From: a virus
Length of the DNA: 33,460 nucleotides
Reading direction: 5' to 3' (one strand)
IMG/VR virus record: IMGVR_UViG_3300035701_000160
Span: 1-33,460 of that record
Part shown: positions 1 to 33,460 of the stretch, piece after piece
Position numbering within the stretch: the first letter of the stretch is position 1
Layout: the number at the start of each line of letters is the position of its first letter
Made by a program: the position numbers and the translations under genes
Notes under the pieces: model-generated
The model's input: only the letters and a program-made list of their open reading frames with translations
Told to the model about the DNA's origin: nothing
Databases searched by the model: none

Positions 1-117
1 GGCGGCTTTCACCCGGCCGCCCTGGATCAATCGATGCGTTGTAGCATCGAGGATCCCAAGGACCACCACCAAAGCGTTGGTGCTGAGGTGGGTTAGGTTG
101 TTGGTGTTACCTGACAT
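1..117 (-). CDS. Partial HTH/excisionase-like protein, cut by the left edge
   Basis: Reading leftwards from an ATG at 115-117 the frame stays open to base 1, giving 39 residues with the C-terminus missing. An AGGGAGG ribosome binding site lies five bases upstream, which supports this start. The segment around residues 20-39 (LGILDATTHRLIQGGRVKA) has the spacing of MerR/excisionase-type winged helix-turn-helix proteins, where a turn is followed by T-x-x-R-L-I-x-x-G-R-V-x-A. The hydrophobic run ALVVVLGIL could instead be read as part of a membrane segment, so the HTH call is inference. It follows the three-HTH gene in the same direction and may share its transcript. A short palindrome at 153-173 lies just upstream and could be its operator. 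Confidence 0.5.
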   Translation of the reverse strand, partial: MSGNTNNLTHLSTNALVVVLGILDATTHRLIQGGRVKAA

Positions 118-152
118 GTTGGCCTCCCTGGTCAACGGGCGCGGTCATAAAG

Positions 153-173
153 CACGGAATACAATATCCCGTG
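153..173. promoter_or_regulatory. Imperfect palindrome, candidate operator
   Basis: Arms CACGGAATA (153-161) and TATCCCGTG (165-173) pair at eight of nine positions around a 3-base centre. It sits about 35 bases upstream of the leftward partial HTH gene, where an operator would be expected. A second short palindrome, ACAGTA-TTTT-TACTGT, lies at 187-202 in the same gap. No convincing -35/-10 pair was seen here. Function is inferred from position and symmetry only. Confidence 0.35.
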
Positions 174-186
174 GTTTACAACCGTA

Positions 187-202
187 ACAGTATTTTTACT
201 GT
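187..202. repeat. Short perfect inverted repeat
   Basis: ACAGTA and TACTGT form a 6-bp perfect inverted repeat around TTTT. It lies in the 113-base gap between two leftward genes, after the stop of the three-HTH gene. It lacks a following T-run on the minus strand, so it is more likely a protein-binding site than an intrinsic terminator. The function is unproven. Confidence 0.3.
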
Positions 203-230
203 CACTCAGGGGCATTCACCCAAAACAGGA

Positions 231-1016
231 TCAAACATCGAGAAGCGGAGGCTGCAAGTCAACCAAAGAATCTCGACGTACCCTAGCCTCAACCTCCCTT
301 GTAATCGCGGTGATTGTGTCAGCCACGGAGACCGACGCCATTGCGTGCGCCGCTTTGGTCTTCTCCTTCTTTGACACCACCGCAACGGGCCCGGAGCCCA
401 ACGAGATAATCGTCGTAAGGACGGCCAGACTTACCCCAAATTCCAAAGCAACGTCTTCAAGCGATACGGCGTCATCAGCGGCAGCGGCTTCAATTCCTAG
501 CTGTATGCTGGAGACCTCATCAGTAGTCAAGGGCCGTCCTGCGAGGTCGGTAATGCTGGGCCTAGGCTGCTTCTTCGCTCCAATAAACAGTGGTACTCCT
601 TCCTCACGTAGCGTCCTCAACACAATCCAGTACGTCAGGCCATTGAGATGTGCAACTTTGCGAGCTGATCCAAAGGTCTCATAGTCGTGAAGGATCAAAG
701 TGCGGAGTTCTTCAGTGACCAAGTTGGGAGGTCTACCAATTGCGCGTGGATCATGAACACCAAAAGGCCTATCAAGGGTTGGCAGCAGACGGGGCGTGGC
801 GTCCTGAGAAGACCCTGTGGGGTGTGCTCCTCTCCGGTCGATTGGTACGCTAGCCCTCCGGAGAATAAGGTAGAGAGTCGGTGGGTTCAGGGCGAGTTCG
901 ACACAAATGTCTGCAACATGAATCCCTTGGAGATACATCTCCACTGCTTCCTCGTCTCTTGTTGGTGCTTGGGTGCCAATGTCGTCTTCGTTGGGTTCGT
1001 ACATTCCTGTAATCAT
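231..1016 (-). CDS. Putative DNA-binding regulator with three helix-turn-helix segments
   Basis: A 261-residue protein with no recognised full-length family. Three stretches have helix-turn-helix character: about residues 24-58 (AVEMYLQGIHVADICVELAL, then LYLILRRASVPIDRRG, as in Hin-type resolvase HTHs), about 104-142 (GSARKVAHLNGLTYWIVLRTL) and about 166-206 (VSLEDVALEFGVSLAVLTTI). There is no catalytic domain of a recombinase. The start at 1016 is chosen because AGGAGG lies six bases upstream; an in-frame upstream ATG at 1076 would lie inside the promoter. It is divergent from the late genes and is transcribed from a consensus promoter inside a perfect palindrome, which fits an autoregulated phage repressor or activator. 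That role is inference. Confidence 0.6.
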   Translation of the reverse strand: MITGMYEPNEDDIGTQAPTRDEEAVEMYLQGIHVADICVELALNPPTLYLILRRASVPIDRRGAHPTGSSQDATPRLLPTLDRPFGVHDPRAIGRPPNLVTEELRTLILHDYETFGSARKVAHLNGLTYWIVLRTLREEGVPLFIGAKKQPRPSITDLAGRPLTTDEVSSIQLGIEAAAADDAVSLEDVALEFGVSLAVLTTIISLGSGPVAVVSKKEKTKAAHAMASVSVADTITAITREVEARVRRDSLVDLQPPLLDV

Positions 1017-1031
1017 TGTAACCTCCTGTTT

Positions 1032-1076
1032 TTGACAATTTATAAAAATTATACAACAATTTTTATAAATTGTCAA
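1032..1076. promoter_or_regulatory. Perfect 19-bp inverted repeat overlapping the divergent promoter
   Basis: TTGACAATTTATAAAAATT at 1032-1050 is repeated in perfect inverse form at 1058-1076 around the 7-base centre ATACAAC. Both arms begin with TTGACA. The repeat covers the -35, the -10 and probably the transcription start of the leftward promoter, so a symmetrical protein bound here would control it directly. It could equally act as a bidirectional signal. The flanking bases do not extend the symmetry. Confidence 0.7.
1048..1076 (-). promoter_or_regulatory. Consensus sigma-70 promoter for the leftward three-HTH gene
   Basis: On the minus strand TTGACA (1071-1076) and TATAAT (1048-1053) are separated by exactly 17 bases, an exact match to the consensus for the housekeeping sigma factor. 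Transcription would start near 1041, leaving a leader of about 25 bases with an AGGAGG ribosome binding site before the ATG at 1016. Confidence 0.8.
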
Positions 1077-1120
1077 GCTTTTTCGAGACGGTTGCTACGG
1101 ACCAAAAACACTGTTGCCAC

Positions 1121-1148
1121 TTGCTTTATTTTGAAAAAAGCGTATAAT
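1121..1148 (+). promoter_or_regulatory. Candidate sigma-70 promoter for the rightward genes
   Basis: TTGCTT (1121-1126) and an exact TATAAT (1143-1148) are 16 bases apart, pointing at the HNH gene. The -10 match is strong and the -35 is weak, as in promoters helped by an activator. The 9-base sequence TTTCGAGAC occurs on both sides of it, at 1081-1089 and 1169-1177, and might be a binding site. With a start near 1155 the leader before the ATG at 1193 is about 38 bases. Confidence 0.5.
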
Positions 1149-1192
1149 TGATATGTAAAAAAGAACTATTTCGAGACTTCTGCCTACAAGCC

Positions 1193-1657
1193 ATGGACTC
1201 TGACTACTTAGCGTTCGTAACTGAATGGATGGCGGAGCACCCTGACCTGGTAGAGGTTGAGCTTCGTATTATAGAGAAGCGCAACCGTCTCGCTAAGGAG
1301 AGGGCTAAGTATCCTGATCAAGAACTTAGAAACAGGATGAAGGCTAAGAAGTGGCAAGACGCTCATCCTGACGTTGTGAAGTCTGCTCAGGAGAATCGCC
1401 GAGCTCGCGTAGCTGGAAACGGTGGTTCATTTACTGCTAGAGGATGGAAAGAGCTCAGGAGGAAGTACGGCAATCGATGTTTATGTTGTGGTCATAATGA
1501 CGTAAAGCTAGTCGCAGACCATGTTATTCCAGTTTCAAAGGGTGGGTCGAACGACATTTCTAATATCCAACCATTGTGTAAACAGTGTAATGACACCAAA
1601 CATGTGGATAGTACCGACTTTCGGCCAGGAGCCGATGAGTGGGCAAGCAATGAGTAA
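1193..1657 (+). CDS. HNH endonuclease
   Basis: A 154-residue protein with an HNH nuclease domain in its C-terminal half. It shows a CxxC zinc knuckle (CLCCG), the DHVIP core with the catalytic His, an Asn in SNDISNIQPLC and a second CxxC (CKQC). The N-terminal half is charged and helical. The frame can be extended upstream to a TTG at 1148, but that codon lies inside the -10 box, so the ATG at 1193 is preferred although it lacks a clear Shine-Dalgarno. HNH proteins next to terminase genes take part in DNA packaging in HK97-like phages, and others are homing endonucleases. The position immediately before the terminase genes favours a packaging role, by inference. Confidence 0.8.
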   Translation: MDSDYLAFVTEWMAEHPDLVEVELRIIEKRNRLAKERAKYPDQELRNRMKAKKWQDAHPDVVKSAQENRRARVAGNGGSFTARGWKELRRKYGNRCLCCGHNDVKLVADHVIPVSKGGSNDISNIQPLCKQCNDTKHVDSTDFRPGADEWASNE

Positions 1658-1814
1658 TAAGCAGCGACAGGCCATCCGTAAATTATTCAAAGAAGGTTTC
1701 ACTGTGCGGAAGATCAGGAAGGCATTGGGTCTGACTGAAGAAGCCGACCAGGAGATTCTGAGGTTGTATGGAAGCCGTTTTCGTTTGGACCCGAATGAAG
1801 GACGAACCGGATAA
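1635..1814 (+). CDS. Small HTH protein
   Basis: A 59-residue protein overlapping the end of the HNH gene and the start of the terminase small subunit. The segment RQAIRKLFKEGFTVRKIRKALGLTEEADQEI has a helix-turn-helix pattern: a helix, G-F-T-V-R-K-I-R-K-A-L-G as helix and turn, then a third helix. Starts at 1635 and 1650 are both possible. 1635 is chosen because AGGAG lies three bases upstream, although this spacing is short. It may help recognise the packaging site together with the next gene or may be a regulator. No family name can be given with confidence. Confidence 0.5.
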   Translation: MSGQAMSNKQRQAIRKLFKEGFTVRKIRKALGLTEEADQEILRLYGSRFRLDPNEGRTG

Positions 1815-2364
1815 GTGGTTCGGCCGATTCGTCAAATACGCGAAACCCCTTGGGACCGAGTACACGATCCAGAAGGCGTTTACCCTGTTCCGTCTTGAGT
1901 TGATCCGGCAGAGACTCGACGAATCCACTGGAGAAGCCATCCAAGTTTGGGCGAGTGTCGCAAAGGAATGGTTCTGGGAGGCGCGTGCGAAGCAGTGGGA
2001 AGGGGATGACCGACTTCAGACCCAGATCTTGTGGGAAGAACGTAAACGGGAACTCCTGGAGGAGGATTGGCTCCTCGGGGGCAAGCTTCGTAAGGTTGTC
2101 GCCCGGGCCCTTGACGACTTCGAGACGAAGATAGAGGTTCTCACTGCCGCCAACGGTGATAAGCTCGTCAAGCTCTCCGTTCCACTCTCCCATCTAGCAC
2201 AAGCGTCTCGTGCTGGATCCGAACTACAGCGTCTTGCGGCGAATGCACCTACTGCAATTACAGAGGTACGTGCGCCTCAAATCTATTTGCCTGCGGTGGA
2301 GGAAGCAAAGAATGAGTCAGTTCACCTGGAGACCGAATCCGGGACCCCAGGAGGCGTTTCATAA
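1768..2364 (+). CDS. terS: Terminase small subunit (probable)
   Basis: A 198-residue, Trp-rich and helical protein directly upstream of the large terminase gene. Residues 14-50 (PDKWFGRFVKYAKPLGTEYTIQKAF) resemble the W-x-x-R-F-x-x-Y-x-x-L-G start seen in small terminase subunits of many siphophages, followed by a series of W and RA residues. The small subunit binds the packaging start site and regulates the large subunit. A GAGG lies five bases before the ATG at 1768; an alternative ATG is at 1795. The call rests on this N-terminal pattern and on synteny, not on an active-site motif. Confidence 0.6.
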   Translation: MEAVFVWTRMKDEPDKWFGRFVKYAKPLGTEYTIQKAFTLFRLELIRQRLDESTGEAIQVWASVAKEWFWEARAKQWEGDDRLQTQILWEERKRELLEEDWLLGGKLRKVVARALDDFETKIEVLTAANGDKLVKLSVPLSHLAQASRAGSELQRLAANAPTAITEVRAPQIYLPAVEEAKNESVHLETESGTPGGVS

Positions 2365-2422
2365 ATCAGGTGTCTTTGAACTAGGGTTCGGAGGCGAAGC
2401 GGGGGGGGCAAGGCCTTGCTAG
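2312..2422 (+). CDS. terL: Terminase large subunit, N-extein fragment
   Basis: A 36-residue frame starting with MSQFTWRPNPGPQEAF, the usual N-terminus of this terminase type (W-x-P-x-P-G-P-Q), and reaching the beginning of the P-loop at GFGGEAGG. It then runs into TAG at 2420. GGAGGA lies eight bases upstream of the ATG, so the start is well supported. The rest of the terminase lies in the -1 frame. Re-reading one base in the run of eight G at 2401-2408 gives GGEAGGGK followed directly by the intein. The sequence is therefore either a single-base homopolymer error, a true frameshift mutation or a programmed -1 shift at the G-GGG-GGG heptamer that is in phase here. Confidence 0.75.
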   Translation: MSQFTWRPNPGPQEAFHKSGVFELGFGGEAGGARPC

Positions 2423-3474
2423 TTGACACACCGATCTGGACTGACAAGGCTTGGCAGACGATCGGAGATCTGACGACAGAGGATCGTGTTGTTGCTGTAG
2501 ACGGTTCTTGGTCAGAAATCGAGTATGTCTCTGAAGTATACACCGACCACAAGTGCTATGAAGTCGCATTTAGCAACGGTGAAGAGATCGTTGCTGATGC
2601 AGATCATTTGTGGAAGGTAATTGAAACTGGGCAGCACTTCAAGCAACATCGTCAGTACATCGACTATACCGAAGGTACCTTTACAACTGAACAGCTGTTG
2701 ACGAGAGGCGTCTACGTTAAGCTACAGAACCGACATGGACAGTTGTCGAAACGTTTCAAGCTTCCCCACACGGACGGATACGAGGGAGCTCAGCAGAGTT
2801 TACCAGTGGATCCATATGTCTTTGGGTACTGGTTAGGTGACGGGAGTGTCCATACTGGGTACTTTACAATTGGAAACCAAGACCTAGAGGAAGTGGTCGA
2901 ACTGTTCAAGCTTCGAGGATTAACGCTTGAACACCTTTCACAAAAGTACAACTACAGGGTTGAGCCGTCAATCAAACGCATCCTTGACGCTCTCGAGGTT
3001 ACTCGTTTTCAAGGTGAGACGCGCGAAACGGTGCCCGAGGTTAAGCACATTCCCTTGCAGTACTTCATGGCATCGCGAAGTCAACGTCTTGAATTACTCC
3101 GTGGGTTGATGGATAGTGATGGGCATTGTCAAGAACGTGGACGATGTGAGGTTAGTCTTACTGAAACAACGTTAGCTAATGATGTATGTACTTTACTGTC
3201 TTCCCTGGGTTTCAAGTATAGTAGGAGTGTTGCACCAAGTAGCTTCAATGGAGAATCATTTCCATCGCACCGAATGACGTTTACACCGAGAATCAAAGTT
3301 TTCAACATCAGACGCAAGGGAGAGAGTCAGATTCTGACACCTCCCAAGGAACATGACATTGCGGTTTGGATTGAGTCGATTGAGTCGACCGACATTGTCC
3401 CCACGAAATGTATACGTATAAAGCACCCGAGTCACACGTTTTTGGTCGGACGTACAATGATTCCGACTCACAAC
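2413..3474 (+). other. Class 3-type intein with LAGLIDADG endonuclease in TerL
   Basis: A 354-residue intein beginning ALLVDTPIW and ending THN, followed by Ser+1 of the C-extein. Residue 1 is Ala, not the Cys or Ser used by class 1 inteins. The WCT set of class 3 inteins is present: Trp67 two residues after block B His65 (DADHLW), Cys333 in block F (TKCIRI) and Thr352 before His353-Asn354. In class 3 inteins the block F Cys forms the first branched intermediate. A two-motif LAGLIDADG endonuclease lies between the splicing halves: GYWLGDG at 138-144 and LRGLMDSDG at 229-237, each with its acidic residue. The insertion point is the Walker A loop, between GK and S, a typical intein target. Splicing would restore GGEAGGGKSES. 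Confidence 0.85.
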
Positions 3475-4725
3475 TCGGAGAGTCTCCTTGTAGAGGCCCT
3501 TCGGTATGTGCATGTCCCAAAATACACGGCAGTTCTCTTCCGGCGAACGTTCCCAGAGCTTTCACAACCACGAGGACTAATCACGAGAGCACATGAGATT
3601 TGTCCACTCTTCAAGGGTACCTACAATAAACAGGATCATGTATGGACATTTCCCAGTGGCTCAGTACTTCAGTTTAGCCATTTAGAGCACGAAGAGGACG
3701 TCCACAATTGGCAGTCAGCGGAGATCGCATACGCAGGGTTCGATGAACTGACATCGTTTACTGAATATCAGTTTATGTATATGCAGAGCCGTGTTCGTAC
3801 TGTTGCAATTGACCCGATAACACACCAAGTAGTTCCGGCAAGGGTCCGGTGGGCATCGAACCCGGGTAATGTCGGGCATGAGTGGGTTTTCAATCGTTAC
3901 AAGCCTTGGTTGACACGCATCGAAGTTGAGGGTGAACCGAGATGGCCAAGTGGAGAGGTTCACTACTTCAAGACTAAGGACGAAAAAGACATACGAACTA
4001 CTTGGGATGACCAAGACGCGTTATCTCGATCGTTTATTCGGTCTCGTCGATTTGACAACCCTAAGCTGATGGAAGTAGATCCTGGTTATGAAGCTCGTCT
4101 CCAGGGCTTACCGTTAGTGATCAGGATGCAATTGGCCGAGGGCGATTGGGATATTGTCGCCGCGGGGAATGTATTCCATGCAGACTGGTTCAAAGTTATC
4201 AACGAAGTACCCACCGGACTTAGGTGGTTCCGTTATTGGGACTTAGCAGCATCACTCAAAGCACGTGCAAGCTTTACTGCGTCAGGAGCTGTTGCAGTTA
4301 CCAAGACCGGTGACATCATCATACGGGACATGATCCGGAAGAAGATTGAGTGGCCGGATCAAGAAAAGCTCATCAAGCAAACGATCTTAGGCGACGAAAC
4401 TGTTGTCGAAACGGGAATCGAGAAGAAACTCCACGGGATCGCTGCAGTTCAAACGTTCATGAAGGATCCCGAACTTACTGGTCACCGGATCGTCGGTGTC
4501 GACGTTGACACGGACAAACTTTCGAGGGCTTTAGACTGGTCGTCGAAAGCAGAAGCGGGACAGGTTTATCTTGTAAATGGTCCATGGATTCAGTCGTTTC
4601 TCACGGAGTGTTCACTATTTGACGGAATGGGAAAGACTCCTGACGACCAGGTAGATACAATATCTGGTGGCGTCAGAATGGCGGCATCACCTAAATGGCG
4701 AACAATGAAGTTTCTGCACTTGTAG
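2416..4725 (+). CDS. terL: Terminase large subunit: intein plus ATPase-nuclease body
   Basis: This frame encodes the intein (to 3474) and then 416 residues of the packaging motor. The C-extein starts SESLLVEALRYV, completing Walker A. Walker B is IAYAGFDEL, with the catalytic Glu after Asp. The C-terminal RNase H-like nuclease shows three acidic motifs: RYWDLAAS, VGVDVDTDK and DDQVDTISGG. The spliced protein would be about 450 residues, normal for the family. The protein cuts concatemeric DNA and pumps it into the prohead through the portal. The listed first codon (TTG) is not a real start, because the protein must begin at 2312 in the other frame and reach this frame by a shift or because the G-run is miscounted. 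It overlaps the portal gene by 31 bases. Confidence 0.9.
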   Translation: MLVDTPIWTDKAWQTIGDLTTEDRVVAVDGSWSEIEYVSEVYTDHKCYEVAFSNGEEIVADADHLWKVIETGQHFKQHRQYIDYTEGTFTTEQLLTRGVYVKLQNRHGQLSKRFKLPHTDGYEGAQQSLPVDPYVFGYWLGDGSVHTGYFTIGNQDLEEVVELFKLRGLTLEHLSQKYNYRVEPSIKRILDALEVTRFQGETRETVPEVKHIPLQYFMASRSQRLELLRGLMDSDGHCQERGRCEVSLTETTLANDVCTLLSSLGFKYSRSVAPSSFNGESFPSHRMTFTPRIKVFNIRRKGESQILTPPKEHDIAVWIESIESTDIVPTKCIRIKHPSHTFLVGRTMIPTHNSESLLVEALRYVHVPKYTAVLFRRTFPELSQPRGLITRAHEICPLFKGTYNKQDHVWTFPSGSVLQFSHLEHEEDVHNWQSAEIAYAGFDELTSFTEYQFMYMQSRVRTVAIDPITHQVVPARVRWASNPGNVGHEWVFNRYKPWLTRIEVEGEPRWPSGEVHYFKTKDEKDIRTTWDDQDALSRSFIRSRRFDNPKLMEVDPGYEARLQGLPLVIRMQLAEGDWDIVAAGNVFHADWFKVINEVPTGLRWFRYWDLAASLKARASFTASGAVAVTKTGDIIIRDMIRKKIEWPDQEKLIKQTILGDETVVETGIEKKLHGIAAVQTFMKDPELTGHRIVGVDVDTDKLSRALDWSSKAEAGQVYLVNGPWIQSFLTECSLFDGMGKTPDDQVDTISGGVRMAASPKWRTMKFLHL

Positions 4726-6302
4726 AAAAAGCGAAGTTTACCGAACCCGGACAGAGAGCAGTTACAGCTCCGTTCCTAATGCGGCAGGTTCCTGCCTGGT
4801 CTGTGCCTTCAGTCCTTCCCGCAGATTCATGGCGTACCCTCGTAAGATATCAACCCATTGCAATGATTTGCAGGCAGACAATCATCGACACGGTTGTCAG
4901 TATGCCGTGGCGACTTGCGTCGAAGAGCCCCACGAACGACTACCAGGATGAGATTGACAAGTATACCGAGTTGATTGAGAACGGAGATGGTGGGTACGAC
5001 GTTCACTCGGAGCTTATTTTACAGGACATGCTTGACATCCCATTCGGTGGGGCTTCAGAGCTTGGTCGGGCGGGCGATCAACCCGACGGTGAAGTGTTGT
5101 GGTTCCAGCGAGTCGATGGAGCCACGATGATGCCCACGTATGCTCTTGACTGGCCCGTGGTGCAGTGGAGCTACACGATCCAACCCATCTACTTTCCGAA
5201 GCACGCAGTCGATCGAGCTTATTATTCACCTCGTCCTGAGCTTATGCGTAAGGGTTGGGGCATGGCGCCACCCGAACGTATCTACCTGGCCTTCGAGATG
5301 TTAGCTCGTGGAGATCGCTACTACGCTAACTTACTCCTCGACACGCCCGAAGCAGGTGTTCTCGACCTGGGCGATATGTCCTTCGATTCAGCAACGAAAT
5401 GGCTCGAGTCGTGGCGAACTCTACTCTTTGGGACCGACGCCCTCAAGGTGCCTGTGCTGTACGAGCACACCGTCGCCGCCAAGTTTATTCCGTTTGGACG
5501 ATCCCCTGTCGAGATAGCCTACCCGTTGGCGACGCTTCGTTACATGCAAGTGGTCTCTGCTGGGTACGGTATGACCTTAGCAGACATTGGGATTGTCGAG
5601 GGGGAGTCAGGAACATTAGCGGGTGCGATCCGAAGTGAACGTCGCTCGATGCGGACGGGTATTGGCGTTGCACGCCGGAAGATGACGGCATACTGGTGCC
5701 GCATGCTTCCGAAGTACTTGAGATTTGAGTTCATCGAACGTGATGACGAAGCTTTGGTTGCTAAGGGACGTGCACGCCTTGCGAACTCCATGGCGCTGCG
5801 AAACCTGGTCGAGGGCAAGATGCTCGAGCCAGGTGATGGATTGCAGCAGATGATTTCGGATGGGATGATTACTGTCACAGCCACGTTGCCGGAGCAGGAA
5901 CCAAAATCTACAGTAGTGGGTGGTATACAACAGCCGGTACACGTTGTGGCTGGGCAGCTACAGAAGCCAGTCGCACCTTCAGACGGAGGCGCAGGCGAGA
6001 TCAAGACACCACCCGGTACAGCAAAGTCACTTGTTGTTCAGCGTGCAGAAGAGTTCGCGACAGAGTTCAACCGTGAGCTCCAGGCTGCGGTAGTCGAAGC
6101 TGGTGGCGAGCCTATTTCCGATGACCCTACTGTCGTCATCACAGACGAGGGCGTCCTTGCCGAGCTAGCATTGCTTGATGTGAAGTATGCAGGGGAAGTT
6201 GACCCTGGTAAAGAGTTTATTCATGAACTTGAACAAGTGATCGTCCCCAGAGTGTCTCCTGAGATAGGGCGGTTACCAACTAGTTTGTGGAAGGGAAGTT
6301 AG
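4695..6302 (+). CDS. Portal protein
   Basis: A 535-residue protein immediately after the terminase, overlapping it by 31 bases, which is the standard place for the portal. The sequence has the family's usual pattern: an N-terminal segment with repeated polar helices (VRYQPIAMICRQTIIDTVVSMPWRLAS), then VLWFQRVDGATMMPTYALDWPVVQW, which resembles the wing domain, then GWGMAPPERIYLAFEMLARGDRYYANLL and a helical crown region. A dodecamer of this protein forms the DNA entry vertex and joins head to tail. The last 100 residues are acidic and may be a tail specific to this phage. The family was judged from pattern and position. Confidence 0.75.
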   Translation: MANNEVSALVEKAKFTEPGQRAVTAPFLMRQVPAWSVPSVLPADSWRTLVRYQPIAMICRQTIIDTVVSMPWRLASKSPTNDYQDEIDKYTELIENGDGGYDVHSELILQDMLDIPFGGASELGRAGDQPDGEVLWFQRVDGATMMPTYALDWPVVQWSYTIQPIYFPKHAVDRAYYSPRPELMRKGWGMAPPERIYLAFEMLARGDRYYANLLLDTPEAGVLDLGDMSFDSATKWLESWRTLLFGTDALKVPVLYEHTVAAKFIPFGRSPVEIAYPLATLRYMQVVSAGYGMTLADIGIVEGESGTLAGAIRSERRSMRTGIGVARRKMTAYWCRMLPKYLRFEFIERDDEALVAKGRARLANSMALRNLVEGKMLEPGDGLQQMISDGMITVTATLPEQEPKSTVVGGIQQPVHVVAGQLQKPVAPSDGGAGEIKTPPGTAKSLVVQRAEEFATEFNRELQAAVVEAGGEPISDDPTVVITDEGVLAELALLDVKYAGEVDPGKEFIHELEQVIVPRVSPEIGRLPTSLWKGS

Positions 6303-6303
6303 T

Positions 6304-6708
6304 ATGTCTAACGCACTATTCGATCCAGGCCGTGAGGGAATTCTTGATGACACTATCGAGATGAGTGTAGATGATATTCGTGTCATACTGATCAGGTCTA
6401 CTTATTCATTTGACATCACGGACAAATTCATTGTTGACTTGGGGTCGGTGGACAATGGGCGTTCTGTCGCACTGACTGGAAAGACTTTCACAAACGGTAT
6501 ATTCAATGCAGTAAACACATCAATAGTTGCTACGGCGGCAGTCCCGGTGAGTGCGATTGTTGTAGTCAAGCACACAGGCTCCGACGCGACCGCGCGGGTC
6601 ATTTGTTATGATGACACCGTAGTCAGTGGATTGCCGTTTACTCCAGCGGCGGGACAAACGCTTAATATCCTGTGGGATACCGGGGCGAATAAAGTTTTCA
6701 AACTCTAA
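6304..6708 (+). CDS. Putative virion accessory protein (unknown family)
   Basis: A 134-residue protein, one base after the portal stop. The start MSNALFDPGREGILDD followed by IRVILIRSTYSFDITDKFIVDL is a pattern seen in many uncharacterised small proteins of phage head modules. The rest is rich in short beta strands separated by Thr/Ser/Val. There is no signal peptide or catalytic motif. Its place between portal and protease suggests a capsid decoration or head accessory protein. This is inference; the function is unknown. Confidence 0.55.
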   Translation: MSNALFDPGREGILDDTIEMSVDDIRVILIRSTYSFDITDKFIVDLGSVDNGRSVALTGKTFTNGIFNAVNTSIVATAAVPVSAIVVVKHTGSDATARVICYDDTVVSGLPFTPAAGQTLNILWDTGANKVFKL

Positions 6709-6766
6709 AAAGAAGGCGCGGCGGCGTTCCCATCGTCGCACTTGCGTATTTCAGTGGAGGGAACAC

Positions 6767-7198
6767 ATGGCACGGTTTAGAGCGGCAGTCACAACTCCGG
6801 CGGCGGCATCAGGTGCGACGTATGCCACCATTCACGCAGTGGCGAGCAGACGACTGGTGATTTCTGAGATTGGATTCTCGAATAATGCGGCTACGGCGTC
6901 CAGCATCCAACTCATCCGCCCTAGCAATACGCCCGTTGCCACGACTTCCCTTTTGGGGCAGGCCGATGATCCAGCCGAAGCGGCGGCGACCGGAAACATT
7001 GACACGGCCTGGAGCACTGCGCCGACTATTGGAACCAACCCGCTTCAGCGCATCGTTCTACCTGCCACAGTGGGTGCGGGTGGCATCTGGACATTTCCGA
7101 ATGGACTTGTGATTCCAGTTTCGGGCTGGCTTGTCGTTTGGAATCATGGCGGGGCGGCGGGATCGGCACAATCCCTTTATGCGGTCTGGGACGAATGA
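6767..7198 (+). CDS. Putative virion accessory protein, beta-rich
   Basis: A 143-residue protein starting at ATG 6767, with GGAGGG five bases upstream; an upstream in-frame start at 6626 lies inside the previous gene and is rejected. It is Ala/Thr-rich with predicted beta structure (TTPAAASGATYATIHAVASRRLVISEIGF and LVIPVSGWLVVWNHGG). Such proteins occur as capsid surface or minor structural proteins in tailed phages. No specific family was recognised. The next gene begins on the very next base. Confidence 0.5.
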   Translation: MARFRAAVTTPAAASGATYATIHAVASRRLVISEIGFSNNAATASSIQLIRPSNTPVATTSLLGQADDPAEAAATGNIDTAWSTAPTIGTNPLQRIVLPATVGAGGIWTFPNGLVIPVSGWLVVWNHGGAAGSAQSLYAVWDE

Positions 7199-8023
7199 AT
7201 GATCCGTTCAACGCGTTGGCTAAATAGCACCACTCTCAGCACGCGCAGTATCATGGGTGGGCGGCAGAATATATACCCGCCCAGCAATGCCGGATTGTCA
7301 AGGATTATCAATAGTCCGGGTGGGGATGTTTACGCCGATATTGTAGGTGTGGGTGGTATACCCAGTGCTGAGGCCGTTGGCAATCCGAGTTTGACAGTCA
7401 ACATTGTTGCAGTAGGTATTGCAAACACAGAGGCAGTCGGACAACCAACAGTCGCAGCGGTTGTGAAGCCTACCGGAATAGCAAGTGGTGAGATCATCGG
7501 GCAACCGACCATTGCGAGTTCGTTACAATTATCGGGCATTGCAAGCGCGGAAGTTGTGGGTCAACCAAGCATCACAGTTTCTGTGCAGGTCAATGGAATA
7601 CCAAGTGAAGAACTGGTCGGTACACCCACTATTACGGTGAGCATGACGTTGGTGGGTATCGTAAGCGGCGAACATGTTGGTGTCCCTTCCGTGAGTACAG
7701 ATGTCAACCTGATTGGGATTCCGAGTGGTGAGTTTGTTGGACAACCAAGTATCACTATTGACTTAGGATTGCAGGGAGTTGTTAGTAGTGAACAGGTTGG
7801 CACACCCACTCTTACTTGGGAGAGTCAGACCTGGACGATTCAGTGTATTGGGATTGAAAGTGAAGAGGCACTCGGTGTACCAGTTATCATGGTCGTACCA
7901 GATCTGTCATGGCCGCCAGTCGTATGGATACCGGGCGTTCACAGACGCGTTGTTGTCCAAAGCGTGGTGTTTGAAGACAAGGATGGGGTCATCAGAGTTA
8001 TAACGTCTGAAATGCTCATCTAA
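7199..8023 (+). CDS. Repeat protein, eight 20-residue GI-S-E-VG-P units
   Basis: A 274-residue protein. Eight units of exactly 20 residues run from residue 53 to 212, each following the scheme G-I-x-S-x-E-x-V-G-x-P-x-I-x-V; a ninth, degenerate one starts at residue 218 after a five-residue insertion. The regular spacing suggests a solenoid or a string of short beta hairpins. There is a 52-residue N-terminal region and a C-terminal beta segment of about 45 residues. It starts on the base after the previous stop. Placement in the head module suggests a capsid-attached fibre or surface decoration. Repeats of this kind are known to me from phage and bacterial surface proteins, but no function is established. 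Confidence 0.6.
   Translation: MIRSTRWLNSTTLSTRSIMGGRQNIYPPSNAGLSRIINSPGGDVYADIVGVGGIPSAEAVGNPSLTVNIVAVGIANTEAVGQPTVAAVVKPTGIASGEIIGQPTIASSLQLSGIASAEVVGQPSITVSVQVNGIPSEELVGTPTITVSMTLVGIVSGEHVGVPSVSTDVNLIGIPSGEFVGQPSITIDLGLQGVVSSEQVGTPTLTWESQTWTIQCIGIESEEALGVPVIMVVPDLSWPPVVWIPGVHRRVVVQSVVFEDKDGVIRVITSEMLI
7355..7834 (+). repeat. Eight tandem 60-bp coding repeats
   Basis: Each 60-base unit encodes one 20-residue repeat of the overlapping gene. The units have diverged in DNA sequence but not in length, with unit starts at protein residues 53, 73, 93, 113, 133, 153, 173 and 193. This indicates selection on the protein period and not recent DNA duplication. Confidence 0.75.
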
Positions 8024-8045
8024 GCCGCCCCTGAGGTGGGGCAGC
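8024..8045 (+). terminator. Hairpin after the repeat-protein gene
   Basis: GCCGCCCC and GGGGCAGC form an 8-bp stem with one mismatch around a 6-base loop, starting right after the stop at 8021-8023. There is no T-run after it, so it may slow transcription or stabilise an mRNA end more than fully terminate. Terminator function is a guess. Confidence 0.35.
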
Positions 8046-8076
8046 TATCAACAAATCTCTGGAAAGGGGTGTAGAA

Positions 8077-8274
8077 ATGAAAGCGTATCATATCGTAGTC
8101 GTTTCGGTCGGACTCGAGGCAAAGCCGCAGTCGGGTGTGATGTCGGCGGTCCAAGTAACGGAGCATCTCAACAAGCTCGCGGCTAGTGGGTGGAAAGTCA
8201 TCAATGCCGTACCCATGGGCTTCGATGCTGAAGCGGTCCGGTTGTTCATCTTGATGGAGAAGGACATAGCTTGA
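8077..8274 (+). CDS. Small DUF4177-like protein
   Basis: A 65-residue protein with the alternating pattern of DUF4177: an N-terminal beta strand (KAYHIVVVSV), a helix with L-N-K-L-A-A-S-G-W-K-V-I-N and a final strand (LFILMEKD). These proteins are small alpha-beta units of unknown function that occur often in phages. A GGGGTG lies about seven bases upstream of the ATG. It overlaps the next gene by four bases (TTGA), so the two are probably co-translated. Confidence 0.55.
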   Translation: MKAYHIVVVSVGLEAKPQSGVMSAVQVTEHLNKLAASGWKVINAVPMGFDAEAVRLFILMEKDIA

Positions 8275-8561
8275 TCGCCTACATCGTCGTAGGGAGGATC
8301 CTCATCTGGGCACTGCAGAATACACCCCTGCTAGATGGTGCCCGGAAGTATCCGAAGATCCAGGAGCTGCTCAACTGTGACTTCTGTCTCGGTGTTTGGG
8401 TCTTCAGCATTCTTGCTTGGTGGTTTAGGCCTAGCGTCATGCCGGAGAAGTTACCTAAGGGTGTGCAATGTGCCGCGACGGGGCTAGTCGTGTCGTTTGC
8501 GACGCACTTAGCGCGTATTGGGTGGGAAGAGAGGTTTGGCCATGCCATACACAGTTCGTGA
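8271..8561 (+). CDS. Small membrane protein with CxxC motif, DUF1360-like
   Basis: A 96-residue protein starting with TTG in a TTGA overlap; GGAGAAGG is upstream. Hydrophobic segments lie at about residues 1-16, 41-52 and 67-84. A CDFC pair at residues 36-39 precedes LGVWVFSILAWWF, which resembles the C-x-x-C-x-G-x-W layout of DUF1360 membrane proteins. The role is unknown. It overlaps the start of the protease-scaffold gene by 20 bases, so it belongs to the same transcript, which is unusual for a membrane protein in a capsid gene block. Confidence 0.45.
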   Translation: MIAYIVVGRILIWALQNTPLLDGARKYPKIQELLNCDFCLGVWVFSILAWWFRPSVMPEKLPKGVQCAATGLVVSFATHLARIGWEERFGHAIHSS

Positions 8562-10248
8562 AGATGGTCCCGCGAAGACTCCCGTTTGTGTCTACAAGAA
8601 GGATACTGGTGCAAAGGTAGGATGTACCACGGTGGCAAAGAAGAAGGCCTACCTCGCCGCCCTGAATGCCAATGCGAAGAGCGCGATCGATGTGGAAGCG
8701 ACTGTCGAGTTCGAGTTGCCAGATGAGCTCGACCTCACCCCACTGTTCGCGGAGTCTGATTCGAACATCCAATTCTGTTCGCTCTTCATCACGAAGGCAG
8801 TGCAAGACTCTGACGGGACGCGTCGTATCAAGGCCGTCGCGAGTGACACCTTTGAGGACACGTTTGGACAGCGGATGACCCTATCTCTCTTCCAGGACTT
8901 CCTGACCCGAATTGCAGAGGACATGCCAGCTCCACCTCCCTACGGTTCGGCGGCTTGGAAAGGTGGTATGCCCTACCTGAGCGTCGCGCACTATCTTGAT
9001 CAGGGTGGCCAGGCAGTCGTTGGTACACCGACGAATGTGTGGGTCGACGATAACCATTTTCGGTTCAAAGCCGATATGGCCAAGAGTGCCCTTGCTGAGA
9101 AGGCATGGGGTGCAATCAAAGCGGACATTGCGGACAACGTTCCCGACGAAAAGCGGGTACGTGTTAGCATCGCGTTCATCGATTGGGAACATGTCCATGC
9201 GGACGGAACACACTTCGCACGCAAGAGTATTGTGGAGGTGTGCCCTGTGTGCATCCGCGGCGCGAAGCTCAAGGAGTATGTCAAGGGGCAACTTGTTCAC
9301 TTTGCCCTTACGCGGGTGCCTATAAACGTGAGGACGCCCATCATGATCGAGAGATCCAGTGTGGACGGTGTTATCAAAAGTAAGAAAGACGACGCCGCAG
9401 CGATTGTTGGTGAAGACCTTGCGGAGGAGCTCGACAAGCGAGAACGAGGCACGGTCGTCGACAAGAGTGCTGCTGCGGTTGTTATTCGGGCTGACGCGGT
9501 GGTCACACCGACGCCAGTAGCGGTTGTTAGTGTGGTGGACGCAGCTAACAAGCCGTATGGTGGTGCTACGACTTTGGCCGGAGCTTTGGATTACATAACT
9601 GCTCAGAGGTTGACCTGGAAGTTTTCAGATCTCTTCTGGACGGTTCGCGATGTGATCTGGAATGCAATCGACAGTCCTATGGTGTCTGAGAAAGCCGCCG
9701 CGATCGAAGGGATCCTAGGAGAGATGCAGGACCAGTTTTCACAAGAAGCATTGATGGCCTTGTCGAAAGTCTCCACTCCAGTACCAGTAGTACCAGTAGT
9801 ACCAACAGTAACAAGTCAAACGGAGGTGTCAACAATGTTGAAATCTGACCATCCGTTAGCTGCTCAACTGGAGGCAATCGCCACGGCCTATGACGGCGTG
9901 GTAATGAAGAGCGATCTCACTCGTACTCAGAAGTTCGAACCGATCCAGAAGGCCCTGGATGCTCTGGGTCTTACGATCAGGAGTGCAGTGAACGCGTCGA
10001 CTCCGACTTCCACGGCGGACGTGGAGGAAACAATTCGACGTGTGCTGGGTGAGATGCTGCCAGCGTTCATGCCCGCATCGGTTCCTGTAGCTAACGGATC
10101 ACAATCGCCAGCGCCTCGGCAAGTTCAGCCTCAGGCGGCGGCGACGTTTAGAGCGACTGCTGCGGCGGACGCTAAGCCAAACCAGTTGAGAGATTTGGCT
10201 CGGCGGTCCGTCGGTTTGCCAGTCGGGGAGGGAGTGCCCAATGTCTGA
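8542..10248 (+). CDS. Prohead protease fused to scaffold
   Basis: A 568-residue protein. The N-terminal segment (PYTVREDGPAKTPVCVY, then GC and a Lys-rich helix) is a small module often seen at the start of phage proteases. The middle, about residues 70-260, resembles capsid maturation proteases: VRVSIAFIDWEHVH, then LVHFALTRVPINVRTPI, which matches the family's end motif of L-x-x-x-S/A-L-x-x-x-P-x-N. A long acidic, Ala/Val-rich region and a Pro/Val linker (about residues 413-426) follow, then a scaffold-like helical C-terminus. The start at 8542 has GAGAGG upstream. It overlaps the capsid gene by eight bases. The catalytic Ser and His were not assigned. Confidence 0.65.
   Translation: MPYTVREDGPAKTPVCVYKKDTGAKVGCTTVAKKKAYLAALNANAKSAIDVEATVEFELPDELDLTPLFAESDSNIQFCSLFITKAVQDSDGTRRIKAVASDTFEDTFGQRMTLSLFQDFLTRIAEDMPAPPPYGSAAWKGGMPYLSVAHYLDQGGQAVVGTPTNVWVDDNHFRFKADMAKSALAEKAWGAIKADIADNVPDEKRVRVSIAFIDWEHVHADGTHFARKSIVEVCPVCIRGAKLKEYVKGQLVHFALTRVPINVRTPIMIERSSVDGVIKSKKDDAAAIVGEDLAEELDKRERGTVVDKSAAAVVIRADAVVTPTPVAVVSVVDAANKPYGGATTLAGALDYITAQRLTWKFSDLFWTVRDVIWNAIDSPMVSEKAAAIEGILGEMQDQFSQEALMALSKVSTPVPVVPVVPTVTSQTEVSTMLKSDHPLAAQLEAIATAYDGVVMKSDLTRTQKFEPIQKALDALGLTIRSAVNASTPTSTADVEETIRRVLGEMLPAFMPASVPVANGSQSPAPRQVQPQAAATFRATAAADAKPNQLRDLARRSVGLPVGEGVPNV
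9835..10248 (+). CDS. Nested scaffold protein, internal start
   Basis: Inside the protease gene, GGAGGT at 9822-9827 lies seven bases before an in-frame ATG at 9835, a stronger ribosome binding site than that of the full gene. Initiation here would yield a 137-residue protein identical to the C-terminus of the fusion: helical, polar, Ala/Pro-rich, as scaffolds are. It starts right after the Val/Pro linker, a natural domain border. This is the arrangement of lambda C and Nu3, in which the internal product is the scaffold around which the capsid protein assembles. Translation from the internal start is inferred. Confidence 0.65.
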   Translation: MLKSDHPLAAQLEAIATAYDGVVMKSDLTRTQKFEPIQKALDALGLTIRSAVNASTPTSTADVEETIRRVLGEMLPAFMPASVPVANGSQSPAPRQVQPQAAATFRATAAADAKPNQLRDLARRSVGLPVGEGVPNV

Positions 10249-11440
10249 TCTACAGGGCGAACTCATCCTCGACCTCGCATCGGCTGGACACAAAGATACG
10301 TTCGTGGCAGGCCAAGCGCCGGCCGCGGTGGTGATGCGTTCCGCCGATCCTAACATCTTCCCACCCTATGCTCTGCCGATCGACTTCGCGGCTCAGTTCC
10401 CCACACCACTCGACACTACCGAAATCATCGCGATGTGCGAGGAAACGACGCTGCTCAAGTTCATCCCGGAAGAGGGTACGGGTCTGAAGACCGTGCTATG
10501 GCGTGAGCTAAACGAGCTCGCGTTCACGTCCGGTTCGGTGTCAATCAGCTTTGCCGATGGTACATGCCCCGAAGAGTTTCGACACGATGGTGACAACTCG
10601 TACATTGACCTCAAGAACATCGGCATCAAGAAGACTCTGGGCCTCAGCGACATCATGCACTCGGTCGCCTCGATCGGCGCTGGCTATGGCATCAGTGCCC
10701 TGCTCGGGCCGCATCCGTCGGGTGCTGGCATGCCAGGTGGCGGTGACGTCGCCACGTTCACGATGACCAACATCGCAAATCTGAAAGAGAAGGAGATGCA
10801 GCTAGGCGAGATCCTGGTCTTGAATGGCTGGGACAACCTTCTCGTGAACGGCGACCACACCATCAATGCCCTCGAGCCCGACGGCATCGTCAAGCTCCTG
10901 GCAACCGGTTCGTGCTCGGCGACGTCCACGGGCACGTTCGACGCTCTCAGCTACAACCGCTTCCTGGGCGAGAACTGCATCAAGCCGCAGGTCATCATGG
11001 GCCACCCGGCCGCGATCCAAGAGATGATGTCTGCGTTCTTTACGCTCGGTTGGGCTGGAACCGGTAATGGTTCCATACAAGTCATCACCTATCCCAACGG
11101 CAACCGCATCACTCCAGGATACAACTTTGACTCATTCGTCAACACTGGAGTCGGGCGTATTCAAGTCGTTGGCGATACCAACTTCCCGCGGACGGATAAC
11201 CTCAACGGGACGTTTACCGCTCGCCTCTATGGCCTGCGCATGACTCACAACGGGGTCAAGTTGGTGTACCGGGCTACGCAGATTCCGTTGGCCTTCAAGG
11301 ACCTGACTCCCGGGTGTACCACCATCGCGTTCGAAATGTGGGCGAAGACCGCTCTCATCATCAAACACAAGTGCGCTCACAGCGTCTACTCCGCAGTCTT
11401 CTCTGGCAACATCCGAACCTGCTGCCCAGTAATCCTGTAA
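10241..11440 (+). CDS. Major capsid protein
   Basis: A 399-residue protein following the protease-scaffold gene with an 8-base overlap and a GAGGGAG ribosome binding site, the usual position for the coat protein. Its length fits an HK97-fold coat. The N-terminal 70 residues are polar, and a Gly-rich stretch follows at about 150-170. The long alpha-beta core (MTNIANLKEKEMQLGEILVLNGWDNLLVNG) is consistent with a capsid A-domain. The C-terminus is Cys-rich (HKC, CC), as if disulfides or metal binding were used. The call rests on synteny and size; HK97-fold residues were not identified. A hairpin follows at 11449. Confidence 0.75.
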   Translation: MSDLQGELILDLASAGHKDTFVAGQAPAAVVMRSADPNIFPPYALPIDFAAQFPTPLDTTEIIAMCEETTLLKFIPEEGTGLKTVLWRELNELAFTSGSVSISFADGTCPEEFRHDGDNSYIDLKNIGIKKTLGLSDIMHSVASIGAGYGISALLGPHPSGAGMPGGGDVATFTMTNIANLKEKEMQLGEILVLNGWDNLLVNGDHTINALEPDGIVKLLATGSCSATSTGTFDALSYNRFLGENCIKPQVIMGHPAAIQEMMSAFFTLGWAGTGNGSIQVITYPNGNRITPGYNFDSFVNTGVGRIQVVGDTNFPRTDNLNGTFTARLYGLRMTHNGVKLVYRATQIPLAFKDLTPGCTTIAFEMWAKTALIIKHKCAHSVYSAVFSGNIRTCCPVIL

Positions 11441-11448
11441 CCAAGTAT

Positions 11449-11469
11449 GGGCGAGCCGCAAGCTCGCCC
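11449..11469 (+). terminator. Hairpin after the capsid gene
   Basis: GGGCGAGC and GCTCGCCC form a perfect 8-bp GC-rich stem around the loop CGCAA, nine bases after the capsid stop. It is followed by TTACT and not by a T-run, so it is probably a partial terminator or mRNA stabiliser that lets the downstream genes be expressed less than the capsid gene. Loss of transcript after it is inferred. Confidence 0.5.
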
Positions 11470-11471
11470 TT

Positions 11472-11534
11472 ACTCCGCTCTCTATGAGAGTCCAATCGCT
11501 GTGAGATACCCCACCATCTCATAGCGAGCGGAGT
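11472..11534 (+). promoter_or_regulatory. Two mutually exclusive hairpins before the glycosylation island
   Basis: A long inverted repeat pairs 11472-11489 (ACTCCGCTCTCTATGAGA) with 11517-11534 at 17 of 18 positions around a 27-base loop. A second stem pairs 11497-11507 with 11516-11526 at 10 of 11 positions. Both use bases 11517-11526, so only one can form. The long stem also covers a GGAG at 11530-11533, part of the ribosome binding region of the first glycosyltransferase. The layout is that of a switchable leader. No known riboswitch family was recognised. Confidence 0.45.
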
Positions 11535-11543
11535 GAGGGAACT

Positions 11544-12254
11544 GTGAGTTACGTAGTTATAACGCCAACTCTAAACCGATCAACACGTATGCTTCAAGCG
11601 ACTCAGAGACTGTTCGAGTCAGTGCGGGAACACGAGATTACGGTGTATGCAGTGTTTGATTCGGACGACACGGAGAGCGTCGAGTCGGTGCGCAAGTTGT
11701 TTCCGCAGGTGCGTCGGATAGTAGTAACCCCTCCGGCTACGCCAATTTACAAGTGGAACGAAGGACTTAGGGAAGCAGCGAAAGACTCGAACATGACACA
11801 TGTGGTACTCGGAGCCGACGACGTTAGCTGGCATGATGGATGGCTCGACGAAGTTTCAAAGGTCAGTTCAGGACTCGTGGGTCTGAATACACTCGAGTAC
11901 GGAGAGAGGCACTGTACACACTTTGTGCTTACACGACAGTTTATTGTTGAAGTCAACGGTGGCGTGATCTTCACACCCCATTACAAACATCTCTTCGCCG
12001 ACAATGAAATATTGGCTCGGGCACGACAAGTTGGGGCGTTTCAATATTGCCCCAACGCAATAGTAGAGCATCTACATCCTGCTCACGGCAAAGCCCGTCT
12101 TGATGATACATATACGCGGGCAACGGCTTTCTGGAATGAGGACCAAGCGACTTACGAGCGTCGTGTGGCAACAAACTTTCCATGTGATTACGAGGCAGTA
12201 TGCACCCTTTCGTCGTCTATACCTATTACTACAGAAATAGTTCAGCAGGCTTGA
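11544..12254 (+). CDS. Glycosyltransferase, family 2-like (GT-A)
   Basis: A 236-residue protein starting with GTG at 11544; GAGGG lies four bases upstream. The N-terminal YVVITPTLNRSTRMLQATQRLFES is the usual GT2 beginning, followed by an Asp-rich strand (AVFDSDDTESV) and the metal-binding-like GADDVSWHDGWLDE. The C-terminal half has the acceptor-side pattern NEILARARQVGAFQYCPNAIVEHLH. GT2 enzymes transfer a sugar from a nucleotide sugar to an acceptor. It opens the island and overlaps the next gene by 55 bases. The sugar and acceptor cannot be told. Confidence 0.75.
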   Translation: MSYVVITPTLNRSTRMLQATQRLFESVREHEITVYAVFDSDDTESVESVRKLFPQVRRIVVTPPATPIYKWNEGLREAAKDSNMTHVVLGADDVSWHDGWLDEVSKVSSGLVGLNTLEYGERHCTHFVLTRQFIVEVNGGVIFTPHYKHLFADNEILARARQVGAFQYCPNAIVEHLHPAHGKARLDDTYTRATAFWNEDQATYERRVATNFPCDYEAVCTLSSSIPITTEIVQQA

Positions 12255-13201
12255 GAGCTTGCCACCTGCTTGTGCATCGTTTGAATGCTCTTGGCGTGGC
12301 GGCGTACTCATCTCAAGCACTCGTCAATCCTGAGTGGAATGAGCCAGTATGGCAGTCGCAAAGTGATCCGTTTATCGCTGTCTACCCTGAGGTAGTCCAT
12401 GGCAATCCACTCAATGCAAAGTACGTCATTCGCTGGTTACTAAACTATCAGGGCAGACTTGGTGGACCGAAGGAGTATCCAAGTAGTGATTTGGTCTTTG
12501 CCTATTCCGGCGATATTGCTGCCGCCGCCCCTCGCGTTGATGGGCTATTGTATCTATCAATCGTTGAGGATGAGTTATTCTTTGATCCGGGCGATGTGCA
12601 GCGCGAAGGAACGTACTATTGGGTTGGTAAGGGACAAAGGCCAGTGAAGCCGCAAGGTGTCGAGATTACTGCTGGGTGGCCCGCAACTCGAGCCGAACTT
12701 GCTAAATTACTTCAGTCCGCAGCCCTCCTAGTAACTTACGACGATTATTCCTCATTGACTGTCGAGGCAGCACTTTGTGGGTGTTTGACAGTACTTGAGC
12801 CAGGATCTCGTCTGTACGATCGAGTCGAAGTTGTTACCGCTCATCGTAAGCGACAAAGTGAAACTGCAAAGCAGCTAAATGAGTTTGTTGAACTCGCGCG
12901 ACGTCTTACTGGCGAGTCCAGTCCAGCAATCGCAAGCACAGTAGTAGCCCCGGTAGTGGCCGCACCCACTTCGGCAGTCTTGCTAGTACGTTTTGGCTTG
13001 GGTCGCGAGCTTATCGAGGGCCCCGTCACCAAGAAACAGTACATTTTTTATTGCCGTAACAACATCTGTGCGTCACCGGTAGATCCACAGGACGTTTCGA
13101 GACTACTCGAGATGATGGGTGCGTGCTGCGGTGAAGCGCCAAAGAGGAAGAAGTTTCACGCCGCAAACCAATCAGAGGAAATTCGGTGGTATCAATTGTA
13201 A
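12200..13201 (+). CDS. GT-B-like glycosyltransferase fused to a small phage domain
   Basis: A 333-residue protein. Residues 1-235 look like a GT-B glycosyltransferase: SAGLRACHLLVHRLNALG at the N-terminus and a sugar-nucleotide site YDDYSSLTVEAALCGCLTVL near 180-199. An Ala/Val/Pro linker (246-257) joins it to a C-terminal domain (258-312) with LVRFGLGRELI, KKQYIF, PVDPQDVSRLL and ACCGEA. A closely similar layout forms the separate 98-residue protein at 21109, so this fusion combines a sugar-transfer enzyme with a domain also found in the tail module. The domain may target the enzyme to the virion. It overlaps genes on both sides. Confidence 0.6.
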   Translation: MHPFVVYTYYYRNSSAGLRACHLLVHRLNALGVAAYSSQALVNPEWNEPVWQSQSDPFIAVYPEVVHGNPLNAKYVIRWLLNYQGRLGGPKEYPSSDLVFAYSGDIAAAAPRVDGLLYLSIVEDELFFDPGDVQREGTYYWVGKGQRPVKPQGVEITAGWPATRAELAKLLQSAALLVTYDDYSSLTVEAALCGCLTVLEPGSRLYDRVEVVTAHRKRQSETAKQLNEFVELARRLTGESSPAIASTVVAPVVAAPTSAVLLVRFGLGRELIEGPVTKKQYIFYCRNNICASPVDPQDVSRLLEMMGACCGEAPKRKKFHAANQSEEIRWYQL

Positions 13202-13824
13202 TTGTAACTTTTGGCAGGCCGGACCTAATTGCAAAGTTCTTTGGTTGTATTCCAACGCCCTCGTGCAAGCATGAATACGTTGTAGTCGACAACATGCCAA
13301 GTGAAACGACGCGACGAGTTCTTGAAGGTATCTCCCAGCAGCGCCCAGTACGACTTGCATTCAACGAGTCGAACGTTGGCTTCGGTCCTGCTTGCAATCA
13401 AGGAGCTCGTCTCGCGCAATACAATACTCTCGTGTTTACACAGCCCGATGTTACCTTTATGGAGGATGTGACCCCCAAAGTTGTGAACCTAGCGGATGGA
13501 ACTCTCTATGGCGCACGTCTCATTACGTTTGACACAAGTTGGAACCGGTTTGGGTCTACGATCATCTCGTACTTAGAAGGGTATTTCCTGGCGTGTACGC
13601 GTCCGACCTGGACCGTTATTGGTGGATTCGACCCTCAAATTGTTCCGGCTGACTACGAGGATGTTGATTTATGTTATACAGCAACCCAGAAGGGCGTGCA
13701 GCTACGCGAACTGCCAATTCGTGCGAGTCATGTCTGGGGTGCCCATTGGAATGGTAATCCTGGAAGACAAGCTATTACAATGCGCAACCGTGCGTACTTT
13801 GCCCAAAAATGGGGCTTTGCATAA
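13186..13824 (+). CDS. Glycosyltransferase, family 2 (GT-A)
   Basis: A 212-residue protein starting with GTG at 13186, with GAGGAA upstream, and overlapping the previous gene by 16 bases. It shows the GT2 pattern: VSIVIVTFGRPDLIAKF at the start, then VVVDNMPSE, then ESNVGFGPACNQGARLA, the substrate loop shared with rhamnosyltransferase-like members, and PDVTF in place of DxD. GGFDPQIVPADYEDVDLCYTA near residue 150 is the usual GGFDE-x-F-x-x-Y-x-E-D-x-D-L motif, slightly altered. It probably adds a hexose or deoxyhexose; the acceptor is unknown. Confidence 0.8.
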   Translation: MVSIVIVTFGRPDLIAKFFGCIPTPSCKHEYVVVDNMPSETTRRVLEGISQQRPVRLAFNESNVGFGPACNQGARLAQYNTLVFTQPDVTFMEDVTPKVVNLADGTLYGARLITFDTSWNRFGSTIISYLEGYFLACTRPTWTVIGGFDPQIVPADYEDVDLCYTATQKGVQLRELPIRASHVWGAHWNGNPGRQAITMRNRAYFAQKWGFA

Positions 13825-13835
13825 AGGAGTGTAAC

Positions 13836-14060
13836 ATGATCAAGTTTTGGGAGTTGCTTCAAGAGAGTGTGATCATTCAAGGTGTTGTGACGTTGGTGTT
13901 GGTCGTGACTCTCTGTACGATGTTCATCACCGGGAAGCCGATTCCTGAATTGCTCGGCGCGATCACAACGTTGGTGTTGGGATTTTGGTTTGGCACGAAA
14001 TCACAACGGGCCATCGTTACAGCGACCAAAGCAATGGCGGAGTCGAAGCACAGTAAGTAA
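13836..14060 (+). CDS. Small two-helix membrane protein, holin-like
   Basis: A 74-residue protein with GGAG six bases upstream of its ATG. It has two hydrophobic segments, at about residues 12-30 (VIIQGVVTLVLVVTLCTMFI) and 40-53 (LLGAITTLVLGFWFG), with a short charged loop between them and a basic, Lys-rich C-terminus. This topology fits a small holin or a membrane anchor. A holin normally sits with lysis genes and no endolysin is visible nearby, so a membrane role in the glycosylation system, for example next to a lipid-linked sugar, is an equal possibility. No family was identified. Confidence 0.45.
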   Translation: MIKFWELLQESVIIQGVVTLVLVVTLCTMFITGKPIPELLGAITTLVLGFWFGTKSQRAIVTATKAMAESKHSK

Positions 14061-14072
14061 GGAGTAAACAAG

Positions 14073-14963
14073 GTGGGAATGAAAGTTGTTCTTAGTGGTG
14101 TGTATTACCCGATGGCCATCGTGCGCTACTTTGAAAGGGCGCTACGACGCAGGGACGACATCGAACTCTGTACCGTCGGCCGCTATACTGGGAAGACGAT
14201 CCCGTGGAATGGCGGTATGATTCTCAATGTATCCGCACCGCCACCCGACCTGGTACTGACCAGCTCTCGTACTCCAATCAGTTACGTCGAGGCGCACCTA
14301 TTATGGAAGCCCGATGTGTGGATTCAACTCAACTCGACGGAAGGATTGATCGGCAAGCCGTCTAAGGGTAAGAACTTTGTCGTCGGTGTCGATCCACACT
14401 GCATCAACTATGATGAAGCTCGCCAATGGGCAGACGTGTTCTTCTGTATGCAGACACCGTATATGCGTCCTGATGACATTTGGCTACCATATGCGTACGA
14501 TCCTTCGTGTCACACACCGAATACAGACTGTACAAGGGAGCGACCATATGATGGAGGCCTCATCGGAGCACCTTACATCAATCGAGTAAGGCTCGTCGAA
14601 AGCCTACGAGCGCAGGGACACAAGATCCTCTTCCCTGGCTTCGGGCCTGTATTCGGGGAGTATCGTGATCTTTTGCATACCTGCAAGATCGGCCTGAACT
14701 GGTCAACGCAACAAGACCTATGCGCGAGGGTCTTCGAGGTAGCGGCCATGGGCTTGTGCCCGGTTGTGAATCGCGTGCCGGACCTCATGAAGATGGGTTT
14801 CGTCGAGGGCAAGCACTACTTGGGCTTCGACTCCCTCGACGAGGCGCTAAGCCAGTTCAAAGTGGCTCTTGGCAAGTGGCAGGAAATCAGTCAACAGGCT
14901 TGTGAGTTCGTGGCGCCACACACTTGGGACGCTCGAGTCGAGACGGTATTGTCCTATGTCTAG
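14073..14963 (+). CDS. CgeB-like glycosyltransferase (GT-B)
   Basis: A 296-residue protein starting at GTG 14073; GGAG lies eight bases upstream, and the ATG at 14079 is the alternative start. Its plan matches CgeB-type GT-B proteins: an N-terminal domain with KVVLSGVYYPMAIVRYFERAL, then a central linker and a C-terminal domain with FPGFGPVFGEYRDLLHTCKIGLNWSTQ, ARVFEVAAMGLCPVVN and the end pattern HTWDARVETVLSYV. The E of FEVAAMG corresponds to the conserved Glu that holds the nucleotide sugar. The substrate is unknown. It overlaps the next small gene by eight bases. Confidence 0.7.
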   Translation: MGMKVVLSGVYYPMAIVRYFERALRRRDDIELCTVGRYTGKTIPWNGGMILNVSAPPPDLVLTSSRTPISYVEAHLLWKPDVWIQLNSTEGLIGKPSKGKNFVVGVDPHCINYDEARQWADVFFCMQTPYMRPDDIWLPYAYDPSCHTPNTDCTRERPYDGGLIGAPYINRVRLVESLRAQGHKILFPGFGPVFGEYRDLLHTCKIGLNWSTQQDLCARVFEVAAMGLCPVVNRVPDLMKMGFVEGKHYLGFDSLDEALSQFKVALGKWQEISQQACEFVAPHTWDARVETVLSYV

Positions 14964-15213
14964 AGACATTGAGCAGGCAGTGATGCTTCCCAACGGTACC
15001 ACAGTAAAGCGCCAGACTACACTTTGGGTCCGGGAGTGGGGTGCAATGGTTGCAACTGCCCAGTACGACAAGCACTTTATCTATGCAAACAGTGTTGTGA
15101 ATCAGCCATCGTACATGTGCACCTGCGGTTCGTCGGCGGGGGTCGTACCTCGAGGCCCGAATGGCAGATTTCAGTGTCTGTTCCTCTTGAGTACAGGTAG
15201 GCACCAGTCATGA
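14956..15213 (+). CDS. Small CxC protein in the glycosylation island
   Basis: An 85-residue protein beginning at ATG 14956, which overlaps the previous stop by eight bases. Residues 52-60 contain YMCTCGSSA, followed by a Gly/Pro loop and RFQCLFLLSTGRHQS. The C-x-C and the later Cys and His could bind a metal ion. Small proteins with this plan occur in tailed phages, but no function is assigned. It overlaps the following glycosyltransferase by four bases (ATGA), so it is co-translated with the enzymes and may be an acceptor, a regulator or a partner. Confidence 0.5.
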   Translation: MSRDIEQAVMLPNGTTVKRQTTLWVREWGAMVATAQYDKHFIYANSVVNQPSYMCTCGSSAGVVPRGPNGRFQCLFLLSTGRHQS

Positions 15214-15926
15214 GCAAGATCATTGTGCTCCTGAGGACCTTGAACGAGGAGATTCACCTTCCACGCTTTTTGGCTGCATATGACTGGGCTGATCTTATCA
15301 TCATAGCAGATGGTGGGAGTACCGACCGCACATGCGAGATCGCACGAAATACTCCTAAAGTTGAATTGCAACACTTCAACGTCTGGGTAGAGAACGCAAA
15401 AGGGGGCAGGCGCAATCCAGAAGGGCCCCACATGAACTTCCTGCTTGAACAAGCACGTTATGCCTTCCCATCGTGGATAATCATCGATGAAGCCGATTCG
15501 GCGCTTTCGCCCTCACTCAGGCAAGATGGTCGTGCAATCCTCGAAAGCACCGCCGAGCAGTTTGTATTTGCACCGCGGATGTATATCTTCGGTACGGATA
15601 AATGGTTTCCCGATCTAACCGGAGGTAGTGGTTACACTCCAGAAGGTTGGACTGGAATGTGGGCGGTTCGAGGAGATGTGCCGTTAGCATATAATCAAGA
15701 CGAGTCCTGGAGTCCTGATGTTATACAACCCCCTCAGTCAGGATGGACGATTCGGCGAATCACCTATCCTTACGCATTGCTACACTACTTCTGCCTCACG
15801 CCAGAGATCATGGCGCGTAAGCTCGCGCTTTATCGGTCAGCCGGCATGATTCAAAAGAGTTGGACCGAGACAAGTGGTCCGCTCGTGGAGCTTCCGGAAT
15901 GGGCATACCCAACTTATTACAAATAA
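15210..15926 (+). CDS. Glycosyltransferase, family 2-like (GT-A)
   Basis: A 238-residue protein starting in an ATGA overlap with the previous gene. KIIVLLRTLNEEIHLPRFLAA and LIIIADGGSTDRTCEIA are the two opening GT2 motifs, the second carrying the nucleotide-binding Asp. IIIDEADSALSP near residue 92 is in the place of the DxD metal site. The C-terminal half (HYFCLTPEIMARKLALYRSAG) resembles GT2 enzymes that act on lipid or polysaccharide. The donor and acceptor are not known. It overlaps the methyltransferase gene by 28 bases. Confidence 0.75.
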   Translation: MSKIIVLLRTLNEEIHLPRFLAAYDWADLIIIADGGSTDRTCEIARNTPKVELQHFNVWVENAKGGRRNPEGPHMNFLLEQARYAFPSWIIIDEADSALSPSLRQDGRAILESTAEQFVFAPRMYIFGTDKWFPDLTGGSGYTPEGWTGMWAVRGDVPLAYNQDESWSPDVIQPPQSGWTIRRITYPYALLHYFCLTPEIMARKLALYRSAGMIQKSWTETSGPLVELPEWAYPTYYK

Positions 15927-16447
15927 TAGGTCCAGGGATCGAGTCGATGAGGATCGCGAACTTGGGGAGCGGCAAGTCCGACTCACCCGTCAGCTTGCAA
16001 GTTCGCTATCTGCATTGTGCGCTCTTGATGAACGTTGACATCTACAAGCCCTACGTCGACTACTTGCAAACGCAAAAGTTCGCGGCAGGGGTTGTTGAGT
16101 TTACTTGTAAAGATGTCGTATTGTGGCTGGCTGAGCAACCGGAGGGTGAGTATGATGTGGTGCTCCTAATCGATTTGCTCGAGCATTTTGAGCAGGCTCG
16201 AGCAGGGTTCGTGGTGCGACTTTGCAAGCATGTCGCCCGCCGCAAAATCATTGTCTTCTCACCGCTCGGCGAGTGCAAGCAAGGACCGTCTGATGGAAAT
16301 GGCTACCAGAGGCATCTGAGCACATTGACTTCAGCCGGACTCGAAACGTTGGGATTTCGAGTTGAGGTGCTGCCCGCATTTCATAGGCACTTTGACCCGC
16401 CAGTCGATGCGGGGTTAGCAGTTATGGAGGTGGGGGAATGGGATTGA
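15899..16447 (+). CDS. SAM-dependent methyltransferase
   Basis: A 182-residue protein. Motif I is MRIANLGSGKSD, the glycine-rich SAM loop; the acidic turn (NVDIYKPYVD) follows; and YDVVLLIDLLEHFEQA is the motif with the D-x-L-E-H of class I methyltransferases. The start at 15899 is preferred because GGAG lies eight bases upstream; 15947 and 15860 are alternatives. It overlaps both neighbours. In a glycosyltransferase cluster such enzymes often methylate a sugar hydroxyl or cap a glycan, so the likely substrate is the glycan made here. That step is inference. Confidence 0.75.
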   Translation: MGIPNLLQIIGPGIESMRIANLGSGKSDSPVSLQVRYLHCALLMNVDIYKPYVDYLQTQKFAAGVVEFTCKDVVLWLAEQPEGEYDVVLLIDLLEHFEQARAGFVVRLCKHVARRKIIVFSPLGECKQGPSDGNGYQRHLSTLTSAGLETLGFRVEVLPAFHRHFDPPVDAGLAVMEVGEWD

Positions 16448-17469
16448 AAGTAGACTTTTTATGCCCGTCGGGGTCTCCGATTGGTGTCATGCCAGAGGAC
16501 ATCGGGGGTCGCGGAGTTGGTGGAGCTGAGTTGGCTCTCTTGACCTTAGCAGAAGTGCTAACGGGAAGGGGCCATACCGTGACCGTGTTCAATTCTCCCA
16601 GAAAGGAAGGTACATATGGGGGTGTGCCTTACCGCGCAGTAAGCGCGTTTGACCCGAACGCTGATAGGGATGCGGTTGTCCTGTTTAGGTGTCCCGACAG
16701 GCGATTCCAAAGTGCGAAAGGGAGAAGGGTCTTCTGGTCGTGTGATCAATTCACGACAGGCAACTACGCAGCGGACATCTTTCCACACGCCGAGCGTATT
16801 GTTTGTATCTCACCTCATCATGCAGCTGACTTTGAAAGGCGCTACGGAATATCTCAGGAGCGACTGACTGTGATCACCCTAGGTGTACGTACGTGGGAGT
16901 ATATTTCGAATGCTCCCAAGGTCAAGGGTCAATGTATCTATTGTAGCGTTCCTGATAGGGGCTTACGAATCCTACGAAACGTTTGGGATCGCATCGTCAA
17001 GGAGGTGCCATGGGCGTCGTTAGTGATAACGTTCGATTATCGGATGTGGGGAACCGCTGACGAAGGCATCACGCCGCATCGACTTGAGTGGGTGGGTGCG
17101 CCGAATGTCAAGTACTGCGGTCGCGTGCCTAGGTCACAATTGGTACTATTACAGTCGACGTCGGATCTGCAGCCCTATCCTTGTATCTACGACGAGTTGT
17201 TTTGTATCTCTGTCGCTGAGTGTCAGGTAGCGGGGGCAGTGCCCATTACTTCGTCGATGGGTGCCCTTGCAACAACGAACTTGTATGGCAAGCGACTTGA
17301 TGGAGATCCGAGGACGGCTGTGTGGCAGGCAGCGTTCGCAGAGGAAGTTATCAACACGCTTCTGACACCTAATACGCTAACGATTCGTCAGGCTCTTTGT
17401 ATGAACTCTCGCAGAGCAGCGTTCAACTGGGACATCCTCGCCGTGCCCTGGGAGGCGGTTCTATCATGA
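16438..17469 (+). CDS. GT-B glycosyltransferase, family 4-like
   Basis: A 343-residue protein overlapping the methyltransferase by ten bases. The N-terminal domain has GGRGVGGAELALLTLAEVLTGRGHTVTVF, the acceptor-loop and first-helix pattern of GT4. The hinge has IVCISPHHAADFERRYGI and VITLGV. The C-terminal part has DLQPYPCIYDELFCISVAECQVAGAVPITSSMGAL, the nucleotide-sugar site with its Glu. It likely extends the same glycan. It shares a four-base ATGA overlap with the next gene. No donor specificity can be deduced. Confidence 0.8.
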   Translation: MGLKVDFLCPSGSPIGVMPEDIGGRGVGGAELALLTLAEVLTGRGHTVTVFNSPRKEGTYGGVPYRAVSAFDPNADRDAVVLFRCPDRRFQSAKGRRVFWSCDQFTTGNYAADIFPHAERIVCISPHHAADFERRYGISQERLTVITLGVRTWEYISNAPKVKGQCIYCSVPDRGLRILRNVWDRIVKEVPWASLVITFDYRMWGTADEGITPHRLEWVGAPNVKYCGRVPRSQLVLLQSTSDLQPYPCIYDELFCISVAECQVAGAVPITSSMGALATTNLYGKRLDGDPRTAVWQAAFAEEVINTLLTPNTLTIRQALCMNSRRAAFNWDILAVPWEAVLS

Positions 17470-18560
17470 AGATTGGAATCGTCTCCGACTTTGATTTTGT
17501 GGGTTCAGGGTACTTGCATATTGCGACTAACCTGGGGACTGAGTTAGTTCGTCGAGGACATGAGGTCATTGCCTTTGGCATTGGTTATCGAGGTGAGGAG
17601 CATCACTTTCCATATTCAATTGTACCCCTGCCCCGTCAGTCCTTCACACAGGGTGCGAATACGATGGCGAGGAACTTGATTCGTGAGAAGCTTCTCGACG
17701 TAACCATTGTGGCGCTAGACATTCCCATGATCATTCGATTGCTTGGGACCCAGCCAACAATCGAGTTGCCCCACTATGGGGTGTTTCCTGTTGAAGCGCC
17801 GCCACTGACTCAGAACTGGACCGCGGCGTTGTATCAGTTGAAAGGTTGCTTTGTGATCTCCGAGTTCGGGACCGAGGAGTGTCACAAAGTGGGACTAGCT
17901 GCTGAACACGTCGCGATCCCAGTCGACACGAAGTCGTGGAGACCTCCGACACCTGAGGAACGTGTCGCGATTCGACAAGCAATGGGTATTGCGGAGGGAC
18001 AGCGGGTCGTTCTCACGGTAGCCGAGAACCAAGAACGTAAGTTCCTTAGTGCGTCACTCGAGATCATCGCAAGAATGGATAACGTCGTGTACTATATGGT
18101 TACTCGGCGCGACTCAGGTGTTGGGTGGTATTTGGACGACTACATCGTCGAGTTGGGCCTGGCGGGTAAGGTAACTATCGTCGAGAGGGGCATACCATTC
18201 AAACAGCTTTGGTCTTTGTATGCAGCATCTGATGCATTTCTCATAACGTCAAAAGCTGAAGGCTTGGGCATGCCCGTGCTTGAGGCTATGGCATGTGGTG
18301 TATCTGTTGTAGCTCCTAATCATACAGCGTTCCACGAACACCTATCCGGCGATAGAGGTTACCTGTTTTCTTACGCTTACGCGGATCGAGAACCGTTTGG
18401 TAACGGCTGGCGCTATTATGCAGACATCGAAGACGGTGCGCGGGCCTTGGAATGTGCCTTTGCGAACTCAGAATACGTTCATAGCAGGGCACTCGAGTAT
18501 GTGAAGGCTCGAACTTGGGAAGCGGTGGGGGAGGTCATATGTCGCAAGTTGATGTCGTGA
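17466..18560 (+). CDS. Glycosyltransferase, family 4 (GT-B)
   Basis: A 364-residue protein starting at ATG 17466 in an ATGA overlap. It has a complete GT4 layout: GSGYLHIATNLGTELVRRGHEV at the N-terminus, VISEFGTEECHKVGL and VAIPVDTKSWRPP at the hinge, then VERGIPFKQLWSLYAASDAFLITSKAEGLGMPVLEAMACGVSVVAPNHTA, the E-x7-E nucleotide-sugar motif. This is the clearest glycosyltransferase in the island. It overlaps the next gene by 22 bases. The acceptor is unknown. Confidence 0.85.
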   Translation: MKIGIVSDFDFVGSGYLHIATNLGTELVRRGHEVIAFGIGYRGEEHHFPYSIVPLPRQSFTQGANTMARNLIREKLLDVTIVALDIPMIIRLLGTQPTIELPHYGVFPVEAPPLTQNWTAALYQLKGCFVISEFGTEECHKVGLAAEHVAIPVDTKSWRPPTPEERVAIRQAMGIAEGQRVVLTVAENQERKFLSASLEIIARMDNVVYYMVTRRDSGVGWYLDDYIVELGLAGKVTIVERGIPFKQLWSLYAASDAFLITSKAEGLGMPVLEAMACGVSVVAPNHTAFHEHLSGDRGYLFSYAYADREPFGNGWRYYADIEDGARALECAFANSEYVHSRALEYVKARTWEAVGEVICRKLMS

Positions 18561-19333
18561 TCCCGGTCTATGGAAGGCCGGACATGCTTAAAAGTTGTCT
18601 TGAAGCCCTCAAGGCACAGACATTTACAAGCTTTGCGATCACGGTTGTTGACGATGCATCGCCAAAGGGCCTTGTGAGCGAGAACATTGCTGAGCTATGC
18701 AAAGAGTATGAAGCACGTTTATTTGTCAACAGTGCCAACTCAGGCTTTCCGAAGACAGTAAATCGAGGGGCACGCAAGTGCGACGCGCCATTCATGCTTC
18801 TGTTGAACAGTGATGTTATGTTACGTCCTAACGCACTCGAAGTCTTGATAAGCGAAATGGCGGCGCCTGACGTTGGCATTGCCGCACCAATGCTTTTGTT
18901 TGCCGAGAACTCGCCTATGGGACCTGCAGGCAAGATACAGCATGTTGGAATGGCGTTCAACGTTACAGCAACACCCGTTCATATCTTCTTGGGTTGGAGC
19001 GTTGACAATCCGAGAGCCGTAAGGCGTCGGGACGATTGGCCTTGCGTAACAGGAGCATGTTTCCTCACACGTCGCGCAACGTGGCGCAAGGTCGGCGGTT
19101 TTCAAGAAGTTTATGGCAGGGGGACGTTCGAGGATGTGGAGTTCTGTCTTACCGTGCGGAAGGTGCTGGGTCACAAGATCGTTGTGAATCCGGAAGCCAT
19201 TGGAGAACACGTTGTAGGAGCGAGTGCCATCGGCCAACCGGGCGGCAAGGGCTACGATCTACGCGGTAACTTCCAAGTCTTCATTACACGTATGCGCCAG
19301 TTCGTTGAGCATGACGATTACCACTTCTGGTGA
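18539..19333 (+). CDS. Glycosyltransferase, family 2 (GT-A)
   Basis: A 264-residue protein beginning at ATG 18539, with GGGGAGG four bases upstream. VDVVIPVYGRPDMLKSCLEALKAQTF, VVDDASP, NSANSGFPKTVNRGA and LLLNSDVMLRPNAL with its metal-binding Asp are all classic GT2 motifs. Further on, GACFLTRRATWRKVGGFQEVYGRGTFEDVEFCLTVRK is the GGF-x-E-x-F-x-x-x-x-E-D-x-E/D-x motif that holds the acceptor. It closes the island, and the neck genes start three bases after it. The transferred sugar is unknown. Confidence 0.85.
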   Translation: MSQVDVVIPVYGRPDMLKSCLEALKAQTFTSFAITVVDDASPKGLVSENIAELCKEYEARLFVNSANSGFPKTVNRGARKCDAPFMLLLNSDVMLRPNALEVLISEMAAPDVGIAAPMLLFAENSPMGPAGKIQHVGMAFNVTATPVHIFLGWSVDNPRAVRRRDDWPCVTGACFLTRRATWRKVGGFQEVYGRGTFEDVEFCLTVRKVLGHKIVVNPEAIGEHVVGASAIGQPGGKGYDLRGNFQVFITRMRQFVEHDDYHFW

Positions 19334-19336
19334 GAA

Positions 19337-20011
19337 ATGTACTATCCATATAGCACACCCCAAATAATGACAGTACAGAAGTTTGTCGACTACGGTGGAC
19401 ATACTGGTACTGCCTCCGCGTTTTTGGTTCAAGTTGCAATGACGATCGCAGAGCAGCAGATGACGAATGAGTTGCACACCTTTATGCTGCCCACGACCGT
19501 GACCGGTGAGTATCAAGCACCCTGGTGGGACCATCCAATTGAGCTTGAGTTTGGGAACGTGCTTCGCCTTATCACTGGTACGCTCTTGAGTATCCCGACA
19601 GACAATTCGAATTCATTCGAGCTAACCACACCCGTGCGCTTGTTTATTCGAAATGCAGAGGCGGGGCATATTGATGCGGTGCCGAACTGGGACAAGTCTC
19701 ATTGGGAGGAGGATTGGGGTCCATACAAAGTACGGATTGTGTATTGTGCTGGTCACGATACCGGAACCACATTGAACGACCCGAGTTTGTTGACGGCTCT
19801 CACGGCGGCGACCGAGCTCGTGCTCAATGAGTTAGTGGCACCTGGAACGACAGAAGCGCAGATCGGTGTTCAACAATGGTCGTCTTTGAGATACTCCGAG
19901 AAGCGCTATCCGTTGCGGCAAACAGCGTTTGGTTCTTCAGCTCGTGCGAACTTCATTGCAAGCCTTGTAGCCCATCTAAAGGTGTTTCGAGTTGGTCGGT
20001 TTAGACGCTAA
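19337..20011 (+). CDS. Head-tail connector (adaptor) protein, probable
   Basis: A 224-residue protein that begins the neck genes, three bases after the island ends. It is mostly helical, with acidic and Trp-rich stretches (WDKSHWEEDWGPY), and its C-terminal helix (EAQIGVQQWSSLRYSEKRYPLRQTAF then SSARANFIASLVAHLKVFRVGR) fits a protein docking under the portal. Connectors occupy this place between capsid and tail genes in siphophages. No unique motif was found, so the call is from order and size. Confidence 0.45.
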   Translation: MYYPYSTPQIMTVQKFVDYGGHTGTASAFLVQVAMTIAEQQMTNELHTFMLPTTVTGEYQAPWWDHPIELEFGNVLRLITGTLLSIPTDNSNSFELTTPVRLFIRNAEAGHIDAVPNWDKSHWEEDWGPYKVRIVYCAGHDTGTTLNDPSLLTALTAATELVLNELVAPGTTEAQIGVQQWSSLRYSEKRYPLRQTAFGSSARANFIASLVAHLKVFRVGRFRR

Positions 20012-20366
20012 AGTTGTAATCTATCGATACTGGAACCCGATGGACGACGACATCGGTGGTGCCATGCCCTCTGGGACGTGTATCGCGACAGGCGTAAGCG
20101 TTCGCATCGAGGAGAATAGCACACCCCTATTGTTGCTTGCTCAAGGAATCGAGGCAGACAAGACTTACTCGCTTATGATGCTGTGGCCCGCTTCAGGAGT
20201 GCAGTTTGGTGATGTGTTAGAGATTACTTTCCCGCCCGAGCACTTTCTGTTGAATGCTGAGCTTAAGGTAGTTGATGTCTCACACGATTCGCTTATTGAT
20301 AGAAACAGGGGTCACATCGAACTAACCCTGCGGCGAGTTCGAAGAAGTAGACGCTATGCGACGTAA
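19992..20366 (+). CDS. Head-tail stopper-like protein, probable
   Basis: A 124-residue protein overlapping the connector by 20 bases. The start at TTG 19992 has AAGGTG upstream; ATG 20041 is an alternative. It is a compact beta-rich sequence (VVIYRYWNPMDDDIGG, then LLLLAQGIEADKTYSL, then GDVLEITFPPEHFLL) ending in a basic tail with RRVRRSRR. Stopper proteins are small beta proteins that close the head after packaging and are found at this position. The assignment is mainly by gene order. Confidence 0.4.
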   Translation: MVGLDAKVVIYRYWNPMDDDIGGAMPSGTCIATGVSVRIEENSTPLLLLAQGIEADKTYSLMMLWPASGVQFGDVLEITFPPEHFLLNAELKVVDVSHDSLIDRNRGHIELTLRRVRRSRRYAT

Positions 20367-20802
20367 GTTCTCATTTCGGATTCCAACGTTTGCTGGTGCC
20401 GCATCGAAGCTCGACTTAGCAGTACGTACTGCAATGCTCGAGTCACTTCGAGAAGCTGGTTTGCCTGCCGCCCAGGAGGCATCAGCTAACGCGAGCATTT
20501 CAGAGAGTATAACGATTGTGATGCCCTATCGCTACTCATCTGGAACGGCATGGTCAGCAGGGCTTCGAGTTCCGGCGAAGTATCTTTACGTTGAACGTGG
20601 AACGGGCGTATTTGCTGGACACTCGTCTTGGATTGTCGTGCCGAAGCGCAAGAAAGCTTTGATGTTTGCTAATGGGCAGTTCGCGATGATGGCGGAGGTT
20701 TTGGGTCAACCAGCTCGACACTTTCTTCAAAAGGGCGTTGCAGCTGCACGCCAGAGGTTTGATATATGGTGCCGCTCGAGCTTGTTCAAAGCGCTCTTGT
20801 AA
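20356..20802 (+). CDS. HK97 gp10-like tail/neck protein
   Basis: A 148-residue protein with the pattern of the HK97 gp10 family: an amphipathic N-terminal helix (ASKLDLAVRTAMLESLREAGLPAAQEASA), a beta core with SGTAWSAGLRVPAKYLYVERGTGVF, a strand with IVVPKRKKALMFANG, and a C-terminal GQPARHFLQKGV. These are minor tail or neck proteins that join head and tail. It overlaps the previous gene by 11 bases and the next by 37. Confidence 0.65.
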   Translation: MRRKFSFRIPTFAGAASKLDLAVRTAMLESLREAGLPAAQEASANASISESITIVMPYRYSSGTAWSAGLRVPAKYLYVERGTGVFAGHSSWIVVPKRKKALMFANGQFAMMAEVLGQPARHFLQKGVAAARQRFDIWCRSSLFKALL

Positions 20803-21203
20803 ACTACTTGCTTTCACGGGTTGCGGTCACGACCATTGTCGGGATCGACGTCCGCGAAGACGAATGGCAGGGTGCTGACTTTAGGTATCCATGTGTACGT
20901 GTCGGTGTTGACATGGTCACACCGATGGTATGCTCATACGATTTCAATCTGACCATCATGGCCTTCTCGGAAGAGGCATCGTCACGTCAAGCGGCAGTCC
21001 TGTGCACTACTTTAGTGGATGCACTTGAAGGGTTGCGTGTGTATCACGGGTTACTGCGTCCCGAGATCGCAGCTGGGTTGGCGGTGGGTTTCAACTCGTT
21101 GAGGCTATATGTCAAAAAGATCTTGGGTCCCTATCGAACCGCTCCTCGAATCTGGAGAGGCGATATTATCTGTTGGGTTAGCTGCTTCGAGTGCCCCAAG
21201 TAA
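20766..21203 (+). CDS. Tail completion (terminator) protein, probable
   Basis: A 145-residue protein in the place where the tail terminator is found, between gp10-like and tail tube genes. It begins with MVPLELVQSALVNYLLSRVAVTTIVGIDV, a helix and loop usual for tail completion proteins, and has a beta-alpha-beta core (YDFNLTIMAFSEEASSRQAAVLCTTLVDAL). The length fits the family. It overlaps the next gene by 95 bases. No catalytic residues are expected. Confidence 0.5.
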   Translation: MVPLELVQSALVNYLLSRVAVTTIVGIDVREDEWQGADFRYPCVRVGVDMVTPMVCSYDFNLTIMAFSEEASSRQAAVLCTTLVDALEGLRVYHGLLRPEIAAGLAVGFNSLRLYVKKILGPYRTAPRIWRGDIICWVSCFECPK

Positions 21204-21405
21204 AGTAGGGGTTCGGAGCTTAGTAACGTTCGAATATGTCTTTCAGGGTAAGCAGCAGCGCTATAGATTCCCGCCCTTAGGCGAGCTGCTAGTGGATCTT
21301 GAAGACAAGGACGCCTTGTTGGCCATTGTGTCAGCGGCGGCTGGCTGCTGTGGCAATGAGACGGTAGGCGGACATCCTTACTTTATGGAGGTACCATGCC
21401 ATTGA
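21109..21405 (+). CDS. Small CCG-domain protein of the tail module
   Basis: A 98-residue protein with GAGG five bases before ATG 21109. Residues 38-85 hold a compact domain: VTFEYVFQGK, KQQRYRFPP, VDLEDKDALL and AGCCGNE. The same order of elements makes up the C-terminal domain of the GT-B protein at 12200, with Y-x-F, then V-D-x-x-D and a final CCG. The two are probably paralogous modules. Its function is unknown. Its place beside the tail tube gene suggests a virion protein, and the Cys pair could bind metal or form a disulfide. Confidence 0.5.
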   Translation: MSKRSWVPIEPLLESGEAILSVGLAASSAPSKVGVRSLVTFEYVFQGKQQRYRFPPLGELLVDLEDKDALLAIVSAAAGCCGNETVGGHPYFMEVPCH

Positions 21406-22025
21406 TCACAGGTACTCCTTTAGGGCCCATCACTTCGCAAGCGGATCTGTTTTGGGATGGCGCGCCCAACATCTGGTTTCAGAGCAATGCGGCAAACCCC
21501 CTCTACAATCCCGATAGTGATGGTTTCTACTGGGGGCTCAGTGCCACGGTAGCTCAGCCAGTGTTCGAGCTTGGGTGCTTTGACACTGTCGTTTTCACGG
21601 AGAACCTGACGATGAACGATGTCGTCTGTGATTCGGCAGGGTTCAAGGACACCATCCAGCGACGTAACTACCTCGAGTTCACGTTCAACCTTTCAACATT
21701 GCTTCCACTCACGACCATCCGCGATCTGATGAACATCAGTGCGGTTACCGTCAGCGGTGGTATAGCAAAGGTTGGCATCGGCACGATCGACAACACCAAG
21801 TTGTTCCGTGTCTATGCGGCGAAGGTCTACGACGAGAGCGTTGGCGACTACATCGCCTTCACGTTCCACCGTGTCAAGTTTGTCGACGCGTGGAGCCTCG
21901 CCATGACCTATGGCGACCGCTGGAAACTGACTGGGCTAAAGGCGCGGGCGTTCGCCAACACGGCGTACCCGTCCGCACAATACTTTGCAACGATCCTCAA
22001 CCTGGATCCGAGCATCTATCCGTAA
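21396..22025 (+). CDS. Major tail (tube) protein
   Basis: A 209-residue, beta-rich protein directly upstream of the tail assembly chaperone, the usual place of the tail tube subunit. GGAGGT lies three bases before ATG 21396, a strong ribosome binding site fitting a highly made protein. The order of strands (VAQPVFELGCFDTVVFTENLTMNDVV, then RRNYLEFTFNLSTLLPLT, then IAFTFHRVKFVDAWSLAMTYGDRWKLTGLKARAF) with a late loop is consistent with the tube fold. It stacks in rings around the tape measure. Confidence 0.65.
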   Translation: MPLITGTPLGPITSQADLFWDGAPNIWFQSNAANPLYNPDSDGFYWGLSATVAQPVFELGCFDTVVFTENLTMNDVVCDSAGFKDTIQRRNYLEFTFNLSTLLPLTTIRDLMNISAVTVSGGIAKVGIGTIDNTKLFRVYAAKVYDESVGDYIAFTFHRVKFVDAWSLAMTYGDRWKLTGLKARAFANTAYPSAQYFATILNLDPSIYP

Positions 22026-22028
22026 GTC

Positions 22029-22631
22029 GTGAGCATGATTTTCTTTGGTGGGGAAGAGGATCAGCTACTAGTAACCTTGGATGGGCACGACTTCATCGTT
22101 CCCCGTGCCCATCTGGGGCTTTATCTTGTGCTAGGGCAGTACCGAGACGCAAAGGATGTTGTGGGATATCTCAAGGCGTGCAGTTTACCAACTGACGTAG
22201 ATGCCCTAGAAGGACTCATTGTATACCGTAATCTTATTAGGTTCAACTCGCCTCAAGTCGCACTTCCATTTTTGCACTTCGCGGAAGAGCGTGACAGAGA
22301 AGCGTGGCACTATCCGAATCGTTGGGTAGTTGCTTGGGTGCACTTAGTCGCTTCGAGGTACCATTGGCCAAGAGAACAAATCCTATCACTCGATGTTACC
22401 GAATTCTGCGCGTATGTGCAAGAAATCTTAGTCGACGCACAGCTCGAGCACGAGCGGGCCTACAGCCTAAGCGAGATAGCGTATCCGTACGATCAGGCAG
22501 CGAAAGCGGGAGTGTTCAAGCCTTTGAGGCGGCCGGGTTGGATGTACCAACGCCCGAAGGGGGCACGCCTGCCACCGTTCCTGAGACCTCAAGGTCAAGT
22601 GACAACAGGCTCCGTCTCAAAGAAGCACTAA
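22029..22631 (+). CDS. Tail assembly chaperone, G-like frame
   Basis: A 200-residue protein starting at GTG 22029, between tail tube and tape measure, matching lambda gpG by position. It is helical and acidic with repeated Trp (RWVVAWVHLVASRYHWPREQ), and its C-terminus is basic and Pro-rich (KPLRRPGWMYQRPKGARLPPFLRP). The frame ends at 22631, inside a second open frame shifted by -1, which runs to one base before the tape measure. In lambda-like phages a few percent of ribosomes shift here and make a longer G-T fusion needed to build the tail. Confidence 0.6.
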   Translation: MSMIFFGGEEDQLLVTLDGHDFIVPRAHLGLYLVLGQYRDAKDVVGYLKACSLPTDVDALEGLIVYRNLIRFNSPQVALPFLHFAEERDREAWHYPNRWVVAWVHLVASRYHWPREQILSLDVTEFCAYVQEILVDAQLEHERAYSLSEIAYPYDQAAKAGVFKPLRRPGWMYQRPKGARLPPFLRPQGQVTTGSVSKKH

Positions 22632-22840
22632 AGATTATTGACCTTGTGCGGCCCGTTTACCGACTAGGCGTCGAGCCTATTGCGTTTGTAGAGGCCCTAA
22701 TACAAAAGGAGCCCGAAAACGCGAAGGAACTGTGTAGTATATGGGGTGTGCCTTACGCGTTCGCCGGATTGACAGGAGTGGTGGCGGATCGTAGCGTAGT
22801 TGAGGTTCTTCAACTGGCCTACGAGGTAGGATTGTTATAA
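22562..22840 (+). CDS. Tail assembly chaperone, T-like -1 frame extension
   Basis: A -1 frame relative to the G-like gene stays open from before 22304 to 22840 and adds about 92 residues when entered near 22562. Its content after the G stop (ALKIIDLVRPVYRLGVEP, then FVEALIQKEPENAKELCSIWGV) looks like real helical protein, and there is no good start for it alone. Candidate slip sites are the five-G run at 22559-22563 (AAG GGG GCA) and TCA AAG AAG close to the G stop. Neither is a textbook X-XXY-YYZ heptamer, so the exact site is open. The start given is only the first re-read codon for the first candidate. Confidence 0.5.
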   Translation, partial: GTPATVPETSRSSDNRLRLKEALKIIDLVRPVYRLGVEPIAFVEALIQKEPENAKELCSIWGVPYAFAGLTGVVADRSVVEVLQLAYEVGLL

Positions 22841-25800
22841 ATGCCAGAAGAGAGAGATTTCTCAACAATCGAATACAGTGCTGACTTTGGGGCCCTAATC
22901 ACCGATCTCCAAACTCTGTATACGGCTGCTCAGAATGACATCGAAATCTTCAAGGCACTCGCTGAGTCGATGGAACAGGGTACAGAACGAGCCAAAGCGG
23001 CAGGTATAAAAGTAGCTGAGACAGCTGATGCTGAAGCGGCGGCGGGCGAAAGGATGACCGAAGCGTTCTCCGCGATGGAAGCTCGTATGCAGGGTTTCGT
23101 CAAGTGGGCGAGTCAACTTGAAGGTGTCAAGGTCAGCGTACGAGATCTTGCTGTTCAGATTCAGCAAGCACTAAATGCCATAGGTTCACCTCTGGGAAGG
23201 GTAAATCTCCAGTCAGTTCTTGAAGGTGCTCAGGTACAAGCAGTAAAGACGGCTGCCGCTACGAAAGATGCTTTCGCGCCGGCGATCCTTTCGCCTTTTG
23301 AACAGAAGCTCCAGGCTATAACGTTCCAACTCGAGCAGATGCGACAGCTGGAAAGAGAGCTTCAGGCGATAGGTATTCAGAAGGGCGAGCAGGGAATAGC
23401 TTCACTTGGCGCGCTCGCGGCCAGTCCTATCTACCAAGGCTTTCTGGGCCAGCCTTCACGTTATCAAACTAAGCTCCCCTCGACGATGTTTGAGTCTAAG
23501 TTGGGTGAGGAGGGTGCACTTACTCAGTTCGAAGTCCTACAGGGTAAGCTAACGGACTATATCAAATCCTTGTCACTTGTGCGGGATGCCCAAGATATAA
23601 TTACTGCGTCGGTTCGGCAGACGGGTACGGCTTGGGAAACGACCTCGAGCGAGATTGTTGACATCGCGGCGCAGATCAAGATGCTTGAGGAGTCGATTCA
23701 AGCAATCAAGGCAGGCACGTCGCAAGTTGTCGCAAAGAATGATGAGGAGGCTACAAGCGTCAACTCGGTTGTGGCCGCTCGGATGAAGGAACTGGAGGCC
23801 CTTCGCGAGAAGCAGCGACTCCTTATAGCCTCTGCTGCGCAAGGCGTGGTGGGGGGTGCTCCAGTTATGTCCACGGAGCAGCTCGGTGCCATTCCCTATC
23901 ACCCTTCGTCATTCTACAAATCCCCTGCCCAGATGGCGACAAACTTACTTCGGTCCATGCTTGAGGCACAGTTGCAAGACCCCGGACTTGCCGATGCGAT
24001 GATGTCGGCGGTCCAACCTACTGCAATGGAAACGACTGCGCAAGCCGCAGGCAAGAGGATGCACACCCTTGTGCAATCAGCTCTCGAAGGTCCTATGATG
24101 AGCTTCGAAGAGCAGTTCAGGATGATTGACAGGGAGGGTCGGGAGTGGATCGGAAAGACTGATGTTCGCAATCGTGCTAAGAAGGTCGTGGGCGACTTCA
24201 AGATGTATAATGAGAAGGCGCTTGCCGATCTGGGAGAGTTCTCTGCGGGCCGCATATCGTTTGAGCAACTGTCAACGCGCACTAAAGGTGTCGTTGCCCA
24301 GGTCGCGATGTACGCTAAGGCTCTAGGCCCTGAGTGGGAGGCCACCGTTGTACGTTTGCCTACGCCATACGAGGTTGTGCAGAAGTTTGCTGGCAAAGAG
24401 CGAGCTGCCGTTACACAAGCCGCCAAGGCCTTCAAAGCAGGGGGGCCACGTGTGGAGGGGGGCCTAGCGTACCCAATCCCACTCGAGAAGGTGCCTCTTG
24501 CCCAAGCAAAGGAAATTATGGATGCCGCTCGCGCAGCGGCAATCGAGACGGCGACGTTCAAAGAGGGCAATGCACTCATCCAGACCGCGCTCGAGCTCGA
24601 AAGGCAACGAGTAGTCCAAAAAGAACAATTGGTGGCCGGAGCTGTCAAGGAGCTCTCAATCGAGGAGCAGACTGCTGCTGCACATGCCAGATTAGCCGCA
24701 GATGCAGGACTGGCACGGAAAGGTTGGTGGCCCAAGGAAGAGGCCCCGCCGCAGCTTGCCTTTGATGTGCAAGTCGCCGCCTTGAGGCGCCTCTCGTTAG
24801 CAAGTGAAGCTAGGGGAGCTCTAGCTGGTGCGGGCGACGTCGGTGCACTCGAAAAGTTGAATCGCGAGGAACAGCGGGGCATCGCTGTTCTCGAGCGTAA
24901 GGTCACTCTATCGAAGGCGGAAGTCGAATTACGTAGCTCGAAAGGCTACGCTCCGGAACTCACTCCCAATCAGATTAAGACAACGATCGACCTTGAGGAG
25001 AGGAATCTCGTTACGCTCAAGGCGAAGAAGAAAGAGCTAGAGGAGATTAACCGTGTCACTCGCGAAGCCCTGACAGTCTCTAAAGCAGTTCAGAAGACTG
25101 GCGTTACTCCGATTGTCGAGGCTGTGCCGGCAGTTCCCATTGCAACAATGGCGGAGACCAATCTAGCTGCAGTACAGGCGAAGGTTACTGCAGCGCAGCA
25201 AGTGGTGGACTTAGCACGTCAAGAGAACACTGAGGCACAGCGTAACCTTGGAGTCCTGAACGAGCGTAAAGGCCTCGTTGCGACACTAACGAACTTAGTT
25301 CAGCAACAGAAGACTGCGGATTCGGGGTATCAAGCCTCGTTGGAAGCGGGGTTAGCGAAACTCAACCTGTCGACGTCGACCCGAAAGCAGCTAGAGAACG
25401 AGTTATTACGTCTAAAGGGCCGTGAAGTCGATCTAGAACGCTTACGTGGTGAATCTAAAGCGAGGATCGAAGCAGAGGCCCTTGCGAAGGCGTCGTTGCA
25501 GCGTGTTGCTCAAGAAGAACGTACACTATCAGCTCTCAACAAGCAGGCCATTGTACTTGAGAAACAAGTTGTGGATGAAAAGAAAGTCGCTGCCCAGAAG
25601 ATTGCCGCTGCTCCTGCAGTTGCTGCCAACCTCGCCCCGTATGAAACTCAAGTTGCTGCCCTAATCCAGGCAGTCGAGGCGACTTCGGGCAAAGCGCGAG
25701 AGAAAGCCTTAGATGCTCTTGAGAAAGAGCGTGGAGCGTACCAGAGACTCATTGGACAGATTCAGGTTGGTCTCGCTCCACTAAGTAAAGATGCCGCGCT

Positions 25801-28800
25801 CAAACAGCAAGCAGCCGATGCTGCTACAGCACATGCCAAAGCCCTTGACTTGGATGCCCAGGCGGCCGAGAAACAGCTCCTCTTGACTCTAAGTAGTGCT
25901 GGTGCTACGAACGAGCAGATGGCACAGCAACGTGTTATTGCAGACACGAAGAGGAACGCTGCTGCTGCGGCTGCTGTGAATGCTGGGAATCTTACGAAAG
26001 AAGCTGCCGCGGCGCAACAACTCGTAACAGTACAAAGAGACCAACAGAAGGGTCTTACGCAGCTACGAACCGTGATGGGTGGGGTCGAGAAGCAGTATGG
26101 CGAGACGACTAAGCAAGCGAATAGCTGGCAGAGTAGGTTGTTCTCGTTGCACAGGATCATTCAAGTCTTCTGGGGCTCCTTGCTCGCGCAGATTGCATAC
26201 GGCACGATGGGTGCGATCCAACAGTTTATCTCCGGATCCGCAGACCTTTTCGTCAAGTTTGAAGCCAATCTCACACGCTTCCAGGTTGCCGTCCGTTCCA
26301 CACAGCGTGCTGTTGCCGAAGGATTTGCGGGTGCGGACATCACCCAGACGGTTGGTGAATTCGCAGGTACGGTTGAGCAATGGACCAAGGACCTTGATGA
26401 CTTTACGAAGCGTTGGAAAGTCTTCACGCGCCAAGATGCCCTTGCAGGCTTCAAGGAGTTCCTGAATATCTCGCGCGCGAACAATATGGGTCGGGAGTTA
26501 TCCTTACAACTCATGGACGTTGCCGCGGCCCTAACACTTGTTGAAGATGAGTTTGCGAACGACTTGCCAAGAGCAATGCAAGCAGTTGCCCGTGCTTCTG
26601 ATGGTTACGTTCGACCAATGGGTGCAACGTTTATTGGAATGATTAGTGACGTCGACCGTAACATCAAGGCGATGCAGATATATGGTACTGTCTACTCGAA
26701 GCTGGGCGAGGGCAACGAGGCCCTCAAGAAGCAACAGCAAGTCCTCGTCGACACTTCGGTCATACTTGAACGATACAATCGTGTATCCAAGGATACGATC
26801 TATCTGTACGAAACGATCGACCTCAAGATCCGCAGTGCCAACGCTCGTATTCAGGAACAACAGATCGCCATTGGTGGTAAGCTTGCGCCTATGTGGCTTG
26901 ACCTCAAGAACGCTCTCGTTGGCTTTCTCGAGACATTAGACAAGATGGCGGCCTTCAACCTCAAACTGATGCAACTAAATGAAAAGATAAAACTGTTTGG
27001 CTCTCAAGGGCCGATACTTGAAGCTATGACTCAAGCTCTGCTGCGACTTCGTCCGGTCGAGGGAGGGATTTTCGCGGCACTTGTAGGCAAAATGCCTGGC
27101 ATGCAATCCTACAGGGCGTTTCAGGGTCTGCTTACTCAGGCAGCGGGCAATAACAAAGATCAGCGCGAGATGCTTCTGAGATGGGCAGATTCGCAAATTC
27201 TACTCCAGAACAAAACGTTTGAGCAGATAATCGAGATCCTCAAGAAGCAGGGGCCAAAGGTAATTCTCCAAGCACAGGCTACAAAGGAGCAGTTCCAAGG
27301 ACTCGTGCAAACGGGTAAGGGCAAAGAGGCTATCAAGTTATACGATGATCTTGCAGCCAAGCTCGCTGAGGCACGAACTGAATATGCCCGGTTGGTCGCA
27401 ATAGGAGGTCGAGAGGATCTCATTGACGCAGCTAAAAAGAATCTGGATCTCCTCGAAGCTCAAGTTGTCGCTCTCAAGCAATACAGTAAGACGTTGAGCG
27501 ATGCAGACGTTGTTGCGCAACACCTGAAAGATACCATGATTGACTGGACACCTGAAGGTGCGGGTATCGACGTGGGTAAGGTCATTGATGACCTCGAGCA
27601 AGCCTGGGACGACTACCTGGAGAAGCGTCAGGATGCATTGGACGAGAAGAATTCAAAGCTTCTCGAGTCGTTCAATACCTTCATGGACGACCTTGCAGAT
27701 GCCGATATCAAGCACGGCGACAACCTTAAGGAGATTGCGAAGGACACTGCCCGCGACATCGTAGATGCATTTAGGAAAGCTGCAGATGGCCGAGTCGATG
27801 CATATCGTGACATGCTCGATTCGATTGAGGGCGAGAATGAAGACTACGCCCTGCGGCTTAAGGAGCTCGACGATAAACAACTCGAGGACAAGGAGAAAGC
27901 ACGAAGGGAGCACTTACAAAAGCTCGAGGACCTCGAACGTGAACATCTACGTAACCTTCGTGACATGCAGGCACAGTACGAGTTTGATCTTACGGCGGCT
28001 GCAGACGAGCGCGATGCTCGGAAGGTCCTCGAACTCATGCGGAAGCACGAGTTCGATGTACAGCAGGAGGGTGTGCACTACGGCGATCGGATTAGCGACG
28101 AGAACCGAAACTTCGCACGACAAGAGGCGGAACGAAAAGCGAACGATGCCCTCGAACGAGCCCGACTCGAAAGGGAACACAAGAAACGCCTTGAGGATAT
28201 CAAACTCGAATACGAACATCGCCTAGAAGAGATCAAGCGAGCTCTCAAGAAAGAGCTAGAGGACATCAAGGAGAAAGAGAAGCAAAAAGTTCGCGACGAG
28301 AATGAGCGATGGGCTCGAGATAAGGTCGACGTCGCGGCTAAGTACTCAGAGCGTAACAAAGACATAGCCAAGTGGCTTGAGGACCAGTACGATACGATTG
28401 AGAAGGCATACAACAAACAGGTCGAGGCGGTACTCAAAGGTCTCAACAAGCAGGTTGAGTGGACACAAGACCGGATGAAGAAGCTATTCGATGTAGTAAA
28501 GGCTGCCCTTGGACCGTCGGGGTCGATTACTGGTGTATACGATACTTGGTTTGCATACATCGAACGGCGTATGAGGGCGATGTCGGCTTGGCAACCTCCA
28601 GTGCCTGGGATACCGTCAATTCCTACCACCCCTGGTGAACCAGGAAGCACACCTCCTGGCGAACCTGCTAAGCCACCCGTAATGTGCAATGATCCCAAGG
28701 CATTGAACTTTGGAAAGCCTGGTCCGTGCGTCTACAGGCCACCCGGCACTGGCCCGCAGGAACAACTTTCTGCAATCACTCCAACTGGAATGCTTCCCAC

Positions 28801-28927
28801 GCCGTCGACTACCACCTGGACCGCAACTAGTCGACTCGAGATCCACGTTACCGCTGATGAGCATTTTAGTGAGGGCTTCGAGGATGCCTTGATCGAAAAG
28901 ATCACGGAGGTGGTACGTGCAATATAG
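22841..28927 (+). CDS. Tail tape measure protein
   Basis: A 2,028-residue protein beginning on the base after the chaperone frame. Its size predicts a long tail. It is mainly helical, with many Ala/Gln/Glu-rich coiled-coil stretches, a hydrophobic segment near residues 1104-1135 (HRIIQVFWGSLLAQIAYG) that could insert into the host membrane, and a densely charged Glu/Lys/Arg helix from about 1583 to 1888. A Pro/Gly linker leads to MCNDPKALNFGKPGPCVY (about 1947-1965), a small two-Cys unit, and then a C-terminal beta segment. No peptidase or lysozyme motif was seen. Confidence 0.9.
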   Translation: MPEERDFSTIEYSADFGALITDLQTLYTAAQNDIEIFKALAESMEQGTERAKAAGIKVAETADAEAAAGERMTEAFSAMEARMQGFVKWASQLEGVKVSVRDLAVQIQQALNAIGSPLGRVNLQSVLEGAQVQAVKTAAATKDAFAPAILSPFEQKLQAITFQLEQMRQLERELQAIGIQKGEQGIASLGALAASPIYQGFLGQPSRYQTKLPSTMFESKLGEEGALTQFEVLQGKLTDYIKSLSLVRDAQDIITASVRQTGTAWETTSSEIVDIAAQIKMLEESIQAIKAGTSQVVAKNDEEATSVNSVVAARMKELEALREKQRLLIASAAQGVVGGAPVMSTEQLGAIPYHPSSFYKSPAQMATNLLRSMLEAQLQDPGLADAMMSAVQPTAMETTAQAAGKRMHTLVQSALEGPMMSFEEQFRMIDREGREWIGKTDVRNRAKKVVGDFKMYNEKALADLGEFSAGRISFEQLSTRTKGVVAQVAMYAKALGPEWEATVVRLPTPYEVVQKFAGKERAAVTQAAKAFKAGGPRVEGGLAYPIPLEKVPLAQAKEIMDAARAAAIETATFKEGNALIQTALELERQRVVQKEQLVAGAVKELSIEEQTAAAHARLAADAGLARKGWWPKEEAPPQLAFDVQVAALRRLSLASEARGALAGAGDVGALEKLNREEQRGIAVLERKVTLSKAEVELRSSKGYAPELTPNQIKTTIDLEERNLVTLKAKKKELEEINRVTREALTVSKAVQKTGVTPIVEAVPAVPIATMAETNLAAVQAKVTAAQQVVDLARQENTEAQRNLGVLNERKGLVATLTNLVQQQKTADSGYQASLEAGLAKLNLSTSTRKQLENELLRLKGREVDLERLRGESKARIEAEALAKASLQRVAQEERTLSALNKQAIVLEKQVVDEKKVAAQKIAAAPAVAANLAPYETQVAALIQAVEATSGKAREKALDALEKERGAYQRLIGQIQVGLAPLSKDAALKQQAADAATAHAKALDLDAQAAEKQLLLTLSSAGATNEQMAQQRVIADTKRNAAAAAAVNAGNLTKEAAAAQQLVTVQRDQQKGLTQLRTVMGGVEKQYGETTKQANSWQSRLFSLHRIIQVFWGSLLAQIAYGTMGAIQQFISGSADLFVKFEANLTRFQVAVRSTQRAVAEGFAGADITQTVGEFAGTVEQWTKDLDDFTKRWKVFTRQDALAGFKEFLNISRANNMGRELSLQLMDVAAALTLVEDEFANDLPRAMQAVARASDGYVRPMGATFIGMISDVDRNIKAMQIYGTVYSKLGEGNEALKKQQQVLVDTSVILERYNRVSKDTIYLYETIDLKIRSANARIQEQQIAIGGKLAPMWLDLKNALVGFLETLDKMAAFNLKLMQLNEKIKLFGSQGPILEAMTQALLRLRPVEGGIFAALVGKMPGMQSYRAFQGLLTQAAGNNKDQREMLLRWADSQILLQNKTFEQIIEILKKQGPKVILQAQATKEQFQGLVQTGKGKEAIKLYDDLAAKLAEARTEYARLVAIGGREDLIDAAKKNLDLLEAQVVALKQYSKTLSDADVVAQHLKDTMIDWTPEGAGIDVGKVIDDLEQAWDDYLEKRQDALDEKNSKLLESFNTFMDDLADADIKHGDNLKEIAKDTARDIVDAFRKAADGRVDAYRDMLDSIEGENEDYALRLKELDDKQLEDKEKARREHLQKLEDLEREHLRNLRDMQAQYEFDLTAAADERDARKVLELMRKHEFDVQQEGVHYGDRISDENRNFARQEAERKANDALERARLEREHKKRLEDIKLEYEHRLEEIKRALKKELEDIKEKEKQKVRDENERWARDKVDVAAKYSERNKDIAKWLEDQYDTIEKAYNKQVEAVLKGLNKQVEWTQDRMKKLFDVVKAALGPSGSITGVYDTWFAYIERRMRAMSAWQPPVPGIPSIPTTPGEPGSTPPGEPAKPPVMCNDPKALNFGKPGPCVYRPPGTGPQEQLSAITPTGMLPTPSTTTWTATSRLEIHVTADEHFSEGFEDALIEKITEVVRAI

Positions 28928-29273
28928 ACTGAATGGCGTCGATCTTCCAGAGCAGCCAACGGAAGCGGGTTGGGTCGATCAAGCATCTCTAGGCGAGGAC
29001 GGTAATGGCCATCCCATATATCCTGAGCTCTATGAATTTGAGATGTCATGGGGTGTGCTAGAGCCCGGTCAATGGACCCGATTGTATGACTTCTTCTTTC
29101 AGGCGGGCCTCACGGGTACAGTGTCGGCAACGCTTCAATGTTACACGGGAATCGTTGTTGACGAGGCCGCGACCTATTCAGGATGTATCGTTCGGCAACC
29201 AACCCGAGGCAAAGTTTTCAGTGGGTTCATACTCAATTCGAAGGTGGTCTTAGGTGGCATTCGCGTACGATGA
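28917..29273 (+). CDS. Distal tail-like protein
   Basis: A 118-residue protein overlapping the tape measure by 11 bases, starting at GTG 28917 with GGAGGT upstream. It follows the tape measure, where the distal tail or minor tail protein lies. The sequence is compact and beta-rich: MQYRLNGVDLPEQPTEAGWVDQ, then YEFEMSWGVLEPGQWTRLYDFF, then VVDEAATYSGCIVRQPTRG. This fits a baseplate hub adaptor, although at 118 residues it is shorter than Dit proteins of Gram-positive phages. The call is from order and fold guess. Confidence 0.45.
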   Translation: MQYRLNGVDLPEQPTEAGWVDQASLGEDGNGHPIYPELYEFEMSWGVLEPGQWTRLYDFFFQAGLTGTVSATLQCYTGIVVDEAATYSGCIVRQPTRGKVFSGFILNSKVVLGGIRVR

Positions 29274-32019
29274 GCTAGAACTGTATATCTGGCCTGAACC
29301 GTTTGTCTTCGAGGCACACATTAGTGGGGTTGTCGCTGCGGGTGCGATGACCATTCCCTATGTGTTGGAAGGTGGTGCGTGGACTGACGTTCGCGTAGGC
29401 GAGACATTAGAGGCTATCGGATGCGGCCCTATGGGTCGGAATCTTCGTATTCGTGTTAGAGCAATCGACGCGACCAACGTATATGTCGCCGAGAATGGTA
29501 TTTACTGGGTAACGAATTCGACGATTCGAGTACGCAAGATCTTCGAGCCGTGGTCCGTTGTCCCTCGTGTTACAGTCTCGGGTGGCGTAGCAACGTTCTT
29601 CCAGGATTACGATATTGCCTATGTTGACCAGACCGAGTTTCCCGATCCCGTAGTTGTTATGGGACCTAACCATGCAGGTCCAGTTGGCGACGTTGTACAG
29701 TTTAGTCCTACTGGGACATGGTTTCCTGGTGGTGCATCGTTTGGTACGGCAACGTTCGGCTGTGAGAGTGGAACACTAATTGGAACGGATCTCTTTAGGT
29801 TTGATACTCCAGGATCGTGGCTCGCGTGGTGCCATGTCCATGACAGTCTTGGTAGATCGTTTACTGGCTATCGGCACATCTTCATTGGAGACCCCAAAAG
29901 ACAGTGGGGAATCAGTTCATTCGAGGGTGCTCGTCCAACTGGGGGTTATACGATACGTTGCTGGACTACTGAGACTTGGAGCGACTTGCACGATGGCGCT
30001 ATTATCATGTTGCGTTGGAAGAAGCCTGTGGGCACCGGGGCTCGGCCATACACCGCTTTCGTTGGGTATGTACAAGAGAACACGATCAAGTTCGACTACG
30101 CAAAGAATCGAACAGAGTTTACAGCAGTTAGCCTTTCGCTCGTACTAAATAAACTTGACGTGTTTGGTTCCTCACTCGCCTACAGAGCAACGGGGCCATA
30201 TACGTGGAACGACGTTCGTAACATGGACCTTGACTCAGCCGTTGCAGCACACCTCAGATGGAAGACTACCGTACTCCAGATTGCAGATGTTAGACCAATC
30301 ACGAACACGTATGCAATTCAAAAGGCTGACTTTGCACGGGGTGGAGGATTCAGTCCGGTAAGGGACTTTCTCAAAGTAGCCTTACGGGGTGACATGGTTT
30401 GCGATGCCCAGGGAACGCTCTGGTGCGAGAGAGACCAGAATACCCTTGCACTAGCTAGTCGCAAAGGAACCAGTTATATTATCGAGCGAGAAGATTGGCG
30501 TGCGGAACCTCAAGTCGATGAGGCTGCGATCCCCGATGTCTCTTATATGGAGGTTGGTGGTCTCGCATTCTTGGGTGCAACCGGAACGTTCAATGCTTAC
30601 TTGTCGAGTGTGCCTGGTCCGGTTCCGGATAGGTATGGTTCTTCCGAGACTGTCGAAGGACTGTCACTGCCTTCGAATGTAAACTCTCAAACGTGGCTAA
30701 ACGAGATTGCTGGGTTCATATATGCTGATCGCATCAATCGTTATCCCCGAATTCAAATACCTGTCGTAGGAAGGTGGACAAAGGCCGATATCGCTCCGCA
30801 ACAATGGGCCCAAGTTCGGGGCTTCCCATACATTGTGAGTTCTCGGATACAGGTTAGTCGTATACGACACATTTACAATGCGAGGCAGCAACATGTACTA
30901 AGCGACCTCGAGGCGTTTGCAGAGGCGTGGGGACCTCCCGGCTTCTCGAAGCAGATTCCTGTTATACCCCCGGGGCCCATTAACAGTGTCGAGCCGCCAA
31001 TCATCATACCACCAATACCTCCCACAGTTACACCTATCGTTCTTGCAATGAATTACAGTCAACTGGGGCGGTCCACGAACTTCTATGCTAGCGAGCCTAC
31101 TATCTGGACGAACCTGAAAATCGGTGCATTGGCAAATCCTGCTGTGGGTGACTTCTGCAACTTAGTGCTCTCGCTTACTGGCGAAGCGTGGTTGATAACC
31201 GGAGCCGGGAGTGCTAGCGATACGGACGGATTATGGTACTGTAGCGATACTGCTGCTGCCGTGCCGTTATTCAGTCTAATCGTTTCTCACAATCAGGCTA
31301 TCGCTCTAGATGGTGTTGGACTTGTGTCTTTGGGTTGCGGTGATGATGGAATCGTCTACTCTTCGGGTTGGACAGGTAATCCGCAAGGACATTACTTATA
31401 TGGCAAGACCGGACTAGCAGTTGCTACTGGTCCAACACTGCCAGTTGGAGCCCTTCAGTATTCCATCTCCTCTGGCGTAAGTGTAAGACTCGCGCTAGGA
31501 GCGGGAGGCGTGCCCGCCATCGGAGTAAGAGAGTTAGATGGGGCTGCGAATGCGAATGTTCTCTATGTCCCCGGTCCACAAGGCGACCCATCCAAGGTAG
31601 CCACTGGTTTTATTGTCTGGAGTAATAACTTGTATTCCTATGTAGATGGTGGAGCAACTGCCACGTTAGTATATACTGGCGTTGGAGGGGGACCGATTAT
31701 CTCCGATGGAGGAAATGTACTGACCGTTCGGGCATCAGATGGGATGCTAATGAATGGTGCATCTGCCTTAGACACACCATTACACGCCTTTGGAATTGCA
31801 AATCGGTCTTTTGCGTCGTTTTGTCTTGGTACAGCGGGCTATGGCGAATTATTAGCATGTGCTGTAGAGGGGGCCGCAGCTAACTTTATCATTTATCGTG
31901 CAACAGGCGAAACTGAGTGGGTTGTCAAGGACGGTGACTGGGTCGCCAAGATGGGGGCTAACTGGGCTGGTCGGCATGGTGCTGGGCACTATCCTACTAT
32001 CGTTACACAAACAATCTAA
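29254..32019 (+). CDS. Tail tip/hub protein with a PKD/Ig-like domain
   Basis: A 921-residue protein starting at GTG 29254, with AAGGTG upstream, overlapping the previous gene by 20 bases. The first 600 residues look like a tail tip protein. Residues 131-213 form a PKD/Ig-like domain (VQFSPTGTWFPGGASFGTATF, then TPGSWLAWCHVHDSLGRSFTGYRHIFIGD), a fold common in surface-binding proteins. After a Pro-rich linker at about 567-596 comes a 325-residue C-terminal part of short beta motifs, with repeated DGLWYCSD and NNLYSYVDGG-like strands that could form a propeller. It probably contacts the host surface; no catalytic site was found. Confidence 0.6.
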   Translation: MAFAYDELELYIWPEPFVFEAHISGVVAAGAMTIPYVLEGGAWTDVRVGETLEAIGCGPMGRNLRIRVRAIDATNVYVAENGIYWVTNSTIRVRKIFEPWSVVPRVTVSGGVATFFQDYDIAYVDQTEFPDPVVVMGPNHAGPVGDVVQFSPTGTWFPGGASFGTATFGCESGTLIGTDLFRFDTPGSWLAWCHVHDSLGRSFTGYRHIFIGDPKRQWGISSFEGARPTGGYTIRCWTTETWSDLHDGAIIMLRWKKPVGTGARPYTAFVGYVQENTIKFDYAKNRTEFTAVSLSLVLNKLDVFGSSLAYRATGPYTWNDVRNMDLDSAVAAHLRWKTTVLQIADVRPITNTYAIQKADFARGGGFSPVRDFLKVALRGDMVCDAQGTLWCERDQNTLALASRKGTSYIIEREDWRAEPQVDEAAIPDVSYMEVGGLAFLGATGTFNAYLSSVPGPVPDRYGSSETVEGLSLPSNVNSQTWLNEIAGFIYADRINRYPRIQIPVVGRWTKADIAPQQWAQVRGFPYIVSSRIQVSRIRHIYNARQQHVLSDLEAFAEAWGPPGFSKQIPVIPPGPINSVEPPIIIPPIPPTVTPIVLAMNYSQLGRSTNFYASEPTIWTNLKIGALANPAVGDFCNLVLSLTGEAWLITGAGSASDTDGLWYCSDTAAAVPLFSLIVSHNQAIALDGVGLVSLGCGDDGIVYSSGWTGNPQGHYLYGKTGLAVATGPTLPVGALQYSISSGVSVRLALGAGGVPAIGVRELDGAANANVLYVPGPQGDPSKVATGFIVWSNNLYSYVDGGATATLVYTGVGGGPIISDGGNVLTVRASDGMLMNGASALDTPLHAFGIANRSFASFCLGTAGYGELLACAVEGAAANFIIYRATGETEWVVKDGDWVAKMGANWAGRHGAGHYPTIVTQTI

Positions 32020-33460
32020 ATGAGACCAACACAAGTCATCCTACGAAACGAACTCGCAAGGGTCCTCAACGAGAAGCAAGACGTTGCGGACGAAGTACCC
32101 GCCCTCCTGGGTGCATATACGGCTCAGGGCACTCTGATTGCCGTACCAGGCAACCCTGACTACTGCTATGCACGCCTACGTGGGAATGATGCTGAGGTTG
32201 TAAAAGTCTTCAACGACACAGTCCTTCGAAGATTCAACACACCAATAAAGGTGGTATGGATAAGTGGTCGGTGGGAGGTAGTAGGGCGTAACACTGGCGG
32301 TTCTCCAGGGGGCTTTGGTGGACAGCCGTTCTTACCAAACCATGCTTTGCAACATATGTTCTATGGCGGAACAGGAACTAACTACGCGGTTGGTGACGAT
32401 GTCGTTTGGGTAAACAAGCAACAGTGGATGCCACTCAATGTTGTTCCTACTACACCGGCTTCGATGAGAGCGCGAGTGTGGGGTGACTATTATATGTGGG
32501 CTGGTGTATACCATTGGTATCCTGGTACGGACACTGCCGACATGACAGCCTTGGTACCAGCAAGCAGTGCTCAAGCTCGATTCGTTACAGTATACATTGA
32601 TGCATCTGAGAACCTGGGATATGTAACAGGGTCTCTATTTGCATACACTGGCGCAATAATCAACCCGGAGCCCGTGGTCGGCATTCCGCCTGTAGGAGCA
32701 GGAATCGTGTTGGCCGCGATGCTCCTCAATGGTCATTATAGCACAATCGATTGGGGTTACATTTGGGACATGCGCTCAGTCGTACAAGGCTATGGCGATC
32801 CTGGGACAGGCACACATCCACCCGTAACTTTATCAGTTGACGCAGGCCTGACATTCATACTGAATGGGCAGCAACTTGATGTCCAGGTTCAAGACCCTCA
32901 TGAGTTCTGGGCCGGTCCAACGGGCGGGGTAGCGGCTAAACCTACTTGGCGTACGATCGGTTCGAGCGACCTTCCATGGTTTACTGGATCAACTGGCGTG
33001 GGCGACCACGCAATCCTTAGTACAACGCACCTCCAAACTACTCCGGATACAATTGTGAGAGGTGACATCCCAACTGGACAAGGTGTTGTTCCCACACTAA
33101 CTCGCATGGCGCTAAGTGGCATCACAGGGAGTGTTGTCACCCGCGACGCAACAGATGTGTTATGGAGCACGGGCGCATTGTCATTCGCGGGTGCGTTTAC
33201 ACTAACTGTTCCCGCTACGGGCACGACCGCCCTGCTCGGGACTGCTAATGCGTTCACGGTAGGTCAAACTGTCACTGTGGCGGACATGGTTGTCGCCCTG
33301 ACCCTGGCGGGGGCATCTGGCAACCTTAGATTCAGTCCATATTTCAATTCAACGTATGGCGCGTATTGGTACGCTAAAAACACTGCGGACGATGCCTTTA
33401 TTCCACTGTCAATATTGGCTTCCTATGTCTACATTCCAACGGCAAATCTCAAGCTTGGTA
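32020..33460 (+). CDS. Tail fibre protein, partial at the right edge
   Basis: From the ATG at 32020, one base after the previous stop, the frame stays open to the end of the window: 480 residues, C-terminus missing. The first 90 residues have a small beta domain (YARLRGNDAEVVKVF, then IKVVWISGRWEVVG) and then a Gly-rich and Trp/Tyr-rich body. Late residues GTANAFTVGQTVTVADMVVALTLAG are the repeat-like pattern found in phage tail fibres. It is the last gene of the tail module that can be seen and probably the receptor-binding fibre or its proximal part. Confidence 0.6.
   Translation, partial: MRPTQVILRNELARVLNEKQDVADEVPALLGAYTAQGTLIAVPGNPDYCYARLRGNDAEVVKVFNDTVLRRFNTPIKVVWISGRWEVVGRNTGGSPGGFGGQPFLPNHALQHMFYGGTGTNYAVGDDVVWVNKQQWMPLNVVPTTPASMRARVWGDYYMWAGVYHWYPGTDTADMTALVPASSAQARFVTVYIDASENLGYVTGSLFAYTGAIINPEPVVGIPPVGAGIVLAAMLLNGHYSTIDWGYIWDMRSVVQGYGDPGTGTHPPVTLSVDAGLTFILNGQQLDVQVQDPHEFWAGPTGGVAAKPTWRTIGSSDLPWFTGSTGVGDHAILSTTHLQTTPDTIVRGDIPTGQGVVPTLTRMALSGITGSVVTRDATDVLWSTGALSFAGAFTLTVPATGTTALLGTANAFTVGQTVTVADMVVALTLAGASGNLRFSPYFNSTYGAYWYAKNTADDAFIPLSILASYVYIPTANLKLG

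Follow-up and report, generated by a model that had tools for sequence, protein, structure and literature searches.

A conserved glycosyltransferase island between the capsid and head-tail adaptor genes suggests that phages of an uncultured lineage build their own sugar coat

Described glycosylation systems and the place of the island

Few phages are known to glycosylate their virions. In the mycobacteriophages Che8, Corndog, and Myrna, phage-encoded glycosyltransferases (GTs) reportedly add glycans to proteins of the capsid and tail tube (Freeman et al. 2023, as cited in PMC12363180 and PMC12619734), and in the case of Che8, the account in PMC12363180 refers to GTs that glycosylate the capsid. 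The chlorovirus PBCV-1 glycosylates its capsid autonomously, and the glycan has been demonstrated on its capsid protein. It resembles the phages described here, in which the glycan is inferred, in virus-encoded GTs and nucleotide-sugar enzymes, a conserved core with variable decoration, and cytoplasmic synthesis (PMC5408694). In contrast to them, PBCV-1 is a eukaryotic virus and is unrelated to the window phage. Its glycosylation genes are not known to be gathered in one head operon.

The window, a 33,460-nucleotide stretch of the virus record IMGVR_UViG_3300035701_000160, carries between positions 11544 and 19333 an island of GT genes, whose open reading frames (ORFs) all lie on the + strand and overlap or nearly so. 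A sequence-only reading had listed this ORF block and placed it between a capsid gene and a head-tail connector gene; the ORFs were found where it had put them, and both neighbors were confirmed, the former by fold and the latter by family. The major capsid protein of the left flank (399 aa; 10241..11440, + strand) has no sequence match in Pfam or PHROGs, and its profile matches PDB sequences at chance level only. In a Foldseek search, its AlphaFold model, of moderate quality (26-sequence alignment; pLDDT 64, pTM 0.64), aligned with capsids of the HK97 fold and with encapsulins (best E = 1e-10, probability 1.00), and by this model the protein has the HK97 fold. A search for a prophage or host link by means of this protein returned nothing. 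The head-tail adaptor of the right flank (19337..20011, + strand) was assigned through its homologs: PHROG_442 "head-tail adaptor" is matched by eight of 23 of them, with E = 1.4e-9 at best, but not by the window protein.

Each of the 24 islands that could be read at both ends has the capsid gene on one side and the adaptor gene on the other, and island length ranges from 5.7 to 24.9 kb. The statement that most siphophages have no extra genes at this place requires a qualifier, since GTs are also encoded 3' of the capsid gene in phages phiPsal1, Mae-JY09, and ctKR88.

Directly 3' of the capsid stop codon, in a terminator- or attenuator-like position, there is a stem-loop (11444..11474, + strand), which is not followed by a U-tract in the window. 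Hairpins at this place surpassed all 20 shuffled sequences in 27 of the 31 capsid gene ends tested, and in several relatives a U-run follows.

The conserved core and its evolution

Five GTs of the window, encoded on the + strand from 13186, 14073, 16438, 17397, and 18515, exceed the Pfam gathering score and constitute the core of the island. The first of them, GT3, is a GT-A enzyme of GT2 type (13186..13824; PF00535, 43.6 bits), which is present in 29 of 29 islands and whose D88, E158, and D159 are conserved in 97-100% of sequences. The second is a CgeB-like GT-B (14073..14963; PF13524, 46 bits) with invariant R219 and E222, the profile of which matches PDB sequences at chance level only. A profile search detected it in 33 of 35 records, and the remaining two stop shortly 3' of the capsid gene; no record in which the capsid gene is followed by sufficient sequence lacks it. 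GT6 (16438..17469; PF13439, 41 bits) and GT7 (17397..18560; PF00534, 50 bits; alternative ATG start at 17466) are GT-B enzymes of GT4 type, present in 26 and 27 of 29 islands, respectively; E253 and E261 of GT6 are conserved in 96-100%, and R214, K215, E288, and E296 of GT7 are invariant. GT8, of GT-A fold and GT2 type (18515..19333; PF00535, 70 bits), occurs in 25 of 29 islands with invariant D100, E206, and D207, and has one weak match to a GtrB PHROG (E = 0.02).

A small Cys/His-rich protein of about 85 aa (14956..15213, + strand; start codon chosen in this analysis) also belongs to the core. It is conserved in 21 further contigs, and a C-x-C motif, a further C, and an H are invariant in the 22 sequences, which makes metal binding possible; one relative of this protein has no match in Pfam. 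Wherever the core genes were detected, their order is GT-A, CgeB-like GT-B, Cys/His-rich protein, GT-B, GT-B, and GT-A, and this single order is kept in every sampled member of this uncultured phage lineage, of which, judging from these sequences, the island is a hallmark. The presence of a five-enzyme core in the same order across the lineage suggests that these phages build, and probably wear, a complex sugar coat of their own.

The same place and core order in 24 islands rules out chance or artefact as the origin of the arrangement. No relative lacking the island was found, and no empty site was seen among the lineage contigs able to show it. A limited pattern scan of one genome each from 84,980 species, as well as the INPHARED phages, contained no close relative of the CgeB-like GT, and, within the reach of these searches, a recent host-derived insertion is unlikely.

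Degenerate remnants, which that reading had named as one of the findings that would speak against it, are ruled out by the conserved catalytic residues and by dN/dS, which at about 0.05-0.2 for the core is well below 1 and within the range of the capsid gene itself. By this measure the island is under purifying selection. Core divergence also tracks capsid divergence in the sequences compared: distance matrices of the core GTs correlate with that of the capsid (r 0.34-0.57, p = 0.001), as do those of the adaptor (0.58) and portal (0.30).

These results bear on the explanation that the site is a tolerated insertion point, where carbohydrate genes taken from hosts pile up without serving the phage in any shared function. 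The accessory content, which differs strongly among the islands (5.7 to 24.9 kb) and comprises, among other cargo, HNH endonucleases, fits it, but the five-GT core and the small protein, with one order everywhere, conserved catalytic residues, low dN/dS, and divergence in step with the capsid, make it very improbable.

By analogy, the nearest known kind of system would be the virion glycosylation of mycobacteriophages, the window system appearing as its larger, lineage-wide variant. Che8 gp109 matches the GT3 and GT8 profiles (E = 5-7e-10, within about 1e-10 to 1e-9), while gp108 and gp110 match no core profile and the CgeB profile matches none of the three Che8 GTs. The three Che8 genes lie near the right genome end (56.2-58.7 kb of 59.5 kb) and not between capsid and adaptor genes, and the stretch of that genome that was seen has no annotated nucleotide-sugar genes. 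Moreover, virion glycosylation is reported for Che8, whereas in the window lineage a virion target is predicted. Independent phages also have GTs homologous to this core close to the capsid gene: Pontimonas phage phiPsal1, which encodes GT7- and GT3/GT8-like GTs and a methyltransferase between the capsid and neck/adaptor genes, Microcystis phage Mae-JY09, with a GT7-like GT in the same place, and phage ctKR88, with a GT6-like GT after the capsid gene. These phages have one to three GT genes of putative role, in contrast to the five-GT core and cargo of the window lineage.

Sugar supply and the target of the glycan

Nucleotide-sugar or related tailoring genes are present in 18 of 24 islands, where they sit between the core genes. 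They encode RfbH, glucose-1-phosphate cytidylyltransferase-like, 4,6-dehydratase-like, RmlC-like, and RmlD-like proteins. RfbH, the dehydratase type of the CDP-3,6-dideoxyhexose pathway, is encoded in 14 of these 24 islands, which points to CDP-3,6-dideoxyhexoses; its family occurs in 18 of 29 islands, and one representative scores 596 bits with NF011936 (cut-off 423). The best matches of the cytidylyltransferase and 4,6-dehydratase representatives, TIGR02623 (192-207 vs. 300) and TIGR02622 (141-173 vs. 278), are below cut-off, and one further member prefers the dTDP-glucose model. Many relatives would make their own sugar nucleotides, probably with CDP-3,6-dideoxyhexoses among them. RfbH, glucose-1-phosphate cytidylyltransferase, and CDP-glucose 4,6-dehydratase are all absent from the window. 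The proposal that host sugars are used is plausible for this genome but does not extend to most relatives, which carry sugar-nucleotide genes of their own in the island.

The number of enzymes had been taken to suggest a long or branched glycan, and a multi-step glycan is a reasonable expectation. Of the three targets that had been proposed for it (virion protein, DNA, and host polysaccharide), we favor the first: with fair probability, the island is a unit by which the phage assembles a glycan of its own and attaches it to a virion protein, most probably one of the head. This target is suggested by gene position and by analogy; no feature that proves a glycosylation site was found in the capsid sequence. 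The GTs are phage-encoded, with intact, near-invariant catalytic residues, as in a virion glycosylation system. The island would be co-transcribed with the head genes, with the hairpin possibly lowering its transcription, and the five core GTs would build a conserved core oligosaccharide on newly made virion protein in the host cytoplasm. Accessory GTs and modifying enzymes, here the methyltransferase, may then decorate this core in a strain-specific manner, this phage drawing on host sugar nucleotides. More tentatively, and with less than even probability, the lineage as a whole may bear O-antigen-like head glycans, in which the invariant five-GT core oligosaccharide carries variable outer sugars, among them phage-made 3,6-dideoxyhexoses, giving serotype-like coats.

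Bacterial O-antigen loci of the rfbF-rfbG-rfbH type, which specify 3,6-dideoxyhexoses, have in common with the islands RfbH above its curated cut-off, the cytidylyltransferase-like and 4,6-dehydratase-like genes, and GT2 and GT4 enzymes. Unlike them, the island lies in a phage head operon, has no recognized flippase or polymerase, and in the window lacks these sugar genes. The enzymes might instead remodel the surface polysaccharide of the infected cell, so that its receptor is changed and superinfection is blocked. O-antigen loci typically contain GT2- and GT4-type enzymes together with RfbH, RmlC-like, and RmlD-like genes, and a seven-segment membrane protein in two relatives would fit such a role. 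Nevertheless, this target is rather unlikely: neither a flippase of Gtr type nor a polyprenyl-linked enzyme was recognized, and the window GTs mostly look soluble. In the window and the other islands, hydropathy and profile matches revealed neither a GtrA-like flippase, a polyprenyl-phosphate transferase, or a polymerase, nor the Gtr trio of multi-span GtrA flippase, bactoprenol GT GtrB, and membrane GT; by hydropathy, multi-membrane proteins are few across the islands. A late head operon is also late for a receptor change, and surface remodeling does not require inheritance in step with the capsid.

DNA hypermodification by phage GTs has been described (Pyle et al. 2024, as cited in PMC12619734), and G001, a sister contig of the window's own phage, encodes FolE, QueC, and a QueE-like radical SAM protein of the 7-deazaguanine pathway. 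Glycosylation of the phage's own DNA bases is even so distinctly improbable, because queC, the one gene of DNA-modification type searched alongside a working control, was detected in a single record out of 35, whereas every record able to show the island has it. Coupling to 7-deazaguanine modification as a general rule is thereby ruled out. TET/JBP matched none of the 35 records, with the control silent as well. Five conserved GTs accompanied by nucleotide-sugar cargo that varies are also more in keeping with a glycan exposed on a surface than with an adduct on a base.

Several observations count against the virion protein as target. The conserved position could reflect a tolerated insertion site and vertical inheritance, though no empty site was seen; the seven-segment membrane protein might use lipid-linked sugars; one relative has sugar-transport genes; and the 7-deazaguanine-type genes place DNA modification within the repertoire of this phage. 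If virion glycosylation holds, an entire lineage seems to rely on it, phages are added to the few viruses known to produce a sugar coat themselves, and the purpose of phage glycans (shielding, stability, surface attachment, or host recognition) becomes testable across natural variants.

Accessory and small proteins of the window

The mix of GT-A and GT-B enzymes with a CgeB-like one, as read from the sequence, agrees with the Pfam and PHROG matches to several GTs of different folds. Seven of the eight claimed GTs have profile support, two of them, encoded from 11544 and 15210, with significant Pfam matches under the cut-off. The former, a non-core GT-A of GT2 type (11544..12254, + strand; PHROG_14945 glycosyltransferase, E = 5e-17; PF00535, E = 8e-4), was found in this phage and a near-identical sister contig only, without a relative in viral contigs. 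The latter, an accessory GT-A (15210..15926, + strand; PF13704, E = 1.6e-4), is present in 16 of 29 islands with invariant D34 and D96. The SAM-dependent methyltransferase (15860..16447, + strand) is a weak call, its PF08241 match (20.6 bits, E = 7e-4) falling just short of the 21.2-bit cut-off, and among the phages compared it occurs in this one only.

Two ORFs had not been listed before, the Cys/His-rich one at about 14956-15213 and that of a small hydrophobic protein of 83 aa (13809..14060, + strand). The latter has one strong hydrophobic segment and is the only strongly hydrophobic protein of the window island, with borderline segments in two others. It is holin-like in appearance only, has no Pfam match, and matches a PHROG of unknown function.

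The eighth claimed GT, a 333-aa protein of unverified family (12200..13201, + strand), matches nothing in Pfam, PHROGs, PDB sequences, phages, or plasmids and has no HHalign similarity to the other GT families of the island; with every profile, sequence, and HHalign search failing to support it, it was not retained as a verified GT. Its N-terminal part was found only in this phage, and to the eye its first 245 aa look GT-B-like. Its C-terminal domain (aa 274-330; 13019..13189, + strand) yielded a confident model (pLDDT 93), with which a fold search against the PDB gave no match. These C-terminal ~60 residues correspond to a separate gene for an ~86-aa protein in relatives (tblastn, 38% identity). 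Of the 29 island contigs, 23 contain the free-standing ~86-aa protein or domain, which is frequently the first or second ORF 3' of the capsid gene.

Gene content and flanks of the island

The left half of the window (IMG/VR virus record G000, 33,460 b) comprises TerS, TerL, a portal-like gene, a probable protease/scaffold-type gene and a gene for a 399-aa protein (10241), followed by the glycosyltransferase (GT) island; apart from TerS and TerL, these names were assigned from position and shared synteny. Because the 399-aa protein matched no Pfam or PHROG model, its structure was predicted, and the AlphaFold model (alignment of 26 relatives; pLDDT 64, pTM 0.64) resembles HK97-fold capsids and encapsulins in a fold search (E from 1e-10, probability 1.00). 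The gene directly 3' of the island (19337) gave no match when searched alone, and 8 of 23 of its homologues matched the PHROG 'head-tail adaptor'. The capsid and head-tail connector flanks proposed in the sequence-only reading are thus borne out. The large terminase of the window (2416-4725) has 769 aa vs. about 500 aa in relatives, and its N-terminal 250-350 aa (approximately) match terminase and primase profiles separately from the C-terminal part.

Eight GTs and a methyltransferase had been proposed for the island. Five GTs score above the Pfam cut-off, namely the GT2-type enzymes at 13186 (GT3) and 18515 (GT8), the CgeB-like one at 14073 and the GT4-type ones at 16438 (GT6) and 17397 (GT7), and those at 11544 and 15210 (GT5) are significant below it. 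The methyltransferase (15860) is a marginal match, and the GT identity of the 12200 ORF gained no support from any search run. Residues 274-330 of this ORF (13019-13189) match a protein of about 86 aa that in relatives is encoded by a separate, usually free-standing gene, frequently one of the first two behind the capsid gene; in the window it is present as a C-terminal fusion to the ORF. Its model is confident (pLDDT 93), and a fold search against PDB gave no match. Two small ORFs were absent from the earlier list. The one at 13809-14060 is hydrophobic; the other (about 14956-15213) is Cys/His-rich, and its C-x-C, C and H are invariant among 22 aligned sequences.

A lineage-wide core inherited with the head genes

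The GT island is a hallmark of this phage lineage. Relatives were found via short conserved patterns, so that a lack of matches among genomes and phage records says little; ORFs were called mechanically on the fetched contigs, most of them fragments, and families were assigned by iterated profiles. The capsid query yielded 37 loci in viral contigs and the CgeB protein query 33. Among 35 records, the CgeB GT accompanies the capsid gene, in the same orientation, wherever the record extends far enough downstream; the two records devoid of it (G014 and G021) break off no more than a few kb from the capsid gene. In G021 (L089), two tandem copies of the capsid gene, with a 449-aa ORF between them, lie close to the contig end.

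Each of the 24 islands for which both ends were read is bounded by the capsid and adaptor genes, and their lengths span 5.7 to 24.9 kb; among the shorter loci outside this set the island starts alike, and no empty site was seen. Of 29 islands, GT3 is present in 29, GT7 in 27, GT6 in 26, GT8 in 25, GT5 in 16, CgeB in 26 (an undercount, as the simple ORF caller missed the gene in G006 and G029, where a profile search found it) and the Cys/His-rich protein in 21 (the caller also missed the window's own ORF). Wherever detected in the 24 islands, the core genes keep the order GT3, CgeB, Cys/His-rich, GT6, GT7, GT8.

Near-invariant catalytic-type residues were found in GT3 (D88, E158-D159), GT6 (E253/E261), GT7 (E288/E296 with R214/K215) and GT8 (D100, E206-D207). 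The dN/dS values of core GTs, about 0.05-0.2 in close-relative pairs with unsaturated dS, are like that of the capsid. Their distances, calculated as simple p-distance corrections and not from trees, correlate with capsid distances (r of 0.34 for GT3, 0.49 for CgeB, 0.50 for GT6, 0.57 for GT7 and 0.51 for GT8; permutation p=0.001) in the range of the head genes (portal 0.30, adaptor 0.58); GT5 stayed below significance (r 0.27, p=0.07). Sequence comparison thus indicates that the core GTs are functional and inherited together with the head genes. A hairpin 3' of the capsid stop codon is stronger than 20 shuffles in 27 of 31 members, with a U-run behind it in many members, the window not included; it may cause partial termination, which would lower island expression relative to the capsid.

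Exchangeable sugar-making cargo

Relatives carry RfbH between the core genes in 18 of 29 islands, 14 of them among the 24 complete ones (one representative scored 596 bits vs. a cut-off of 423), and their other cargo includes RmlD-like reductases, RmlC-like epimerases and sulfotransferases. For two further enzymes, glucose-1-phosphate cytidylyltransferase and CDP-glucose 4,6-dehydratase gave the best matches, yet below cut-off. RfbH, cytidylyltransferase, epimerase/dehydratase, RmlC-like and RmlD-like genes all co-occur in five islands (G003, G006, G008, G020 and G030). Read through established pathway knowledge, these genes point to predicted CDP-3,6-dideoxyhexoses; a reductase partner of RfbH was not identified among the relatives' island genes. 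One subgroup carries acetolactate-synthase-like TPP enzymes and a methyltransferase-like protein. The window has none of the sugar-making cargo.

Within the island of the relative G010, the stretch L064:13296-17641 encodes the permease, binding protein and ATPase of a sugar-type ABC transporter together with a tRNA-synthetase class I (E/Q)-like ORF, and also shows a weak match to glycoside hydrolase 42. HNH- and GIY-YIG-like endonuclease ORFs, noted by eye among island genes of relatives (clusters c18, c19, c20 and c44, e.g., in G009, G015, G019 and G033), could help in cargo shuffling.

Known systems and the putative glycan target

Phage virion glycosylation and GTs located after the capsid gene are already known. 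In phages phiPsal1 and Mae-JY09, GTs homologous to those of the core lie between the capsid gene and neck/adaptor genes, and ctKR88 has one just after the capsid gene. In design, the predicted system comes nearest to the chlorovirus capsid glycan (PMC5408694), which has a conserved core. The open papers searched held no description of a fixed-order five-GT core with exchangeable sugar-nucleotide cargo after the capsid gene in every sampled member; this lineage-wide arrangement is a putative virion-glycosylation system.

A virion protein is, in our assessment, the rather probable target, given the island position, the homologous GTs that follow the capsid gene in independent phages, the capsid glycosylation of Che8-type phages reported in PMC12363180 and PMC12619734, and the scarcity of membrane enzymes in the islands. 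One Che8 GT is a distant relative of GT3/GT8. Modification of the host surface appears less likely, as no Gtr-type flippase was recognised, although two relatives encode a 7-segment membrane protein. Phage DNA is likewise a less likely target than a virion protein: the window's own phage, via its near-identical 54-kb sister contig G001, encodes FolE (GTP cyclohydrolase I, L114:1556-2131), a QueE-like radical SAM protein (L114:564-1316) and QueC (L113:19044-19811), but a search of 35 records detected QueC in this one alone. The three genes, plus a QueD-like ORF noted by eye in G001, represent a 7-deazaguanine pathway.

Follow-up and report, generated by a model that had tools for sequence, protein, structure and literature searches.

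The C-terminal end of a putative phage glycosyltransferase and a 98-amino acid protein encoded next to a putative tail tube gene are, with little room for doubt, homologous members of one new protein family, the former being joined in frame to its enzyme. Both genes lie in a viral contig of 33,460 bases (IMG/VR record IMGVR_UViG_3300035701_000160), the whole of which was analyzed and is called the window here. As judged from sequence profiles, the family is undescribed in the libraries searched and falls into two subfamilies, DP1 and DP2.

Two Open Reading Frames of the Window Share an Ordered Motif

The fusion gene (12200..13201; this and all following features are on the plus strand) is an open frame of 333 codons with a GAGG ribosome-binding-like site 4 bases 5' of its ATG (12200). 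It encodes a putative glycosyltransferase part (residues 1-247, 12200..12940), a linker rich in Ala, Val and Pro (12941..12970) and the C-terminal DP1 domain (residues 258-333, 12971..13201). The linker is evident from its composition; the first six residues of the domain model have a pLDDT <50, and no start codon preceded by a ribosome-binding site lies inside it. The stand-alone DP2 gene (21109..21405) encodes 98 amino acids with a folded domain at approximately residues 32-95. In both open reading frames the elements Y-x-F, V-D-x-x-D, L-L and CCG follow each other in this order, as the initial annotation of this DNA had pointed out, and none of the other open reading frames of at least 40 amino acids in the window has it. 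The annotation had also let the domain of the enzyme span residues 258-312 (to 13135), with CCG as the final element. Both statements have to be corrected. Homology reaches the stop at 13201, and the Cys-Cys-Gly (C309, C310 and G311; 13124..13132) is located in a loop before the last strand, which in the enzyme is followed by one more helix.

In principle, the 333-amino acid frame might be read as two products, with a separate DP1 protein made from the GTG at 12956 and no functional fusion. Such a protein would have 80 amino acids, the size of a stand-alone DP1. However, this GTG lacks the preceding Shine-Dalgarno-like sequence that is seen with most genes in the window, and the N-terminus M-[IV]-x-N-x-x-G that is common in stand-alone DP1 proteins is absent there. 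We consider two separate products very improbable.

Searches of residues 1-247 against Pfam, NCBIfam and PDB sequences revealed no match to a glycosyltransferase profile or a solved structure. The enzyme half is 26-27% identical to 374-amino acid proteins encoded in the sugar-gene clusters of two viral contigs (L003 and L004), and shares with them the stretches YPE-x-x-x-GNPLNAKYVIRW and LCGC-x-TVL. Unlike the fusion, these proteins lack a C-terminal DP1 domain. An initial alignment of the entire fusion to the L003/L004 proteins was rejected, because it misplaced enzyme residues of the latter on the domain. Context within a glycosylation island and the L003/L004 relatives point to a putative glycosyltransferase, and the label GT-B, given to it in the initial annotation, is plausible from this context and the 26% identical relative.

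Sequence Profiles Link the Two Domains

Pairwise, the resemblance of the two domains appears close to chance. BLASTP of the enzyme C-terminus against the 98-amino acid protein gave no match, and a gapped local alignment of both domains scored 36 where shuffled sequences averaged 24.2 (SD 4.5), a difference of 2.6 SD (p = 0.024). Neither small domain matched Pfam, PHROGs, NCBIfam or PDB sequences. Each domain was also used as a query in BLASTP and tblastn, with nothing useful found; tblastn matches on phage records with E values of 0.5-9 were judged to be chance, and several of them ran antisense to the coding sense of the query, in tail genes. A DNA pattern search for V-D-P-x-D-A-x-x-L-L-x-x-G matched 40 viral stretches and zero family members. 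Slight likeness to the DP motif was also seen in proteins of other phages encoded in L028 (122-853) and L045 (1365-3143 and 3092-3448), which have V-D-P-x-D-[AV]-x-x-L-L-x-x-G-F and no significant profile match.

Since neither domain matched the libraries, relatives were gathered using the neighboring genes as bait. A search with the putative tail tube protein identified seven related contigs, and six of these encode a small protein directly 5' of the tail tube gene (none was found in the seventh, L059 on contig G009). We built a DP2 profile from six tail-tube-side proteins of other phages, with the window excluded, and searched 9,729 open reading frames of the window and the loci. The profile matched the 98-amino acid protein (9.3e-8) and, less strongly, the C-terminus of the enzyme (1.1e-4), and it also revealed small proteins encoded just 3' of the capsid gene in other phages. 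The capsid protein as query recovered nine contigs, and a search with a capsid alignment yielded 54 loci. A DP1 profile made of five capsid-side proteins, again excluding the window, matched the enzyme C-terminus at 1.1e-8 among 10,387 open reading frames, the best non-family frame being at 0.78. Finally, DP1 and DP2 profiles, both without the window, were compared with each other (probability 97.1, E value 6e-11, score 59). In the controls, 60 column-permuted profiles reached a best score of 14 and the reversed control reached 26. The enzyme tail alone matched the DP1 profile with 97.5% and the DP2 profile with 95.8%.

Homology is accepted because profiles lacking the window recover both domains, while the controls are far lower. 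Chance or convergence of short motifs of low information could be argued from the pairwise significance, which is merely about 0.02, but both domains were recovered by profiles without the window, and the controls gave no such match. The profile tests refute this explanation, and its remaining probability is negligible. The profile search that the initial annotation had suggested as a check hence links the two domains and does not put them into unrelated families.

The Fused Domain Is Assigned to the Head-Side Subfamily

Six tail-side proteins have the pattern G-x-x-[ST]-x-x-x-Y-x-F ... V-x-x-x-D-x-x-x-L-L ... C-C ... F-E-L. Of the two neighboring Cys residues after the helix, both are invariant in DP1 (16 aligned members); in DP2 one is invariant and the other mostly kept. 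Stand-alone DP1 proteins typically end in ...CCGxKxxxFxYANExDVRRWTNGGGR, and DP2 proteins end in ...CCGxxxxxxxFEL. The enzyme tail ends in ...CCGEAPKRKKFHAANQSEEIRWYQL, and its AANQSEEIRWYQL aligns with the A-N-x-x-x-x-x-R-W of the C-terminal helix of stand-alone DP1, which is absent from DP2. In an alignment of the fused domain and eight head-side proteins that stand alone, the F, V, CCG, A and W columns are conserved. In a tree of 29 domains, the fused copy clusters with DP1 and the 98-amino acid protein with DP2; support is lacking for most branches, and L120 and L121, both from the head side, are placed with DP2. Searches of Pfam, PHROGs and NCBIfam with every aligned member returned no family beyond single weak hits. 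Three of the stand-alone DP1 proteins (L163, L145 and L165) have N-terminal extensions of about 40-60 residues.

Because the DP1 signature tail and the gene order agree, we assign the fused copy to DP1, as a fused variant. The enzyme carries the copy of the head-side type, and not a duplicate of the tail-side protein, with the 98-amino acid protein as the tail-side paralog, DP2. The earlier proposal of a single domain present in the enzyme and in the tail module holds at the level of the family, but has to be refined to two subfamilies, of which the enzyme has the head-side type.

DP1 and DP2 Occupy Separate Positions in Related Phages

In the relatives the genes are arranged in the order capsid gene, variable genes, DP1, RmlD and/or GT2, GT-B, further island genes, neck genes, terminator, DP2 and tail tube. 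The major capsid gene of the window (10241..11440), which adjoins the head-side position, has a weak PHROG head-protein match and relatives of 50-100% identity in 54 viral contigs. The slot between the capsid gene and DP1 differs in gene content among phages. In the window it holds an extra GT2 gene (11544..12254; named from gene order and a weak Glycos_transf_2 match, 8e-4) and the enzyme half of the fusion. The fused gene lies directly 5' of the same GT2 gene as in the relatives (13186-13824 in the window), and the rest of the glycosylation island (GT2, GT-B, methyltransferase and GT4; 13186..19333) is supported by Pfam matches and by relatives that are ordered alike. Within the island, a small protein (14869-15213) contains C-T-C-G and one further Cys in a zinc-ribbon-like manner; it is found in the islands of many relatives and has no Pfam match.

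DP1 was present in 44 of the 54 capsid loci, corresponding to 39 distinct proteins. All but one of these are stand-alone proteins of 73-147 amino acids encoded between the capsid gene and the island; the exception is the 333-amino acid protein, the only in-frame fusion of DP1 with a putative glycosyltransferase among them. The gap from the capsid gene to DP1 measures 47-8,476 bp (median 723); between DP1 and the first island marker, the median is 563 bp. Of the ten loci lacking DP1, eight are on contigs that break off within the capsid gene or <1.7 kb 3' of it. The remaining two, G023 and G024, are one lineage with the capsid protein and no DP1 in 19 kb downstream; here, only one glycosyltransferase like those of the island is encoded, and the usual island order is missing.

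On the tail side, DP2 of the window is encoded between the tail terminator (20766-21203) and the putative tail tube gene (21396-22025). The tube protein has no PHROG match and is assigned from gene order, its gene being placed between the terminator and the tail assembly/tape measure genes, as in the relatives. Of 23 other contigs in which this region can be read, 22 have DP2 directly 5' of the tail tube gene, the exception being G009. Thus, the observation that one copy is joined to a putative island enzyme and the other stands beside a putative tail tube gene was borne out. Cys residues are also invariant in the capsid proteins of the group (C107, C359 and C378, L062 numbering) and in the putative tail tube proteins (C61 and C78). 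A covalent or metal link through the invariant Cys of capsid, tube, DP1 and DP2 is possible.

The identical fusion is carried by contig G001 (IMGVR_UViG_3300035659_001009), which equals the window over 20.3 kb; the one difference there is a gap of 3 bases near position 7320, and it does not touch the fused gene. Present in two near-identical contigs, the fusion counts as a single evolutionary event, which took place when a putative glycosyltransferase gene of the variable slot was joined in frame to the DP1 gene. G001 overlaps window positions 1-20316 and 29728-33460, and the order of these two overlaps is circularly permuted, which suggests that the genome, of about 63 kb, is circular or permuted; the second of them contains 38 differing positions, mostly clustered in its first 300 bases.

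Predicted Structures of Both Domains Have the Same Topology

AlphaFold2 models were computed from 13-16 family members. The DP2 model of the 98-amino acid protein (pLDDT 78, core blocks >90) consists of strands at residues 32-37, 43-46, 51-54 and 59-63, a helix at 64-72 and a strand at 92-95. The model of the DP1 domain of the enzyme (pLDDT 85.2; model residue 1 is protein residue 249) has strands at 12-16, 22-25, 32-38 and 41-46, a helix at 48-55, a strand at 71-73 and an extra helix at 76-83. Compared by topology, both models share the order beta-beta-beta-beta-alpha-beta. The elements of the motif take equivalent places: strand 3 bears Y-x-F, strand 4 closes with V-D, the helix contains L-L, and CCG is on the loop that leads to strand 5. 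At the level of topology, the models thus do not go against the proposal of the initial annotation.

Foldseek searches of the models against the PDB and viral models gave no match at E <0.001. The best structural match of the DP2 model was the B domain of GINS subunits (for example, 8ouw_A and 5ghr_B; Z 5.3, rmsd 1.8, 49 residues). This Z score is in the range of common arrangements, the domain is not among the best matches of the DP1 model, and the biology of GINS (replication helicase) is unrelated to the setting of DP1 and DP2. VIA-align also listed the C-terminal domain of lambda gpFI (PDB 2lsm) for the DP2 model, a poor match (Z 4.0, rmsd 5.8, 54 residues). The packaging chaperone gpFI binds the head, and its small domain is encoded by a gene directly 3' of the lambda capsid gene. 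However, gpFI has no CCG motif, and hhalign of its C-terminal domain, represented by a single gpFI sequence, against DP1, DP2 or both gave a probability <0.1. The likeness to gpFI is an analogy at most, and both GINS and gpFI were rejected as names for the fold, the resemblances being too weak.

The Family Marks a Phage Group Known From Metagenomes

The capsid protein, tube protein, DP1 and a conserved island enzyme had no match among 50,697 isolate phage records, and searches of 84,980 bacterial and archaeal species genomes with the DP1 and capsid profiles gave a match for neither. DP1 and DP2 mark a widespread phage group that is known only from metagenomes. Several further features of the window were observed. 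The large terminase gene (2387-4725) is interrupted directly behind the Walker A motif by an intein-like insert that matches LAGLIDADG, and the N-terminal part of the terminase lies in another reading frame, with a switch at a run of eight G (about 2399-2407) where G001 is identical. An HNH endonuclease gene (1148-1657; Pfam 3.5e-12) is found 5' of the terminase genes. A gene at 7199-8023 encodes about eight short repeats (G-I-x-S-x-E-x-x-G-x-P) and matches a minor tail protein PHROG (3.4e-27), although it lies 5' of the capsid gene.

Discussion

What might a small domain of the head side do at the end of a glycosyltransferase? In the initial annotation, the domain had been suggested to bring the enzyme to the virion or to bind the modified protein; such binding may be predicted from the conserved positions beside the capsid and tube genes and from the fusion. 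Because DP1 and DP2 each keep close to the gene for a single bulk protein of the virion, we infer a role in the head for DP1 and in the tail tube for DP2. DP1 and DP2 would bind the head and the tail tube, respectively, or their unassembled subunits. The fused DP1 would then hold the enzyme on its acceptor. The capsid protein is the probable acceptor, and would thereby be glycosylated efficiently during assembly. Tethering of the putative enzyme to the head by DP1, as suggested by gene position and by the fusion, is the most likely mechanism, though we propose it tentatively. For the explanation as a whole, in which DP1 is joined to a putative glycosyltransferase, DP2 is its paralog, binding to head and tube is predicted and the enzyme is held on its acceptor, belief and doubt are evenly balanced. 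Against tethering speak the distance of DP1 from the capsid gene, which reaches 8.5 kb, so that DP1 may belong to the island and not to the head, and the related enzyme of L003 and L004, which works, if at all, without the domain. The explanation as a whole is weakened by the single fusion event, by the lack of a profile match in the enzyme half and by G023/G024, which do without DP1.

The main rival assumes that DP1 still does its ordinary work, either in the head as a minor protein or as a helper of assembly, and only puts up with the enzyme at its N-terminus since the stop codon between two adjacent genes was lost, with no targeting involved. The slot between the capsid gene and DP1 varies in its genes among phages, up to about 60 extra residues are tolerated at the N-terminus of DP1 elsewhere, and a single fusion was seen, all of which would fit such a passenger. 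On the contrary, the neighbor that was joined is a putative glycosyltransferase and not another cargo gene, and an A/V/P-rich linker lies between the two parts; we regard a passenger fusion as rather unlikely. Alternatively, DP1 and DP2 might be parts of the glycosylation machinery, such as sugar acceptors or carriers, perhaps via their conserved Cys, and not bind the virion at all. DP1 keeps its place 5' of RmlD/GT2, whereas its distance from the capsid gene is variable and can reach 8.5 kb, the Cys-Cys is invariant, and the capsid lineage without detected DP1 (G023/G024) is also without the usual island order. DP2, however, lies outside the island; in 22 of 23 contigs it directly precedes the tail tube gene, with no sugar gene there, and a role as island subunit for both proteins is distinctly unlikely.

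Extending the tethering proposal, DP1 and DP2 could form a pair of address domains that guide phage glycosyltransferases to two bulk virion surfaces, the head and the tail tube. Domain and enzyme would then be partners that act as separate proteins in other phages, a relation laid bare by the fusion. This generalization is speculative and, in our judgment, somewhat improbable. Within the literature found, there was no account of how phage glycosyltransferases choose capsid and tail proteins. If it is true that DP1 addresses an enzyme to the head and DP2 to the tail, the rule is testable with two short recombinant proteins.

A comparison can be made with mycobacteriophages. Phage-encoded glycosyltransferases and glycans on the major capsid proteins are described for Che8 and Rita (PMC11256854, citing Freeman 2023). 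The excerpted account of Che8, Rita and Maravista mentions no family like DP1/DP2, and in Maravista the glycosyltransferases are encoded near the 3' end of the genome (PMC11256854), whereas the island of the phage described here is located between the capsid and neck genes. Like this phage, however, Che8, Rita and Maravista have several glycosyltransferase genes, and the acceptor reported for them is the major capsid protein (PMC11256854).
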